A stretch of DNA of 64,000 bases from Bryum argenteum. Its lineage: Eukaryota > Streptophyta > Bryopsida > Bryales > Bryaceae. Below the pieces are notes generated by a model. It worked only from the letters and a program-made list of their open reading frames with translations. It searched no databases and was not told the origin of the DNA. A program made the position numbers and the translations under genes. Location of the stretch: positions 14,268,345 through 14,332,344 of the forward strand of contig CM073326.1 in the NCBI GenBank assembly GCA_037043015.1, in the 5' to 3' direction. Positions within the stretch are counted from its first letter, which is position 1, and the number at the start of each line of letters is the position of its first letter. Shown piece after piece: positions 1-64,000 of this stretch.

Positions 1-1337
1 CTCGGTAGATTCATCTGTTGTTCGGAAGTCCGAGCGCTATGGTCCGAGACGACCCTAAACTAGCGTGCCCCGAAGATTCATCCCTGCTGACTTAGATGGT
101 TCTCGATGGTCGTCCAGAAGTTTGAGGTGCCACGGTCCGGGACGACCCTAAACTAGCAGTCCGTCCAGCACAAGATTTTGAAGTACAGAGGAGATGCATA
201 TTTTCTCATCCACGAAAACAAATATGTGATCAATACAGGTTCAAAATAGGATCTGTGGACTTCAGAGGCAGCGGACATGGAGTCAATGCGAGCGATGTCT
301 TTGGACCTGGTGGTGGATTACTTTGGAATTTACCAAGCATTGGTCCCCCGTACATTTGAGTCTCGTTTGTTAAATTCGATGCCAGTCTAGTTTCATGTGG
401 GATTGCCTTTCGGATGGATCCAAGATGGCAAATGAACGAACCGGTGGCGGTAACAACGTTCGCTATCTCCCTCAGATCTTCCGGGGAGGGGAATGGATAC
501 ATCGACAGTTCTGCGGTGGACCACCAAGCTGAAGCACCCCAAGGAAAGCCACATTGACGGGATTCCACTCGAAGCCATTATTTTTCACCTATGTAGTTTG
601 TTGGACCCTGGCGATGGATGTAGAGAAGTTTTACGACTTGAATGAAACTAAGGGAAAAAAAAAAGACATGTCTAACGAGGAGTTGTTGGTGGATCGGTAC
701 CATTGATTTGCTGAATTTTCATGATTCACGTTCAAATCCGTCGTTCAGATCCGGGGTCCGGAATGACCGTAAACTAGCAGTACTGTGAGTCTTGCTTCAA
801 CTTCATGAAGAAGGATGTTTGAGGATGTTTGAAGGAATATCAAAATTGCTAAGAAGATACAAATCCGACTAAGGCCCGGCATGATGTTAAGGTGGAGGTT
901 TTGAACGATGGTATAGGGAGAAACGCTTGATACGTCGAGGAGATATGGAACTCGTCCAACATTGATGCAGACTGACGGAGAACCAATGAAACGAAGGGGA
1001 AATAAAAATGACGCAGGCTGGAGAACGAGAACAAGCACACTTGTATACTTGTCGGAGCGTGGATGTTTTTCGCTTGCTCTTCACCCCCCGATTGATGCCT
1101 TGAGAGGAACGAAACTCAGGGAAAAAAATTGGACTACTCGGTTGGAGAGGGCAAAGCCATTCAATGAAACTAAGGGAAAAAAAGGGAGACTATGGAGCTC
1201 GTTCAGTAGCTCTCTGGATGTTGATGTGTGGGAACTCACCAATGAAATGAAGGGGAAATAAAAATTACGCAGGATGGAGAACGAGCGAAAATGCGAAAAG
1301 GTTGAACAGTATTAGTAGCTTACCGGATGAAGGATAG
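1..1337. other. Repeat-rich stretch without a recognisable gene
   Basis: I find no open frame with protein-like composition here on either strand. Short phrases such as GAAACGAAGGGGAAATAAAA recur (near 981 and 1,243, and again near 1,967), often next to GGAGAACGA, which marks this as dispersed repeat sequence. Confidence 0.5.
41..779. repeat. Dispersed short motif GACGACCCTAAACTAGC, three copies
   Basis: A motif of about 25 bp beginning GGTCCG and containing GACGACCCTAAACTAGC (or a one- to three-base variant) occurs at 41-65, 134-158 and 755-779. A fourth copy lies at 60,936-60,960, just outside the far end of the nested retrotransposon. I do not recognise it as a known element end. It could be a conserved piece of a dispersed repeat family that covers both flanks of the window. 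Confidence 0.6.
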
Positions 1338-1802
1338 AAATTGCTTGACATGAAAGCGCAGCGGTATGGAGCGATGGGGGAATATAAGTAGAGAGCTGGG
1401 GCCATGGAACAAACACAATGCTCTTGAGTCATCTCTTTCGGTGCATGAATCAATGAATTTCATACATCCCAAGAGATAACTTCAGAACATATTTGGTTTG
1501 TACCATGGCCCCGACTCTCTACTTTTATTTCCCCTTCGTTTCATTCCTCTCCGCATGTCATGTGTAGAGAGCAGATTGTATGAATCGAAGGGGAAATAAA
1601 AATAGAACTTCTTGAACAGATGCAACTGAAGCCGTCAGAATCCTCATCATAGTTCTCACAGCAGGCGAATTGCATCATAAATCTGGTCATGGTGGAGAAG
1701 GCTCGACATGTTGAAGAGAAAGCGGAGGTATCTTGAAACCAATTTTTTGGGGATTTGGGGATTATTTTTGCATTCCACGCATCGAATTTCTGCACCAACA
1801 CT
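1338..1802 (+). repeat. Direct duplication, copy 1
   Basis: This segment is repeated almost base for base at 2,372-2,880. It contains an inverted pair of TTTATTTCCCCTTCG-like arms (about 1,523-1,546 against 1,579-1,602) that could form a hairpin. It ends in a CATTCCACGCA phrase that recurs at about 1,770, 1,840, 2,138 and 2,850. No coding potential is convincing, so I read it as a segmental duplication of a mobile or satellite-like sequence. Confidence 0.8.
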
Positions 1803-2371
1803 TACGGCAAATAAAAACAGGAAGTGGATTATTTTCGCATTCCACGCACTGGATTTCTGCTGCAACACTTACGGCAAGAAGAGTAGGGGAGCGAAGTTCA
1901 TCGAGGAGTTTTGGACTGACGAGGCCGGGATGGATGAAGAGAGATGCAGATGTGAGGGAACCTACCTATGAAACGAAGGGGAAATAAAATTGATGCAGGC
2001 CGGAGAACGACCGAAAATGCGAAAAGATTGAACAGTATTAGTTCATGTAAACAGCATTTGCTTGCAGGCACGAAACTACAATGGGGTTTCGAGCAATATG
2101 TCGATTGATTCTCTTTGCCCTGTCAAGTGGATTATTTTCGCATTCCACGCATTCGATTTCCGCCCCAACAATTGCGGCAAGGATAGCAATTGGCGAAGTT
2201 CGTCGAGGAGTACGGAACGACGAGTTCGGGATCAATGATGCGTTACGCAGATGTGGAGGAGCTCGCAAATGAAACGAAGGAGAAAAAGAAAAAGGGCTTC
2301 CACCAGACAGGTTCATCTGTGGTATCTCTCTTGCGTCGGTCCACCGGGCGGAAACGTGGTTGTGGGATCAA

Positions 2372-2880
2372 AAATTGCTCAACATGAAAGCGCAGCGGTA
2401 TGGAGCGAGGGGGGAATATAAGTAGAGAGCCGAGGCCATGGAACAAACACAATGCTCTTGAGTCATCTCTTTCAGTGCATGAATCAATGAATTTCATACA
2501 TCCCAAGAGATAACTCTAGAACATATTTCGTCTGTACCATGGCCTCGACTCTCTACTTTTATTTCCCCTTCGTTTCATTCCTCTCCGCATGTCATGAGTG
2601 GAGAGCAGATTGTATGAATCGAAGGGGAAATAAAAATAAAACTTCTTGAAAGGGGCACTGGAAGTGGACGCAAGCAATCAATATAATACTAAGGACAGAT
2701 GCAACTGAAGCCGTCAGAATCCTCATCATAGTTCTCACAGCAGGCGAATTGCATCATAAATCTGGCCATGGTGGAGAAGGCTCGACATGTTGAAGAGAAA
2801 GCGGAGGTATCTTGAAACCAATTTTTTGGGGATTTGGGGATTATTTTTGCATTCCACGCATCGAATTTCTGCACCAACAC
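2372..2880 (+). repeat. Direct duplication, copy 2 with 45-bp insertion
   Basis: Second copy of the 1,338-1,802 segment, differing by scattered substitutions and by an extra 45 bp at 2,651-2,695. The offset changes from 1,034 to 1,079 across that insertion, so copy 2 gained it or copy 1 lost it. The 1,803-2,371 spacer also contains degenerate CATTCCACGCA repeats. Confidence 0.8.
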
Positions 2881-3639
2881 TTTCAGGAAGAAGCGCAACG
2901 AGGCGAAGTTCGTCGAGGAGTCGGGGAACCCACCAATGAAACTAAGGGGATAAAGGAGATTCATCTGTTGTATCACTCTTGCGTTTTTCCCAGCAGGCTG
3001 AAACATGGGTTGTATCCATTTGTCCAAGTGCACTCTTCGCAAGGGCGGACGATCTTTTGCAAGCAATGCACTTCGACATCCGTGATCATTCATAGTTGTT
3101 TTATGAGAGAACGTCCTTCTATCTAGGATTACAAGATATATTTCGTGGAGGGAAGATCGGCAGATGTAGTGGCACTTATATTACGAAATAAAACTTGAAA
3201 GTTCATGTGTCGTGTCATCATGTTTGAGGACCGAAATGATGGTGATGAAGTGATTCTCAAGAATGTGTTGGAAATCACCTTGTCTTTGCGATACACATTG
3301 TTGGGTTCACAAATTCCAATGGAGATGTAACTAGTACCACTTATATTAGGAAATAAAATCTTGAAAGTGCATACTTCAGAAAATTTATGAATGCACATTG
3401 CTTAGAAACTATATGAATCTTGGTCACTTTGGCCACATTCTTGCCAAGTTTCATGGTTTTTGCTTCACAAATTCTGCCAGACTGGCTGCCTTTTTTCCAT
3501 ATAATCCCCACAATGTCCCCATTTCACGTATATCTCTACATATTTTTCTCAATTTCTCACCCTAAAATTGAGTCATGTTATCGGATTGTTGCCATTTTAA
3601 CGTGATTCAGGTTATCTAGACTAATCGTTAAGAAGTATG

Positions 3640-4470
3640 GAGTAATGTTCGCTAAATACATAGTAGGTGTGAAAAAATTTACGCCTATTGTAAAGAAATG
3701 TACAAAAAGAAATATACACATGGTGTAAAGAATTATACGGTTAATGTAAAGAATTAATACATTAACCGTAAAGAAATACTGTATATTTGTAAAGATTTAT
3801 ACGGTTATTGTACAATACGAATAAAGAAATACGTAGTATTTTAAGTAAATATGCAGTACTCGTATATGTAAAGATTTATACGATATACGGAGTACTTGTA
3901 TAGGAATATACAAATATACCCTAATAGTAAAGAGATACTATATACTTGTAAAGAATCTTACATTTACTATACAATACGATAATTGAAAAGAAATACATAG
4001 TATTTGTAAAGAAATACCAGTAAAGAAAATAATAGTAAAGAAAATAATAGTAAAGAAATACTATATATTTGTAAAGATTTATACGGTTATTGTACAATAC
4101 GAATAAAGAAATACGTAGTATTTGTAAGTAAATATGTAGTACTTGTATATGTAAAGATTTATACGGTATATGGAGTACTTGTACAGGAATATACGAATAT
4201 ACCCTAATAGTAAAGAAATGTTGTATACTTCTAAAGAATCATACAATTAGTGTACAATACGATAATTGAAATACATAGTATTTGTAAAGAAATACCAGTA
4301 TTCGTACAGGAATGGTTGTAAAGAAGTATTCAATACTTTTAAAGAAATGTACAATAAGTGTAAAGAAATATACACTAATTGTAAAGAGTTTTACTTTTAT
4401 TGTAAAGAATAATAGGTATAATGTAAGAAATCTACTTTTTGTAAAGAAATTGTACAGTAAAATTAACATG
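3640..4470. repeat. AT-rich TGTAAAGAAATAC array with a duplicated block
   Basis: Degenerate repeats of a TGTAAAGAAATAC-like word fill this region. A larger block starting near 3,772 recurs at about 4,055, giving a period of roughly 280 bp, with the shared phrases GTAAAGATTTATACGG and TACCCTAATAGTAAAG. Open frames here are by-products of low complexity. The flanking 2,881-3,639 and 4,471-5,379 stretches hold no gene I can support. Confidence 0.75.
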
Positions 4471-5379
4471 GTATCAAAAATGAGTAAAATATTTCTTAGA
4501 TGGGAAAATATGTTTTATATTTATTTAAGTTATCTAAATGCATGTTGATTTTAATGTAATTATCTACATGGCATTGTTTTCATTTGTGCTACACACACTA
4601 TTTCAAGCGGCCAAAATAATAGGGATTGGCCAATTTAACGAATATGATGTTCAGAGTACACCATCCCCCGTTGAAGGAAGGGATTGGCCAACTCATTTTT
4701 CAATAAAAAAATGTATGTTATTATTGTACATTTTTTATAGAAAATATAGAATATTAACATTATAAGAAGTTTGAGTAATTACTTCCTTTTATTGAATAAT
4801 GACTTAAAAATAGACAGTATATTATTTCTTAAACTACTAAGGTAACCGGCGTTCCGACGGGGCTACTCTTTATTTGGTGCTATTCAAACATTATAGTGAT
4901 ACAATCATGAAATAATTGAAGAATAGGCTAATATATAGTATGCCATACTACACAACAGGCGTACATTCCATAATTATCAACCAAATGCAGTATATCTTCA
5001 TTCCCTCATTTTCTTTGAATGAATCTCTGGTTTATTGGAACAAGGACTACATGAAGCCAGATGAATACGTATCATATGGAAGCGATAGTATAACTGGTAG
5101 ATGCATTTATACGTGCAACATTCATTTAGGTTGATTACATGAGTGTGTACAAAGTTTGACATGAGCATATTCCAAGGGTTGGGAAGCCCGCTGCCTTACG
5201 CCATACCAACATTTAGTGTTCAAATCTTCAATGTGTGCATCGTAGGGTGACCGATATCCGATGTGCATGTGGCTTGTGGCTGGTTTGCATCTGCGAAACT
5301 TGTCAAGTGTATTCGAAGGTGTTCTGAAGAATCGATTACAATCGTTTAACTTCCATTGGTCCCTTGTACAAACATTATG

Positions 5380-5540
5380 GGATAAATGGCTAGGCTTGAG
5401 AATACCATGAGAACATTATTGGGAACACAAAACGTTGCTTGGGTGACTTAGGAGCCCCACCAAGCCCCTCCTAGCAACGTTTACTCCCTCTAGCCCCAAA
5501 TGTTGCTAAAAAACGTTGGACCCTAGAAATTCTAGTAGTG
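5380..5540. mobile_element. Right end of a CACTA-type DNA transposon (partial)
   Basis: The sequence ends in TTCTAGTAGTG at 5,540, the reverse complement of CACTACTAGAA, which matches the terminal CACTA signature of En/Spm elements in plants. The preceding 150 bp repeat AACGTT and GTTGCT words in both orientations (near 5,430, 5,475 and 5,500), as expected of a CACTA subterminal region. I could not find a matching CACTA left end upstream in this window, so the element is truncated or its other end lies outside. Confidence 0.55.
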
Positions 5541-5639
5541 TAAAATAATACATCCACAACTGTATTTTAAGAAATTTTAACGTATATAAAAATAAAATTT
5601 ACATGTAAACATTAATATAAAAATACACATATTATATAC

Positions 5640-6440
5640 AAAGGATTATAGTTTATGCATGTGAAATTCCCATGTCTCGAAGCTTCTATTGCGTCTTTTT
5701 TAATAAAATTGCAAATAAATGTAAATCCAATTTACACGCTACGACGAAAAGAAACACACATTTCATAGCGCGTAGTTGATTCCAACTTATGCATGCCAAA
5801 TTCACAAGTCGTACAGCCATATTTTCATCACGTTTTTCTGAAATAATGGCTTAAATACAATCAAGACTGTATTTTAATAAAATCGCATGTAAAAATAAAT
5901 CTAATTCACACGCTATGACGAAAATAACCACACATTTCATCATGTGTGGTTGATTCCAACTTATGCATGCCAAAATCAGAAGTCCTATATGCATATTTTC
6001 ATCACTTTTTGAATACTACATGGCTTGATAAGTAAAGTCATGACTGTATTTTAATAAAAAGGCACGTAAAATTAAATCTAATTCACTCGCTATGACGAAA
6101 ATAAACACACATTTCATCATGTGTGGTTGATTGCAACTTGTGCATGCCAAATTCACAAGTCGTACAGCCATATTTTTATCACTTTTTGAATAATAGACGG
6201 CTTACTAAGTACAGTCATGACTGTACTTTAATAAAAATGCACGTGAAATTCCATGACTTTTGGAAGTTTAATTACTTGCGAGTGGGCTTAAATACAGCCA
6301 TGTTTTTTTTCAATATAAAAAATTCAAAATTACGCACGTTAAAAAAAATCAAAATTACACGGTACAAGCAAATTTATATATACATTTCATAGTCAGGATT
6401 GGATTATAACTTATATGCATACCATTTTTTCAAGGTTTTA
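5640..6440. repeat. Tandem array, about 175-bp unit, four to five copies
   Basis: The anchor TGATTCCAACTTATGCATGC recurs near 5,779, 5,951 and 6,128 (spacing 172-177 bp), with degenerate copies near 5,650 and 6,405. Each unit also carries a TATGACGAAAA / CACACATTTCAT segment and an AAGTCGTACAGCC-like segment. The array is AT-rich and non-coding. Confidence 0.8.
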
Positions 6441-8143
6441 TTAGGGTAAACTAAACCCTAAACTTAAGAATTATGCATGTCAATGTCTTACAGCGATGAT
6501 CCTATGCTCTTTTTTAAGAGTATATGCTTTATTTAGCACCATCATGACTTTACTCAAAAATAAATGAAAAAAAACAGTAAATTCGATAATTATATATGTT
6601 ACGACTTTTTGAAGACTACATACCTTAAATATATCGATGACTGTATTTTAACATGAATATTCTATAGATCAAATGGAATTGGTAGTAAAATAATATTTAA
6701 TCCACAATCATACTCTCCATCATTTAATAATTAATATGTAATTTGCCTTCTTATTCAAAGTTTCGAGTATTCGCCTAAATGATGACTTAGAGATGGGATT
6801 GTCCTATGAATTATTTTTCTCATGATTTTAGTAGGGTACTTAATAGCTACTACAAGTGTTAAAATCACCTCATCCCACCCTAGATTCCTCTATTTCTTTA
6901 TTATTTCTCAATAGAAAGTTTAGATGGTTTTGAATACGTGCAAGTAGAAAATAGCCTATACAATCGTGTGCCATATTGTTTTTTTCTATTTAACCATTGC
7001 CATAGAGTTTTTAAAGTTTCATTCCTCTTTTGTATTTCGCCTAAATTTTTCAAGTGTTTGGTCACTTCAAGCACTAAGAAATTTTGGAAAATTAATCGAC
7101 AATTTTATTACGAATCAAATAAATTAACGGCAGAGTTTTGCAAATTATCCCATGATAAATTAGATTTTTCATCATTCCAGTAATCTCATAACAACAAACA
7201 ACATTTAGTGGTTTCAAACCACTACTTGAACCATACTTAAAAATAACAATTGCAACAATTTTAATTTTATTCTATTAAATACAATATTAAGCCTAATATT
7301 GGGTGAAGATAATTTATTTTGTGTGTAGTAAAAAAAATAGGCATTCAAAAAGTCATTTCAACAAAGATTATTCAAAAATTGTTAAAGTTAGTTTTGGTGT
7401 AAATTTACAGAAGTTTATAAAATCATTTTATAGTAGAATATTAATTCAAAGTTACAATGAATTATACAGTTCTTGTGAGGTTTTACAATTTCAATTTAGA
7501 GAATCTTGTTGGTAGCAAATCTCAACTACATGACAACGCATATACTATCCCTAGCAAGGGACGTTTAAGGGTTGTAATTCTTGACCAAGTTTCCTTGGAA
7601 TTGATTCCTGATATGCTTCAATGTTTGTGTGTACTAGTGATTACTGATTTAATGGTCATGCATAATTCTTTGTCCACTTAAATAATTACCTAATCCATAT
7701 TCAATCTTACTATTCGATATGCTTTGGGCATGCCTCGCGATGGACCACGGACTTAAAATGTCGTGAACCTAACTTAGGGTGGCAACTAGGCAATGACTTA
7801 GATTACCATCAAATTCTTCATAGTAGAATGAATTGCCTGAATAATTCAAACTTTTGGCGACTGTCTTCCATAGAAGGTCATATTCGTTAAATCAACACAA
7901 TATGAAGTTTTTGAGACTTAGTTAATATAATACTACCAACTTTGTGATCATAAAGCTTAAGTTTGTTTTATTTTGCCCGAAGTCACTCTTTTCATGCTTG
8001 CAACAACTCCAAACTAAAATGAGACTTGCAAAAGTCTCGATTTAATGAATATGACCTTACATCTGAATACGCCAAAGTTATTTAAGGATCTAATTTTGTA
8101 ATAATAATAATATGTAATGGTTGTTTCATTGGGCTCATACGGT
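6441..8143. other. AT-rich stretch, no gene seen
   Basis: Only short, low-complexity open frames are present. I see no domains, splice-supported exons, RNA genes or repeats with clear boundaries. Confidence 0.5.
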
Positions 8144-8670
8144 TTAACCCTTTAGCGCGCCGGATGACCTTCAGCAACTCGTTTTCTGTCCAACCGGATG
8201 TTTTCCATCCATTCCTATTTTTCCCCCAATTCTTGTGCTAGTTTGATATCATTTGTACAGGTCGGATTTTCATAATAAGATAATGAGAATTTTTGAAAAA
8301 TTAAAAAAGTGATTTCTGTTGAGTTTTAATCTTATTCAAAATGAGAGACCTTAAACATGATTTTTCATAATAAGTAGAATCAAATAATAGAAAATATATC
8401 ATCTTGTAATGGATGTTATTCCAATCTCATTACAATATTTTTAAAATTTTTAGTGTTAATTTTGGATTTCTAATTGAATTACAAAAGAAAACCTTGCAAA
8501 ATTTATTTAAAAAAATTATCAATAAATATGATGAATCCAACCGTACAAATGTTATCTTCACATTGACATCTACAACTTTGTTTTATACATGAGATCCATT
8601 TTCCATTTTCATCAACCATTTTATAACCAATCTTTAAAAACAATGATTAGTCGGGACGTTAAAGGGATAA
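8144..8670. mobile_element. Candidate TTAA-type MITE
   Basis: The segment starts TTAACCCTTTAGCG and ends CGTTAAAGGGATAA, an imperfect inverted pair with a TTAA at the left end and a one-base-altered TTAA at the right. It resembles the better supported TTAACCCCTAAA elements elsewhere in the window. It is AT-rich inside and has no open frame of note. The call rests on the ends only. Confidence 0.35.
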
Positions 8671-8889
8671 AAACATTTATACGTTATATTTAAAAAAAAT
8701 ACAAGCATCATCATTATATGGGTTAGTAAATTAACCATTTTTTTCCTATATTAAAATATATCAATAATTACTATACAACAATATAATGTAATACATATTT
8801 ATAAATTACTTAATTGGTAGCTTTGTGAGTGTCTTGCAATTTCGGGGCTCGGATTCCACAATGAAACACGAAGCTGTTACGCAATATTA

Positions 8890-9310
8890 TTACATAATTT
8901 TCAGAAAACACCAAAAATAGTATTAAAAAACTATCACAAAACATTCAAAATACTATTATAAGCAAACACTAAAAATATTATTATATGTTCTTTTTAAAAA
9001 ACACCACAAATAGTATTAAAAAACTTTGACAAAACATTAAAAATACTATCATAATTAAACACTAAAAATATGCTTATAATTTTTTTAAGAAACACCTAAA
9101 ATAGTAACAAAAAACTATCACAAAACATTAAAAATACTACTATACATAAACACTAAAAATAATATACTATTTTTTAAAAAAAACATCAGAAATAGTATTA
9201 AAAGACTATGACAAAACATTAAGAATACTATTATAATCAAAAAGGAAAAATAATACTATAATTATTTTTTAGAAACATAAAAAATAGTATTCAAAAAGTA
9301 ATACAAAACA
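8890..9310. repeat. Tandem array, about 91-bp unit, five copies
   Basis: The phrase AATAGTATTAAAAAACTAT, followed by CACAAAACATT, recurs near 8,908, 9,001, 9,092, 9,181 and 9,273, a period of about 91 bp. The array is followed by an A-rich tract near 9,316-9,334. It is non-coding. Confidence 0.8.
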
Positions 9311-9384
9311 TTTGAAGAAAAAAAAAAAAAAAGACATTTAAAAACCTTTAATAACATTTAATAACCAAATTTTTAAAAAAACCT

Positions 9385-10000
9385 TACCTGCTCGGGTATC
9401 CGACACCGGGTATCGCACCCGGGTGTCATATCCGGGTATCGGACCGCTTCGGCCGGGTATGTGCCAGAAAGGCGGCGGGACTTCGTCTCTCCCACAGCGC
9501 GCCAGTTCTTCTCATTGTTTGTTTTTCTTGAAGCTCAGGGACGCTCTTCGACCCCCCACTGCTGTTTGTTTTTCCTGAAGCTCAGACCTCCGTCACCGTT
9601 TCTTCCGCGGCCCTCGGCCCATTCATTTCTCCTTACCTCGCGCGTAATTCGTCGTTTGGTAGTGAGGTTCTTGTTGTTTGAGTTTGCAAGCAAATGAGAG
9701 TTCCTCGAGAGGTGATATTCACAGCAGAAGTTCGTAGAGATCGAAGAGAGTGTGTTAGGGTTTCGGCGGTGGCGGGAGTTCGCGAGGGTGGCGACCTCCG
9801 ATAACTCTGGAGTCCCGAAGTGCGTGAGAGAGGAGGGACCAATGCAATGCTGAAGGAGCAGGAGGACGAGGTAAAACTGCGAAGGACGAGGAGGACGAGG
9901 TGACGCCGCGAAGAACGAGAAGGAACAACGTGGATCAAGGTAAGAGCTCTTATTTTGGTTTTTGGGTGGCTCTGGTTCCTGGATTGCTTTGGTTCCCATT
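9385..10000 (+). promoter_or_regulatory. GC-rich leader with CCGGGTATC direct repeats
   Basis: An abrupt change from AT-rich repeats to GC-rich, CpG-rich DNA occurs near 9,385. CCGGGTATC or a close variant is repeated about five times between 9,393 and 9,460. A donor-like AAG|GTAAGAG is present near 9,939. The block resembles a plant promoter plus untranslated first exon and may belong to the spliced gene at 11.2 kb. I see no clear TATA box. The 10,000-11,167 stretch has intron-like, T-rich sequence but no exon I can fix. Confidence 0.4.
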
Positions 10001-11167
10001 GCGTTTGGGATGTGACGCACTGAAAACCGCACTGGTCCTTCGTTAACACCACAAGTTAGAGCCTGAAACTCTCTTTCTCAGGGGTCTTTTGAAACTTAGA
10101 TCGCAATAGCTTTGTGGGTGTTGCAATTGTTGGGCTAATTCTCATAATTCACGCTCATCTTTAAGTTACCAAGTGCCCCTGCGGGTGCTCATTTTTTTGG
10201 GTTTGTTTTGGGGTTAGGGTTTGGGGTTTGGACGGAGGGGCACGACTGTTTTCTTCAGGGCTGTGCTTGTGCAATTGAGGTTAGTGGCGTTTGTGGTGGC
10301 TGAGCGATTGGTTGGATGGTGGATGGATGCGTGATGAGGTGTGCAGAAGTCTGTGCAGGGGCGAGGCGCGGATGTGTGAGAGGATTGGCGGAGTGGGGAT
10401 TTCTTGACGCTAGTGAGGGTTTGGGGTTGGAGTTTCGGGGTTGCGGTTTTTAGGGTTTGTTGTGAGGTGGCGATGTTGGCGATTGTTTGGGCGGGCTTAG
10501 ACCCCATGACCAGCCCATGACTTCGCCCTCCTTTGTGGTAGACCTCACGTACTGCAGAGTGTGAGGTACAGTACTTCACTAATTCACCTTCTTTTATATT
10601 TCCTACAACGACAGTTTAATAATATTATCCTCACTTTCGCCCCTACAGTAGTCTTGGCAAATTAATAAGTTGACGATGACCGGGGCTTACAATGGTTGCG
10701 GCTCTTTCAAGTTTACAGACGCTTGCACTACCAAGGAGGGACTCCGACGTTGCGCATTAATTGCTTCATGGTCATCGCTCTGTGCTCTAGTCCATTGTGC
10801 TCTCCAAATTCAGACCAATCTTCCGGCGGGCCCTCATGAGACGCACCGTATGCCTGTCATTACTGAGTGCTACGTTCTGATCGATCTCTTAACCACTGTA
10901 TACTGATCTATGTAGACTGACCGGAGGAATTTGTGTTCGTACGTATGCTCTATGTTCGACGTGCGAATCTGAGTACATTTGTGGAATTAAATTTTCGATT
11001 CATACAACATTCGGAAGAAGGCGTGCGTGAACTCACTCGTCACAGCTCACTGCGGCGATTTTCTAGTGCTGTATTCTTACAATAGTTTACCTAGAGTACA
11101 CTTAACCTTTGGGGTTTCAGAATTCCAAGGCAGATTTACAGCTTTATAATTCGCTGTTTAATTTCAG

Positions 11168-11941
11168 GCGCTCACCCCGACGTCTCTATCATCGGTCCTC
11201 CACGACAAATACTCCACGACAAATACATATCAGGTATGTGGCCTTGGTATGTGGCTCGGGATTTCAGCACACAAGTTGGTGTTCGGGAGGCTGAGGGATC
11301 TAACTGTTGAATGCAGGCTATTATGGAGGATTTTCCGGCACTCGAACCTGTGCCTGTGCAGGCCTTATCGATGGAGGAGAGGATGGCCAATATGGAGAAG
11401 AAGGCTAAGGAGACTGATGAGAAGTTTGTAAGGCAAGGCAAGCTCCTTCTCCCATTTTGTGAGAGGGAGCTTGTCGTTCTTGGAGCAGAGATCCTTAAAT
11501 GGTCTGTAGGGAAGCAGGGCGTGGAGGATGGCTACGGGTTGCATCTGTTTGACTCTGATGTGAAGAGTGAAGTTTTTGTAAGTTTGTGTTTTTTAAAAGT
11601 ATTTATGCTTTGTTTTCTTATTTTTTATTTTTTATTGATTTTCTTAACTATTTATGTTTTACCATGTTCAGCTAGGGTGCCGTGCATACTCAGGGAAGTT
11701 GGCACCAGTTGATAAAGATGTGGTGGCATATAAAGAGATGTCAAAATCGGTCATCACACTGAGAAATTCGACAGCCCACTATCGGAACATCGAGGCCTTG
11801 GAAGCTATGGTGGATATGGCTGTGGCTGCAATTGGAGAGTGGCCCCAGTTGGTAACCAAGTACCCAGCGCAGGTTCGGATTGTGCAGAGGTATAAGACCT
11901 TTAAGCAGCTCCTACCACATTTGTTTCCTTCCAGTCAGTGA
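11168..11941 (+). CDS. Spliced gene of unknown function, possibly HEPN-like
   Basis: Three exons can be read: 11,168-11,233, 11,317-11,577 and 11,672-11,941 (TGA). They are joined in phase 0 by introns with GTATGT...GCAG and GTAAGT...TTCAG borders. If the first exon is not used, an ATG at 11,311 or 11,323 could start the protein, giving about 175-180 residues. The N-terminal part has a short coiled coil (MEERMANMEKKAKETDEK), followed by a helical segment around ELVVLGAEILKW. The C-terminal part contains LRNSTAHY, an R-x4-H arrangement like that of HEPN nuclease-fold proteins, in a helical context. I do not recognise the family, and the HEPN link is an inference from one motif. The true start may lie in upstream exons beneath the GC-rich leader. 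Confidence 0.55.
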
Positions 11942-13344
11942 ACTCCTTCAACATTTCGACCAAAGGTTCTGTTGGGGACGAGGATCGTTGCCTATTCCGA
12001 TGCTCTTCGATCTTCCCAGCTATGATACAGTTTCAAGGCTAAGGTGGCAAGCTCTGAGGAGCTACTGTAGTGCAACATTGGCCTGGCAAGTAGCGTGGTT
12101 ATCTCTTGACCATTGCACACTCAGCTCTTTGAGTCAATTCTCGTGCGCTTACGGTGACAATCACATCGGTGCCGCAACATCTGACTTCAATTGTGGAGGG
12201 TCCACCCAGCAGACGTTTCTTTTTCTTCTGGTGTCTTAAAAATCAGTTGTAGGACCTTGTTCAGAGCCATCCAATTAGACTGCCTACCAAGTTTTATCAA
12301 ATTTGACTGTAAGGACATTTTTTTTTGTGAAAGCAACTTTTCTAATTTCTGTTTCAGGGAGAGCGACCCAATTCGGGCTTCTCTTGCCAATTCGGGCTTC
12401 TCTTGACTCTAGGGGTTAAGCATGGAAGTTTACCTGTCAAGCACCTGCAGGAGCCGATCAGTTATGTTTTAGCCGTTTTGAGAAAATTGTGCGAAGACAT
12501 GCTTGTGTGTTATGTTAATGTTACCAAAGCATGCTAACAGAAATTGTCACTTTTCTGGTGATACAAACTCTGCTCTACCTGGATTACCATATTTTCGCAG
12601 GACCACAAATTCTACGACCACGAAATTTTAGAACACCGGAGGTTAATGCCTACTACTCAAGTATTCTGGAATGAGTTGCGTCTTATGTTACTCTCGAGGT
12701 TTTCTGCTGGAAATGTGAAGTTCGTCTGTTTGGTCCAGTTTAACTTGTCAAGGATGAACTTAATAAAGCTGTTTATTAGTTTCCTCGATAGTTGGGTGGT
12801 CTTCCAGAAATTAATCACATGGAGAATGTAAATAGCTACGTGGAAGATTCCCTCTTTCTATTCGGATTGATTTTTGAAACATTCAAAATTAGAAATTGGA
12901 TACTGTACGTGAGTATAGAGGCACGTGTTTTTTGTGACTTGAGTGTTCCTGTGTCCCCGAAACACTCTCCGTGATATTAACCCTACAACCTCCATAATAT
13001 CCTACAACCTTTAATATATTACGTCTTTTCACATCTGTATTATCACACCTTCACCTTGTATACTATCACCCTTCCGACCTTCTTCGTGAGACCTATTAAC
13101 CCTATAACGCCGATGGGTGTGTCCGACCAAAACTTGTTTTTTGATGATTTTATTCCTTGGAATCAATTTTAATGAAATTTGAATACCTTATTTAAGCACC
13201 CAACCTTACAAAACTTAACTCAAATCATGACTTCAACTGTTGCAAGAATTTGCACAAATATCCAACGGTTGATCGAAAAAATTATAATGTTTAAAGCAGC
13301 CGTATACTAGTAGTGAAATTTCTGAACCTAGGAGGATGTACTAC
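11942..13344. other. Intergenic, no gene seen
   Basis: Downstream flank of the spliced gene. A run of short frames on both strands lacks protein-like composition. The 12,960-13,100 stretch has clustered CCTACAACC / TATCACCCTTCC phrases but no clear repeat unit. Confidence 0.4.
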
Positions 13345-14251
13345 TTCAACCCCTAAAAATCCTTGTGTTTTTGGGAGATTGAAACCTCAAAAGTGCAATT
13401 TTTTTTACCTCTATGTACTCCCGGGGGTATGGACCAATTTTATTTCTTTAATTAAGACTTTCAACCATAAGATCTTGTACATAACCCTATTTTAAGCTAC
13501 TCTTTAAAAAATTGACTGTTGGATGTTTATCATTTGCAAAATCGTAACATCCGAATATTGTTTAAAAGTATTTTTGGGCCTTGCTTGAAAGGCTTTGTCT
13601 CCATGATGCAAAAGGGAAATTGAAGATTTTTACCCCAAACATCTTGGTCATATTTTTTTCCATGTAGGTAATCAAATTGGGTACCTCCATGCAAAATTTG
13701 AGGGACTCATTCATTTTTTGACCTTCATGCAAATTGTTTTTTCCCAGTCTGAAAACAATGATATAGTAAAACATGCATGACATTAAGTATATTTGGTTTT
13801 AGAAAAAACTAAACGGTGGTTAGGTGCCTTTATGAGTTTGTGATTCCAAAATTTCACATTTTGACAAATTTTGAGAGAAATAACTCCAAAATTACTAAAA
13901 ACTTTGAAGCTTGTCTTTGTAATTTTTGGACGCAACACTTGTAGAATTGGTAAACTTTTTGACTTGGGTCTCTTTGGAATTTGAGTAGTGATTTGGTTAT
14001 GAACATATTTCAAGAAGAAAAATTTAAAATATACCTAATTTTAAACTGCCCGTCCAAAACTTAAAACCTAAAATTTCTAGATGAAAGTTTTAAATTTGGA
14101 ATTTGGCTTTGCAATTTTTACCACATACACCTTAGAGTACAAGGAGCCTCGAGTAAATATCTTAGGCAAAAATATTACTTTTAACCCCTCCGTCTAGGCT
14201 GCCCAAAATCGCAAAAAGCCGTTTTGGCTTTCAAGGATCTTTAGGGGTTAA
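13345..14251 (-). mobile_element. TTAA-flanked MITE-like element, inverted copy
   Basis: The left border is TTCAACCCCTAAAAATCC and the right border GGATCTTTAGGGGTTAA, an inverted terminal pair with TTAA (one base altered on the left) as target. The interior is the reverse complement of the element at 24,816-25,754. Shared landmarks include the segments around 'GACTTGGGTC', 'TAGTGATTTG' and 'TTACCACATACAC'. It encodes nothing obvious. TTAA targets and ends beginning CCC are typical of the piggyBac superfamily, so it may be a non-autonomous relative. Confidence 0.6.
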
Positions 14252-15474
14252 TCATCAATAGATTCTTGCAAGAATTATTTTACTCTAAATGAATTTGGCT
14301 CACTTGTGCACTATGTCAATAGCTTTGCATTGACATATCATATGTGAAAGAAAGCTCCATACACAATCAATGGTGATTGGTTTGCATGATTAGTATGCTT
14401 GAAATTGTACAAAAATGTTCCAAATTTATACGGATCAAACGAGAAGTTTTGAAGGTAAGAAGAGAGATCAAAACTCACCAAACAATGAAGAATGTATTGA
14501 AAAGAAAGTTTGATAAACAATCCAAGATAAGATCGATGTCCATGTGTGTGAAATATAACATAGTATGTTTTATGGTATTCATTGTATTTTAGGGTAATTG
14601 ATGTATTTTGAGTTGTATTCTTAAGTGTTCCAAGAGTTATACAACTCCAAATTATGATCGAATCATTGGAAACCGTTCGTATAAGATTTAGGTATATTCG
14701 TTCATAGAACTTGAAAGGGCAATTTGCAATGGATTTGATGTAAATTGAGGTGAAGCACGTGAATTGACCCATTATAGGCCTTCTCGACGTTAAAGGGTTA
14801 ATATGTGCTCTTGTCTCTATGGACCATCAAATTCAATCAGAGTATAAAATTACAAGAACAATGTAAGTTGGAGTTTTAATTTCCATTCTTTCACTAGTGG
14901 AGAATGTGTTCTATCACAACAGAGATGAGCACCAAAAAATGACCAATTACACCCAAAAAAAATCCACTAGTGTTTTTACTTTGAAATTTCCCAAACTTTT
15001 ATGAATCTTTGATGTGGAACAAGTAGACCTTTCTTTTTGAGTAAGTTGAAATGATTTTTAAGTTTCTGGTTTTAACCATTAACCCCAGGGATCGCGGTGA
15101 ATGATAATTTTCTACATTTTGAAATGAAGAGCTAAAATTTTAAAGAGCCATAACTTCTTCATTCAGAGTCTGTTCTAAAGAAAATCACTTGGGTTGGGTC
15201 CCAAATCAAGTCTAGTTTGTGTGGTAAATTTTGCAAATCCATCCCATATGGTATGTAATTATGGCATGCATTTAAGTGATGGCAGCTCTTGTTTTTGGGT
15301 TTTCAAACATAGGGCATGTTTTACCACCGCAAGCCTATTATGTGAAATCCATTTTTAATTTGAAGAATTTTGGTATTGGATTTGCAATGATGTTTCTATA
15401 TTGAAAGAACTAATAAAATATATGGTCCTTGAGGAGTTGTTTCTCTTTCTTCCAATGTTGGATTTCAACTTTGT
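14252..15474. other. Intergenic, no gene seen
   Basis: AT-rich sequence with TTAACCC / GGGTTAA words near 14,790 and 15,080 that may be eroded ends of further TTAA-type elements. I found no exon or RNA gene. Confidence 0.4.
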
Positions 15475-15876
15475 TTGTTGGGTTGGATTCTAATTTGGAT
15501 CTTGTTTTACGGTAGAAAATTTAATTCCATCCATGAATGTGAAGAATTTATAGAACCCCATTGGTCAGAGCCCGAAAGTGATTGTTGGCCATTATTCTCA
15601 AACCATACCACGAAGGACACCTTGCATATTCGATCTCCGGAACGCACAACCCGAAAGGGATATGGAGGTCAGAACCGGCCTGCACCAATATATGTGCCTG
15701 GAAAGGGATATGAGGTGCCGGATTTCCAAATTCAATTGGATTCACCTAGTCCAATGGGATATGAGGGTCATAACCAGCCTCGTTATGACACACCTCCAAT
15801 GGGATATGGCGGTTCAACACCAATATCCTTTGGCTCCAGAAGTGGTGGTTATTATTTGAAACACCATATTCGTTAA
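15475..15876 (+). CDS. Gly/Tyr-rich repeat protein fragment
   Basis: The open frame encodes up to 133 residues. Its C-terminal half repeats a GY-G/E-G motif: GYGGQNRP, GYEVPD, GYEGHNQP and GYGGST, each preceded by a basic residue or by PM. This is tandem duplication at the protein level (units of about 25-30 residues). The composition resembles the Gly/Tyr-rich tail of the gene at 42.6-43.1 kb. There is no known domain, and the start is uncertain because the first 40 residues look less coding-like. It lies tail to tail with the DUF7869-like gene, so both could belong to one decayed element. Confidence 0.35.
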   Translation: MLGWILIWILFYGRKFNSIHECEEFIEPHWSEPESDCWPLFSNHTTKDTLHIRSPERTTRKGYGGQNRPAPIYVPGKGYEVPDFQIQLDSPSPMGYEGHNQPRYDTPPMGYGGSTPISFGSRSGGYYLKHHIR

Positions 15877-16074
15877 ATTGGCCCAATCCCCGTTATATTT
15901 GGCCGCACACTATTCAAATAAATAGAGTAAAGTGTAACATAGAGGGGGTCTCAAATACCATGGGTATGGAAAATAGTAATATTATTAATTGCTAAATGTG
16001 ATGGTTGTGTGACGTGGCGATAATATGTTGCAAATGCAAATACAATGCGCGATAAAATATGGAGAAGTTAAAGA

Positions 16075-16270
16075 TTTTTTTCACTAAAGAAAAGAGGTAA
16101 AGAAATACGGTATAGGCAAAAGATATGTCTGTATTTGTAAAAGAAACATATTGGAAAGAAAAGAAGCGGAAGTAAAAGATAAAGAAACCGAAAGATAAAG
16201 AAAAAGATAAGTAGTAAAGAAAAAGAAAAATAGTATAGAAAAAGAAGCACATAAAATGAAAAAGAAATGG
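16075..16270. repeat. Purine-rich AAAGAAAAAG low-complexity tract
   Basis: About 200 bp of A and G-rich sequence with repeated AAAGATAAAG / AAAGAAAAAG words. Minus-strand frames across it are low-complexity Phe/Leu runs and are not genes. Confidence 0.7.
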
Positions 16271-16408
16271 AATGAGAACTCTAAGGCATAGAGATATTTC
16301 AAATTGGTACGTTAAAGTGAACATATTCAAATAGATATCCTACTTGCAACAATCGAGCCTTAAAGAGAGCTCAAGTGCACATGTTGTATGAAGTGTATCT
16401 CATTCTCA

Positions 16409-19400
16409 CTAGGATTCTTCAAACTCTATGATGCGACGTAGATTGTCAAGAGCAAATTGGATCTGCGATGCCGGGGCAAATTGTATCCTGCCTTTTTGAG
16501 GCCTCCAAGAAGCAACAACGCTATCTGTAGATATCGTATCTTCTGTTTTTGTTGAAATATCTAACTTGTATGGAAATTCGTGAACTGTATCCCATCCTCG
16601 GTACAACTCCGCAATAGGGTTGTCATTGTTGTATGGCACCCACCAACGCACTTTGAATGTCTTGAAATTTGGTTGCGTTGGGTCCATTTGTGGTTGGTTC
16701 ATAACCTTCCCTAGCCATATTGGTTCCTCGCAACCTTCTGCTGGTCTTACAAAAACCAAGAATCCCTTCAAAATATCTCGTCCTGTAGTGAAAGACGGCG
16801 GTGGTCTGTCCTCTATTGTTCCAATATAATAGTCTTCTTCTTCCTCCACGTCGTCCTCTCCAAAGACCACCTCCGCTTCGAATCCTTCTGCTATTTGATT
16901 TACTGATTGTACATCGTCTATGCAAAGTCGGCTTGTCGGCCAAAATCCACATTTCAACGGCACATCACCTTCGATTCCTGCAACACTTGTCATTGACCTA
17001 ATTGCATCTCGGACCCCTGTCCAGTACTCCACGTAATGAGAATGCTCTCCTCTGAATGCGGGCGTCACGTTCGCATTCAGCAGCATATTGTAATGTGCAA
17101 TGAATCCATCAATACCCTTCAGTATCTCATCTTCATGCTTCAATCCTTTTGATTTCACAGCAAACGGCTCAGCATCCTCTGGAGGTAATATAGGCCTACC
17201 TGTTGCGTCAGCCTTCCACAATTTGATCCCAGCTGAATGTGTTGGTTTCCATTTTTCTTCCGTACATGCTAATTTGTATTGCATTAAAGGCCATCCGTCC
17301 TCATGGATAAAGAATCTGAATTGACTTCCCTTGCTATGGCCTTTTAGCCTCGTCCTTCGAGCCTTTGCCATGTATGGAGCAATGAACTTCTTGAAATCCG
17401 GAACTTCCTCAATAAGGTGCGGAATCATAGGGCCATCCTTGTCTAGATCCATGTAAGATTTCATTAGCATTGGAAGTGTTGGATGATTCTTCTCTTTGAA
17501 AACCGCACTCCACCTCCCAAATGAAGCATCGATGTCTTCATGCGTATGTCCCACCATCATGAATGATACTACCACTTCTCTCACAATCCTCTTCGCCACT
17601 ATCAACGACCAAAAACAAAAAAAAGAGTATCTATTTTTGTTCTCCTCCAACAATTATCCAATTGGATATGCAATACCGGTCAAGCAAGCGGTCGTGCTAC
17701 TCTTGAACTCTCGGTTGGTTCCTTGAGAGATGCTAAACACATTTCTTTCCCCCGCAAAATGGCTCTATACAATGCGGTGCTTTCACTTTGTGGAAATAAT
17801 GCCGACGATGTTGCCGGCGCGTCTTTTCTATATCACGCAACAATTTGGCAATGCACCCAATTGCGAAGTTGCTATCATTTCGAAACATATCCATCTGTAT
17901 AGTGAGCGCACTTGAATCCCCATGTCCATGAGCATACATGCCCGTCATTGAAATGGGTAGCTTCATCGTGGGCATCCAAATCTTTTGTCCGAGATCGAAG
18001 ACATGGAAGTGCAGTTTTGGAGTGGTCCATCTTATCATGCAAAATGCTCACAAATTCCAGCGGTTTCTTCTTCGAATGTGTTCGATCCGACCAATACGCA
18101 ACCCGCGCTGCCGTTTGAGCATTTGTATGTTTGGTGTACTTCAATGCATACTCTTTGTGTTCTTCCGATCCGGGTACTGCTGATTGTTTCAACGTGTTAT
18201 ATGTATCGCACTTGGAACATCTTGAGAATGAGTCTCCCTTCGCTGATCGTAAGATCAAGAAATCTTGATACGCGTATTCGACTTAGAAGAGTTGCTGAGA
18301 TAGGTTTGAGTCCGAATTCCGTATTCACCTACAAACAATTTTGCACTTATTGAGTCAATAAAAAAACGAGGGTTGATTTCCAAAGTATATGACTAACGTA
18401 CTCTTTTGAAACATGCAAGTAATGCAAACCTCATTCACTCGGGGAAGAAATTGATTCCATCGTATTCCAGTTGGAAGAATCTTTTGCGCAACACGTTGAC
18501 CGGATGGTAATGTACATGGATAAGGCATTTGGTCAAAGAAGGTTCACGATCATACTCTCCAAAATAAAAGCCGCATGTGCCGTAGATGCCCTCGGTTTAG
18601 ATTTCCCATATTGCCATGCGGACGCGTCTCGCGGCCTCCTTAGCATGTTTTCATACCGGAATGTCCTATTCGATACTCCATGGATGAGCTTCCAACCTTT
18701 CAGACACACTTCTTTGAATTGAAACATCACAAGATCCTCATTGCCATCAACTGAACGAAACTTTGTACGATGAATGTCGAGGTTCTTCGAACGTCTCTCT
18801 TCGGTATCCCTTAAGAACATTTCTTGACGTGCCACTCGGATTATACTCGGAGGAACACTCTAATACAATGACGGTCGCAACATTCTCCCATGTACACCTT
18901 AGCAATCTCGTCTCGAAATCCTCCAATCTTGTGTTTTCTTAGTTTTGTACGACCTATTAGTGGTGTCATAGCGACGCTTTCCTTTACGGTCCAACTTCCT
19001 CATCTCATCTTCGTGTACAATATAAGCGTGCTTTCTAAGATGGTCATAAACACTCACACTCTTTAGAAATAGCCACCGAATGGGCCAATCGACACATGTT
19101 GGAGTGCCGAGTCCCCATCAAATATTGCACACACGACAACACCAAAGTTGATGTTACCTAGTTCACTCTCACCATCCACAGACAAGATGGGATTTTAGCG
19201 TAAACAAGGAGATCGCCGCAAATTTTCGCCCATTCTTTGCGCATAGCCTCTACCATTAGTCCCTTCCACTCATCCCTACTAATACCATCACACTCTGGGA
19301 TGGGAGAATTATCACTAACATCCTCCTCATTGTGATCATCTTGTCCCACATCTGCGGTTGATGCGAGACCTATACACGACAATTTACGTGAGTGTCTCAG

Positions 19401-19735
19401 TATATCGCACCATTCTGATCAACGTGTAGATCATTGCGGCTAACACACACCATCTACACCCTAAAAGCTTTAAAATGCTAAATCTTACTGAACCTTGTTA
19501 TTAAGTTAAATCAATTATACATGCAAGTTGTTAAAGCTTTCTTATTTCTACCGAATAGGTTCTTGAAATTGATCCTACTTAGTGGAATCCGACGCATAGC
19601 ATATATTATAAAGAGAAAGGTATTGATAATATGAGCATACCCATTCGCTCACATCATCTGCGATGAAGGGGCTAGACTCGTTCAACTGCTCATCCTCGCA
19701 TACTGAAGCAGATTCCATACTTTGAACACCAGAAC
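16409..19735 (-). pseudogene. DUF7869-family gene, multi-exon and frame-broken
   Basis: The longest piece, 17,653-16,409 (414 residues), contains VGHTHEDIDASFGRWS near its start, the hallmark of DUF7869-type proteins found in algae, plants, oomycetes and animal mobile elements. It continues into a C-terminal domain with WLGKV, RWWVPY and a final IQFALDNLRRI. Upstream pieces in other frames fit the same family: 18,258-17,733 (a DKMDHSK segment, then ITG-HGHGD-like residues) and 18,835-18,533 (VCLKGWKLIHGVSN). Basic, Cys-containing pieces lie near 19,050-18,850, and acidic N-terminal exons at 19,382-19,158 and about 19,735-19,641 (GT donor, TAG acceptor). Frames change at least three times without clear introns, so the gene is probably decayed. 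The function is unknown, and the family is often transposon-associated. Confidence 0.65.
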
Positions 19736-20440
19736 CTACACAACACACAACAATGCATGTGCTTCCATTAGTTACTCCTCATCGTTATCACCCACGCTAT
19801 CCTCAACGTAATCGCATCCAAAGCAGCGTTGTCCTACTCAATCTAAAGTTGACTCTGCTGCATGTGGGGACCGCTAAGGAAGCAAACGTCGAAGGCGCTC
19901 GGACGACACTAAATTTGATGCAAGCGCTTACGAAGCACAGTTCATAAGTTCATTATCACAGGAAGCACAATCATTGCATATACAATCAATGCGTTCCGTC
20001 CAGTGCATCGCTAACGAAAAACTCCATCGATCATCCACCAACTTGATCTATATTCAGGATTTCAAATTGATCGCCTCCACCTCGAAGCTGCCATTCGCGA
20101 ACTACAGTTCGAAAATCCAAATTTCTTTGGCCTCCAGAATGATTCAGGTAAAATTGATACCGCCCATCAATGCAACGAGGCTCAATCTAGTATCAGAAAG
20201 GTGCATGACAACATTCATATACAAACTACACGTAAAACTTTTACTGCTGTCAAACACGGCATGTGCTGCTCCACAAGGACTTGAAATTCGGACAATCAAC
20301 ACGGAAGCGAAAACGATTGTCGCATTTCATGCATGCTATAAGTTACGAACTGTAGTTTGTATATTGTCAAGAGGGCCGAGGCATTGAAGTTTTAATCTGT
20401 CTTTATTCAAGTCTCGACGCGACACAAAGATTGCGAATCC
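19736..20440. other. Presumed 5' region of the DUF7869-like gene
   Basis: Sequence between the most upstream recognisable exon and the palindrome array. Open frames exist on the plus strand but have no recognisable domain. It is probably intron or leader of the minus-strand gene. Confidence 0.3.
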
Positions 20441-20444
20441 CCTC

Positions 20445-20800
20445 ATATAAAGTAGACGAATCGCATTCGTAAGTTAACGAATCGCAGATTCGTAAGTTAA
20501 CGAATCATATTCGTAAGTTTACGAATCGCACTGTAAGTTCATTGCATCGCAGATTCGTAAATTGACGAATCGTCGCTCGTAAGTTTACGAATCGCAGATT
20601 CGTAAAGTTCACGAACTACAATTAGTAAGTTGACGAAACACGTTCTCCAACTTACGAATCGCACGTAAACTTACGAACGGCGATTCATAACTTTACGAAT
20701 CATATTCAGACACTTACGAAACGGCGATTCGTGAACTTACGAATCGTAGCTTCATAAACTTACGAATCGTTATTCGTCAACTTACGAACGGATTCGTAAG
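20445..20800. repeat. Hairpin array, ACGAATCG-nn-ATTCGTAAGTT units
   Basis: About sixteen imperfect palindromes of 20-25 bp follow one another. The commonest form reads ACGAATCGCAGATTCGTAAG, with variants in the central bases. Each unit pairs an ACGAAT arm with an ATTCGT arm. The half-site TTACGAA is shared with the palindromes near 27.4-28.8 kb. The array sits between a minus-strand TATA box and the DUF7869-like gene, so it may be subterminal repeat DNA of a transposon or part of a 5' leader. Confidence 0.85.
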
Positions 20801-20992
20801 TTGGATGACGACGTCACCGCCGACGATACCGACATCGACACGCCAAAGAATGTCACCCGACATCGACAAACTAATTATAATGACGTCAATAAAGAGATGA
20901 CGTCACGAAAATGCTAACCTCACCCCTCCAAGAGAGAACGACGAAGTGAGCAGAAAAAAACTCATGAAATGGGAGCTCATTGTGTGGGGCGG

Positions 20993-21005
20993 GCCTTTAT
21001 ATACC
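20993..21005 (-). promoter_or_regulatory. TATA box candidate, minus strand
   Basis: On the minus strand GGGTATATAAAGGC lies just upstream of a GC-rich start region and about 1.3 kb upstream of the first recognisable exon of the DUF7869-like gene. It is a well-formed plant-type TATA box by sequence alone. Confidence 0.4.
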
Positions 21006-21599
21006 CCTGGGTTTTTGGAGGTGGCTGCCCTGCCCGAATATAAACTTTCATTGATCTGCCCGCTTTGATGAGCCGCGCGCGGCATTCAATCCGGTCATAA
21101 ATTATTGTGCGGCCCCCACATACAATGGTTTAAATATGGTCGATGTACCCATAACCACCAACATAAGAAAATCCGCCCATTTATAGCTGGTCTATTTATA
21201 ATGGGTAATTCTTTTTGGGTGGCAAGGTACTTTTTAGAAAGGTTTGCAACTTTTTCATATTTTGATGTGAAACACACGAATTAATACAAATTTGCAAACA
21301 ATAAAGTACTGGAGGACCCGTAATCAACCTATAGGGTAATTATGCAAAAACCACCTTACCTGGTACAAATTTCCTTTCATGATTCGACCCAAAACCACCA
21401 GCTTTTTGATTATTTTCATTGGTAAGTTTGAATTGATTGTTATGACAATGCTAGTTTGTGCTAGGTGCGGTTATTGGGAGACCTACATGTTGACAGTGGG
21501 GGTGCTAGTGGTTTTAGGTATTTCTACCATAAATGTGTGCAAAAAACTGAATTTTGGTATGGCGAAGATCCACATATTCGGAAATAAACCAAAATAGAA

Positions 21600-24500
21600 T
21601 TTACTGTGTAGTATCTCTATTGAGCTCGTTAAGTGTTACTTGATTTATTCAATTATTATTGAACATTGAAGTACACTATCTAAAATAATTTCCTAATTTA
21701 GCATGTGATGCAAATTTGTTGTAATTTTGTTTTACAATGATTGTTCTAGAGAACAATAAGGGAATATATTTATGTGAATTATGATTTCAAAACCTACCTT
21801 GATATATAATTAGCAGATGATTAAAAAATGTTTGTATGGCAATCTTTAAATTCAACTTAATTTCTAGTTTCATTTCATAACTTATAATAGTTGCTTGTTT
21901 TGGGCTTCCAACCAAAAATATCTTTACGAATGTTTCATTATTGAAATATTGCTTAGGACATTTCACCACATATCCTAGAGCCAAACCCATAAACCGTTAT
22001 CCCCAAATGACTACAACCAAAACCGTAAACCCTAGCTTACTAGTCTCTCCCCTAAACCACATTTATGATACATCTAAAACAAATTGAATCATAAACTTTA
22101 ATTTTGACATACCTTCAGAACCATGTGAACTTCGTGCAAAATAGTCATTTTGAGTGTACGGCCTCAAGATAACGTTTACAATATGTAATTTAGCATGTGT
22201 TGCAAATTTGTTCTCATTTGGTTGTGTATATGTTCTAAATAACATACTTGGGAATAAATTTATGTGAATTATGATTTCAAAACGTACCTTCATATATAAT
22301 TAGCAATTTTAGAAGTAAAATCTACCTCGGTTTAGATTGCAATCTTTATATTCAACCTTTTTTCCTACTTTCATTTAAGAAAGGATAATAGGGACTTTGT
22401 TTTGGGCTTCAAACCAATCATATCTTCACGACAGATGCATTATTGAGATATTGCTTAGGACATTTTACCACATACCCCAAGAGCGAAACCCGTAAACCCT
22501 CAACCCTACACGACTAGAACCAAAACCCTAAACCATAATCTCTACCGTAGAATACATTAATACTAAATGTAAAATAAATTGTAACCTGAACTCAAATTTT
22601 GATATACTATCACATATTTGGTTGTTTATATGTTCTAAAGAACAAAAGTTGAAATGAATTTTTGTGAATTATGATTTTGAGGCGTATCTTCACATATAAC
22701 TAGCATATTTTGTAGTTCAATCTACTTCGGTTTGTATCGCATTATTTCAATCCAACTATTTTTTTGTCCTTTCATGTAAGAACGAATAATAGTTGCTTGT
22801 TTTGGGCTTCAAACCAAATATATCTTTACAAATGTTGCATAATTGATATATTGCTTTGGACATTTTGCAACATACCGTGGAGCCAAACCCGTAAACCCTA
22901 AACCCTAAGTGACTCAAACCAAAAGCCTAAGTTATAATCCCTATCGTAAACCACATGTTCGGTAAATATAAAAGAAATATTATTGTGAATTCAAATTTTG
23001 ACATACTTTTAGAAGAACATCATATAATACCTTCACAAACATTTGAATCATGTGCAATGAAGTGATTTTGAGTGCACTGCCTAGAGATAACGCTGACGAC
23101 ATGTAATTTACCATGTGTTGCAAATTTGTTCTAATTTGGTTTTGTATATGTTATCATTAATAGAATTGGGAATAAATTTATGTGAATTATGATTTCAAAA
23201 CGCACCTTGACAAATTATTAGCGAATTTTGATTTTTGAAGTAAAATCAACCTCTGAATGTATGGCATCTTTAAATTCAACTATTTTTTTTAGTTTCATTT
23301 AAGAACTAATAATAGTTGCTTGTTTTGGGCTTCAAACCAAAAATATCTTTACGAATGTTGGAAGATTTAGATATTGCTTCGGACATTTTACCACATACCC
23401 TAGAACTAACCCTGTAAACTGTAATTCCTAAACAACTAAAACCAAAACCATAAACCGTAGTCTCTCCCCTAAACCACATTTATGGTATATGTAAAAGAAA
23501 TTGTATTGTAAACTTCAATTTTGACATACGTTCAAAAACATTTGAATCTTATGCAAAGAAGTGATTTTCAGTGGACGGCTTGGAGATAACGATTGGGATA
23601 TGTAATTTAGCATGTGTTGCAAATTCAATCTAATTTGGTTCATGTATGACTGTTCTAAATAACAAAAATGGGAAGATGTTCATGTCAATTGTGATTTTTA
23701 AAAGTATTACTGTGACAATTCATAATCAAATTTAAAAGTTAGTTCTACCTTGGTTTGTATGGCAATCTTTAAATTCAACTTTATTTTCTAGTTTCATTTT
23801 AGAACTAATAATAGATGCTTGTTTTGGGCTTAAAATCAAATTATTTTTACGAATGTTGCATTATTGAGATATGGCTTACGACATTTTATCACATACCCTC
23901 TGACCAAACCCGTAAACCTAAACCCTAAACTACTAAAACCAAAACCGTAAACCCTTAGAAGTCTCTCCCCTAAACCACATTTATGATAGATCTAAAACAA
24001 ATTGTATCCTAAAATTTAATTTTGACATACCTTCACAAACATGTGAATCTTGTGCAAAATAGTCATTTTGAGTGGACGGCCTCGAGATAACGTTTACAAT
24101 ATGTAATTTAGCATGTGTTGCAAATTTGTTTTTATTTGGTTGTGTATATGTTCTAAATAATATAATTGAAAATAAATTCCTTGTGAATTATGATTTCAAA
24201 ATGTACCTTGACATATGAATAGCAAATTTTAGAAGTAAAATGTACCTCGGTTTGTATGGCATTCTTTAAATTCAAAATTCTTTTCTAGTTTCATTTAAGA
24301 TCTAATAATAGTTGCTTGTTTTGGGCTTCAAACCAAAAATATCTTCAGAATAATGCATTATTTAGATATTGCTTTGGACATTTTATCACATACCCTAGAG
24401 CCAAACCCATAAACCCGAAACGACTAAAAGGAAATTAAAACCTAAACCTTACACCCTACACGAAACCAAATTTAATGTATAAAAAAATAAATTATCGTGA

Positions 24501-24750
24501 ACTAAAAATTTGACATACTTCACAAGTACATCATTTAATACCGTCACAAACATTTGAATCTTGTGCAAAGAAGTGATTTTCTATGGACGGTCTCGATATA
24601 ACGTTTACGATAGGTAATTTAGCATGTGTTGCAAATTCGTTCTAATTTGGTTCTGAGTATGTTCTAAATAACAAAATTTGGAATAAATATTTGTGAGTTT
24701 TGTTTCAATATGTACCTTGGCATATCGTTTTACAGACATACACTAGAAAA
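21600..24750. repeat. Satellite-like array, about 0.5-kb unit, seven copies
   Basis: The anchor GTGAATTATGATTTCAAAAC (or a variant) recurs near 21,775, 22,263, 22,667, 23,180, 23,683, 24,181 and 24,693, a spacing of roughly 400-515 bp. Each unit has the same landmarks in order: TAGCATGTGTTGCAAATT, the anchor, GTTGCTTGTTTTGGGCTTCA, ACATTTTACCACATACCCT, then a run of CCCTAAA-like words. The run resembles degenerate plant telomere repeat. No coding potential is seen. Confidence 0.85.
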
Positions 24751-24815
24751 TTCTAGGAGATTGAAGAAGTTTCTTGGAGGGTCTCGAAAGCCGTTTAAGA
24801 AGTCTTGGAAGTCAC

Positions 24816-25754
24816 TTAACCCCTACAGATCCACGACCACCAAAGTGGAGGTTTTCAATTGCGGACAACCTAGATGAAGGGGTTAAAAGTAATATTTTTT
24901 TCTAAAATTTATACTGGGTTCTCCTTACACCGGAAAGTGCATGTGGTAAAATTTGCAAATCCAAATTCGAATTTTAGAACCTTCATCTATAAATTTTAGG
25001 TTTGAAGTCCAATAAGGGGAGTTTAAATTTAGTCTTTTTCTGAAATTTGTTTTTGGAAATATGCTCATGAACAAATCACTACTTCAGTACCAAAGTGACC
25101 CAAGTCACAAAATTTGTCAATTTCACTTGGGCAGCCCTCAAAAATTACAAAAACAATCTTCACAATTTCTAGTAATTTCTAAACTAACTCTTAAAAAATT
25201 TGTCAAAGTTTAAGGTTTTGGAATTGTCCCAAATTTTTTTTAATCCAGTTTCACAAACTCATAAAGGCACGTACTTGCTCTTCGGATCTTTATTTAAGCC
25301 AAATATATCGAATGAAATGCATCTTTTACTATATCGTTGTTTTTGGACCTTCTTTTACAAAATAAATTGCATGCACGTCACAAACATGGAATGAGTTTCC
25401 AAAATTTTGCATGACCATATCCAACTTGATTACCCATATGAAAAAAATTATGGGAATTATGTTTGGGGTAACAATCTTCAATTCTCTCTTTGCTCCATGG
25501 AAACAATGTCTCACAAGCAATACTCGAAAAAACTTTTGCACAAACTTTGAATGTTATGATCTCACAAATGATAAAGATCCAAAGAAATGATATTTCAAAT
25601 GGTAGTAGTGATAGTACGTAGGTTTGAGATCCTACGGTCGACAGTACAGTTTATCAATCTAATTCTTGACCATGTCTCTATTCGAAGAAGGTGGTAGAAA
25701 ATCGCAGTTTTTGGTTTTGAAAGTCCACAAAACACTTGGATTTTTAGGGGTTAA
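24816..25754 (+). mobile_element. TTAA-flanked MITE-like element, best-preserved copy
   Basis: Begins TTAACCCCTACAGATCC and ends GGATTTTTAGGGGTTAA, giving inverted termini next to identical TTAA bases. The sequences on both sides are related AAGTCTTGGAAG / AAGTCTAGGAAG repeats, which supports insertion into a pre-existing repeat tract. A reverse-orientation relative is at 13,345-14,251, and a partial one starts at 47,533. The interior is AT-rich without a transposase frame, so it is non-autonomous. A piggyBac affinity is inferred from TTAA and CCC ends only. Confidence 0.65.
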
Positions 25755-26185
25755 TAAGTCTAGGAAGTTGCTTAATAAGTCTAGGAAGGCTTGGTAGTCA
25801 ATTCAGATGTCTCGGAAGTCTCATAAGAAGTCTCGTAAGTAGCTACATATGTATTAGTATAAATAAGTTAGAGTTCTAACACATACCGTGGAGTTCTTGT
25901 GTTGTTCGTGTTCCCTTGTTTTGCAAAGTTCTTGTGTATTTATTTTTACAACTTCCTTTTGTCTTTTCTTGTCCTTGACATTTTTTTAGCGAATATTCTA
26001 ATTTAATTTTGAACATGTTTTGAAAAACAAAATTGGGAAATTTTTTTTGGGTGAATTCTAATTAAATTTTTCGAATGGTAAATTTAAATATGCTACTTCT
26101 AAAATTTGATTTCTTTTATCATATTTATTTACAAAAATTGGAAAAACCATATTAATTAATTTATATTTAGGAAAAAAAATTTCGT
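25755..26185. other. AT-rich flank, no gene seen
   Basis: Starts with AAGTCTAGGAAG-like direct repeats (25,755-25,850) that match the other side of the inserted MITE. The rest is AT-rich and featureless. Confidence 0.4.
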
Positions 26186-26296
26186 TGGGCCCATGACCGA
26201 CCGCCTTAGTGCCCATGACCGATGACAGTAATTAAAAATTTAATTTTTTTTGGCACAGGGCCCATGACCGACCCCGTGAGAGCCCATGACCGTGCA
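26186..26296 (+). repeat. CCCATGACCGACC repeats
   Basis: GCCCATGACCG occurs four times, near 26,189, 26,211, 26,260 and 26,282, as a duplicated pair about 71 bp apart. A similar CCCATGACC pair lies near 10,504-10,520 in the other GC-rich leader region, hinting at a shared promoter-proximal repeat. Confidence 0.6.
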
Positions 26297-26339
26297 ATCA
26301 TGACATGGAATGGGGGGCCCGCATGATTTAGACATCATG

Positions 26340-26770
26340 ACGGGACTTAAAGCGCCGCGTTTTGGCGGCTGCCCGTTTCCTCTCTGCGCCACCCCCCCCG
26401 GAGTCCGTCATTCTCGCATTCTCTTCTTCGTTTCTCGCGCCAGAGCTCTCCGCCGCCGCGCCCAGCTTCTGCTCGTTTTTTGCTTGTTTTTTGTATGTTT
26501 TGTGCGCTCGAGCTCTGCGCCTCCCCACCTGCCCTCCCTTCTTAGCTTTTCGAACTTCGCGGTTGAGCTGTGCGGCGGAGCTTTTCCACCTTCGCGGCGG
26601 AGCTGTGCGACTCCTCCGCCACAGCTACTTTCTTCTCTCTTCCGTCACAACTAGTTTTTTCTCTCCTCCTCCACAGCTACTTCAGTCTCGCATAGCGTTT
26701 TTTTTCCGCTTGATGGTGGGGCAAGGGAGCCATTGATACAATTTGTACTGGTTCGTAAAACAACGCAGGT
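26340..26770 (+). promoter_or_regulatory. GC-rich leader of the ParB-like gene (probable)
   Basis: A sharp CpG-rich block interrupts AT-rich DNA, followed by donor-like GCAG|GTATGA near 26,769 and later CAG|GTGAAT (about 27,120) and AAG|GTACGA (about 27,229). With no protein-like frame and a start codon only at 28,951 just after an AG acceptor, this block is best read as promoter and untranslated 5' exons of the downstream gene. The assignment is inferred from layout. Confidence 0.45.
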
Positions 26771-27454
26771 ATGAAGGACGCAGTTTTTTCGGTGTTTTTT
26801 GTTTTTTCGGTGCTTTGTGTTTCTGTACTTGTTTTTAGTTGCTTTTCCAAAATACTCGTACTTGGATTACAGAATTGCCGAGCTAGCTAGTTTTCAGTCG
26901 ATTGTGCTCAAACTATATTGTTTTGCATGTTACAATTTGTAAATCTTTAGTATTGCACAATGCAGCAAGTTTCGAACAGGATTGGCGCGCTCTTTGATTC
27001 ATAGCTTTTAATTTTCCTTCTGCATTGCTTTTCAGGTTTGACATTGCATGTTTTGCTACTAAATTGCACTTTCTTCTTGTTTGATGATGAAAGTGATGAA
27101 TAAGGGCATTGTATTGTGCAGGTGAATGTTTAGTTTTTTATGAACGCGGAATTGAGATCATTGTGGATATTACTGCTCGTGGATTGCACAAGTCGGAGAT
27201 TTGTGTTTTGAGTTACAATTCAACTAAGGTACGAACAAGAAACACTTTGTATTGTATTTCAGTATTTCATTTGTGAATGCTTTTGAGAAAGTCTGCCAAG
27301 TGATTGATTTGTTGTGTTCTACAGTTGTAGAAATGTGTGATTAGTTTGTTGAATGCTTTTGCTCAGAATGTCATTGTTTTTTGTTCAAAGTTTTCAGACA
27401 TAGCAGTTGCAAAAGCACTTTTAAGTACTGACACGTCAGTACGTGTTTCATAGT

Positions 27455-28845
27455 TTACGAACGGCCGTTTCTAAGTTTTAAACGAACGGCCGTTCGAAAA
27501 CTGAACTAAAATCTATAAAAGAACAATTAATATACGAACGGCCAATCGTAAGCTAAGAGGTCGCGAGATCGATAACTTACAAATGGCCGTTCGTAAAGAA
27601 GTGTCGCCAAATAAAAAAACATTTTCTAAAAATATAATTGTTACAAAATCATAAAATACCAAATAAACTTGGTTGCAGAGTTCTGAGAGGTCCTCAGTTA
27701 CGAACGGCCGTTCGTAAGCTGTGGTCCCCATTTAAGTAAGTTCCTCAGTTACGAACGGCCGTTCGTAAGCTGCGAAATCGCTAATCTAAATACGTACATT
27801 AGTGATAGATACGCTATTCGAGTAAACAAACTAGTCATCTTACCCTCTACATTGCGTTTTTTTTAGTTTTGATATGAATGTGATGAACTAGTGCGTTGTG
27901 CTGTGAAGGTGATCGTTTACTGGTTTTTGTGGAAGTCGCTCCTCGATTGCACGTTTACAAAATTTGTGTCATTAGATACAATCACTGAAGGTACACAAAA
28001 AAACCACTGCCTCTGAAATTAAGTGTTTTGATTTCGAAAGCTTTTGCTTTTAGTGTCATTGTGGTGAATTTTGTATTCACTGTTTTCAGACACTATGTTA
28101 GAGTAGTTGCAAAAGCACTTGGAATTATTGTCACGTCATCACGTGTTCCAGAGTTTACGAACGGCCGTTCGTAAGTTCTATGAAGACATTTCACAATAGA
28201 AAACGAACGGCCGTTCGTAAACTGCATACAAAATTTATAAGTTTCCAAAAAAAAAAGAACGACCGTTCGTCAATTGAGAGGTCCCGAGATGGGTTAACTA
28301 GTAAAGGAACGCCCGTTCGTAAGCTGCGAGGTCCCGAAATGATTTCATTGGTAAACGGAAGGTCCTCAGTTACGAACGGCCGTTCGTAAACTGAGGTCGC
28401 TGCTCACTTTCTTCAGTTACGAACGGCCGTTCGTAAGTTGAGTTCACTAATCTAGATAAGAAAATTAAAAATAATACACATAAACAAGCTATAAGTGATC
28501 TCAGAAAGAAATTACTTTTAACCTTTACAATGATGAAGATAGGGAGTCTTACATAGACGTCGAATTTATACTCGGTACATTTTTATTAACGAAAGAAAGA
28601 GATTATAGAATATACGAATCATATGAAAATCAATCAGTAACATACCTAAATAGTGAAGTTTATCCACGTTCTTAGTTCAGTAACTTACGAACTGCAGTTC
28701 GTAAGCTGAAAACGTCTAACTTACGAACTGCAATTTGTAAGCTGAAACGGTCTAGCTTACGAACTGCAGTTCGTAAGCTGAAAAGGTCTAACTTACAAAC
28801 TATAGTTCGTAAGCTCAAAACTTACGAACGGCCGTCTGTAAATAG
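27455..28845. repeat. Cluster of 20-bp palindromes TTACGAACGGCCGTTCGTAA
   Basis: Perfect copies are at 27,698-27,717, 27,749-27,768, 28,155-28,174, 28,370-28,389 and 28,417-28,436. Near-perfect copies lie near 27,455, 27,482, 27,532, 27,578, 28,203, 28,257 and 28,304. Between 28,685 and 28,812 the core changes to CTGCAG (TTACGAACTGCAGTTCGTAA, perfect at 28,685 and 28,757), with degenerate copies between and after. Further copies occur inside the gene at 30,968, 32,420, 32,461 and 33,297, and at 60,877. All lie in a probable 5' leader or intron except the one at 33,297. They could be protein-binding sites or hairpins in the transcript. Confidence 0.9.
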
Positions 28846-28950
28846 AAGTAGAAAACTACGAAGGAGCGCCCGTGAATCATGATATGCTAGTGACATACCT
28901 TGTGGTGATATCGGACCGCTTACAATTCCTACCTGTCTGAAATCTCAGGG

Positions 28951-31900
28951 ATGGACGATAATAGGTTCATGTCGCAGACGTCGAATTTGTCCCCCTACAT
29001 CACAGAACTACAGTCGTCAGATCTTACTGAATGGGAAAGAAGTGAAGTACTGGATTCGGAGACTGCCGTAACCCTTAACGGGGTTAGCAATTCTGCGTGG
29101 TCCATAGCCCCGGAGGCAACAACCATGGATCACAATGTCATATTCAAACTGGCAGTGGGAAAACCCATGGCCAATAACCAGTACCGCTGGAAAGCTTTCC
29201 GTGGTATTTCAGTACATGGTTTAAATAGTTCCCCAGGAGTAATGATACTTACATTGGTGTCGAATATGACGATTGGTAAACTAATAATTCGTCTAGATGA
29301 CAACCATCCTTTCGACATGCAGTACTGCTTGAACGAAACCGCTAGACTAGAGGATCCATGGAAGATGCTTATATTTAACAACCTAGGACCTTGGCTTTCG
29401 TATCAACATGGATCCTACGATGTAGCAAATGTTTGGAACTGTTTGAAGACAGAGCTGAAGCCCCCTAAGCAGACAAAGAAGCCGGATGCAGAACGAGCAC
29501 GAAGGGCACCGAGGTCAGCAGTGGCGACCCAAAGCGACGTTCCTGCACCAACAACAGGGGTTCGTCCAAGTACCGCCGAGTCTGCACGTGGTAGTCATGC
29601 GCAGCGTCCTCGGCAAGTAATCCATGTCGCGGAGAGTACCCAAGCTCAAAGCAGCAGAGGAGACAGAGCAGCAGTACTAGTTGGTCGTGACGATGCAGGT
29701 GCTTCCGCGTCCGTGCATTCCGAAGTTTCTCCAGATACAGAGGCAGCAATCCAGACGGAGAGAACACCATCGACGCGAAGCACCCGTAGTTCAGGACTGA
29801 GTTCTCCGGTTCGGAACATCAATGGCGCAATCCTAGCCGCTGCGCCAACAGAGACCGGGTCTTAGCAGCCTTAGCCCCATCCAGGGCGCTGCACCATCCG
29901 GACGCGTAGACGACATCCGGAACATCATTAACCTTCCGCAGGCGAAGCCAGCGAAGGTTACCTTGCTTACTGTGGAGACTTGGTCATCCTATCCGGTGGC
30001 AAGACCATTTGATGCAACCCTGGAGATCCCGGATCACCTGGAGACCCAAGTTTCCACAACGGGTCAACCGAAGAACGAAGACAAGGATGTCGTGCTTCGC
30101 AAGAAGGCCGAGCTCAATGAGAAATTCATCAAAGACTCGGATTACATGTACATATTTGGTCGAGACCAGCTGTTCGAGCTCGCCATCGGACACATGCAGC
30201 CCAGTGATCACCGCTCTGGGAAAATTTACCGTGACTACGAAGCCTCCGGCGCCGAAGAGATCAAGCGCAGCCTGCTCGTGCACAACTACACGAAGCCAAT
30301 CCTGACGGTGATGCCGAATCTTCCGAGGAGACCAACGGACTGGATGGAATGTGTGAAAGCTGGAACATTCAAGATCATCAACGGGCAACACACTTGGCAT
30401 GCTGCGAAGTCCATCATCGGAGACGAGTCGATGCGTAGGAGTTGTCACCGAGTGGAAGAGCTGAAGGTTTGGGACGTGCAGGTCGTCTGGACGGACAAGG
30501 TGCATCACTTGCACGCCCTATCTTTCAAGTGCAACGAGGGCCAGAACGAAGCGAGGCACCTGACGTCACTTCTCCGCGCTATTCTGCACTGTCGCGTGCT
30601 GTATGAGCAAGAGGGGAAACCTCCACTTGTCAGGAAGAATGCCGTGACTCGAAAGAAGAAAGAGGCGGTGGAGGATGACAAGGTGGATCCGATACTGAAA
30701 CAAAAATACGAGGTAATTACCTTCTCATCTTTCCAATATAGGAATGCATTTCAGATCTTAAATTGCACAGTAAATAGTTTACGAACTGTTTTGTATCCGA
30801 ACATATAACAGCTGAAGTTCTTAACGCAGTCATCTTTTAGTACGATTAGGATAGAATACCGGTCATTTTACGAATGATTCAGAAACCAAGCGAGATAAAA
30901 AACAGTCAATAAACGAACTGCGGTTCAGTAAACAAGGGATGACTTTTTAGAGCAGGAAAGTGATAGTTTACGAACGGCCGTGCGTATCCTCACTTCTAAC
31001 CGCTGAACTATTTTTGTGCCGCAGTCCTTCCGCGAGAGAGCAATCCAATCTCTGAGCCACACCATAAAACAGGATAATCCCCATCGACCGATTACTGTCG
31101 AGTGGGAGAAGAGGGCCGAACGTCAAATAATTATGGCACCCGACAACGTGTGGGAGAAATGGGAAAAGGTCCTCAAGAACTTCGAGTCCGGTGATTTGAT
31201 CGACCTCGATACGGGGAAAGAGGTGAAGCATTCAGCGAATTGTAAAGAGCTGACGAACCTGAGTCTCATCTCCGGAACATCCCTCCGCGGACTCGCGAGC
31301 TTAACGACGGCTCAAGTTGAGGAAGTCGCGGACTACATCCTCGCGAACCCCCCGCGTATTTATCTTGGAAAGGCCCCCCGGATTTGGACTCGGGCTCTTT
31401 CATTGGAGAAGCATTGCGAGCGGAGGAAGTGGAAGGACGTCATCCTCAAGACCATTGGGGATCGAATTTCGTACTTGGAGAAGGATCGCAATCTCTTCTT
31501 CGACGACAACAAACAGTGAAACCGGAGCATGGAAGGAATGGAAGAAGAAGACTATGTTTTCTTCTTGCACCATGCAGAGCATCTACTTCAGTGAGGGGAT
31601 GGAAAGCTTCATCAAGGATACCATTGCAGTCAACAAGAAGACCCCAGAGTTTCCCCCCAAACAATGCCGGAAGAGAATCGACCAAGCCTTGGTAAACGAG
31701 TATCGAGCAGAGATCTTTGTCCGCTCGGGAAACGGGTTCAGATTTATTGCGTGGAAGCCCACGGAGAATAGGTGTCGAACGGGATCAGAATTCGGTCCGG
31801 TGGTCTCTTTGGACAAGGATGTAACCAGGCCATTCAAGTCGAAGAAACTTACCGCCGGCATTCTTGATCTCCGCCATTTCCCTCCGGTGTCGACGGCTGC

Positions 31901-34743
31901 CGAGATTACAACCAGCTGGCAGATGATGATGGTCAACATCAAGAAAAGGACCGAGAAAATTGGTTGCGCCAACGTCAAGGCGTGGATGATTATTGCCCCC
32001 GTGGACCGCCAGGGCTACGTGGACATGCTTCATGCAAACTTCTTCACGGAGTACCGTTGTAAGCATGTCGAAAGACGGTATATCTTCGGGCGAGCCAATG
32101 GCGAAGGCAAAAGAGAGCGCAGTCGATTCCATCACGCACTGGAGAAGAAGTTCACCTATCCCGACGGCAATGAGCGCTACTTTTCCGATGACATTGCTGA
32201 AGAGACGTTGCTCGGGAAGCAGTTCGAGAAGCAAGATTTTTATCGGGCCGAGCACAAGGACTTCATCTACAGTGACGAATTGCGAATGGAGACGTATTTG
32301 CGGTTCCTTTCTCGCCACACGGAGAAGAATGACAACATCATTCTGGCTTTTGCCGGCACTAAAGCCCTCCGCGCTTGCCGGGTAAGTTTCTGATCAATTC
32401 GGGTTTTGTTGGTGCTTGGTTACGAACGGCAGTTCGTAAACATCATAGTTCAGTGCATTTAACGAACGGGCGTTCGTAAGTTTTCCGACCTTACTAATTA
32501 GTTGTGGCATTGTTGTGTATCAGATGATGGAGAGGAACACAATCTGCATTGAAACTTTTCGGCAGAAGAATGTAGCCTTGTTCTTCAAGGCGGTGTCGGA
32601 GGGTCCTTCGATGTGGCCGATATACTTCCTTCCGAAGAAGGAACTAATGATCGGGGATTTGATTGACTCGTATGATTACAGGGTCGTGTACCCGCTTGTA
32701 AATTACGAGGTCGTACCAAGTCTGAGGCCGGGTGTGTTTTACCCTGAGGACAGGGACGACTTCATTCGCCAGTCACAATCAAGTGTTGGAGCTGGGATAT
32801 CTACGCAGAGTTCTCAACGCCCCGACGAGAATGACGAAGTTCTGCGACGCAGAGACATCGGCGATCTTCTTTGCCGATCCGATCGATCCCCTACACGGAG
32901 GATGAAGTCTCGTCTCTGAAGTCGGGATCCCGAGACAAGGGCGATGTAGATTCACGATCCGGTGATTCGGGAGAAATCGGGAACGAAGGTGGATGATTCG
33001 GTGTCCAGCAGGGGTCCTGAACCAAGTGTGGAAGAGCAGCATGAGAGATCGGCCGAAGAAGTGGCCGCAAATGAAGCTCCTCAACAGGACACAAGTAGCA
33101 ATTTTGCGGTGGCCCAAATCGGTACTGAAGTGGAGGTCGAGGACGTCCAAGCGCATTCTCAGTATCGAATAGCTAGGCTCGCAGAGGATTCTGCGGATGT
33201 CCTAGCAAGCGGACTGGCACAGATAATGCTAAGTCCCGAGCCGCGCGCGATTGACTTGGGGGACGTGGATTCCCAATGGGCTGTTATCCCTTGTACTTAC
33301 GAACGGCCGTTCGTAAGTGCAGAGAGCGAGGATGCCACAGCGGCGGACCTCGCAAGGGCCGAGGATGAGAAGGCCGCGAGGGAGACCATGGAGGCAGAGG
33401 CGAAGGCTTCCAGGGAGAGGGAAGAGTTGGCCGAGGCACGGAAGAAGGCCTCGGCGGAGGACCATGCCAAGGCCTTGGTCGAGAGGGCCGAGGCTGAGGC
33501 GAAGGCCGCGAGAGAGGTGGCCGAGGCTGAGGCGAAGGCCGCGACAGAGTTGGCCGAGGCTGAGGCGAAGGCCGCGAGAGAGTTGGCCGTTGCAGAGGAG
33601 AAGGCCATGGCAGAGCTCAAAGCCTCGAGGGAGTTGGCTAAGGCAGAGGCAGAGAAGGCCTCGAATGAGAAGGCTGAGGCAGAGGCGAAAGCAATGATGG
33701 AGAAGGCCGAGGCAGAGAAGGGAATGATGGTGACGGCCGAGGCAGAGAAGGTTTCGAAGGGAAAAGCCGTCGCAGAGAGAAGTGCGTCAACGTCACTTCA
33801 GCAAGATTCAGCATTCTTGGAGCCAACCCCTATGGTGGCCCCCGCGGCGGTTGAGGGTGAAGGCATGGACGTAGAGGACGAGGTAGCCATGGCTAGGCGG
33901 ATTGCCAAGGAAGCAGAACTGGCGTGGCGGGCGAAAGAAGAGGTTGCGCAGAGACGGAGGGAGGAAAGGGCCAAAGAGATCGAACTGGACAACGAGGTCT
34001 TTGCGAAGAAGTTCTCGAGGCCAGCCCCGGACCGTATAATCCTCAACAGTGACTCTTCTGATGACGAAGAGGATGAGCGAGTCAGGGGAAGGCTTTTCCA
34101 GCGCTTCTAGTGCGTGCTTCCTCCCAAGGGGAACTTTGCAGTTAATCGAGCAGGAATCAGCCATGTTCGGGTCCCGGTCGAAGCCATGAAGCCCGATCCG
34201 GCAGAGGAGGAGAATGTTATCTCTTGAGCGCGCCTCATCCCAAAGAAACAGGTCAAGAGCTGCAGGATGTGAAGACGGAGAGAATCGAGGCGAGTCACTA
34301 AGCGCAAAGCCGAGCCGCAAGAGGTGACCGAGAGGTCAGTAGAAGAAGATAAGGGAGGAGGTCCTCCGGAGGGTGTACAAGGACCTTGAAACGGGAAGAT
34401 TACGTTCTCAATCCTCGGCAGAATCCATTCGCGGCTTCCGGTCCGAGATACAATCCGGGGTCTCCAACGCTGCTTCTCCATCCATCGTTGCGCTCTCGGA
34501 TCCGCCCACCGTCACGGAGCCGGATTCCACAGTCCCAATGGTAAGTCCTCATAACTAAGATTTTTCCGTGTATGTCGAACGAACTCTCAGTACCTTACAT
34601 GAATAACCAAGACATAGATGTTCCCATGTATGGTAAGGTTGTTGATGTTACCTGTTTCTTCTAAACAGGTACAATCCAGGATATTTGTCCCCGCCCATGT
34701 GGATACTGCGGGGGAAGACTCTGCTGCTGCTGGCAATCCATAG
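28951..34743 (+). CDS. ParB/sulfiredoxin-like multi-exon gene, unknown role
   Basis: The start ATG at 28,951 follows an AG acceptor. Exon 1 (to about 29,860) has a globular region (residues 1-170) then a Ser/Arg-rich linker. The frame changes before about 29,940, by an unplaced intron or an indel. Exon 2 ends at 30,712 and contains IINGQHTWHAAK (GQH at 30,383-30,391), like the G-x-H-R loop of ParB and sulfiredoxin folds. In-phase introns follow: 30,713-31,024, 31,516-31,591 and 32,382-32,523. From 32,524 comes a further domain, then an Ala/Glu-rich coiled coil (about 33,330-33,780). Frames hop near 32,900 and in 34,110-34,380. The last intron is 34,541-34,668, and the final exon ends with TAG at 34,743. 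Long and host-like, but no family is assigned with confidence. The C-terminal frame changes suggest decay or sequence errors. Confidence 0.6.
30713..31024 (+). other. Intron of the ParB-like gene with a palindrome copy
   Basis: GTAATT...GCAG borders join phase-0 exons. Inside, near 30,968, is a near-perfect copy of the TTACGAACGGCCGT motif, and a half copy lies near 30,778. Confidence 0.65.
32382..32523 (+). other. Intron of the ParB-like gene with two palindrome copies
   Basis: GTAAGT...ATCAG borders join phase-0 exons. Palindromes with one mismatch each lie at 32,420-32,439 and about 32,461-32,478, filling about a quarter of this 142-bp intron. Confidence 0.7.
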
Positions 34744-35673
34744 ATATTATATTGGGGCTGGAAACCCATTTGGGTAGTCCCAGTTGTTAATAGTTAGTCG
34801 GCGTGGGTTTTTAGCCATTCGATAGGGTGACGCATTTTTCCCTATCACGAGATATTGTTTCTTTTTCCCCATAGCGGGGTTGTCCCTCTCCTCAAAGAAA
34901 TCCAAAACCTGTCCATACCATTGATTACCCGAGGAGTGGAGCAACCATTCTTGTTAAGCATTGTACAGATTGATCACAGGAATTAATGAAACCATGAACA
35001 CGTTTTTCCGACTGGCTCATACTTCGAGTTGCACATGTTGTATATTGAGTTCCCTATCTCCACAAAGAATGCCACGCAAAAATACATGACCTTTGACTGC
35101 TTCGGACAAATGCACGGCAGCGATTGTCATGGTGTAAAAACGCAAGGACATGGAGCTGTCGAATGTCCGGAGTATCCGATGGTGGTTTCCGTTAGCGACT
35201 CTCTCCGGTACTCGCGTGCGTATGAGGACGATGCGGACTCGGTTCGCCCGGAATAATTATGAACAAAGCCCACGTCCATGAGTTACATGTAAAGATTTTT
35301 AAAAAAACAATGTCAACCTATCTGAAATGCCTAACATAAGAAAGTAGCATAATGTTATATATTCCCAAGTGAATGCCAAACAGTTAAAAACGAATACAGA
35401 AAAATAAAACTTGGGAGATCGTAGTATGTTAATTGACATCAAATGTATTCTTCGATACATCTCCCGCTTACAAATTATTTTGGGCTTCCCCCCTTCACTT
35501 TACATTCATAGAATGGAAGTCACATTGACTTGGATCAGTTGGATGTTGATTAAATTAGACAGTTATTTCTTAGTGCTGTAAGACTCCAGCTTAGTGTGTA
35601 CTACAATAAGCATGTCCATGACGGTTGACATTTACCATACAAATGTAATTACATGGCCGTATTTGGCTATCTT
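34744..35673. other. Intergenic between host-like gene and retrotransposon
   Basis: No protein with recognisable features. A 75-residue plus-strand frame near 35,029-35,256 is not low complexity but matches nothing I know. The final five bases, ATCTT (35,669-35,673), are the left target-site duplication of the retrotransposon. Confidence 0.5.
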
Positions 35674-35932
35674 TGTCATGGGCCAAGGCCTCGTTCATAA
35701 GCTCGGATGTTCACTCGCTATTAATTTTATAAATAGAACTTCGGCAATAGAGCTAAAGTATAGCCTCGGCAGTAGAGCTAAAGTATAGCCTCGGCAGTAG
35801 AGCTAAAGTATAGCCTCGGCAGTTGAGCCAAGAGATTAGTATATAAGGGACTCTTATTCATTGTAAACCTAAGTCTTGGATCAATATATTTCTTTTGTAG
35901 TTTTTGCTTGTTTTGACAGCTAGACTCTTACA
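35674..35932 (+). repeat. Gypsy 5' LTR (259 bp)
   Basis: Begins TGTCATGGGCC, ends GACTCTTACA. It holds three tandem copies of a 25-bp unit (GAGCTAAAGTATAGCCTCGG core) and a TATATAAGG promoter element near 35,842. The 3' LTR has one unit fewer, which accounts for the length difference. Confidence 0.95.
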
Positions 35933-36125
35933 TAATCCAAGACTTCTCTTGATTTTCTGAAGGGCTTCATCCTCCCTTGTTTTTTCAAACGACAAAAGTA
36001 GGACATTGATTAGATCGAGGAACTTATCCACCCTCGTGGTAGTGATTGAAGATAGCCACGTAACCGGGACGCATTTGAAGGCTTTGCGAAGCTGAAGAGT
36101 TGATTGAGAGGTGTTGCTTTTTGAG

Positions 36126-37280
36126 ATGGAGAACGCCCGGATGATCGATGATGAGATCTTAGCAGCAGCAGCAGAAGCAGCAGCGCAAGGAGAAATTACG
36201 GCGGAAGACTATCAACGGGGAGATCGTGAGGTTGCACACACAACTTCAAGCTTCTCGCCAGTCGAGAAGTTGGCTATCAGCGATTGGTTGCACAATGATC
36301 GCAGAGTGGCTCCGGGTGGACAAATCACGAGTTTAGGAGGTCCGTCTTCATCGCAGATGATGCCGCAATCGATGCAAAGCAACAATATGGAGGAAGCTGC
36401 CGTCGCATTGCGCAAGCGATTGCCGATATTTCAAAGTTTGTGGGAGTCGCAAGGGCTACCCGATATGGAAGGTCGAAAGCGGATAACAAGCTTGAATTGA
36501 TGGAGTCAGACTTGGTACATCTCAAGATTAAGCCGCATACTTGTTTTCGAGGATGGACGCGAAGGCGCGAGATGATGGTAGTATCTTTCTACCAAAATCA
36601 ACGTGGTTGCAATGCGGCAACTTTTATTCAACATCTTGTGGCGTTTACATCGACCCGAATGCAAAGTGTGCTGGCATTGAATCGACTTCAAGCAATGAAG
36701 CGGGGGTAGGGAGTCATTCGCAACATTCTTGCCCAAGTTTGAGAAGGAGCTTGGTGAGAGTCAACTTACCATGGTTCCGGATATGGTGAAGATAGGATAT
36801 CTTCGCGGTGCTCTCAACTCAGAGATGCAACGCGCAATGATTGGACCTGTGACGTACATCGATTATGGTATGTTTGTCCAAGCTTTGTTGGCGGTCGGCT
36901 CTCAACTTGATTGCTTGCAATATCAGAAGGGTCGTGCAGCTCCGATCGCGACATCAAATCGCGTATGGCCAGATGGAGATGAGATGGATTGGATGCCTAC
37001 AGTCCAAATAAGCAAGCTTCGGAGACGTCTGACTTTGGAGGAACAACAACGGTGTCGCCAAGAGGGACGCTGTTTTTTATGTTTGAAGCGAGGCCACCGT
37101 GCAAATGACTGTTCATCCAAGCAAGGTGAAGGCAATGAGAAGAAGAAGAAAGAGAGCGCGGACAAAACTTCGATAGTGCGCGCTGTGAGCAAGAAGTACA
37201 ATGTCAAGATAGAGGAGGTCAAAGAGATGGAGAGTTGTGACTCTGATGTAGAGTCGGAAAACGAGCAGCTTCCGGCATAA
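36126..37280 (+). pseudogene. gag: Gypsy Gag, frameshifted
   Basis: Starts at ATG 36,126 (MENARMIDDEIL) and ends before a TAA near 37,280. The structural part runs in three frames (to about 36,500, then 36,440-36,709, then 36,729 on), so at least two indels are present. The C-terminal third has the nucleic-acid-binding knuckle CFLCLKRGHRANDC (about 37,071-37,112), a C-x2-C-x4-H-x4-C finger, followed by a Lys-rich tail. Gag would form the particle that packages element RNA. The role is from family knowledge, the finger is seen directly. Confidence 0.85.
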
Positions 37281-37306
37281 GACTCAGTCGGAGGCGTGGA
37301 GGCAGG

Positions 37307-39678
37307 TTGACAAAGTTGAAGAATCTAGGAGACAGCTTAGACACGGGTGGTATGTATGTTGATGTTTTAATAAACTCAATTATACCTACTCGTGCTTTGT
37401 GTGATTCTGGATGCCAATGCTTTGCAACTGTGTCTGAGCAATTTGTTCGACGGAGAGGGTTGGATGTGTCATCTATTCAACCTAGATCTTTGGAGCAAGT
37501 TACGACAATGAAGAAGCGGCCTATGATTTGCCAAATTGCAAATTTTATGGCCGATATTGATGGTATGGAGGAGAAGAATGTTGCCTAAGGTTATTCCAGG
37601 ACAGATAGATGATATAATCTTGGGAAAAGGTTGGATGGAGCGACATGATGCAAGTGTTCGACCTGCTAAAGAAGAGGTTTGCATTCGAAAACCTTTCAAG
37701 ATGATTGTGAAGACTCGACCGATTACGTTGGAGCCAATGCAAGAGATACGTGCATCAGTAATTCAAACTTTGCAGAGAAGCGGTGAACCAGTAGAGGTTT
37801 TTAGTGCCAGCTTGGTTGACATCCACAAGGCACTACAAAAGAAGGTGTATAGGGACCCGGCACAACATGCTCCTGACTGGCTCATGCCAGTTATTGACGC
37901 TTTTAATCGACAAGATGCAAAGTCGTTGCCCCCGCACAGGAAAGGGGTTGATCACGAGATCAATCTTATTGAAGGGAAGACTAATGATGACATCCCTGCC
38001 ATGCCGCTGTATCAGATGTCCAAGGATCAATTATTAGTTTTGCGCAAGACCCTTACGGAGTTGTTGGATAATGGATTTATTCGCGTAAATAATTCACCTG
38101 CAGCAACTCCGGTCATATTTGTGAAGAAACCTGGCGGAGGATTGCGATTCTGTGTTGACTATCGGCGATTGAACGAGATGAGTCGGAAGGACAGCTATCC
38201 GATTCCGCGCATTGATGAGACGTTAAGATCCATTCTTTGCTGACCAAATATATCTCAAGGTTGATGTAATCTCTGCGTTTCATCGGATACGTGTGAAAGA
38301 AGGTGACGAGTGGAAGACGGCGTTCAAAACACGCTTTGGCTTATATGAGTGGTTGGTCACACCGTTTGACCGACGGGCGCGCTCCGCGCAACTTTTCCGG
38401 CCGATATATCAATTGGATACTTCGCGATTTAATTCGATATATCTTTGCTCCGCATATATTGATGACGTGGTGATCTATAGTGATACTCAAAAAGAACATC
38501 GTGATGCGATTTCGGAGGATCATCCGTAAGCTTGCTAACGCAGGCTTCAACTTGATTTTGATAAGAGCGAGTTTGAAGCGGGCACTATTAAGTATCTTGG
38601 ATATTTGGTGAAGACCGGTTGGGGTTTGCGGTCGATCCAAAGAAAACTTGAGGCAATTCGTCAATGGGAGCCGCCAACAAAAGTGAAAGGAGTTCGTGGA
38701 TTTTTAGGTTTTCGCAATTATTATCGACAATTCATAGATGGATATTCTAACATTGCGTAACCTCTTACTCGACTAACGCGGAAAGATCAACCTTTCCATT
38801 GGACATCGAAATGTCAACATGCCTTTGATCGATTGAAGGAGGCATTAATTCATGCGCCGGTGCTCGTTAAATGGACTCCAGGTTTGGAAACAACCATTGA
38901 TTGTGATTCCTCTGGTTATGCTGTTAGTGGCACCTTAATGCAAAAGGTGGACGGACTTTGGCATGCGGTTGCTTATTTCTCGAAGAAACACAGTCCAGCG
39001 GAGTCCAATTATCCGATTCATGACAAGGAAATGCTAGCAGTTGTACATTGCATCCGCGAGTGGCGTACATTACTTGTTGGCCAACATTTTGAAGTGAGTT
39101 TGATCATCGCAATTTGGCTTATTTTTGAAGAAGCAACATTTGAGCGAGAGGCAAATGCGTTGGGCCTACGAGTTGAATGATTTTGACTTTGAGATCGTGC
39201 ACAAGTCCTGCAGCAAGGATCAAGTTCAATCGGATGCACTTTCTCGTTTTAACAGGATCTTTCCCAACACGCAGATGATGATCGAATCATGAATCGATAT
39301 CATCACTTTTTGACGGAGATGATGGCGCTTTGAAGGTTGTCGCTAAATCTGCATGGATCACAGATGGTGATGCAAATTCAGAGAAAGAGGCTCCTGCTAC
39401 AGAGTCGATAATGACAAGGCGTCCCATATGTCCATTTATTGACGCAGAGATGAATGCATTGTGGGATGTTGCCCTGCAAACAAATCATCGTTATTGGAAG
39501 ATGCGAAAGGCGGTTATGGATGGTGAGCGCCGATTACCTAAAGAATGGGGCTTACCTATCAGGATTAGTGAGTGTTCTGTAGATTCAGGTCATCGATTGC
39601 GTTGGCGTCGACGAATATGGATTCCGGCGCACGAACCTCTTCGGACGCGTTTGATCCAATCTACTCATGATTCACCAC
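37307..39678 (+). pseudogene. pol: Gypsy Pol: protease, RT, RNase H, integrase N-part
   Basis: Domains in order: aspartic protease with LCDSGCQCF (near 37,400); reverse transcriptase with a FVKKPGGGLRFCVDYRRLN block (near 38,120) and the catalytic YIDD (near 38,457); RNase H with TIDCDSSGYAVSGTLMQ (near 38,895); then the start of integrase (IWIPAHEPLRTRLIQ, near 39,620). Several frame changes (about 37,590, 38,230, 38,530, 39,180) break the polyprotein. The integrase stops at 39,678, where the hAT element begins, and resumes at 59,248. Confidence 0.85.
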
Positions 39679-39700
39679 CAGGGATGTCAATCCGGACGTC
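39679..39700 (+). repeat. hAT left terminal inverted repeat
   Basis: CAGGGATGTCAATCCGGACG, immediately inside the TTCACCAC duplication and inside the gypsy integrase frame. A GGACGGACGGACGTCCGTCC palindrome follows at about 39,716. Confidence 0.85.
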
Positions 39701-39844
39701 TTTTGGGTTTTTTTGGACGGACGGACGTCCGTCCGGGCGGTAAATCGGAATTACTATGTAGTAAATTTTTTAACCGTCAGATCGTATTGAAAATCGCATC
39801 GTAGCCCTTCAAATAGTGTTGTGAGGGTAGGTGATTACCGTTAG

Positions 39845-40268
39845 ATTGAATCGGGCGGCCCTGGACCGTCCGATTGGCCTTGCCCACCGACCGGTCGACG
39901 CCGTCGAATCGGTCGCTTGATCGGCCGCCGGCCGTCCGATCGGTCGCCGGCCGTCCGATCGGTCGCGGGTTCGGTCGGCCGTCGGATGGGCCCCGGTCGG
40001 CGTCGGCCGTCCGTCCGATCGTCGCGTCGGCGTCGGCCGACCGACGGTCGCGCTCTCCGTCGGCGGTCGATCGGGCGCGCGCCGGTCGGGCGGCGATCGC
40101 CGTCCGATCGGGTGGTCGGCCGCCGTGATCGTAAGGTCGGCCGGGCCATCGGTCGGGCCGGTCGGCGGCTCGGCGCCGGCCGTCCGATCGGTCGGTCGGC
40201 CGCGGCTGATCGGTCGCGCCGGTCGGCCATCGGCCGTCCGATTTAGGTCGCCGGTCGGCCATGCGACC
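39845..40268. repeat. GC-rich array 1 (left subterminal)
   Basis: About 420 bp of CGGTCGGCCG / CCGTCCGATCGG words in both orientations. Open frames across it are Arg/Pro/Gly runs and are not genes. It directly abuts the TATA box of the kinase-like gene. Confidence 0.9.
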
Positions 40269-40274
40269 GCGGCC

Positions 40275-40282
40275 TATATAAG
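40275..40282 (+). promoter_or_regulatory. TATA box of the kinase-like gene
   Basis: CCTATATAAGGCC lies at the inner edge of GC array 1. CTCCTCACTTCT follows within 30 bp, a phrase also found downstream of the RING-gene promoter. The first ATG is about 165 bp downstream at 40,447. Confidence 0.65.
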
Positions 40283-40446
40283 GCCGACCGGCCTCCACTC
40301 TCCTCACTTCTTTCCTTCGTTATCAGGGTGCGGAGTAGCTGTAGGTTGGAAATTTTTAATTTTCATCCACTGCTCACTATCCTCTGCGGAGGAAAGAAGT
40401 CTCTTCATTTGTAAGGGGGGAGATTTTGCTTTTTTTTTTCACAAAG

Positions 40447-41936
40447 ATGCCCAAAGATGGGGCTGGCGGTAGTGGGGGGAATCGAGGTCGGAGACCAAGG
40501 GTTCATAGACATTTGGAGAAGTGGGAGCACCCATCCAATCAGTGCAAGAACTTTCTTCGGGAGAATGTAATCGTGCGATTTTATGAGGCTAACAGTCTTC
40601 CACGTTTGTTTAGCAAATACGTGAGATACAAAGAGGAAGCTGTGGCCAAATTCAAGGACGACATGATGGACCTCATGATGGAAGCGCTCCAAGATCCGGT
40701 GTGGAGAACGGAGACTGATAAGCGTGGTTTTACGGACTGGATGGAGGATAGATTAGTTGATGCTATCTGGAATGCTGTCGCCATATTGAAGAGGTATGAG
40801 AGAACCACTCGAGCGGGTGATAAGGAGTTCAGGGATGTAGTATTGAGGGCGGAGGCTTTTCAAGAAGCGATGAAGCCGTATTCCAATAATGCAAACCGGG
40901 TTGGTTCCATAGGATGGTGGCGCACGGAACAAGGAAGGTTAATGGGAGTGGTTCGTACGAATAATTTGGTGGTAATTCCTATGACGGCCCGTATCATCGA
41001 GCTTGAGAAGAAGACTCTAAGGGGAGGATACGGCACAATTTCCAAAGTTCACATAAGAGGGGTTGCGGGTATTGAAGAGTTTTGGGAATTTGCTGCTAAG
41101 ACTCCCATCCATGCTGTGACACGACCAGACTTGGCCAAGGTGGAGCATCAGAATGAGGCGCTTGCTGTGAGGATACAACATCCCGGTGTTATTCGTTTTA
41201 TTGCCATTCATGCAAATAAATTCCAAGGCTATACGTATTGGTGGAATGGCGGCACGATTCGATCGATGTTGGCTCTTGATGCAAGATATGGAGATGATGT
41301 TCATGGAGAGATCGGACTCTCACCTCATTCTGATGATGAGCTTATTCGAGCTTGGCGGTTGGTCGGTTCCGCAAAAAACGAAGCGAGCTTGCTTGGGCTT
41401 TAGTGCATATCATGTGTGAAGTCCACCGGTTGAACTACCTCCACAACGATGTGTCTCCAGAGAACATACTTCTTCACTTTCCTCAAGATGAATCACGGGT
41501 GTATATTGGAGTATGTGATTGGGGGCTAAGTACGAGCATGGATGATAAAATGAGGTCCTTGTATACGTTTACAAAACCCCAAGAGCGAATTGATACTCTA
41601 CAAGCACGATATTGGGTAGATCCTCGGGTGGCGTACTTGTACAAACGGAGTGATGACATTCACATTATTCCCGTTCTTGATTGCGCTTCGGAGGAGTTTG
41701 CTACGGCACGAATAGCACAACGCATCCTCAAGAAGAGCATGTCGAAGGCCTACGAGAATTGCCAAAGTACAACGGGGCCTGACCGGTGGTGCAATCAAGA
41801 CTTGGCAAATGCTTTTGACCAATACTTGGAGATGGTGGCTGATGCAAAGTATACGTTGACCCACGTTGTCAACCGCTTCATGGAATCATTCCATTGGCCC
41901 GTGCCAAATGATCATTATCGCACCAAGTATGATTAG
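40447..41936 (+). pseudogene. Protein-kinase-like gene carried by the hAT element
   Basis: From ATG 40,447 (MPKDGAGG) an N-terminal region of about 190 residues has no known domain. The kinase fold follows: glycine loop GGYGTISKV (about 41,023), a Lys in EFAAKTP, a helix-C/strand segment ending IQHPGVIRFIAIH, and a hinge-like YTYWWNGGT. A one-base frame change near 41,350-41,380 precedes the second part. That part has the catalytic loop LHNDVSPENILL (Asp and Asn kept, HRD Arg replaced by Asn) and CDWGLS in place of DFG. It ends at TAG about 41,936. The retained Lys, Asp, Asn and second Asp argue for an originally active kinase. A kinase is not needed for hAT transposition, so it is cargo. Confidence 0.75.
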
Positions 41937-42639
41937 CAAATTAGTTATGCGCATTTCTTTTAGTTCTTCCGGCTTTATTAGATTTTTAGATTCTTCATTG
42001 AAGTTCTGATGTAGATGTAGGCAAATTTTTTGTAGTAAAGTGTATTACATGCCTTCTATATGTATCGGCTTTAAGTACATTCTTGTTTATATATACCTTG
42101 CACCAATGACTTCTTCTCCATTGTTTGTTATTTTATTTTATTACTTCTTACCTTCAATAGAAATATCTCCAAATCTTCATGAACAATATTTCAGAATGTA
42201 TAATGAATTGTGGAACTTCTTCATTACATCAACCTTGCGTAGTTGCGATATTAATGGTTTGTCCGAAGTCACCAAGCATAATATGACATTTCTTACATAT
42301 ATTTTTTTTTTGAATGAATTGATGAACATATTATATGTTAGGTGAGGTGTGAGATGTGAAAAAGGCTTAAAGCCAAACAGAAGAAATTATTACCTCCAAG
42401 TGAACTTATAGTATAAAATACAAAGACATTGCCATAAAATCCTTGAAATAACAAATTACATAGTATATTAATATAGAACGATATAGTCCGATATTGGATA
42501 ATCCATTCATAAACAAAATATGGATTTCTGTATCCTCAAAATTGGCCCCTAGCAAGGCGAGAATGGTGTAGACATTATCCGCTGCCAAAAACTACATAAC
42601 CTTCACTACAATGACACTATGTATGATGATTTGTCATTC
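41937..42639. other. AT-rich spacer between convergent cargo genes
   Basis: Presumed 3' untranslated sequence of the kinase-like gene (+) and of the Gly/Tyr-tail gene (-). It has no open frame with domain content. Confidence 0.5.
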
Positions 42640-43966
42640 TTAATCCGATTCTTCATCATCGTCTTTACGACTTGGCGCAGTGCCGTAAGAAGGTGGTCCT
42701 CGAGAAGATTCTCCAAACAAGTACGTTTGCCTAAAGTTTCTTTCGGCCTCGAGCTGTTCAATGTATTCCTGCTGACTTAGAAGTGTGGCTTGTTGCAGAT
42801 CTTGTTGGTACCTCGCCTCTTCGTCCTCCGGAGATAGATAAGGTGCTGAAGGCATGTCGTTACTTCCGTATGCATTCTGACCATATCCATAATTTGTGTA
42901 GCCAACAATGTCTGATCTTCTATCATACTGACCTCCATACTCGTATGTTTCCTTCGGGTGTGATGGCCTACGGTACTCGGGACTTCCGAATGTTGTACCG
43001 TATTGGTTCCCACGATTGTATGGGTTTATAGGATGAGTTGGGCTTGAGTTGCATTGAGCATTGGATCCGCTACCCTGCTCACCTCCTAAACCATGTGTAC
43101 CTCCTGTATACATTGGAGATGGGTAGTTTGAACTAGATCCACCTCTACCGTACTCGCGTTCGGCTCCGCACGTGTGTTTCTTTGATGAGGTGACATATAA
43201 CTCACCGGAGTACCGAATTGGTGGTTTCCATGGTAATACCCCTCACTTCCCGTGCCAAAGGATCCGGTGCTTGACGATCGTCATGGTTTGAGTCTTCTTG
43301 AGTGCCCCCATATGCCCTTGGAGTTCCATGTTGTTGAAGTTGGGCATCCATATCACGGTGAACGTTTACGAATACGTAGTATAACAATCGCTTGGTCCCA
43401 TCCAATTTGTGGGAATGAATCGGTTTTTCGCGATCCAATAAATGCACGTTCAAACCTATCACGGTGGTCCAGTCAATGTCCTTGTGCGGGACTATTTTCA
43501 GCCCACACCATGGCCATGGTAGAATACAACATCAATTTCGGCCTTGTGTTCTTGATTCCAACGCAATTGTGACTTCGTGATATATCGTGCGCAAAATGGT
43601 CGCTCTTGCAACTCTTCACCTGGGCCTTCACGACGAGGACCATATTTCTCGCCGTCGTGCCGCTGCCATAACTTCATGATGTGGTACATCTTCACGTACT
43701 TCTTGCACATGGTGCAATTCCAAATGTCCGCCTCTCTCACGCCAACCCGGCTCGCTGCTTGAGTTTGGGTCACTCCATGCTTCCCAATCCATTTTTGGAG
43801 GGTCGCCCTTTGGTCGTGGAGACTTGGCCTCACCCTCGAACGTGAAAACTTCGGGCGCCATTTCCAAGAAATGACAAGTATGCGCGGTGGCGTGGGTGAC
43901 CCACGCGGACTCGAGTAACGTGATCGATGCGACTTTAAAAAAAGCCGCAACGCACAACTCATTCAT
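42640..43966 (-). pseudogene. Cargo gene with CKKYVKMY motif and Gly/Tyr-rich tail
   Basis: The start ATG at 43,966 (MNELCVAAFF) gives an N-terminal part that reads well to about 43,745. The frame then changes and continues with WNCTMCKKYVKMYHIMKLW, and on through RWNQEHKAEIDVVFYHGHG. It changes again (43,462-43,202: DGTKRLLYYVFVNVHRDMD) and ends in a Gly/Tyr/Ser-rich tail with a short Gln/Glu coil (43,113-42,640, stop after DDDEESD). The CKKYVKMYxIxKLW motif recurs in the RING gene at 49.5 kb. I recognise no family. Three frame changes suggest decay or sequence errors. Confidence 0.55.
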
Positions 43967-43989
43967 TCAGTGAGTGAGGACAATGAGCC

Positions 43990-44390
43990 CCTCCCCTTCT
44001 ATTTATGCCGACCGGGATCGGACGCCATTGGCCAATCGCCTTGGCCGTCCGATCCCGCCGGCAGCCGTCAATCGGCGATCCGGCCGGCCGGCGACCGCGA
44101 GACGACCGATCGGGTCGCGACGTCCGATCGGTCGACGGGCCGTCTGATGGCGCGGCCGATCGGTCGATCGGGCCGCCGATCTCCGCCGACCGATCCGCCG
44201 ACGGGGCGACCGGCCTCGGCTGACCGGCTGGCGACCGGCGACCGGTCGGTCGACCGCCTGGCGGCCGGCGACGGGTCTGGCGACCGCATCCGCCACCCGA
44301 CCGGGCGGGCGGCCGGCGATCGGGCCGGAGACCGGCGATCGGCCGGGCGGCGGCCGGGCGACCGACCCCGACCCCCGGGCGACCAGTCCG
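43990..44390. repeat. GC-rich array 2
   Basis: About 400 bp of CCGGCGACCGG / CCGATCGGTCG words, compositionally like array 1. It is followed by a CCTTCCGCGTCTCCCC tract that also follows array 3. Confidence 0.9.
43999..44010 (-). promoter_or_regulatory. TATA box of the Gly/Tyr-tail gene
   Basis: On the minus strand CGGCATAAATAGAAGG sits at the edge of GC array 2. GGGCTCATTGTCCTCACT follows, close to GGGCCTCATTTCCCCTCACT after the RING-gene TATA box, which points to a common promoter origin. Confidence 0.6.
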
Positions 44391-44399
44391 TCTATCCTT

Positions 44400-46805
44400 C
44401 CGCGTCTCCCCTTCCCCCTCCTCCTCTTCCCTCACCCAAAAACTCCTTGTTTGCACAACTTCGAACACTTCCTCGCCTTGCATGCCTGCATTTTCAAAAG
44501 TTCCATATTTAGCCTCTTTGGTCCACGTGGCGTCTAAATAAGGACAGGGAATGTTCTGACAAGGGAATGTCGGGAATGTCTTTTAGTCATAAACGGGAAT
44601 GTTTTATGACAAAGATACTATCGGCTTTAAATAAACCTATAATAAGGGACTCTTTGCAAGAGGAGGGAAGGCCAACAAATCTCCAAGCCAATTCACGCAC
44701 TTTTTGAGTTATGTTGTCCAATTAGCTTTAATTGAACAACCAATTTAGTGGGGCCAATTTTCCGAGTCATGAAGTCCTTTGGAGTTGAAGCTCATGTCTA
44801 GAAGGGTAGCCAAGGCCATGGGGCCAATTCTTATTATTAACTAAAGTCCATGTTTTTTTTTGGTACACATTTATTTTTTATTTTTTGTTTTCTGGAATTA
44901 TTCTTCCCTAACACCTTAACAATCATGGCCACCATTTCGTCTTTTATCGTCACGGCCAAAAAATGTTTCATATTCAATTTCAAATGTAATGATCTCGCAT
45001 GTAGTGATGATCCAACGGTTGAAGATTTCACACTACTACATATGGTAGTTTACTCAAGATCCTATGGTTGAAATTATAAAGTATATCCAAAAATATTGGA
45101 CATAGCCCCTTTGTAGTGAAACCACCTATTCTCGTACACTTAAGGAAAATTGAGGGAATCTATATACTTGGTGTGAGAAAGGAGTGGGTTACTATTTTTC
45201 ACGGATAGGAAATAGAAAAATTTATCCATTCTCACTAGGAGATTTTGTCATTTCTTGGCCCCCATTCATGACTTGCCCCGTACTGTGTACCCTGAGGTGG
45301 CCCTAAATCCCCTCTAATTACATTCCAAAAAATTTACCTAGTCCTTGGTGAGAATATATTGATGTCTCACATTGGAGAGATCCAAGTATATATGAAATGT
45401 AGGTGATCATGTGTGAGCATTTACTTTTCATAACTTTGGTCTTACTGAGTTTGTCAATATTTAGACTTTCTATTTGGGCCTTAACATTTCCACAATGTAT
45501 GGTCTATATTAATTGATGGGTATTTGGAAATTACTCCGTCGTTGTGTATTCTAATTAGTAATACTTATTATAAAAAATATGGTGCATAAACAATTAATTC
45601 TATTATTCGCTATTTTTGTTTGACAACCTTCAACTAACCTAGGAGAATATATATAATCTAGTACATATGATTAATTGTAGCATTATTCTTATTGTATGGA
45701 TTTGAATAGTTACTTATTTCCCTCTTACCAAGGTAATTGAAATAAGTTTTCATTGTTACTATTTTTGCAATCATAAAATAAGAGAAATAAATAGGGAGAC
45801 AAATAAATTTTAAAAAATATCCCACCCTCTAAGTGTTTAACATATGGCAATAATGGCATCAACTCCTAAATTTTTAAGCATATTTGATATTGTACAAGTA
45901 TAGTACATTAGTACTAGGATTAGATGTTATATCAAATTGATTATTCGTATACTATGATTGATTGATTTAGGAATAGAATATTTTGAAGAGCCATCACTTC
46001 TTCATTTTCTTGTATGTAATGGATACATTCTCCGAGGATAAACTTTAAGTTCTTGGTTAAAGATGTATGAATTACTATGTAGGCCTCTAGGGTATAGGGT
46101 TTAGGGTATAGGGTTTAGGGTTTAGGGTTTAGGGTTTCGGTCTTGAGGATTTGGGGTACATTTCATTTTAATCCTAGTTTTTGTGTTGCAAAGCTTTGCA
46201 AATACAATTGTGTGTGGATGTAAAATAATGGACTCTTTGTATGTATGGTGTAGTTCTCAATTATATTTTACATGGATACAAGTTGCACTTCTCTACATCG
46301 CATAGTTAATGTGTGCAAAATAATCTATTTTGTATTTATCATTTTTGATTGAAGATGTTATTGACATGGAATAAATCACAAATTTATTGCAAAGAATATA
46401 TAGGTACTATATTAAACATCAACATACGAATTATGATTCCAGAGTCTTCAATCTCATAGCCTATTTTAAACCAAAATTGGAATAGAGTTACTATTGTAGG
46501 TCATGTGGCTTAGAGTTTAATTCATACGACCTCATAGATCATAACGTATGAGTCATCAAGTAGTGTTTGTACGAAACATTTTTGAATTCGTGAAGATCTA
46601 TACTTTTATGGAGCTCACTCGAAATGGTTATGAACTTAAAATTTAAAGTTCAAATGTATCCGTGAAAAAAGAATCCTTAGCATTTCGGAAATCAACATAG
46701 GATTCCTTTTTCATCGTGTAGTAATTATCGAAAATGGAGTAATGAGAAATCTTTGAGAAATAAAAAGAGGATCCTATGCAATTTTATCTTTTTAGTTATG
46801 TATTT
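44400..46805. repeat. AT-rich segment, copy 1 of a large duplication
   Basis: Starts with GTTTGCACAACTTCGA and GCGTCTAAATA landmarks and ends with AGGATCCTATGC. The same landmarks in the same order occur at 47,070-48,710. The copies are diverged and carry different internal indels. No gene was found. It includes the telomere-type tract near 46.1 kb and a region (44,936-45,120) resembling the small TTAA element at 48.3 kb. Confidence 0.7.
46088..46140 (+). repeat. Interstitial telomere-type repeat (TTTAGGG)n
   Basis: About seven units of TTTAGGG or TATAGGG in a row, within AT-rich transposon-internal DNA. TTTAGGG is the usual plant telomere repeat. Too short to be a telomere. Confidence 0.85.
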
Positions 46806-46859
46806 AAGGATTAAAAAAAAAAAAAAAAAAAATGTACTTTGGCCCCATTTTTCGATTTA

Positions 46860-47010
46860 GCGCCATCGGCGGGCGTGCGGCCGGCCAGCGTCAGCCGACG
46901 GCCCGGCGTCCGCGCGGCGGCCAGCGTCAGCGGGCGGGCCCAGCGTCCGGCGTCCGCGCCGCCCGACGACCGCCCGACCGGCGTGGGGACCGACCACACG
47001 CCCCCGGCGA
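46860..47010. repeat. GC-rich array 3
   Basis: About 150 bp rich in CGGCCGGCC / GCCCGGCGTCCGCG, preceded by an A-tract (46,809-46,832). It is followed by the same CCTTCCGCGTCCCCC and GTTTGCACAACTTCG sequences that follow array 2. No TATA box or gene is attached to this copy. Confidence 0.85.
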
Positions 47011-47019
47011 CCGGTCGGT

Positions 47020-48735
47020 CGGTCCTTCCGCGTCCCCCTTCCCCTCCTCCTCTTGCCTCTCCCCAAACTCCCGTTTGCACAACTTCGATCACTTCCTCGC
47101 CTTGCATACCGCATTTTCAAAACTACTATATTTAGTCTTTATTCTCCACGTGGCGTCTAAATATGGACAGGGAATTTTTCGACAAGAGAATGTCGGGAAT
47201 ATCTTTTTGTCCCACGCGAGAATGTTTTATGACAAAGATACTCTTGGCTTTAAATATATCCATTGTAATGGACTTTCTTGAAGGGGAGTTAAGGCGAGCA
47301 AATCTTCACGCCAATACACTCACTTTTTGAGTTGTTGTGCCCAATTGGCTCGAATCGAAGTAAACATTTAACAATCAATATAGTGTGGTCAATTTTCTCA
47401 TTTGTGAAGGCATTGAGAGTTCATGCCCTTGTTTTTAAGGAAAGCAAAGGCAAAGGGGTCAATTCTTATTATTAGTTAAAGACCATGCTTTTGATTGTAC
47501 ACCTTAATTTATTTTTGTTAAAATATTCGTTCTTAACCCCTAAAGATCCATGGACACCAAAGTGGAGGTTTCCTATTTCGGGCAGCTTATATGAAGAGGT
47601 CAAAAGTAATAATTTTTTATTACATTTTGACTAGGTGGTCCTTACACCGCTAATTGCATGTGGTAAAATTTGCATATCCAAATTCCAAATTTACAACGTA
47701 CATCTATCATTTTTACGTTTGAAGTCCATTAAGGGCAGTTAAATTTAGTCTTTGTTTGAAATTCTTTTTGGAAATATGTTCATGAACAATTTACTACTTG
47801 ATTCCAAAGTGACCCAAGTCAAAATGTTTGTTTATTTCACAAGGGTACTGTTGAAAGATTACAAAAATAATCTTCACAATTTCTAGTAATTTCCGATATA
47901 AGTCATATAACTCTTTCTTCGATTGATTGTTTTGAAAATATAAAATTTTAAATAGGCATCTCTTCTTCATTTAGAGTATCTAGTGGATAAAATCACTCGT
48001 GAATAGGATTTGTGGTTTATGGTTTAGGATGTATGAATAACTCTTTAGGATGAGTTCCAAAATAAGTGTCCTACATTAAGATTAGGATCCAATTGACATT
48101 CTCAACCATGCAATATTGGAATAGAGTTACTGTTGTAGGTCATGTGGTTAAAAGTTTGATTCATGAAGCCAATGGTCAATTAAATTACAAAAGGAAAATA
48201 AAGAAGGAAGATATTGATTCGAAACCAAATGAATGCCTTATGTTTGAAACATCGATTAATTTGTGAAGATTTACACTTTAAAGAGTCCACTGAAAATGGT
48301 TATGAACTTAAAATTTAGAGTTAACCCCTAAACGACCACGGCCACCGATTCGGCGTTTACAGTGAAGGAAAAAATAAATTACAGTCAACTTTAAACGTTA
48401 TGATCTCACGTCTAATGATGATCCAACGGTTAAAAATAATCACGGTACTATCGATGGTAGTCTACTTCAAGATCCTACGGATGAAATTATCAATAATTTC
48501 CAAAAATATTGGACGTACCCCAAATAGTTCATAGTGGTCAGTGTTGGGATGTCAAGCTCCCGAAACATTGTGGATTTTTAAGGGTTAAGATGGATCCGAG
48601 AGAAATAATATATTGCATTTCAGAAATCAACATAGGATTCCTTATTTCAGTGTGTAATAATCACTGAGAATCAAATAACAATAAACTTTGCGAAATAAAA
48701 AAGGATCCTATGCTATGTAAGATCTCTGAATTTTA

Positions 48736-48738
<3 letters not shown>
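47020..48738. repeat. AT-rich segment, copy 2 of the large duplication
   Basis: Diverged direct copy of 44,400-46,805. It starts inside with GTTTGCACAACTTCGA and ends with AAGGATCCTATGC before an (AT)n run. It contains a TTAACCCCTAAAGATCC block from 47,533 related to the 24.8-kb MITE, and a separate small TTAA element at 48,321-48,588 that copy 1 lacks at the matching site. Confidence 0.7.
48321..48588 (+). mobile_element. Short TTAA-flanked MITE with an empty-site paralogue
   Basis: TTAACCCCTAAACG at the left and TTTTTAAGGGTTAA at the right enclose 268 bp. In copy 1 of the surrounding duplication (near 46,650) the same flanking words, AAATTTA-AG and -TATCCG, are joined with only TTCAA between them. 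That is what an unoccupied TTAA target would look like after one change. The interior resembles 44,936-45,120. Confidence 0.65.

Positions 48739-48796
<58 letters not shown>
48739..48796. repeat. (AT)n microsatellite
   Basis: An uninterrupted run of about 29 AT dinucleotides, a likely source of length variation. Confidence 0.95.
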
Positions 48797-48802
<6 letters not shown>

Positions 48803-48844
48803 TAATTTGTATTTAAAAAAAAATTGAAAAAATTTTAAAAAAAA

Positions 48845-49060
48845 CGCGGCCGCCCACATCGGTCGGCCGCGTTGGTCGGCAAGCATCGGTCGGCCGCATC
48901 ATCAGCGGCCACGATCGGCGGCCACATCGGTCGGCGGCCCGCCGGCCCGCCCGAACGACCGCCACGATCGGCCGCCCCGATCGGTCGGCCGGATCGACCG
49001 CCACGATCGATCGGCCGGCCCGCCCGCCAAGACGGTCGGTCGTGGTCGTGATTGGCGAAG
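48845..49060. repeat. GC-rich array 4
   Basis: CGGTCGGCCG / CGGCCACGATCGG words as in array 1, directly upstream of the RING-gene TATA box. Confidence 0.9.
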
Positions 49061-49102
49061 CGCGGCCGGTCCGGCGGCGGTCTCTAGGGTTGGGAGGAGG
49101 GG

Positions 49103-49111
49103 GATAAAGGC
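49103..49111 (+). promoter_or_regulatory. TATA-like box of the RING gene
   Basis: GGGGGATAAAGGCC lies just inside GC array 4. GGGCCTCATTTCCCCTCACT follows, the phrase shared with the other cargo promoters. First ATG about 195 bp downstream at 49,304. Confidence 0.5.
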
Positions 49112-49303
49112 CTTTGGGGCCTCATTTCCCCTCACTTCTCCTTGTATTCATCCATCTCAACCGAGCCGCAACCGTGGGCATTAGCTTCTCGTGTCTTTGC
49201 ATTTGTGGTGGCGGGGAAGTCGGCGTGATACTTATGGGCTTGCTGCATCGAATTTTTGCGTACTTGGGATATTTTGGGGTATTTTTAATACTCCCTACTC
49301 TTC

Positions 49304-52300
49304 ATGGCGACGGATATTGATAACACGAACATGGAGGTGTAGCATCGAACAAACCTTGAGGTCACTGCGGCGAAAAACCACAAACGCAGATTGGTGGGGA
49401 CCGAGTTGGTTTTACATGAGACACCGTCAAAGAGAGTGAAACCAAAAGGAGCGAGACATGAGTTGCACTACGATATCTTGGATAATGAGGCCATCAAAGC
49501 CGAGAGCGGTTGGGCTAATGAACCGGAGGAATCTTGGAGAATGGCGACGTGCAAGAAATATGTGAAGATGTATCGCATTGGGAAACTTTGGCCTCGAGAA
49601 TGTCACAAAGTTAATACCAATAATTTTACTTGCAACCCTCAAACATGCAAGGATGATCACTTCCTTCATCGTCTTTGAAGAAGTTTGGGTGGCATTGTTT
49701 GGAACTCGTCCCAAGAGCAAGGGTTATTTTTCATATACGCTCTTGAGCATGGTGTATCTTGAGCTCATATTGAAGCGCAAGGTGAAGTGGAGCACATTCA
49801 CGGAGTAGTGCATATCCTCTTGAATCGGGAGAAATCAAAAGGATATCCCACGATAGGTTTGATCAGAATCAAATTCTACAAAGGCCTTATTGCGTGATTT
49901 TGAGGAGGAAAACTCATGAGACGGCGGAGAAGGAATCTCCTCCAACAACCACGACACATCAGGAGGATGGAAGGAATATGGTTGCTACGGATGCCCCAAT
50001 CGTAGAACCAACTATAACTGATAGGCTCGAAGGTGCAAACGTAGTTGAAGAACCTCGTGAAACCCCGGTACCAACACCAGAGGAGGCAGGGCCAAGTGAA
50101 CCACGGGAAACCAGAGCACCAACTTCTCCCATGGATGACATGGATCTCGATTCGGGTGCGGCGCCAATGTTCGAGAGGTATATGTCTTATGAAGTACCGG
50201 ATAACACATTGGATGAGTGGATGAAAAAAACAAAAAGTTTGGCAGATTGGTGCAATAAGGTAGATAAAGAGGCCGGTTTGGAAGGGAATCATTGGCCTGA
50301 GATTACGGGTGAACAGATAACTGATCTAGGGTACTACTTGAATATGGGGTCAAAAATACTTGCGGATATGGCTCCAAGATTTGTGGGGCTGGCTCATACT
50401 TTTGCAGGTGTCATGCCCAACATTCTACTAGCTGCCAACAATTTTGAGGTACTCGTAGATCGGTTTCAACCTCTACTGAAGGACCAAGTGAAGACTGAGC
50501 TAATCATTGTGAAACAGGAGAAACAACAGCAAATTACGCAACGTCTCCTAGACGAGTTCTACAGGGAATTGCGGTTGTTTGGCCAAGGTCCTGCTAGCAA
50601 GTATGAGGCGAAGTACCAAGAAGCAATCCGCCAAAAGGATGCGGTAGAAGCATGGGCGGATGACCAATTAGCCTCTGTTCCATCACAGAATGACACTCAG
50701 GGGGCTTCATGTAGTCATGTTGTTCCAGAATGTGATGCGGGTGGTAAAGACGATGGAAAAGAGGATGGTGAAAAGGATGGTAATAAAGATAAGGGGAAGA
50801 CCATTATCGGGACTTCTGATAGTCTTTTTCTTTCACAAATTGATGGGGGTGGTAAAGGGGATGGTGAAGAAGAAACGAGAAAGACGTATATCAGGGATTT
50901 ATCTCCTCTCAAAGAGGTTAGTGAAGAGGATGGTAAAGAAGATAAGGGAAAAACCATTATCGAAATAGACGATGATGACGGTGATGAAATTCGGGGGGAA
51001 GTGAAGTTAATATCACAAAAGGAGATAGATGATGCACAGATTGAGCGACAACGAGCATGGGCAATGGAGTTCGCAGCACTGAAGAAGGAGAGAGATGTTA
51101 CAGTTGCGAAATTGGAGCAGGAAGCAAAAGCATGCTCAATGAAGTTGGAGGCTACAAGTAAAGAGAGAGATGAGGCAGTCGCTGAATTGGAGGCATTACG
51201 GAAAACCTTCAAAACGGTAGATTCTACAGAGGCAGGTCTCCACCTTCACCTACGCATACTACCATGGTTGGGATGGGTTCATCGACTTCAAGATAAGAGG
51301 AGCTTGGTTTCGAGGGCAAAAGAAGATCTCAAATCGATTGCATCTACATCAAAGGAATCACGTGAAGTTGTAGATGCTTCATTGGAGAAGTTCTGTACAA
51401 ACAGATCGAAAAAACGATATGACCCCATAGAGGTCACTTTTTGGGGGGATATTGAAGAGATGATGGAGCGTACAAACTACTCTAAGATGGGACGAAACAA
51501 TGATGTTGATTGGACTATGAAGATAGAGGAAGGATGGGCGCCGTATAGTAGATTCTCATCGCACCTACAAGAGTCAGCTCGCATTGTAATCAACACATGC
51601 GACCCTCCTCCCGCAATACTTAAAGACAAATGTGCGGTGTGCCTACATAATTTTGGTCCGGAGGGCGCATACACGTTAGGCCAATGTGGCCATAACTTTC
51701 ATGTTACTTGCATATGCCGATATGCGATGACTAAATCGGTATGTCCAATATGTCGCTCCCCATTTAGCACGAGATTCTACGAGATGATGGACATACGAGA
51801 TCTTATGCCACCAGGGCACGAGTTCAACCGATGGAATCTTCCATTGGATCAATACCCGAAGAAATTTCTAAACTACTACGATTGGGAAATGCTCTTACGC
51901 GAGTACATCCGAATCAAAACACCAACTAGCCATTCAATTTGGTGGGGATCATGATCAGTTATTTTGGATGACACGAGATTACGAAATAGAGATCAGGGCG
52001 AGGAATATTGAAGGTGATGAGCAACGAGAGTTGTTTTGTCGTAATTTCGGGGGGCATTGGAGCGTCGAACACAACCGTTTCTTTCGATTTCCTCCAAAGA
52101 AAGTCGAAAAGGGAGAAGATGGTTCGTGGCACGAAATAACCGATTCAACAAGGCTTTGGTGAAGAGTACAAGAAGTACGATCATACTCCAATTGGAAGAG
52201 CTCGGTACTCGCGAAATTGGAGGAGGCCGCAATATTCGGATTTCGATACCGGAAAATTCTTTTGAAGATGTGGAGGTCTCTTATTGGGATGCGGTGAAGA

Positions 52301-52650
52301 AGTTTGATACGCGTATCGATGACGCCATTACATTTTGGAGAGAATGTCTTTTAAACCCAAAAGACACACAACTTCTATTATTGGATGAGTTTGAAGGTGT
52401 TGTACAGGATGTCATTGCAAAGATCGAGAAGGCCATGGAAATTTTACGTAACAAACAAGTGGATCCGAGCAAAAAGCGGAAGAGGCAATCGGGCGACGAT
52501 GGGGAGGATAGTTGGCAGGCAGGTATGAGAGGCGAAATCGCAGCGGTGGATCGAGAGTATGAAGAGGGCGGTCGAATTGCCCGTCCAAGTCAAAGACCGC
52601 GTACTCGCAGTGTAGCTCAGATTGGCCAATCGGATGGATCTTCAGTTTGA
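49304..52650 (+). pseudogene. RING-H2 (E3 ligase-like) cargo gene
   Basis: ATG 49,304 opens a frame interrupted by TAG at 49,340. It then runs to 49,678 and includes ATCKKYVKMYRIGKLW, shared with the 43.7-kb cargo gene. The main frame 49,894-51,954 (686 residues) has an acidic Lys/Asp/Gly tract, a coiled coil (about 51,010-51,210) and a RING-H2 finger at 51,631-51,756: CAVC, then CGHNFHVTC, then CPIC. Frame changes near 51,950 and 52,150 lead to a C-terminal part ending at 52,650 with KKRKRQSGDDG, a likely nuclear signal. RING-H2 proteins usually recruit E2 enzymes for ubiquitin transfer. The substrate is unknown. Stop and shifts make it broken as written. Confidence 0.7.
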
Positions 52651-53589
52651 AGATAGAACGGATGTTGGACCTTAAGTTCCACATATATAACTATATATAT
52701 ATATATGCTTTTTTTAGATTGTATGGTTGTTGTTTTAAAAATGATGCAAATGCCACCATTGATCCATGGGGCCTTATTTTTGAAGTAAAGGGATACAATC
52801 TTTTTTGATTTAATGTGCATTTCTTTTGTATGCTTGAGACAATTGAGAGTGAAGACTATCGTAAGACAAGTATGTAAAAATGTATGTAATATTTTTCAAA
52901 ACATTAAATGCAGTCATGTAGACAATAGAATCTCCAAATGCATTTGGAGTATAACAATAAAGTACTACAGTAAACTATAACTACAATTTCTATAATAAGT
53001 ATAAGTCCTATGAACCTATACTACATAAAGATGCCAAATTCAACTACTCATCAGGACCAGAGGATTGCTCATAATCGCTATCTCCCTTCACTTGACTCAT
53101 TTGGATCCCGTAGGATCATATTCATAATCGCTTGGAACCTCCTCTTTGATCTTGGGTTTATTCTCGGGACATTGTATATTCCCATACTTATGCCAAGAAT
53201 CAAATTCGGGGGAGATTAACAGGATCTTCGGTTTTTAGGCGGAACAATTGGAACCATTGCTGATTTCCGTTTATGCGACTTGGAAGTGTCAAGCATGTCT
53301 TTGTAACCCCGTGGCAGTACGAAGAACATTGGCATTCTTTAAATACCTGCCCAACGGTACATCAGAGTCACTAGAGATGCTCCCATATTTGGCTCTTGAA
53401 AGGGATACTAAACCCTTAGACGATTTCTCCAAGGTTGTCGTAACCCTTGTACTAGAGGGTTGAAATAAAGCGCGCGGAGTAGCACATTGATCAGATACTT
53501 GATCCTTACTACCGGATGCATATTATCCGCGACCGGATCAGAGCTCATAGTGCCCCTTGATTGTGTTGTTGCGCAGATGGTCTTTGCAT
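52651..53589. other. Spacer between RING gene and transposase tail
   Basis: AT-rich 3' sequence with a short AT repeat near 52,690. On the minus strand near 53,190-53,080 a coding-like stretch (KPKIKEEVPSDYEYDPTGSK) may be the last residues of the transposase in another frame. Confidence 0.35.
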
Positions 53590-55636
53590 CTATCGCCTCC
53601 TTTTCCAGGCGTAAACCATGGCGATACTTGGTAGGACGTTATTTGATTTGTCCATGCCGCCTTGTGTCATTAACCGGGCTAACGGCTGCTCATCATCTAG
53701 ATCATCCGCTGAAAGACCATGAGCGATAAAATCACCATTACCATCATGAACATTTGGAGCATCTTCATCATTTGAAGCGGGGAAGAAAGTCATATCATCA
53801 TCTTCATCGCCGAATTCAAAAACATCATTGTCATCAGACTCTGATTCGTCCTCGATGACTTCCTCATCATTCTCATGTACTTGGTCTTCCTCTAAATCCA
53901 AGTTCTCTCTATACCACCGCCCATCATCACTCAACTTATCATTCGCGAGCAATTTCGAGTTGGAATATATGTAGACCAAGTCATCAGCTCTGCCCGGTAG
54001 TAACCGATTCCGTTTCTTGTCGTGAACATAGGAGTAGCTACTCCAGTTGCGTTCGCAAGTTTGAAGAGGACACGATGTCGTGCTAGTATTCGCTTTGCAA
54101 TTGGAGAGAGGAGCTTAGCACAAGCACCTTCAAACTCCCACCATGCATGTGGAGCTAGTTTTTGAGTATTAGGCTCCAACATGTCATGGAATGGTGGACC
54201 CCTTACTCGAAACGCAAGAAATTCACTCACCACGTCTGCGTAATCCTCCACGGGACATAATTTTTGTAAAACACGCTTGCAAGCGATTGTAAGATCGGGA
54301 TCGTCAGCTAACTCTTGGTCGTGTAGTAAATAAGGATTTAAAAGTGCAGCCGCGCCATGTAAATCCGTTGTCATGAGCCGTTTCCGATGGTAAAACTCCT
54401 CTTTGCGGTGGCCACCTCAAGTGGTTCCAATGAGATGGGCGGTGCGTGCAAAGTATGGACATGTCTCTCAAGATCACGCATAATATGCCATGCCTTGCCC
54501 GTACTAGGAGCCTTGCCGTCGAATTCTCTCGGAGCGTACACCACGGGGCAACCATATCCCGTAGTCTTTTGCATTGCTTCCAAAACTCATCGCTCAACAC
54601 CACCTTCTTGACCTTACGTGAGAATATAAGCTTATCTCTATGAGATACCGTCTTCTTCGAGGCATAGGTTTGTGAACATAGGGTCGACAACAACTTGCTC
54701 CAATGATTCCTTGACCTCCAACAAGCGATCTATCATTATGAATTGACTAGCAAATCTTGTTTTCCGGGCATCGGGAGGTGAATTTCGCCTCGTGTTTATT
54801 TAAACACTGACTAGGGGCATTTGTCGCCTCTTGATAAACTTGACCATTTTCTTCGCCATGACCAAAGTATTCGCCATCCATCCGGCCTTTCCCAATCCTC
54901 CAACAACAAGTCCATTGCATGTGTCGCACACCCTTGCATGAAAATGTGCGGATATTTCTCAAGGACTATTCTTGAGGCATTGAGCATTCTGAAGCATTAT
55001 GCATGCATACTTGAACAATGTTCTCTGGTCCAACTTCTTCTATGTACTTCAACATGAGAGTTGACATGTACACCGCTGTTTTTTCTTGGCCAGTAGTATC
55101 GACAGCACCAAGAAAAAGCTCTCCGGCTTGAGTCACAAGCATCGCATTCACCAAAGGGCGACTAGTCACAGAAGACCATCCATCCATAGTCAAAGTTCCT
55201 CCAAACTTCCGAAGGCTCTCAGAGAGTCTACTATCTAGTTTCTTTTGTAACTCCGTCTTTACTTCTCCTAACAACCTTGTCCGAATGTCATGGTAGGATG
55301 GTGGAGCATAGGATTTTCGAAATCCCGCAGTCTTCATCACGGCAGCTTTGAACGCATCATTGCGGGCTACTGAGAATGGTATATTTGCTTCGTAAAAAAA
55401 TTTCGCCCAGAGTTTATCCAACTCCCGCCTATCCGCTTCTGCAAAAGTAGCTTCAATTGAAGATTGCTTCGTTTGCTTCATAGATCCAAACATCGGGCGA
55501 GTATCCCTTATTCCCCTCATATGCATGGAAGAAGCAGAGGTTGACCCTACCAAAAGATTTGTTGAATTCATGGGGGTGCCTAGTGAGGACCCTACACAAG
55601 AGTCACTCCTAGGGGTTTCAGGAATGTCATGTTTTG

Positions 55637-55900
55637 TGTTGAGATAAGGATAAGGCGCCCTTCGGAACTTAGAGAAAATTAGAAGCTTCCACTTAGACTG
55701 TAGTTCAACTGCTAGTTCAATAACGTAAAAGTATTAGTTCAACTGCTAGTTCAATAACGTAAAAGTATTAGTTCCACTGCCAGTTCAATAACGTAAAAGG
55801 TTCTGAATCCTTCAATATAAATATGTGGTCAGGGAACACTCATAATATATATATTTTCTCATTATCTTGATATACTCATTGCTCTCTGTCTCTCTCAACA
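55637..55900 (+). repeat. Copia 5' LTR (264 bp)
   Basis: Carries an extra copy of a 34-bp unit (TCAATAACGTAAAAGTATT core) relative to the 3' LTR; otherwise essentially the same. A TATAAATATG promoter element lies near 55,820. Confidence 0.95.
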
Positions 55901-56346
55901 CGTTATCAGCACGTGACTTTACCAGCCGAGAGTTTGATTTTAGTTTTCTTTTTGCTTTTCTACAATTTTTGGAGAGAGCTTGCATAGGGTACAAAGACCA
56001 AAGGACATCATTGCACAACGCATGCATGATAGAGTTTCAATCAGGTACGAAAATGATATCAACCAAGAGATAACACACTCGAAGATTCAAAGGAGGAAAC
56101 ACTCAACAGTCAACGTGTGTAGTTGGAAGAAACGATCCTCCAACCTCCAAACATATCCTATTGTCGTGTCTTTAGTTTGGTTTTGTACTTGGGCGTATTT
56201 TACTGTCTAAGTCAATCTAATTAGTCGGAGTGGTCCGGATCCACCTAAAATGTATGTTATGAGTGAGTCTTCTTGCATGTGCGGATCCTGGTTGAATTGT
56301 GATAACCTCACAAGCCGGAATTTTAATTCTAAGAGGTAAGTAACCT

Positions 56347-56640
56347 ATGCCCTGCCCATATTGGGAGGATGCCCCACTGAAGGGAAGCCGGAATTTTAAT
56401 TCCACGAGTGATACCTGGTTGAATTGTGACCTTGTCATGATTACCGGAAGGCAAAACTTGAAGTTTTGGGAGGGCCGGGCAAGAGTGGTTCTGCCCGGGG
56501 GATTCCCCCTCAGGATTGAGAGAGCTATGTATGCTCCTGATGCACCCCGGAGTCTGATCAGCTACCGGGCTCTGCTTACCAATGGCATTCACGCTTCCAC
56601 TGTTGATGGAGAAGGTGAATTTGATGGTGATGGATACCGG
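56347..56640 (+). pseudogene. Copia protease-region fragment
   Basis: The frame contains LRIERAMYAPDAPRSLISY, resembling the C-terminal part of Copia protease regions (a VLYVP-x-NLIS-like block). A possible DSG site upstream is not seen. It is followed by low-similarity sequence to 56,950, where the internal deletion probably lies. Confidence 0.5.
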
Positions 56641-56961
56641 GACCGACTGGCCTTTACGCATTACCCATCATGGCGGACGCGCCAAGGGAATGTAATTTGG
56701 CGGTGCTTCCGAAGGCCTAAATGTGGCATAAGACGCTCCTGCATAGCAGTGGTAGCGATAGAACGAACAGCGATGAGACTCGCTTGTTCAGCAGTGGTAG
56801 CGCATAGGCGCTCCTGCAATCTCATGGTACTTGTTGACGCCTTGGGGCGCGCCTGATATCATCACCTCAGGAGGTTCCATACTCATCAAGGCTTCACATG
56901 CCGCGATGCCTTACCTTGCATCTTTGTGCTTTGTTGAGATTTTGTCTTTGTTATCCTCGCA

Positions 56962-57963
56962 GTTTATGTAGATGACCTCAATTTGGTGGGTACTGACGCA
57001 TTGTGCACCGAGGTTGAGGCGCTTCTCACTACTCAGTTCGAGATGAAACTCCTTGGCCGCACCACGTTTTGTCTTGGACTTCAGGTATGCCATCTTCCCG
57101 ACGGGAGTATTCTTCTCCACCAAGACACTTACACCAAGAAGTTCCTCAAGGCATTTAACATGTCCAACGCCAAGTCCCTTTCGGCACCAATGATTGGAAG
57201 GAGCAGCACGGGAGACGACCCGTACCGACCTTGCGAGGAGGAGGAGAATGAGAAGGATCAGCAGAAGTACCTCGCTGTGGTCGGAGCGCTGCTTTACCTC
57301 GCAACTCACACTCGCCCCGACATCTCATTTCCTGTTAGTGTGGTAGCTCGTCACGGGCGCAAGCCAACTGATCGACATTGGCGCGGGATGAAGCACCTTC
57401 TTCGATACCTCAAGGGAACGGAAGATTTGGGTCTACACTACACGAAGGAGGCGAGTCCTAACATCACGGGATATGCAGATTCCGGGTACATCACGGACGA
57501 GATTAGTGGCAAGTCCCAGACAGGGTATATCTTCCTCAAGAACGGAGCTCCGATATGTTGGAAATCTGTAAAGCAGACCGTCACGGCGATTTCGACTAAC
57601 CATGCGGAGTTGATTGCGCTTCACGAAGCCGCTCGAGAGGCGGTTTGGCTCCGGACTATGGTGGACACGATTTCAGAGCAATGCGGGATGAGCTCGCAGC
57701 CCAAGGCGACCATTATCTTCGAGGACAACGCTGCTGCAGTTGCCCAAGTTTCTGCCGGTTTCATCAAGGCAGATCGAGTTAAGCACATCCCACCTCAACT
57801 CTTCGGGTTTATGCAGGACCTCGTGGAGACGAATCAGATCGAGGTGAAGAAAATCGACACTGCGCATAACATTGCAGATATGCTAACCAAGGCACTCCAG
57901 CCTTCTAAGCATCGAGAGTTGGTTCGCGCAGCGGGTCTCCGCTCACTTCGAGACCTCATGTAA
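56962..57963 (+). CDS. Copia RT C-terminal part and RNase H
   Basis: Open from VYVDDLNLVG (56,962), the RT catalytic YVDD, through LGLQV, DIS-type blocks, to an RNase H with GYADSGYITD, KQTVTAISTNHAELIAL and IFEDNAAAV, ending NIADMLTKAL and a stop at 57,963. This is the intact 3' third of a Copia Pol. It lacks an ATG, and an AG acceptor-like CCTCGCAG precedes it, so expression would need a fusion or splice. It cannot support transposition alone. Confidence 0.85.
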   Translation, partial: VYVDDLNLVGTDALCTEVEALLTTQFEMKLLGRTTFCLGLQVCHLPDGSILLHQDTYTKKFLKAFNMSNAKSLSAPMIGRSSTGDDPYRPCEEEENEKDQQKYLAVVGALLYLATHTRPDISFPVSVVARHGRKPTDRHWRGMKHLLRYLKGTEDLGLHYTKEASPNITGYADSGYITDEISGKSQTGYIFLKNGAPICWKSVKQTVTAISTNHAELIALHEAAREAVWLRTMVDTISEQCGMSSQPKATIIFEDNAAAVAQVSAGFIKADRVKHIPPQLFGFMQDLVETNQIEVKKIDTAHNIADMLTKALQPSKHRELVRAAGLRSLRDLM

Positions 57964-58054
57964 AGGGCGCACTCTTTTCTCCACTTGAGATTTTTCCCAC
58001 AGGGTTTTGCTCGAGGAGGAGTTTTTAATGAGGCGTTCCTTGGTCGAGGAGGAG

Positions 58055-58284
58055 TGTTGAGATAAGGATAAGGCGCCCTTCGGAACTTAGAGAAAATTAG
58101 AAGCTTCCACTTAGACTGTAGTTCAACTGCTAGTTCAATAACGTAAAAGTATTAGTTCCACTGCCAGTTCAATAACGTAAAAGGTTCTGAATCCTTCAAT
58201 ATAAATATGTGGTCAGGGAACACTCATAATATATATATTTTCTCATTATCTTGATATACTCATTGCTCTCTGTCTCTCTCAACA
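58055..58284 (+). repeat. Copia 3' LTR (230 bp)
   Basis: Matches the 5' LTR except for one missing 34-bp unit. Directly followed by the TTTTG duplication. Confidence 0.95.
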
Positions 58285-58801
58285 TTTTGAAGCACCTGGA
58301 ACGTCCGCGGATGGAGTGAGAGAACATTCACCGAGAAATAGTTCCAATTCTCCGTTATATGGAGGGAACTCCCCACCACATCTTAAAAATAACTGCCTAA
58401 TTTCTCTAGGCAGCTTCGGGCAAAGGGCAGAACTCGAATCCCTATGTCCAGGAATCTTCTCGTACCCATAATGACTCAAATTCCGACTCTTCTTCTTGAA
58501 ACAATTTACACGACATAGTGAGCCTTTGTAGGAAGGACCCAGACGCTTTGCCTTCTTTCTCGATGTCTCTAAACCAAGGCTCATGTGGAGCAGGGCCCAT
58601 TTTGATAAATAGGACGCCTCAAAGTCTTCAGTAATGGTGGGACCGTGACGGGGAAAAAATTGGCAAGAGTTCCTTACCGAAATCTTCACTTCCGAACTCA
58701 ATACCTTCCAAGCAATGTACACATAAAATGAATTATGTGGCTCATAGCTCTTGGAAAGTGTTCAAAATTCGGAAGTGAAATGAGACTCAATGTGTCTTCT
58801 C

Positions 58802-58811
58802 TTATATACCA
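58802..58811 (-). promoter_or_regulatory. TATA box of the transposase
   Basis: On the minus strand GGTATATAAGAG, between GC array 5 and the first transposase exon, with the direction pointing inward from the right end of the element. Confidence 0.65.
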
Positions 58812-58879
58812 TCCAACTCCGAATATGACCGTTGCAATTTGAAATTGAAATGCTCCTAAACCGTTGGATGCTCAAAAGG

Positions 58880-59112
58880 GCCATCTGGCCGTCGGCGGTC
58901 GCAGGATGCGAGGGCCGGTCGCAGTGGCCGACGGCCGGACCGACGGCGGTCGCCCGCCGCCGACGGCGGTCGCGGCCGCCGACGGGCGGACCGACGGCCG
59001 GTCGCTTGGCCGACGGCGGACCTAAGGCCGTCGCCGGCCGCCGACGACGCCGGTCGCTCGCAGCCGGCGGCCGACCGGTCGGTCGGGCCGACGAGAGAGG
59101 TTGGGGACGGTC
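58880..59112. repeat. GC-rich array 5 (right subterminal)
   Basis: CGACGGCCGGACCGACGG-like words for about 230 bp, mirroring array 1 at the left end. The two outermost arrays are the expected subterminal repeats of the hAT element. Confidence 0.9.
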
Positions 59113-59221
59113 GACGGGGTGGTTCGACCAACGACGCACTTCGTTGGTCATTTACCCTTGGTAAAACGACCAGATTTTCTAAGTCACGGACGGTCCCGGA
59201 CCCTGCCGGACGTCCGACGGA

Positions 59222-59247
59222 CGTCCGGGCCGCTATGACATCCCCTG
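59222..59247 (-). repeat. hAT right terminal inverted repeat
   Basis: On the minus strand CAGGGGATGTCATAGCGG, matching the left end with one extra G. A GGACGTCCGACGGACGTCC-like inverted tract lies just inside, as at the left end. Confidence 0.85.
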
Positions 59248-60530
59248 TTCACCACTAGCAGGACATCCAGGTCATGAGGGTGCAGCGTGACTTGATTGCA
59301 CGTGAATATACGTGGCACAGGTTGACACAAGATGTTCGGAGATTTATGCGGAGGCGCAGCGTGTGTGGAAAATCGAAGATTTGGCGGGAGCGAGAAGCAA
59401 GGGTTGCTAAAACCTTTGCCAATTCGGCACGGATTTGGTGAGCTCTCCATTGATTTTATTACGGATTGGCACCAGCCAGCCGATCGTACAAATATCATGG
59501 TTGTGATGGACCGTTTGTCCAAATCTATCATTCTTTGTGCCTATGAAGACAATTCGTGCACTTGATGTGGCTCACAAACTTTTAGAGCAAGTTTTTCAAA
59601 GATCACGGATTACTGCAGCAATTGTGTCGGATCGTGGTAGTCAATTTGTTAGTCGCTTTGGGATGAAGTATGCAGATTGATGAAGATTACGCGTCGGTTG
59701 TCGATGACTTTCCATCCGGAGAGCAGATGGTGCAACAGAGAGGGCGAATCAAGAGCTTGAAACATATCTTCGTATTTTCACGACATTTGAGCATGAAGAT
59801 TGGGCTTTTCGATTTGCCGATCGCGATGATGGCGTTGAATAATCGTGTGTCGCGATCTATAGGTATGTACGCATTTTTATGACTCACGGTTATCATCATT
59901 CGGTCATGAATATTACTATACCCGAGGAGGCAGGTTCTTCGTTGTCACCGGCGGAAAAAGGACGCAAGCTTGTTGAGCACTGGCGTAATTCAAGTGAACT
60001 GGCAACAACGGCAATGGCCATTGCGCAAGAGACTCAAGAACGCGGTCAAATACACGGCCTTTCGGTGGCGAGGATTTTTGTCCGGGTGATCGTGTGTAGT
60101 TGAAGTTGAAGAACATCAACACGTCCCGGTCAATCAAGAAGCTTGATTGGATTGCTCTTCCTTATCGTGTATTGGAGTGCGTAGGTACACATGCGGTTCG
60201 TTTCAATACACCGTCAGGTATTCATCCTGTTTTTCATGTGGGTTTAGTGAAGAAGGCAGCTGAGGATCCGTTGCCTTCCTAACTACCTCATGATAATGAG
60301 CCCGGTGTTGTTTTGAGCAATCCCGCTTTCGAGGCATCCACTAGCGAGGACGAGTATCTTTGTTGAAAGAGTGTTGCAACATCGACGGCGTCGTGGGCGC
60401 GGTTGGCAACTACTTGTAAAGTGGACGAGGATGGCGGAGCCTACTTGGGAAACTTTGTTTGCCAATTACAAAATGTCATGGCCTTTAGAGCGATTACGAG
60501 CGCTGTTTGCGCGCGTCGTATCTTGATATT
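59248..60530 (+). pseudogene. pol: Gypsy integrase C-part and chromodomain
   Basis: Continues the integrase after the hAT insertion. One copy of the 8-bp duplication removed, the reading frame is continuous across the junction. It contains RRQGLLKPLPI and IDFITDW (first catalytic Asp region), VSDRGSQFVSRF near 59,625 (second catalytic Asp), and GIHPVFHVGLVKKA near 60,220. After a frame change near 60,362 comes a chromodomain-like stretch with WQLLVKWTRMAEPTWE (about 60,400-60,450). Chromodomains in this position direct integration to marked chromatin in chromoviruses. Several stops and shifts make it non-functional as written. Confidence 0.85.
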
Positions 60531-60597
60531 CCTTGGGCACATTCTCTTCTATGACACTTTTTAATTCATCAGCACAGGAGGAGGAGGAGGAGGCATT

Positions 60598-60832
60598 TGT
60601 CATGGGCCAAGGCCTCGTTCATAAGCTCGGATGTTCACTCGCTATTAATTTTATAAATAGAACTTCGGCAATAGAGCTAAAGTATAGCCTCGGCAGTAGA
60701 GCTAAAGTATAGCCTCGTGAGATTGAGCCAAGAGATTAGTATATAAGGGACTCTTATTCATTGTAAACCTAAGTCTTGGATCAATATATTTCTTTTGTAG
60801 TTTTTGCTTGTTTTGACAGCTAGACTCTTACA
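60598..60832 (+). repeat. Gypsy 3' LTR (235 bp)
   Basis: Near identical to the 5' LTR apart from one missing 25-bp unit and a few changes at the unit junction (CGTGAGATTGAGCC against CGGCAGTTGAGCC). It is followed directly by the ATCTT duplication. A purine-rich tract at about 60,577-60,594 precedes it. Confidence 0.95.
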
Positions 60833-62210
60833 ATCTTCATGATCCACGCTGGTATTTATGATGTTTACGTGATTACACGAACGGCCGTTCGTAACCATTG
60901 AATCAGTTAGGAATACTAGTTCTTGGTACTGACATGGTCCGGAATGACCCTAAACTAGCAGATCTGCCCCTCCTTCCCAATACCTGGAACCTTCGGGTCT
61001 CTAATTCAAGCCTCTCTTGAGCTACTCCATCTCCTTCGCCCCTTAATAGGTATATGGTTGACTGTCTCTTGTCGCTCACAATTTCGCCTTTTATAACTAT
61101 TTGATGTCGAGTTCATCCAAAGCAATAATCGTGACGCGAAACTTGAAGAGCATTTTCCGGCATTTGCTGGCTTGGTGGTAGAGAATAGATTCGGGTGTCT
61201 GCTACTTTCCGCTCTTATCCTGTACTTACATCAAATGAATTCCAGGTTTCTCTCTCGCTATTCTCTCGTTGACTGGCACTTGGATTACGTAATCGAGAGC
61301 GGCTGAGCAGTGTTTAATTCTACTGATATTGTAATCCAAGTGCTCGACACTTGGAGAATTCCGATAGAGAAGCTTCAAATTCGTTGGGTTTAAGTACTGA
61401 GAAAGAGCTGGAAGAAGCAGACACCCAACTGTATTCTCTACTACCAAGCCTCCCCTCGCCTCAGATCCAGCCAAGTCTTTGGAAGATGCTTTTCATGTTT
61501 CGCGTAAAGTTCATTGCGTTGGATGAAGTCGACATTACATGGATACAAAAGGCCAAAGTGTAAGCTTCATTGTCAACCCATTACGTATAAAGCGCAGTGG
61601 AGACTGAGTATCTGATTTAGAGCATTTGATTTAGAGCCCGGAGACTTGTTCGTATTGAGATAGAGTTGTGGCAAGGGAGTGAAAGAAGTTTTATTTCTCC
61701 TCTTAGTTTTGCTTGCTCGTATCATATTCTCCTGACAACTCGGGCTACTTTGAAGTAATGCTACTACGAAGTATAATGGCGTGAGTTAAGGATTGATTGA
61801 AACTTTGTCCAAATATGGTCTCCATCGTTTTGTACCTTGAGTTTCTGGGAGAATATGGTACGAGTAAACATAACAAAGTCGAAGAATCATGACAGAATTT
61901 TAACTGGGTTTCAAAGTGCGATCGACGAATCGGCTTTCATAACGATGTGATATGAAAATTGATAAATGCGCAATCATCGTGACGTTGAGCACAAAGAGTA
62001 TTTTCGGGCACCCCATTTTGAATGGCATTTTCGAAATCTTCGATATGCACAATACTCGTGAGTGCTCTAAAATGCACTTCTGCCGCCCGTTAGGATGTCT
62101 GCCGTCCATCAGCTTCATATTACATTGTTACGAAAGCTTGTTCGTGAGGGACTGCAGACTTAGGAGGAAATTACTGGATGCACTACGGCAGAATACTACA
62201 CTTCATGACT
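60833..62210. other. Right flank of the retrotransposon, no gene assigned
   Basis: Starts with the ATCTT duplication. Contains a palindrome copy (60,877-60,894), a GACCCTAAACTAGC motif (60,936-60,960) and several short frames on both strands without domains. It may be intron or subterminal DNA of a flanking element. Confidence 0.4.
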
Positions 62211-62214
62211 AGCG

Positions 62215-62985
62215 TTTATGACTGTGCAGAGTCATAAAATCCAAAAATATGACTACAATGGGTCTATCATCACATGGCGCGCGCGGTGACAGTGTCTAGT
62301 AGTTACCGACGAGTCGCTTCAGACAGCCTGTCATATAAATAAATACGCCTTGAAACGTATACTTAGGGCCAATGTACGTGCCACATCAGCGTTTTCGCCC
62401 CCATTTTGACCCACCTGTTGACTACGACTTTTCTTGACCTGCCCGGGCAGCTGAGCCTAAAATCCAACATGGCATGTGACTATGGCGAGTCACAATTTTC
62501 TTCGACGTGGATTATGACTCTATTGAGTCGTATTTTTTTTGACGATAAGCGGCGCTACGTGGAATATATTTGCTTCGTCATATTATAGGTCGACGTGGAA
62601 TGTGACTCTTTGCGGTCATGTTTTTGTCATAATGTGGAGTACGTGAAATGTGGGTGCCTGTCACATTTTGAGACTATGGTGGAATATGACTCTATGGAGT
62701 CATATTGTGTGTGATAATGTTGGTCATGATATTTAGGCTGACGTCGAATATGACTTTGTTTAGTCGTATTTGGGCCGATGAAAAGCCTTGATTCGGGATT
62801 GTTGTAACTTTCGTAGTCAATTAGTCATGTTTCTAAGAACGTGTTTGTAATTCAATTTTTGAGCAAGAGAGATGGTGGTTTTAGTCACAATGTCGGTTTT
62901 GGTAAGAACATATTACCACTCAGAGTATTTTGTGACACTCATATGACTCTAGCCGCATAACATCATAGAGTCATATGGTGAGGCA
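62215..62985. repeat. Hairpin array TATGACTC-n-GAGTCATA
   Basis: Inverted pairs of ATGACTC and GAGTCAT separated by about 3-30 bases recur near 62,218, 62,479, 62,513, 62,599, 62,685, 62,749 and 62,948, with minor variation. The units have the layout of subterminal repeats in CACTA elements and adjoin a CACTA-like gene. Confidence 0.75.
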
Positions 62986-63324
62986 CACGGAGCCACATCA
63001 CTAGGATTGTATACACGCTTTGTGTTATATTCACATGACAGCGTTGTGTGATATTCTTATCACTCACAGTTGTAGACTACAGTCATGTCGTCTTTTTCAT
63101 TACATGCAAGCATGGGCACAATGTAGTCATATGCAATGGGATGCATCACGTACAAAAAACATTGGAGAATGTTGGATAAATGCGACAAAAGGCTAAATTT
63201 TGTATTTAGTCCTGAAATTCTACATACAATACCAATCTGCGTAGAAAGTCGCAACACACTTAGTATCTAGCATAAGTCAGCACCAACACTTTGAAGTTAT
63301 TGAAAGTGTCTTACATAATATAGA

Positions 63325-64000
63325 TTAGGTTGCCTTCAGCGCAGATACGGGCCACTTCGTAATGGAGTTTAGTACATCTCCCAAGCGTTGCATTGGTGGA
63401 TCATCGTCATTGTTAGGATCGAACAAATACAGCGTTTCCGATCCTGGTACAAGCGATGAAATCAACACTGAAGCATTGCCCTCCTCAATCATCCTGCCAT
63501 GCATCGTGCCTCCTGCAAGGCTCACAATTGAGCCATGAGCAACCACTTTGTCAGTGGACTCGTAATTATCGTCAAAATCCATGACGGCCACCTTTGAATG
63601 TGGTGCCAACGTAGTTGGTGCCACCTCCACCAACATCTCCTCGGCGCTAGAGTCCTGTATAAAGAATTGAAAGGTCCACCATATTAATGACTACTAATCG
63701 CAACTAACCGTTTTGAAGCACAAAAACCAATGAATAGGATGGAAAAGAAATGATGAGAGAGCTTGCATGGTTTCCAATTATGGGGTATGAAGCGGTCATG
63801 GACCTACCGGCTTCCGTGGTATCGCAGCCAGGCGGATTTTCTCGCCCGAGTATTCCACGCAATATTCCATGTCCGATGTGTTACGCGCTAAGGCTTCAAA
63901 TGGCTCTATCAGACGGGTGAGATAGTCGTCATTTGGCTCTAATGGGTTCCATCGTGGACAAATGAAGACATTGGATGGAGGGGACTCATTCGTTGCGGTT
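63325..64000 (-). CDS. CACTA-associated-like protein, 3' exons (partial)
   Basis: Two exons: 64,000-63,808 (runs off the window) and 63,654-63,325 (stop). They join in phase 0 by GTAGGT...TACAG. The exon at the window edge reads SPPSNVFICPRWNPLEPNDDY and continues EYSGEKIRLAAIPRKP. The last exon has KVVAHGSIVSLAGGTMHG ... LVPGSETLYLF ... KWPVSAL, whose G-HG-x-WP layout resembles the DUF8039-like domain seen in plant CACTA-related proteins. The resemblance is from memory of the pattern only. A host gene is not excluded. Confidence 0.55.

Follow-up and report, generated by a model that had tools for sequence, protein, structure and literature searches.

Can a hAT transposon of a plant carry a set of genes of its own beside its transposase, and what might such genes do for it? 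A locus in a 64,000-nucleotide stretch of DNA (the window) raises this question. An initial annotation, made from the letters alone, had described there a 19.6-kb hAT transposon containing a kinase-like, a RING-H2 and a Gly/Tyr-tail gene. We place at about even chances the reading that this is a moss-like plant's large hAT element (16.9 kb without a nested copia element) with accessory genes of its own rather than captured fragments, that it moved recently as a unit, and that these genes may have an anti-silencing or transposase-tuning role.

A hAT transposon inside a gypsy element

The transposon spans 39679-59247, or 19,569 bp including the nested copia element and 16,916 bp without it. Its ends are hAT-type, with the terminal inverted repeats (TIRs) CAGGGATGTCA on the left (39679..39689, + strand) and CAGGGGATGTCA on the right (59236..59247, - strand), which differ in length by one base, and it is flanked by two perfectly matching copies of the 8-bp target site duplication (TSD) TTCACCAC (39671..39678 and 59248..59255). 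A gapped scan of the region 39300-59700 (20.4 kb) for TIR/TSD pairs, allowing an edit distance of up to 4, returned this as the sole CAG-ended pair with 8-bp flanking repeats, and the annotated TIRs and TSD around 19.6 kb proved exact. As chance controls, CAG-ended pairs at an edit distance of 1 or less numbered 0 in 300 Markov-1 sequences of equal size, and pairs with any ends averaged 0.08 (maximum 1) in 100 such sequences. The element boundaries are confirmed as real. The 8-bp TSD, the short TIRs and a transposase with a DUF659 region are all present as criteria of the hAT superfamily, for which excerpts of a published account give a TIR length of 5-27 bp (PMC12506042).

The insertion point falls within a Ty3/gypsy element (35674..60832, + strand; TSD ATCTT; LTRs of 259 and 235 bp), in its integrase region. 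When the flanks of the hAT are rejoined, a single frame reads ..STHDSP-LAGHPGHEGAA, which we take to resemble the beginning of a gypsy integrase, where zinc is bound; a stop follows 11 residues beyond the joint, and beyond that stop an integrase-like reading resumes in a different frame. The gypsy LTRs are identical at 230/230 bases across two blocks, with 29 versus 5 bases between the blocks, where one repeat stretch differs. A copia-type LTR element (55637..58284, + strand; TSD TTTTG) lies in turn inside the transposase gene, and its LTRs are identical except for one 34-bp unit; the annotation had made no mention of it. Because the hAT jump is bracketed by these two recent insertions, it must itself be recent, and the hAT looks like an element that moved as one unit. 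All four genes of the present copy contain frame breaks or interruptions. We considered these as proof of decay and rejected the idea, since so many breaks could hardly have arisen after insertion into a gypsy element whose LTR blocks are identical; the alternatives are a source copy with earlier defects and indels in the assembly.

Genes carried by the element

The hAT transposase gene occupies approximately 53590..58620 on the - strand (outer limits approximate) and is split by the copia element and by frame changes. Its presence, as annotated, is upheld by a Pfam match to DUF659 (PF04937, E=1.3e-21, 77.3 bits against a cut-off of 34.7), a domain that we take to be a mark of plant hAT transposases. 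A further piece of the gene has a Pfam match at E=7.3e-05, below the cut-off, and the C-terminal hAT dimerisation region (PF05699) was matched in two frames with E-values of 0.12 and 0.19, both below the cut-off. Pfam gave no match to the N-terminal BED zinc finger in the pieces 58282-58761 and 58445-58618; the N-terminal pieces appear BED-like by eye only. Mutator-type Pfam families were absent from the window ORFs scanned.

The protein-kinase gene (40447..41936, + strand) has one frame change near 41364 and belongs to a family of proteins of about 495 aa. This family comprised 29 matches, two of which carried an organism name, in both cases the moss Ceratodon purpureus; one Ceratodon cluster holds 126 sequences and has a named record with the locus tag KC19_VG055000. 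When 17 of the 29 matches were aligned, the catalytic residues K212, D329, N334 and D352 were kept in all 17 and the catalytic-loop His in 16, which bears out the annotation of a kinase-like gene. In the window copy, the beta-3 Lys, the catalytic-loop Asp and Asn and the DFG-type Asp lie in the motifs WEFAAK, HNDVSPEN and CDWG. The Pfam Pkinase profile fell below its cut-off both for the window kinase (E 4.5e-05) and for the protein P0001, and a Pkinase match was precomputed for 9 of the 29 family members. A structure model of the protein was of low confidence (pLDDT 63, pTM 0.41); a search with it listed 50 matches, every one a kinase or pseudokinase domain, with TM-scores of 0.25-0.34 by query length, and the model supports the fold class only. 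Searches for relatives in IMG/VR viral contigs and GTDB genomes yielded 25 and 36 stretches, respectively, that fit the pattern, with none confirmed in either collection.

The RING-H2 gene (49424..about 52650, + strand) extends beyond its ORF, which corrects the earlier description, and contains at least four frame changes. Its ORF in the window matches PF13639 (E=2.6e-09), in agreement with the annotation. A search for relatives using words from residues 490-722 gave 15 matches of up to 1,110 aa, and one using words from the first 500 residues gave no match. All eight zinc ligands of the C3H2C3 pattern are present in 15/15 relatives, a result that is partly expected, as the matches were found using that region. 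Among IMG/VR viral contigs, 15 stretches fit the pattern of RING relatives and none was confirmed. An AlphaFold model of the protein was unusable (mean pLDDT 37).

The Gly/Tyr-tail gene (42640..43962, - strand) was also found where it had been placed, in an interrupted form. With three of five RING relatives as queries, its segment 43834-43497 showed similarity to the N-terminal region of the RING protein. The nature of this third gene had been called unknown; the resemblance of its N-terminal part now explains it in part. There is little to support describing the cargo as regulatory genes of host type, as the kinase is, by sequence, far from ordinary kinases, and the kinase and RING relatives form many-membered families of their own. 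Because such relatives occur in many other sequences, there are hints that the kinase and RING proteins may be working parts of the element rather than random passengers.

CGGTCG arrays beside each gene

The element contains five GC-rich arrays of the motif CGGTCG. Array 1 (39840..40262, + strand), which is GC/CpG-rich and subterminal, lies upstream of a TATATAA site (40275) and the kinase gene. Array 2 (44010..44360, - strand), beside CATAAATA (44006), is upstream of the Gly/Tyr-tail gene; array 4 (48845..49075, + strand) is followed by a weak TATA-like site (49103) and then by the RING gene; and array 5 (58880..59100, - strand), again subterminal, precedes a TATATAA site (58808) and the transposase gene. 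The orphan array 3 (46865..47050) is accounted for by the tandem duplication of the spacer (44309..48840), whose two related copies lie on either side of it with some small pieces in a different order. The starts of all four genes lie within about 300 bp of an array, which supports the annotated picture of a large multi-gene hAT with a promoter-like array beside each gene. TATA-like sites adjoin the four gene-linked arrays, that of the RING gene being weak, a count made without a chance control.

The five arrays hold 53 of the 71 CGGTCG sites in the window. Base shuffling of the arrays, repeated 200 times, gave on average 2.7 occurrences of the motif (maximum 8) compared with the 53 observed, the motif having been chosen after viewing word counts and the array limits set by eye. 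The observed/expected ratio of CpG was 1.43 for the pooled arrays (1.23-1.58 singly) versus 0.70-1.06 in nine other stretches. Rfam gave no match at the gathering threshold within the window.

Discussion

The kinase and RING genes might have come from another mobile family or from host multigene families and have reached a single hAT copy through nesting, fusion or capture, in which case they would be foreign to the hAT family itself. We regard this as possible but doubtful. It would agree with the kinase and RING matches being separate proteins, and with a central spacer that holds duplicated and interspersed repeats. A scan of pairs with any ends and 8-bp repeats, at an edit distance of up to 2, also found 12 pairs, namely the true one at distance 1 and 11 inner ones at distance 2; nine of these 11 pair one array with another, and the other two are 47097-49656 and 54182-54715. 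However, pairs of one array with another are a consequence of the repeats, and the chance expectation was 1.97 pairs on average (maximum 7) in 150 Markov-1 sequences, which do not model arrays. A CA-ended scan at a distance of up to 3 gave one inner pair, 42184-47778, which is at chance level (mean 0.78, maximum 3, in 150 Markov-1 sequences), and no inner pair has CAG ends with 8-bp repeats. Separate insertions ending at the inner arrays, each with its own TSD, had been named beforehand as what would speak against a single element; they were looked for, not borne out and rejected. Moreover, nesting, fusion or capture sits poorly with the same CGGTCG arrays near both ends and beside the transposase gene and each cargo gene.

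Full-length host genes picked up in the manner of Pack-TYPE elements or Helitrons, with no role for the element, are in our view unlikely. Plant DNA transposons, hAT elements included, are described in excerpts of PMC8903248 as capturing coding DNA, and the genes are interrupted in the present copy. Yet Pack-TYPE elements are non-autonomous according to the same excerpts, whereas a transposase gene is present here, and the cargo families are many-membered with conserved catalytic and zinc residues that neutral passengers should lose. Retention of the genes through a benefit to the plant, for example in stress or reproduction, or through domestication, seems to us more improbable still. The 126-sequence Ceratodon kinase cluster could be cited in its favor, although such a cluster says nothing of benefit as such, and high copy number and a location in a transposon suit a selfish role better.

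Under our preferred reading of an element with its own accessory genes, the arrays would be putative binding sites and promoters that switch on the four genes together, and the kinase and RING protein may act on the element's behalf. The most likely route would be that host silencing factors are modified or removed at the arrays, or that the transposase is tuned. By analogy, we favor an anti-silencing role on the VANDAL/VANC model, in which the proteins would act in a VANC-like manner, as Arabidopsis VANDAL proteins un-silence short-repeat arrays. More specifically, there may be a plant hAT lineage with a post-translational toolkit, made up of a kinase, a RING-H2 E3 and a sister protein with an N-terminal part in common with the E3, which is driven by CpG-dense arrays at its ends and whose phosphorylation and ubiquitination activities disarm silencing there; we hold this version only tentatively. 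A hAT lineage in which a kinase and a RING protein are conserved as accessory genes would imply that plant DNA transposons also turn signaling enzymes on their hosts or use them in cooperation with the hosts; as tractable haploids, mosses would be well suited to testing this.

VANDAL elements are Mutator-like. The present element differs from them in having a hAT-type rather than a Mutator-like transposase, in its kinase and RING-H2 accessory proteins and in the putative status of its anti-silencing function. The likeness lies in accessory genes combined with tandem arrays of short motifs in noncoding DNA; excerpts of PMC10398659 describe such repeats as the targets of VANC, which was the case we found in which anti-silencing by a plant DNA transposon has been worked out. 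We found no description of an element like the present one in the titles and abstract openings of openly licensed literature, which is weak evidence of absence. A 2026 gene-capture review (PMC13317346) uses none of the whole words 'hAT', 'kinase' and 'moss' in its main text, and all three are likewise absent from a review of giant transposons (PMC6431247).

With Ac/Ds and its relatives, the element shares an 8-bp TSD, short CAGGG-type TIRs, a DUF659-type transposase and repeats near the ends. Ac carries its transposase gene alone. At 16.9 kb and with three further genes, the present hAT contrasts with an Ac of 4.6 kb, a size taken from a portion of PMC3260210. Pack-TYPE hAT elements likewise have plant hAT-type ends around extra coding DNA, as described in excerpts of PMC8903248; they are non-autonomous, whereas the present hAT has a transposase gene, albeit interrupted, and cargo that matches protein families over nearly its whole length. 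Our preferred reading, if true, would give the hAT superfamily a large element with several genes, where one cargo-bearing case, ToxhAT, has been moved out of it (PMC12506042). This fungal, cargo-bearing DNA transposon of 14 kb was once called hAT; its authors now consider it likely to be of Tc1/mariner type, with ToxTA as the proposed name, so it is not a hAT precedent. ToxhAT differs from the present element in its TA TSD and its 74-bp TIRs (PMC12506042).

Boundaries, target and timing of the insertion

The hAT transposon proposed in the initial annotation at 39679-59247 is real, with matching inverted ends (CAGGGATGTCA on the left; CAGGGGATGTCA on the right, read on the other strand) and the same 8 bp, TTCACCAC, on both sides. 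Its membership of the hAT superfamily is well supported. When 39300-59700 was scanned, with gaps allowed, for inverted ends bordered by 8-bp repeats, a single CAG-ended pair came up within an edit distance of 4, the element itself, and no CAG-ended pair at distance 1 or less occurred in 300 same-length Markov-1 sequences. A looser scan allowing any ends gave 11 further inner pairs at distance 2, which might suggest that the inner arrays are ends of separate insertions. That reading is not supported: none of these pairs has CAG ends, nine of the 11 set array against array, as expected of repeats, and the one CA-ended inner pair (distance 3) is at chance level.

The target is a Ty3/gypsy element (35674-60832, TSD ATCTT). 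RNase H domains (E=1.1e-32) lie to the left of the hAT, together with a weakly matched zinc knuckle that scores below the cut-off (E=0.0013). Across the joined flanks a single frame gives STHDSP-LAGHPGHEGAA, with a stop 11 residues beyond the joint; a similar reading continues in a different frame. The gypsy LTRs (259 and 235 bp) share two blocks identical at 230 of 230 bases, separated within a repeat by 29 bases in one and 5 in the other; the 95% upper bound on divergence is about 1.3% (0/230, rule of three), and gene conversion between the LTRs may be another source of this identity. A copia-type element (55637-58284, TSD TTTTG; RVT_2, E=4.5e-10) interrupts the transposase gene; its LTRs are identical save one 34-bp unit. 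This tandem unit (55701-55799, 58119-58183) is present about three times in the 5' LTR and twice in the 3' LTR. Because the gypsy element hosts the hAT, and the copia element sits in the transposase gene, the order of insertion was gypsy, hAT, copia. The hAT jump is bracketed by two recent insertions, and the cargo genes therefore moved within a unit of 16,916 bp.

Genes carried by the element

The transposase gene (about 58620-53590, minus strand) encodes DUF659 (E=1.3e-21), a continuing piece below the cut-off (E=7.3e-05) and a weak match to the C-terminal dimerisation region; it is broken by frame changes and the copia element, and the other three genes of this copy are interrupted too. The gypsy coding region (36108-39670, 59256-60832) is likewise split into many frames, despite nearly identical LTRs. 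The broken frames in both elements point to a defective source or to assembly indels.

The first ORF of the kinase gene (40447-41936, plus strand) had 29 protein matches (best E 1.5e-96, 39-63% identity), both species-labelled ones from Ceratodon purpureus; one cluster holds 126 member sequences, and full-length relatives are mostly 490-500 aa. In tblastn, residues 18-494 of the relative P0001 matched gap-free, with a single frame change near 41364. The active-site lysine, both aspartates and the asparagine are conserved in 17/17 sequences of an alignment of 17 of the 29 matches. By its sequence, the window kinase is far from ordinary kinases: the Pfam scan found no family in the first piece and Pkinase below the cut-off in the second (E=4.5e-05), and a PDB profile search reached E=0.0012 at best. 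Of the 29 matches, 9 carry a precomputed Pkinase assignment. In a tree built on 306 residues from the first ORF in the window and 28 of the 29 matches, the ORF pairs with the fragment P0023 (support 98/95), and the two join Ceratodon P0001 and P0002 (100/99). This placement and the two Ceratodon-labelled matches are the basis for taking the host to be a moss.

The predicted RING-H2 gene is present, but the open frame at 49786-51954 covers just its central portion. Alignment with relatives, the longest of 1,110 aa, extends over 49424-52644 (plus strand), and the window copy has four or more frame changes. All eight zinc ligands occur in 15/15 relatives, a conservation partly expected because the search used the ligand region. 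In the Gly/Tyr-tail gene (43962-42640, minus strand), whose tail piece had no match in the Pfam scan, 43834-43497 was matched by three out of five RING relatives taken as queries, through their N-terminal part; P0033 matched best (E 1.5e-06), over pieces linked across more than one frame. An inverted 44-base match (77%) links 43665-43708 to 49549-49592 in the RING gene.

CGGTCG arrays and the proposed role

Five GC-rich arrays (39840-40262, 44010-44360, 46865-47050, 48845-49075 and 58880-59100; total 1,412 bp, GC 0.78) contain 53 of the 71 CGGTCG sites in the window, against a mean of 2.7 and a maximum of 8 when the arrays were base-shuffled 200 times, with array limits drawn by eye and the motif picked after viewing word counts. 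The initial annotation gave each gene its own promoter, and a promoter-like array was found beside each. Array 1 is upstream of the kinase gene and array 5 of the transposase gene, both with TATATAA nearby; array 2 is upstream of the third gene, close to CATAAATA, and array 4 of the RING gene, close to a weak GATAAAG. These TATA-like sites were all scored without a chance control. Arrays 1 and 5 have subterminal positions; the orphan among the five, array 3, falls within a tandem spacer duplication (44309-44934 versus 46943-47559, 76%). Through the common motif the cargo genes are linked to the hAT ends and the transposase gene. Unmethylated DNA is expected to show high CpG density; from the observed/expected CpG of the arrays (1.43 pooled, 1.23-1.58 individually, versus 0.70-1.06 in nine other stretches) we infer an unmethylated state.

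The whole unit, with its hAT hallmarks, was recently inserted, its cargo families keep conserved active sites, and the arrays are shared. The arrays may control the genes jointly, and the kinase and RING proteins may serve the element, a role for the cargo that we hold at about even chances. The closest working model is the VANC system, which targets short motifs repeated in tandem in the noncoding DNA of VANDAL elements (PMC10398659). A specifically anti-silencing action, the role favoured here, is held to be less likely than not; alternatively, the cargo might regulate the transposase itself.

None of the described kinds compared matches this multigene layout. Pack-TYPE elements are non-autonomous (PMC8903248), whereas this element has its own, interrupted, transposase gene. 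ToxhAT, with a TA TSD and 74-bp TIRs, has on those grounds been moved to a likely Tc1/mariner type (PMC12506042), unlike the present element with its 8-bp TSD. Titles and abstract openings in the open literature described no element of such layout.

Other features of the window

A GC-richer block with long plus-strand ORFs (28909-34110) is possibly another multigene mobile element. Six of these ORFs had no Pfam match above the cut-off; INGQHTWHAAKSI, in 29837-30808, looks ParB-like by eye and is followed by an Ala/Glu/Lys-rich ORF. Another ORF (16409-17653, minus strand) carries DUF7869 (PF25273, E=1.3e-23). At 21694-24725, direct repeats that overlap in many registers and are 74-80% alike form a satellite-like tandem array. 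Two copies of an interspersed repeat (about 765 bp; 72% alike), inverted relative to each other, lie at 13519-14251 and 24816-25582, with a partial copy in the hAT spacer (47532-47893, 83% to the 24816-25582 copy). The same spacer holds about seven copies of TAGGGTT, the telomere repeat of plant type, at 46088-46137.
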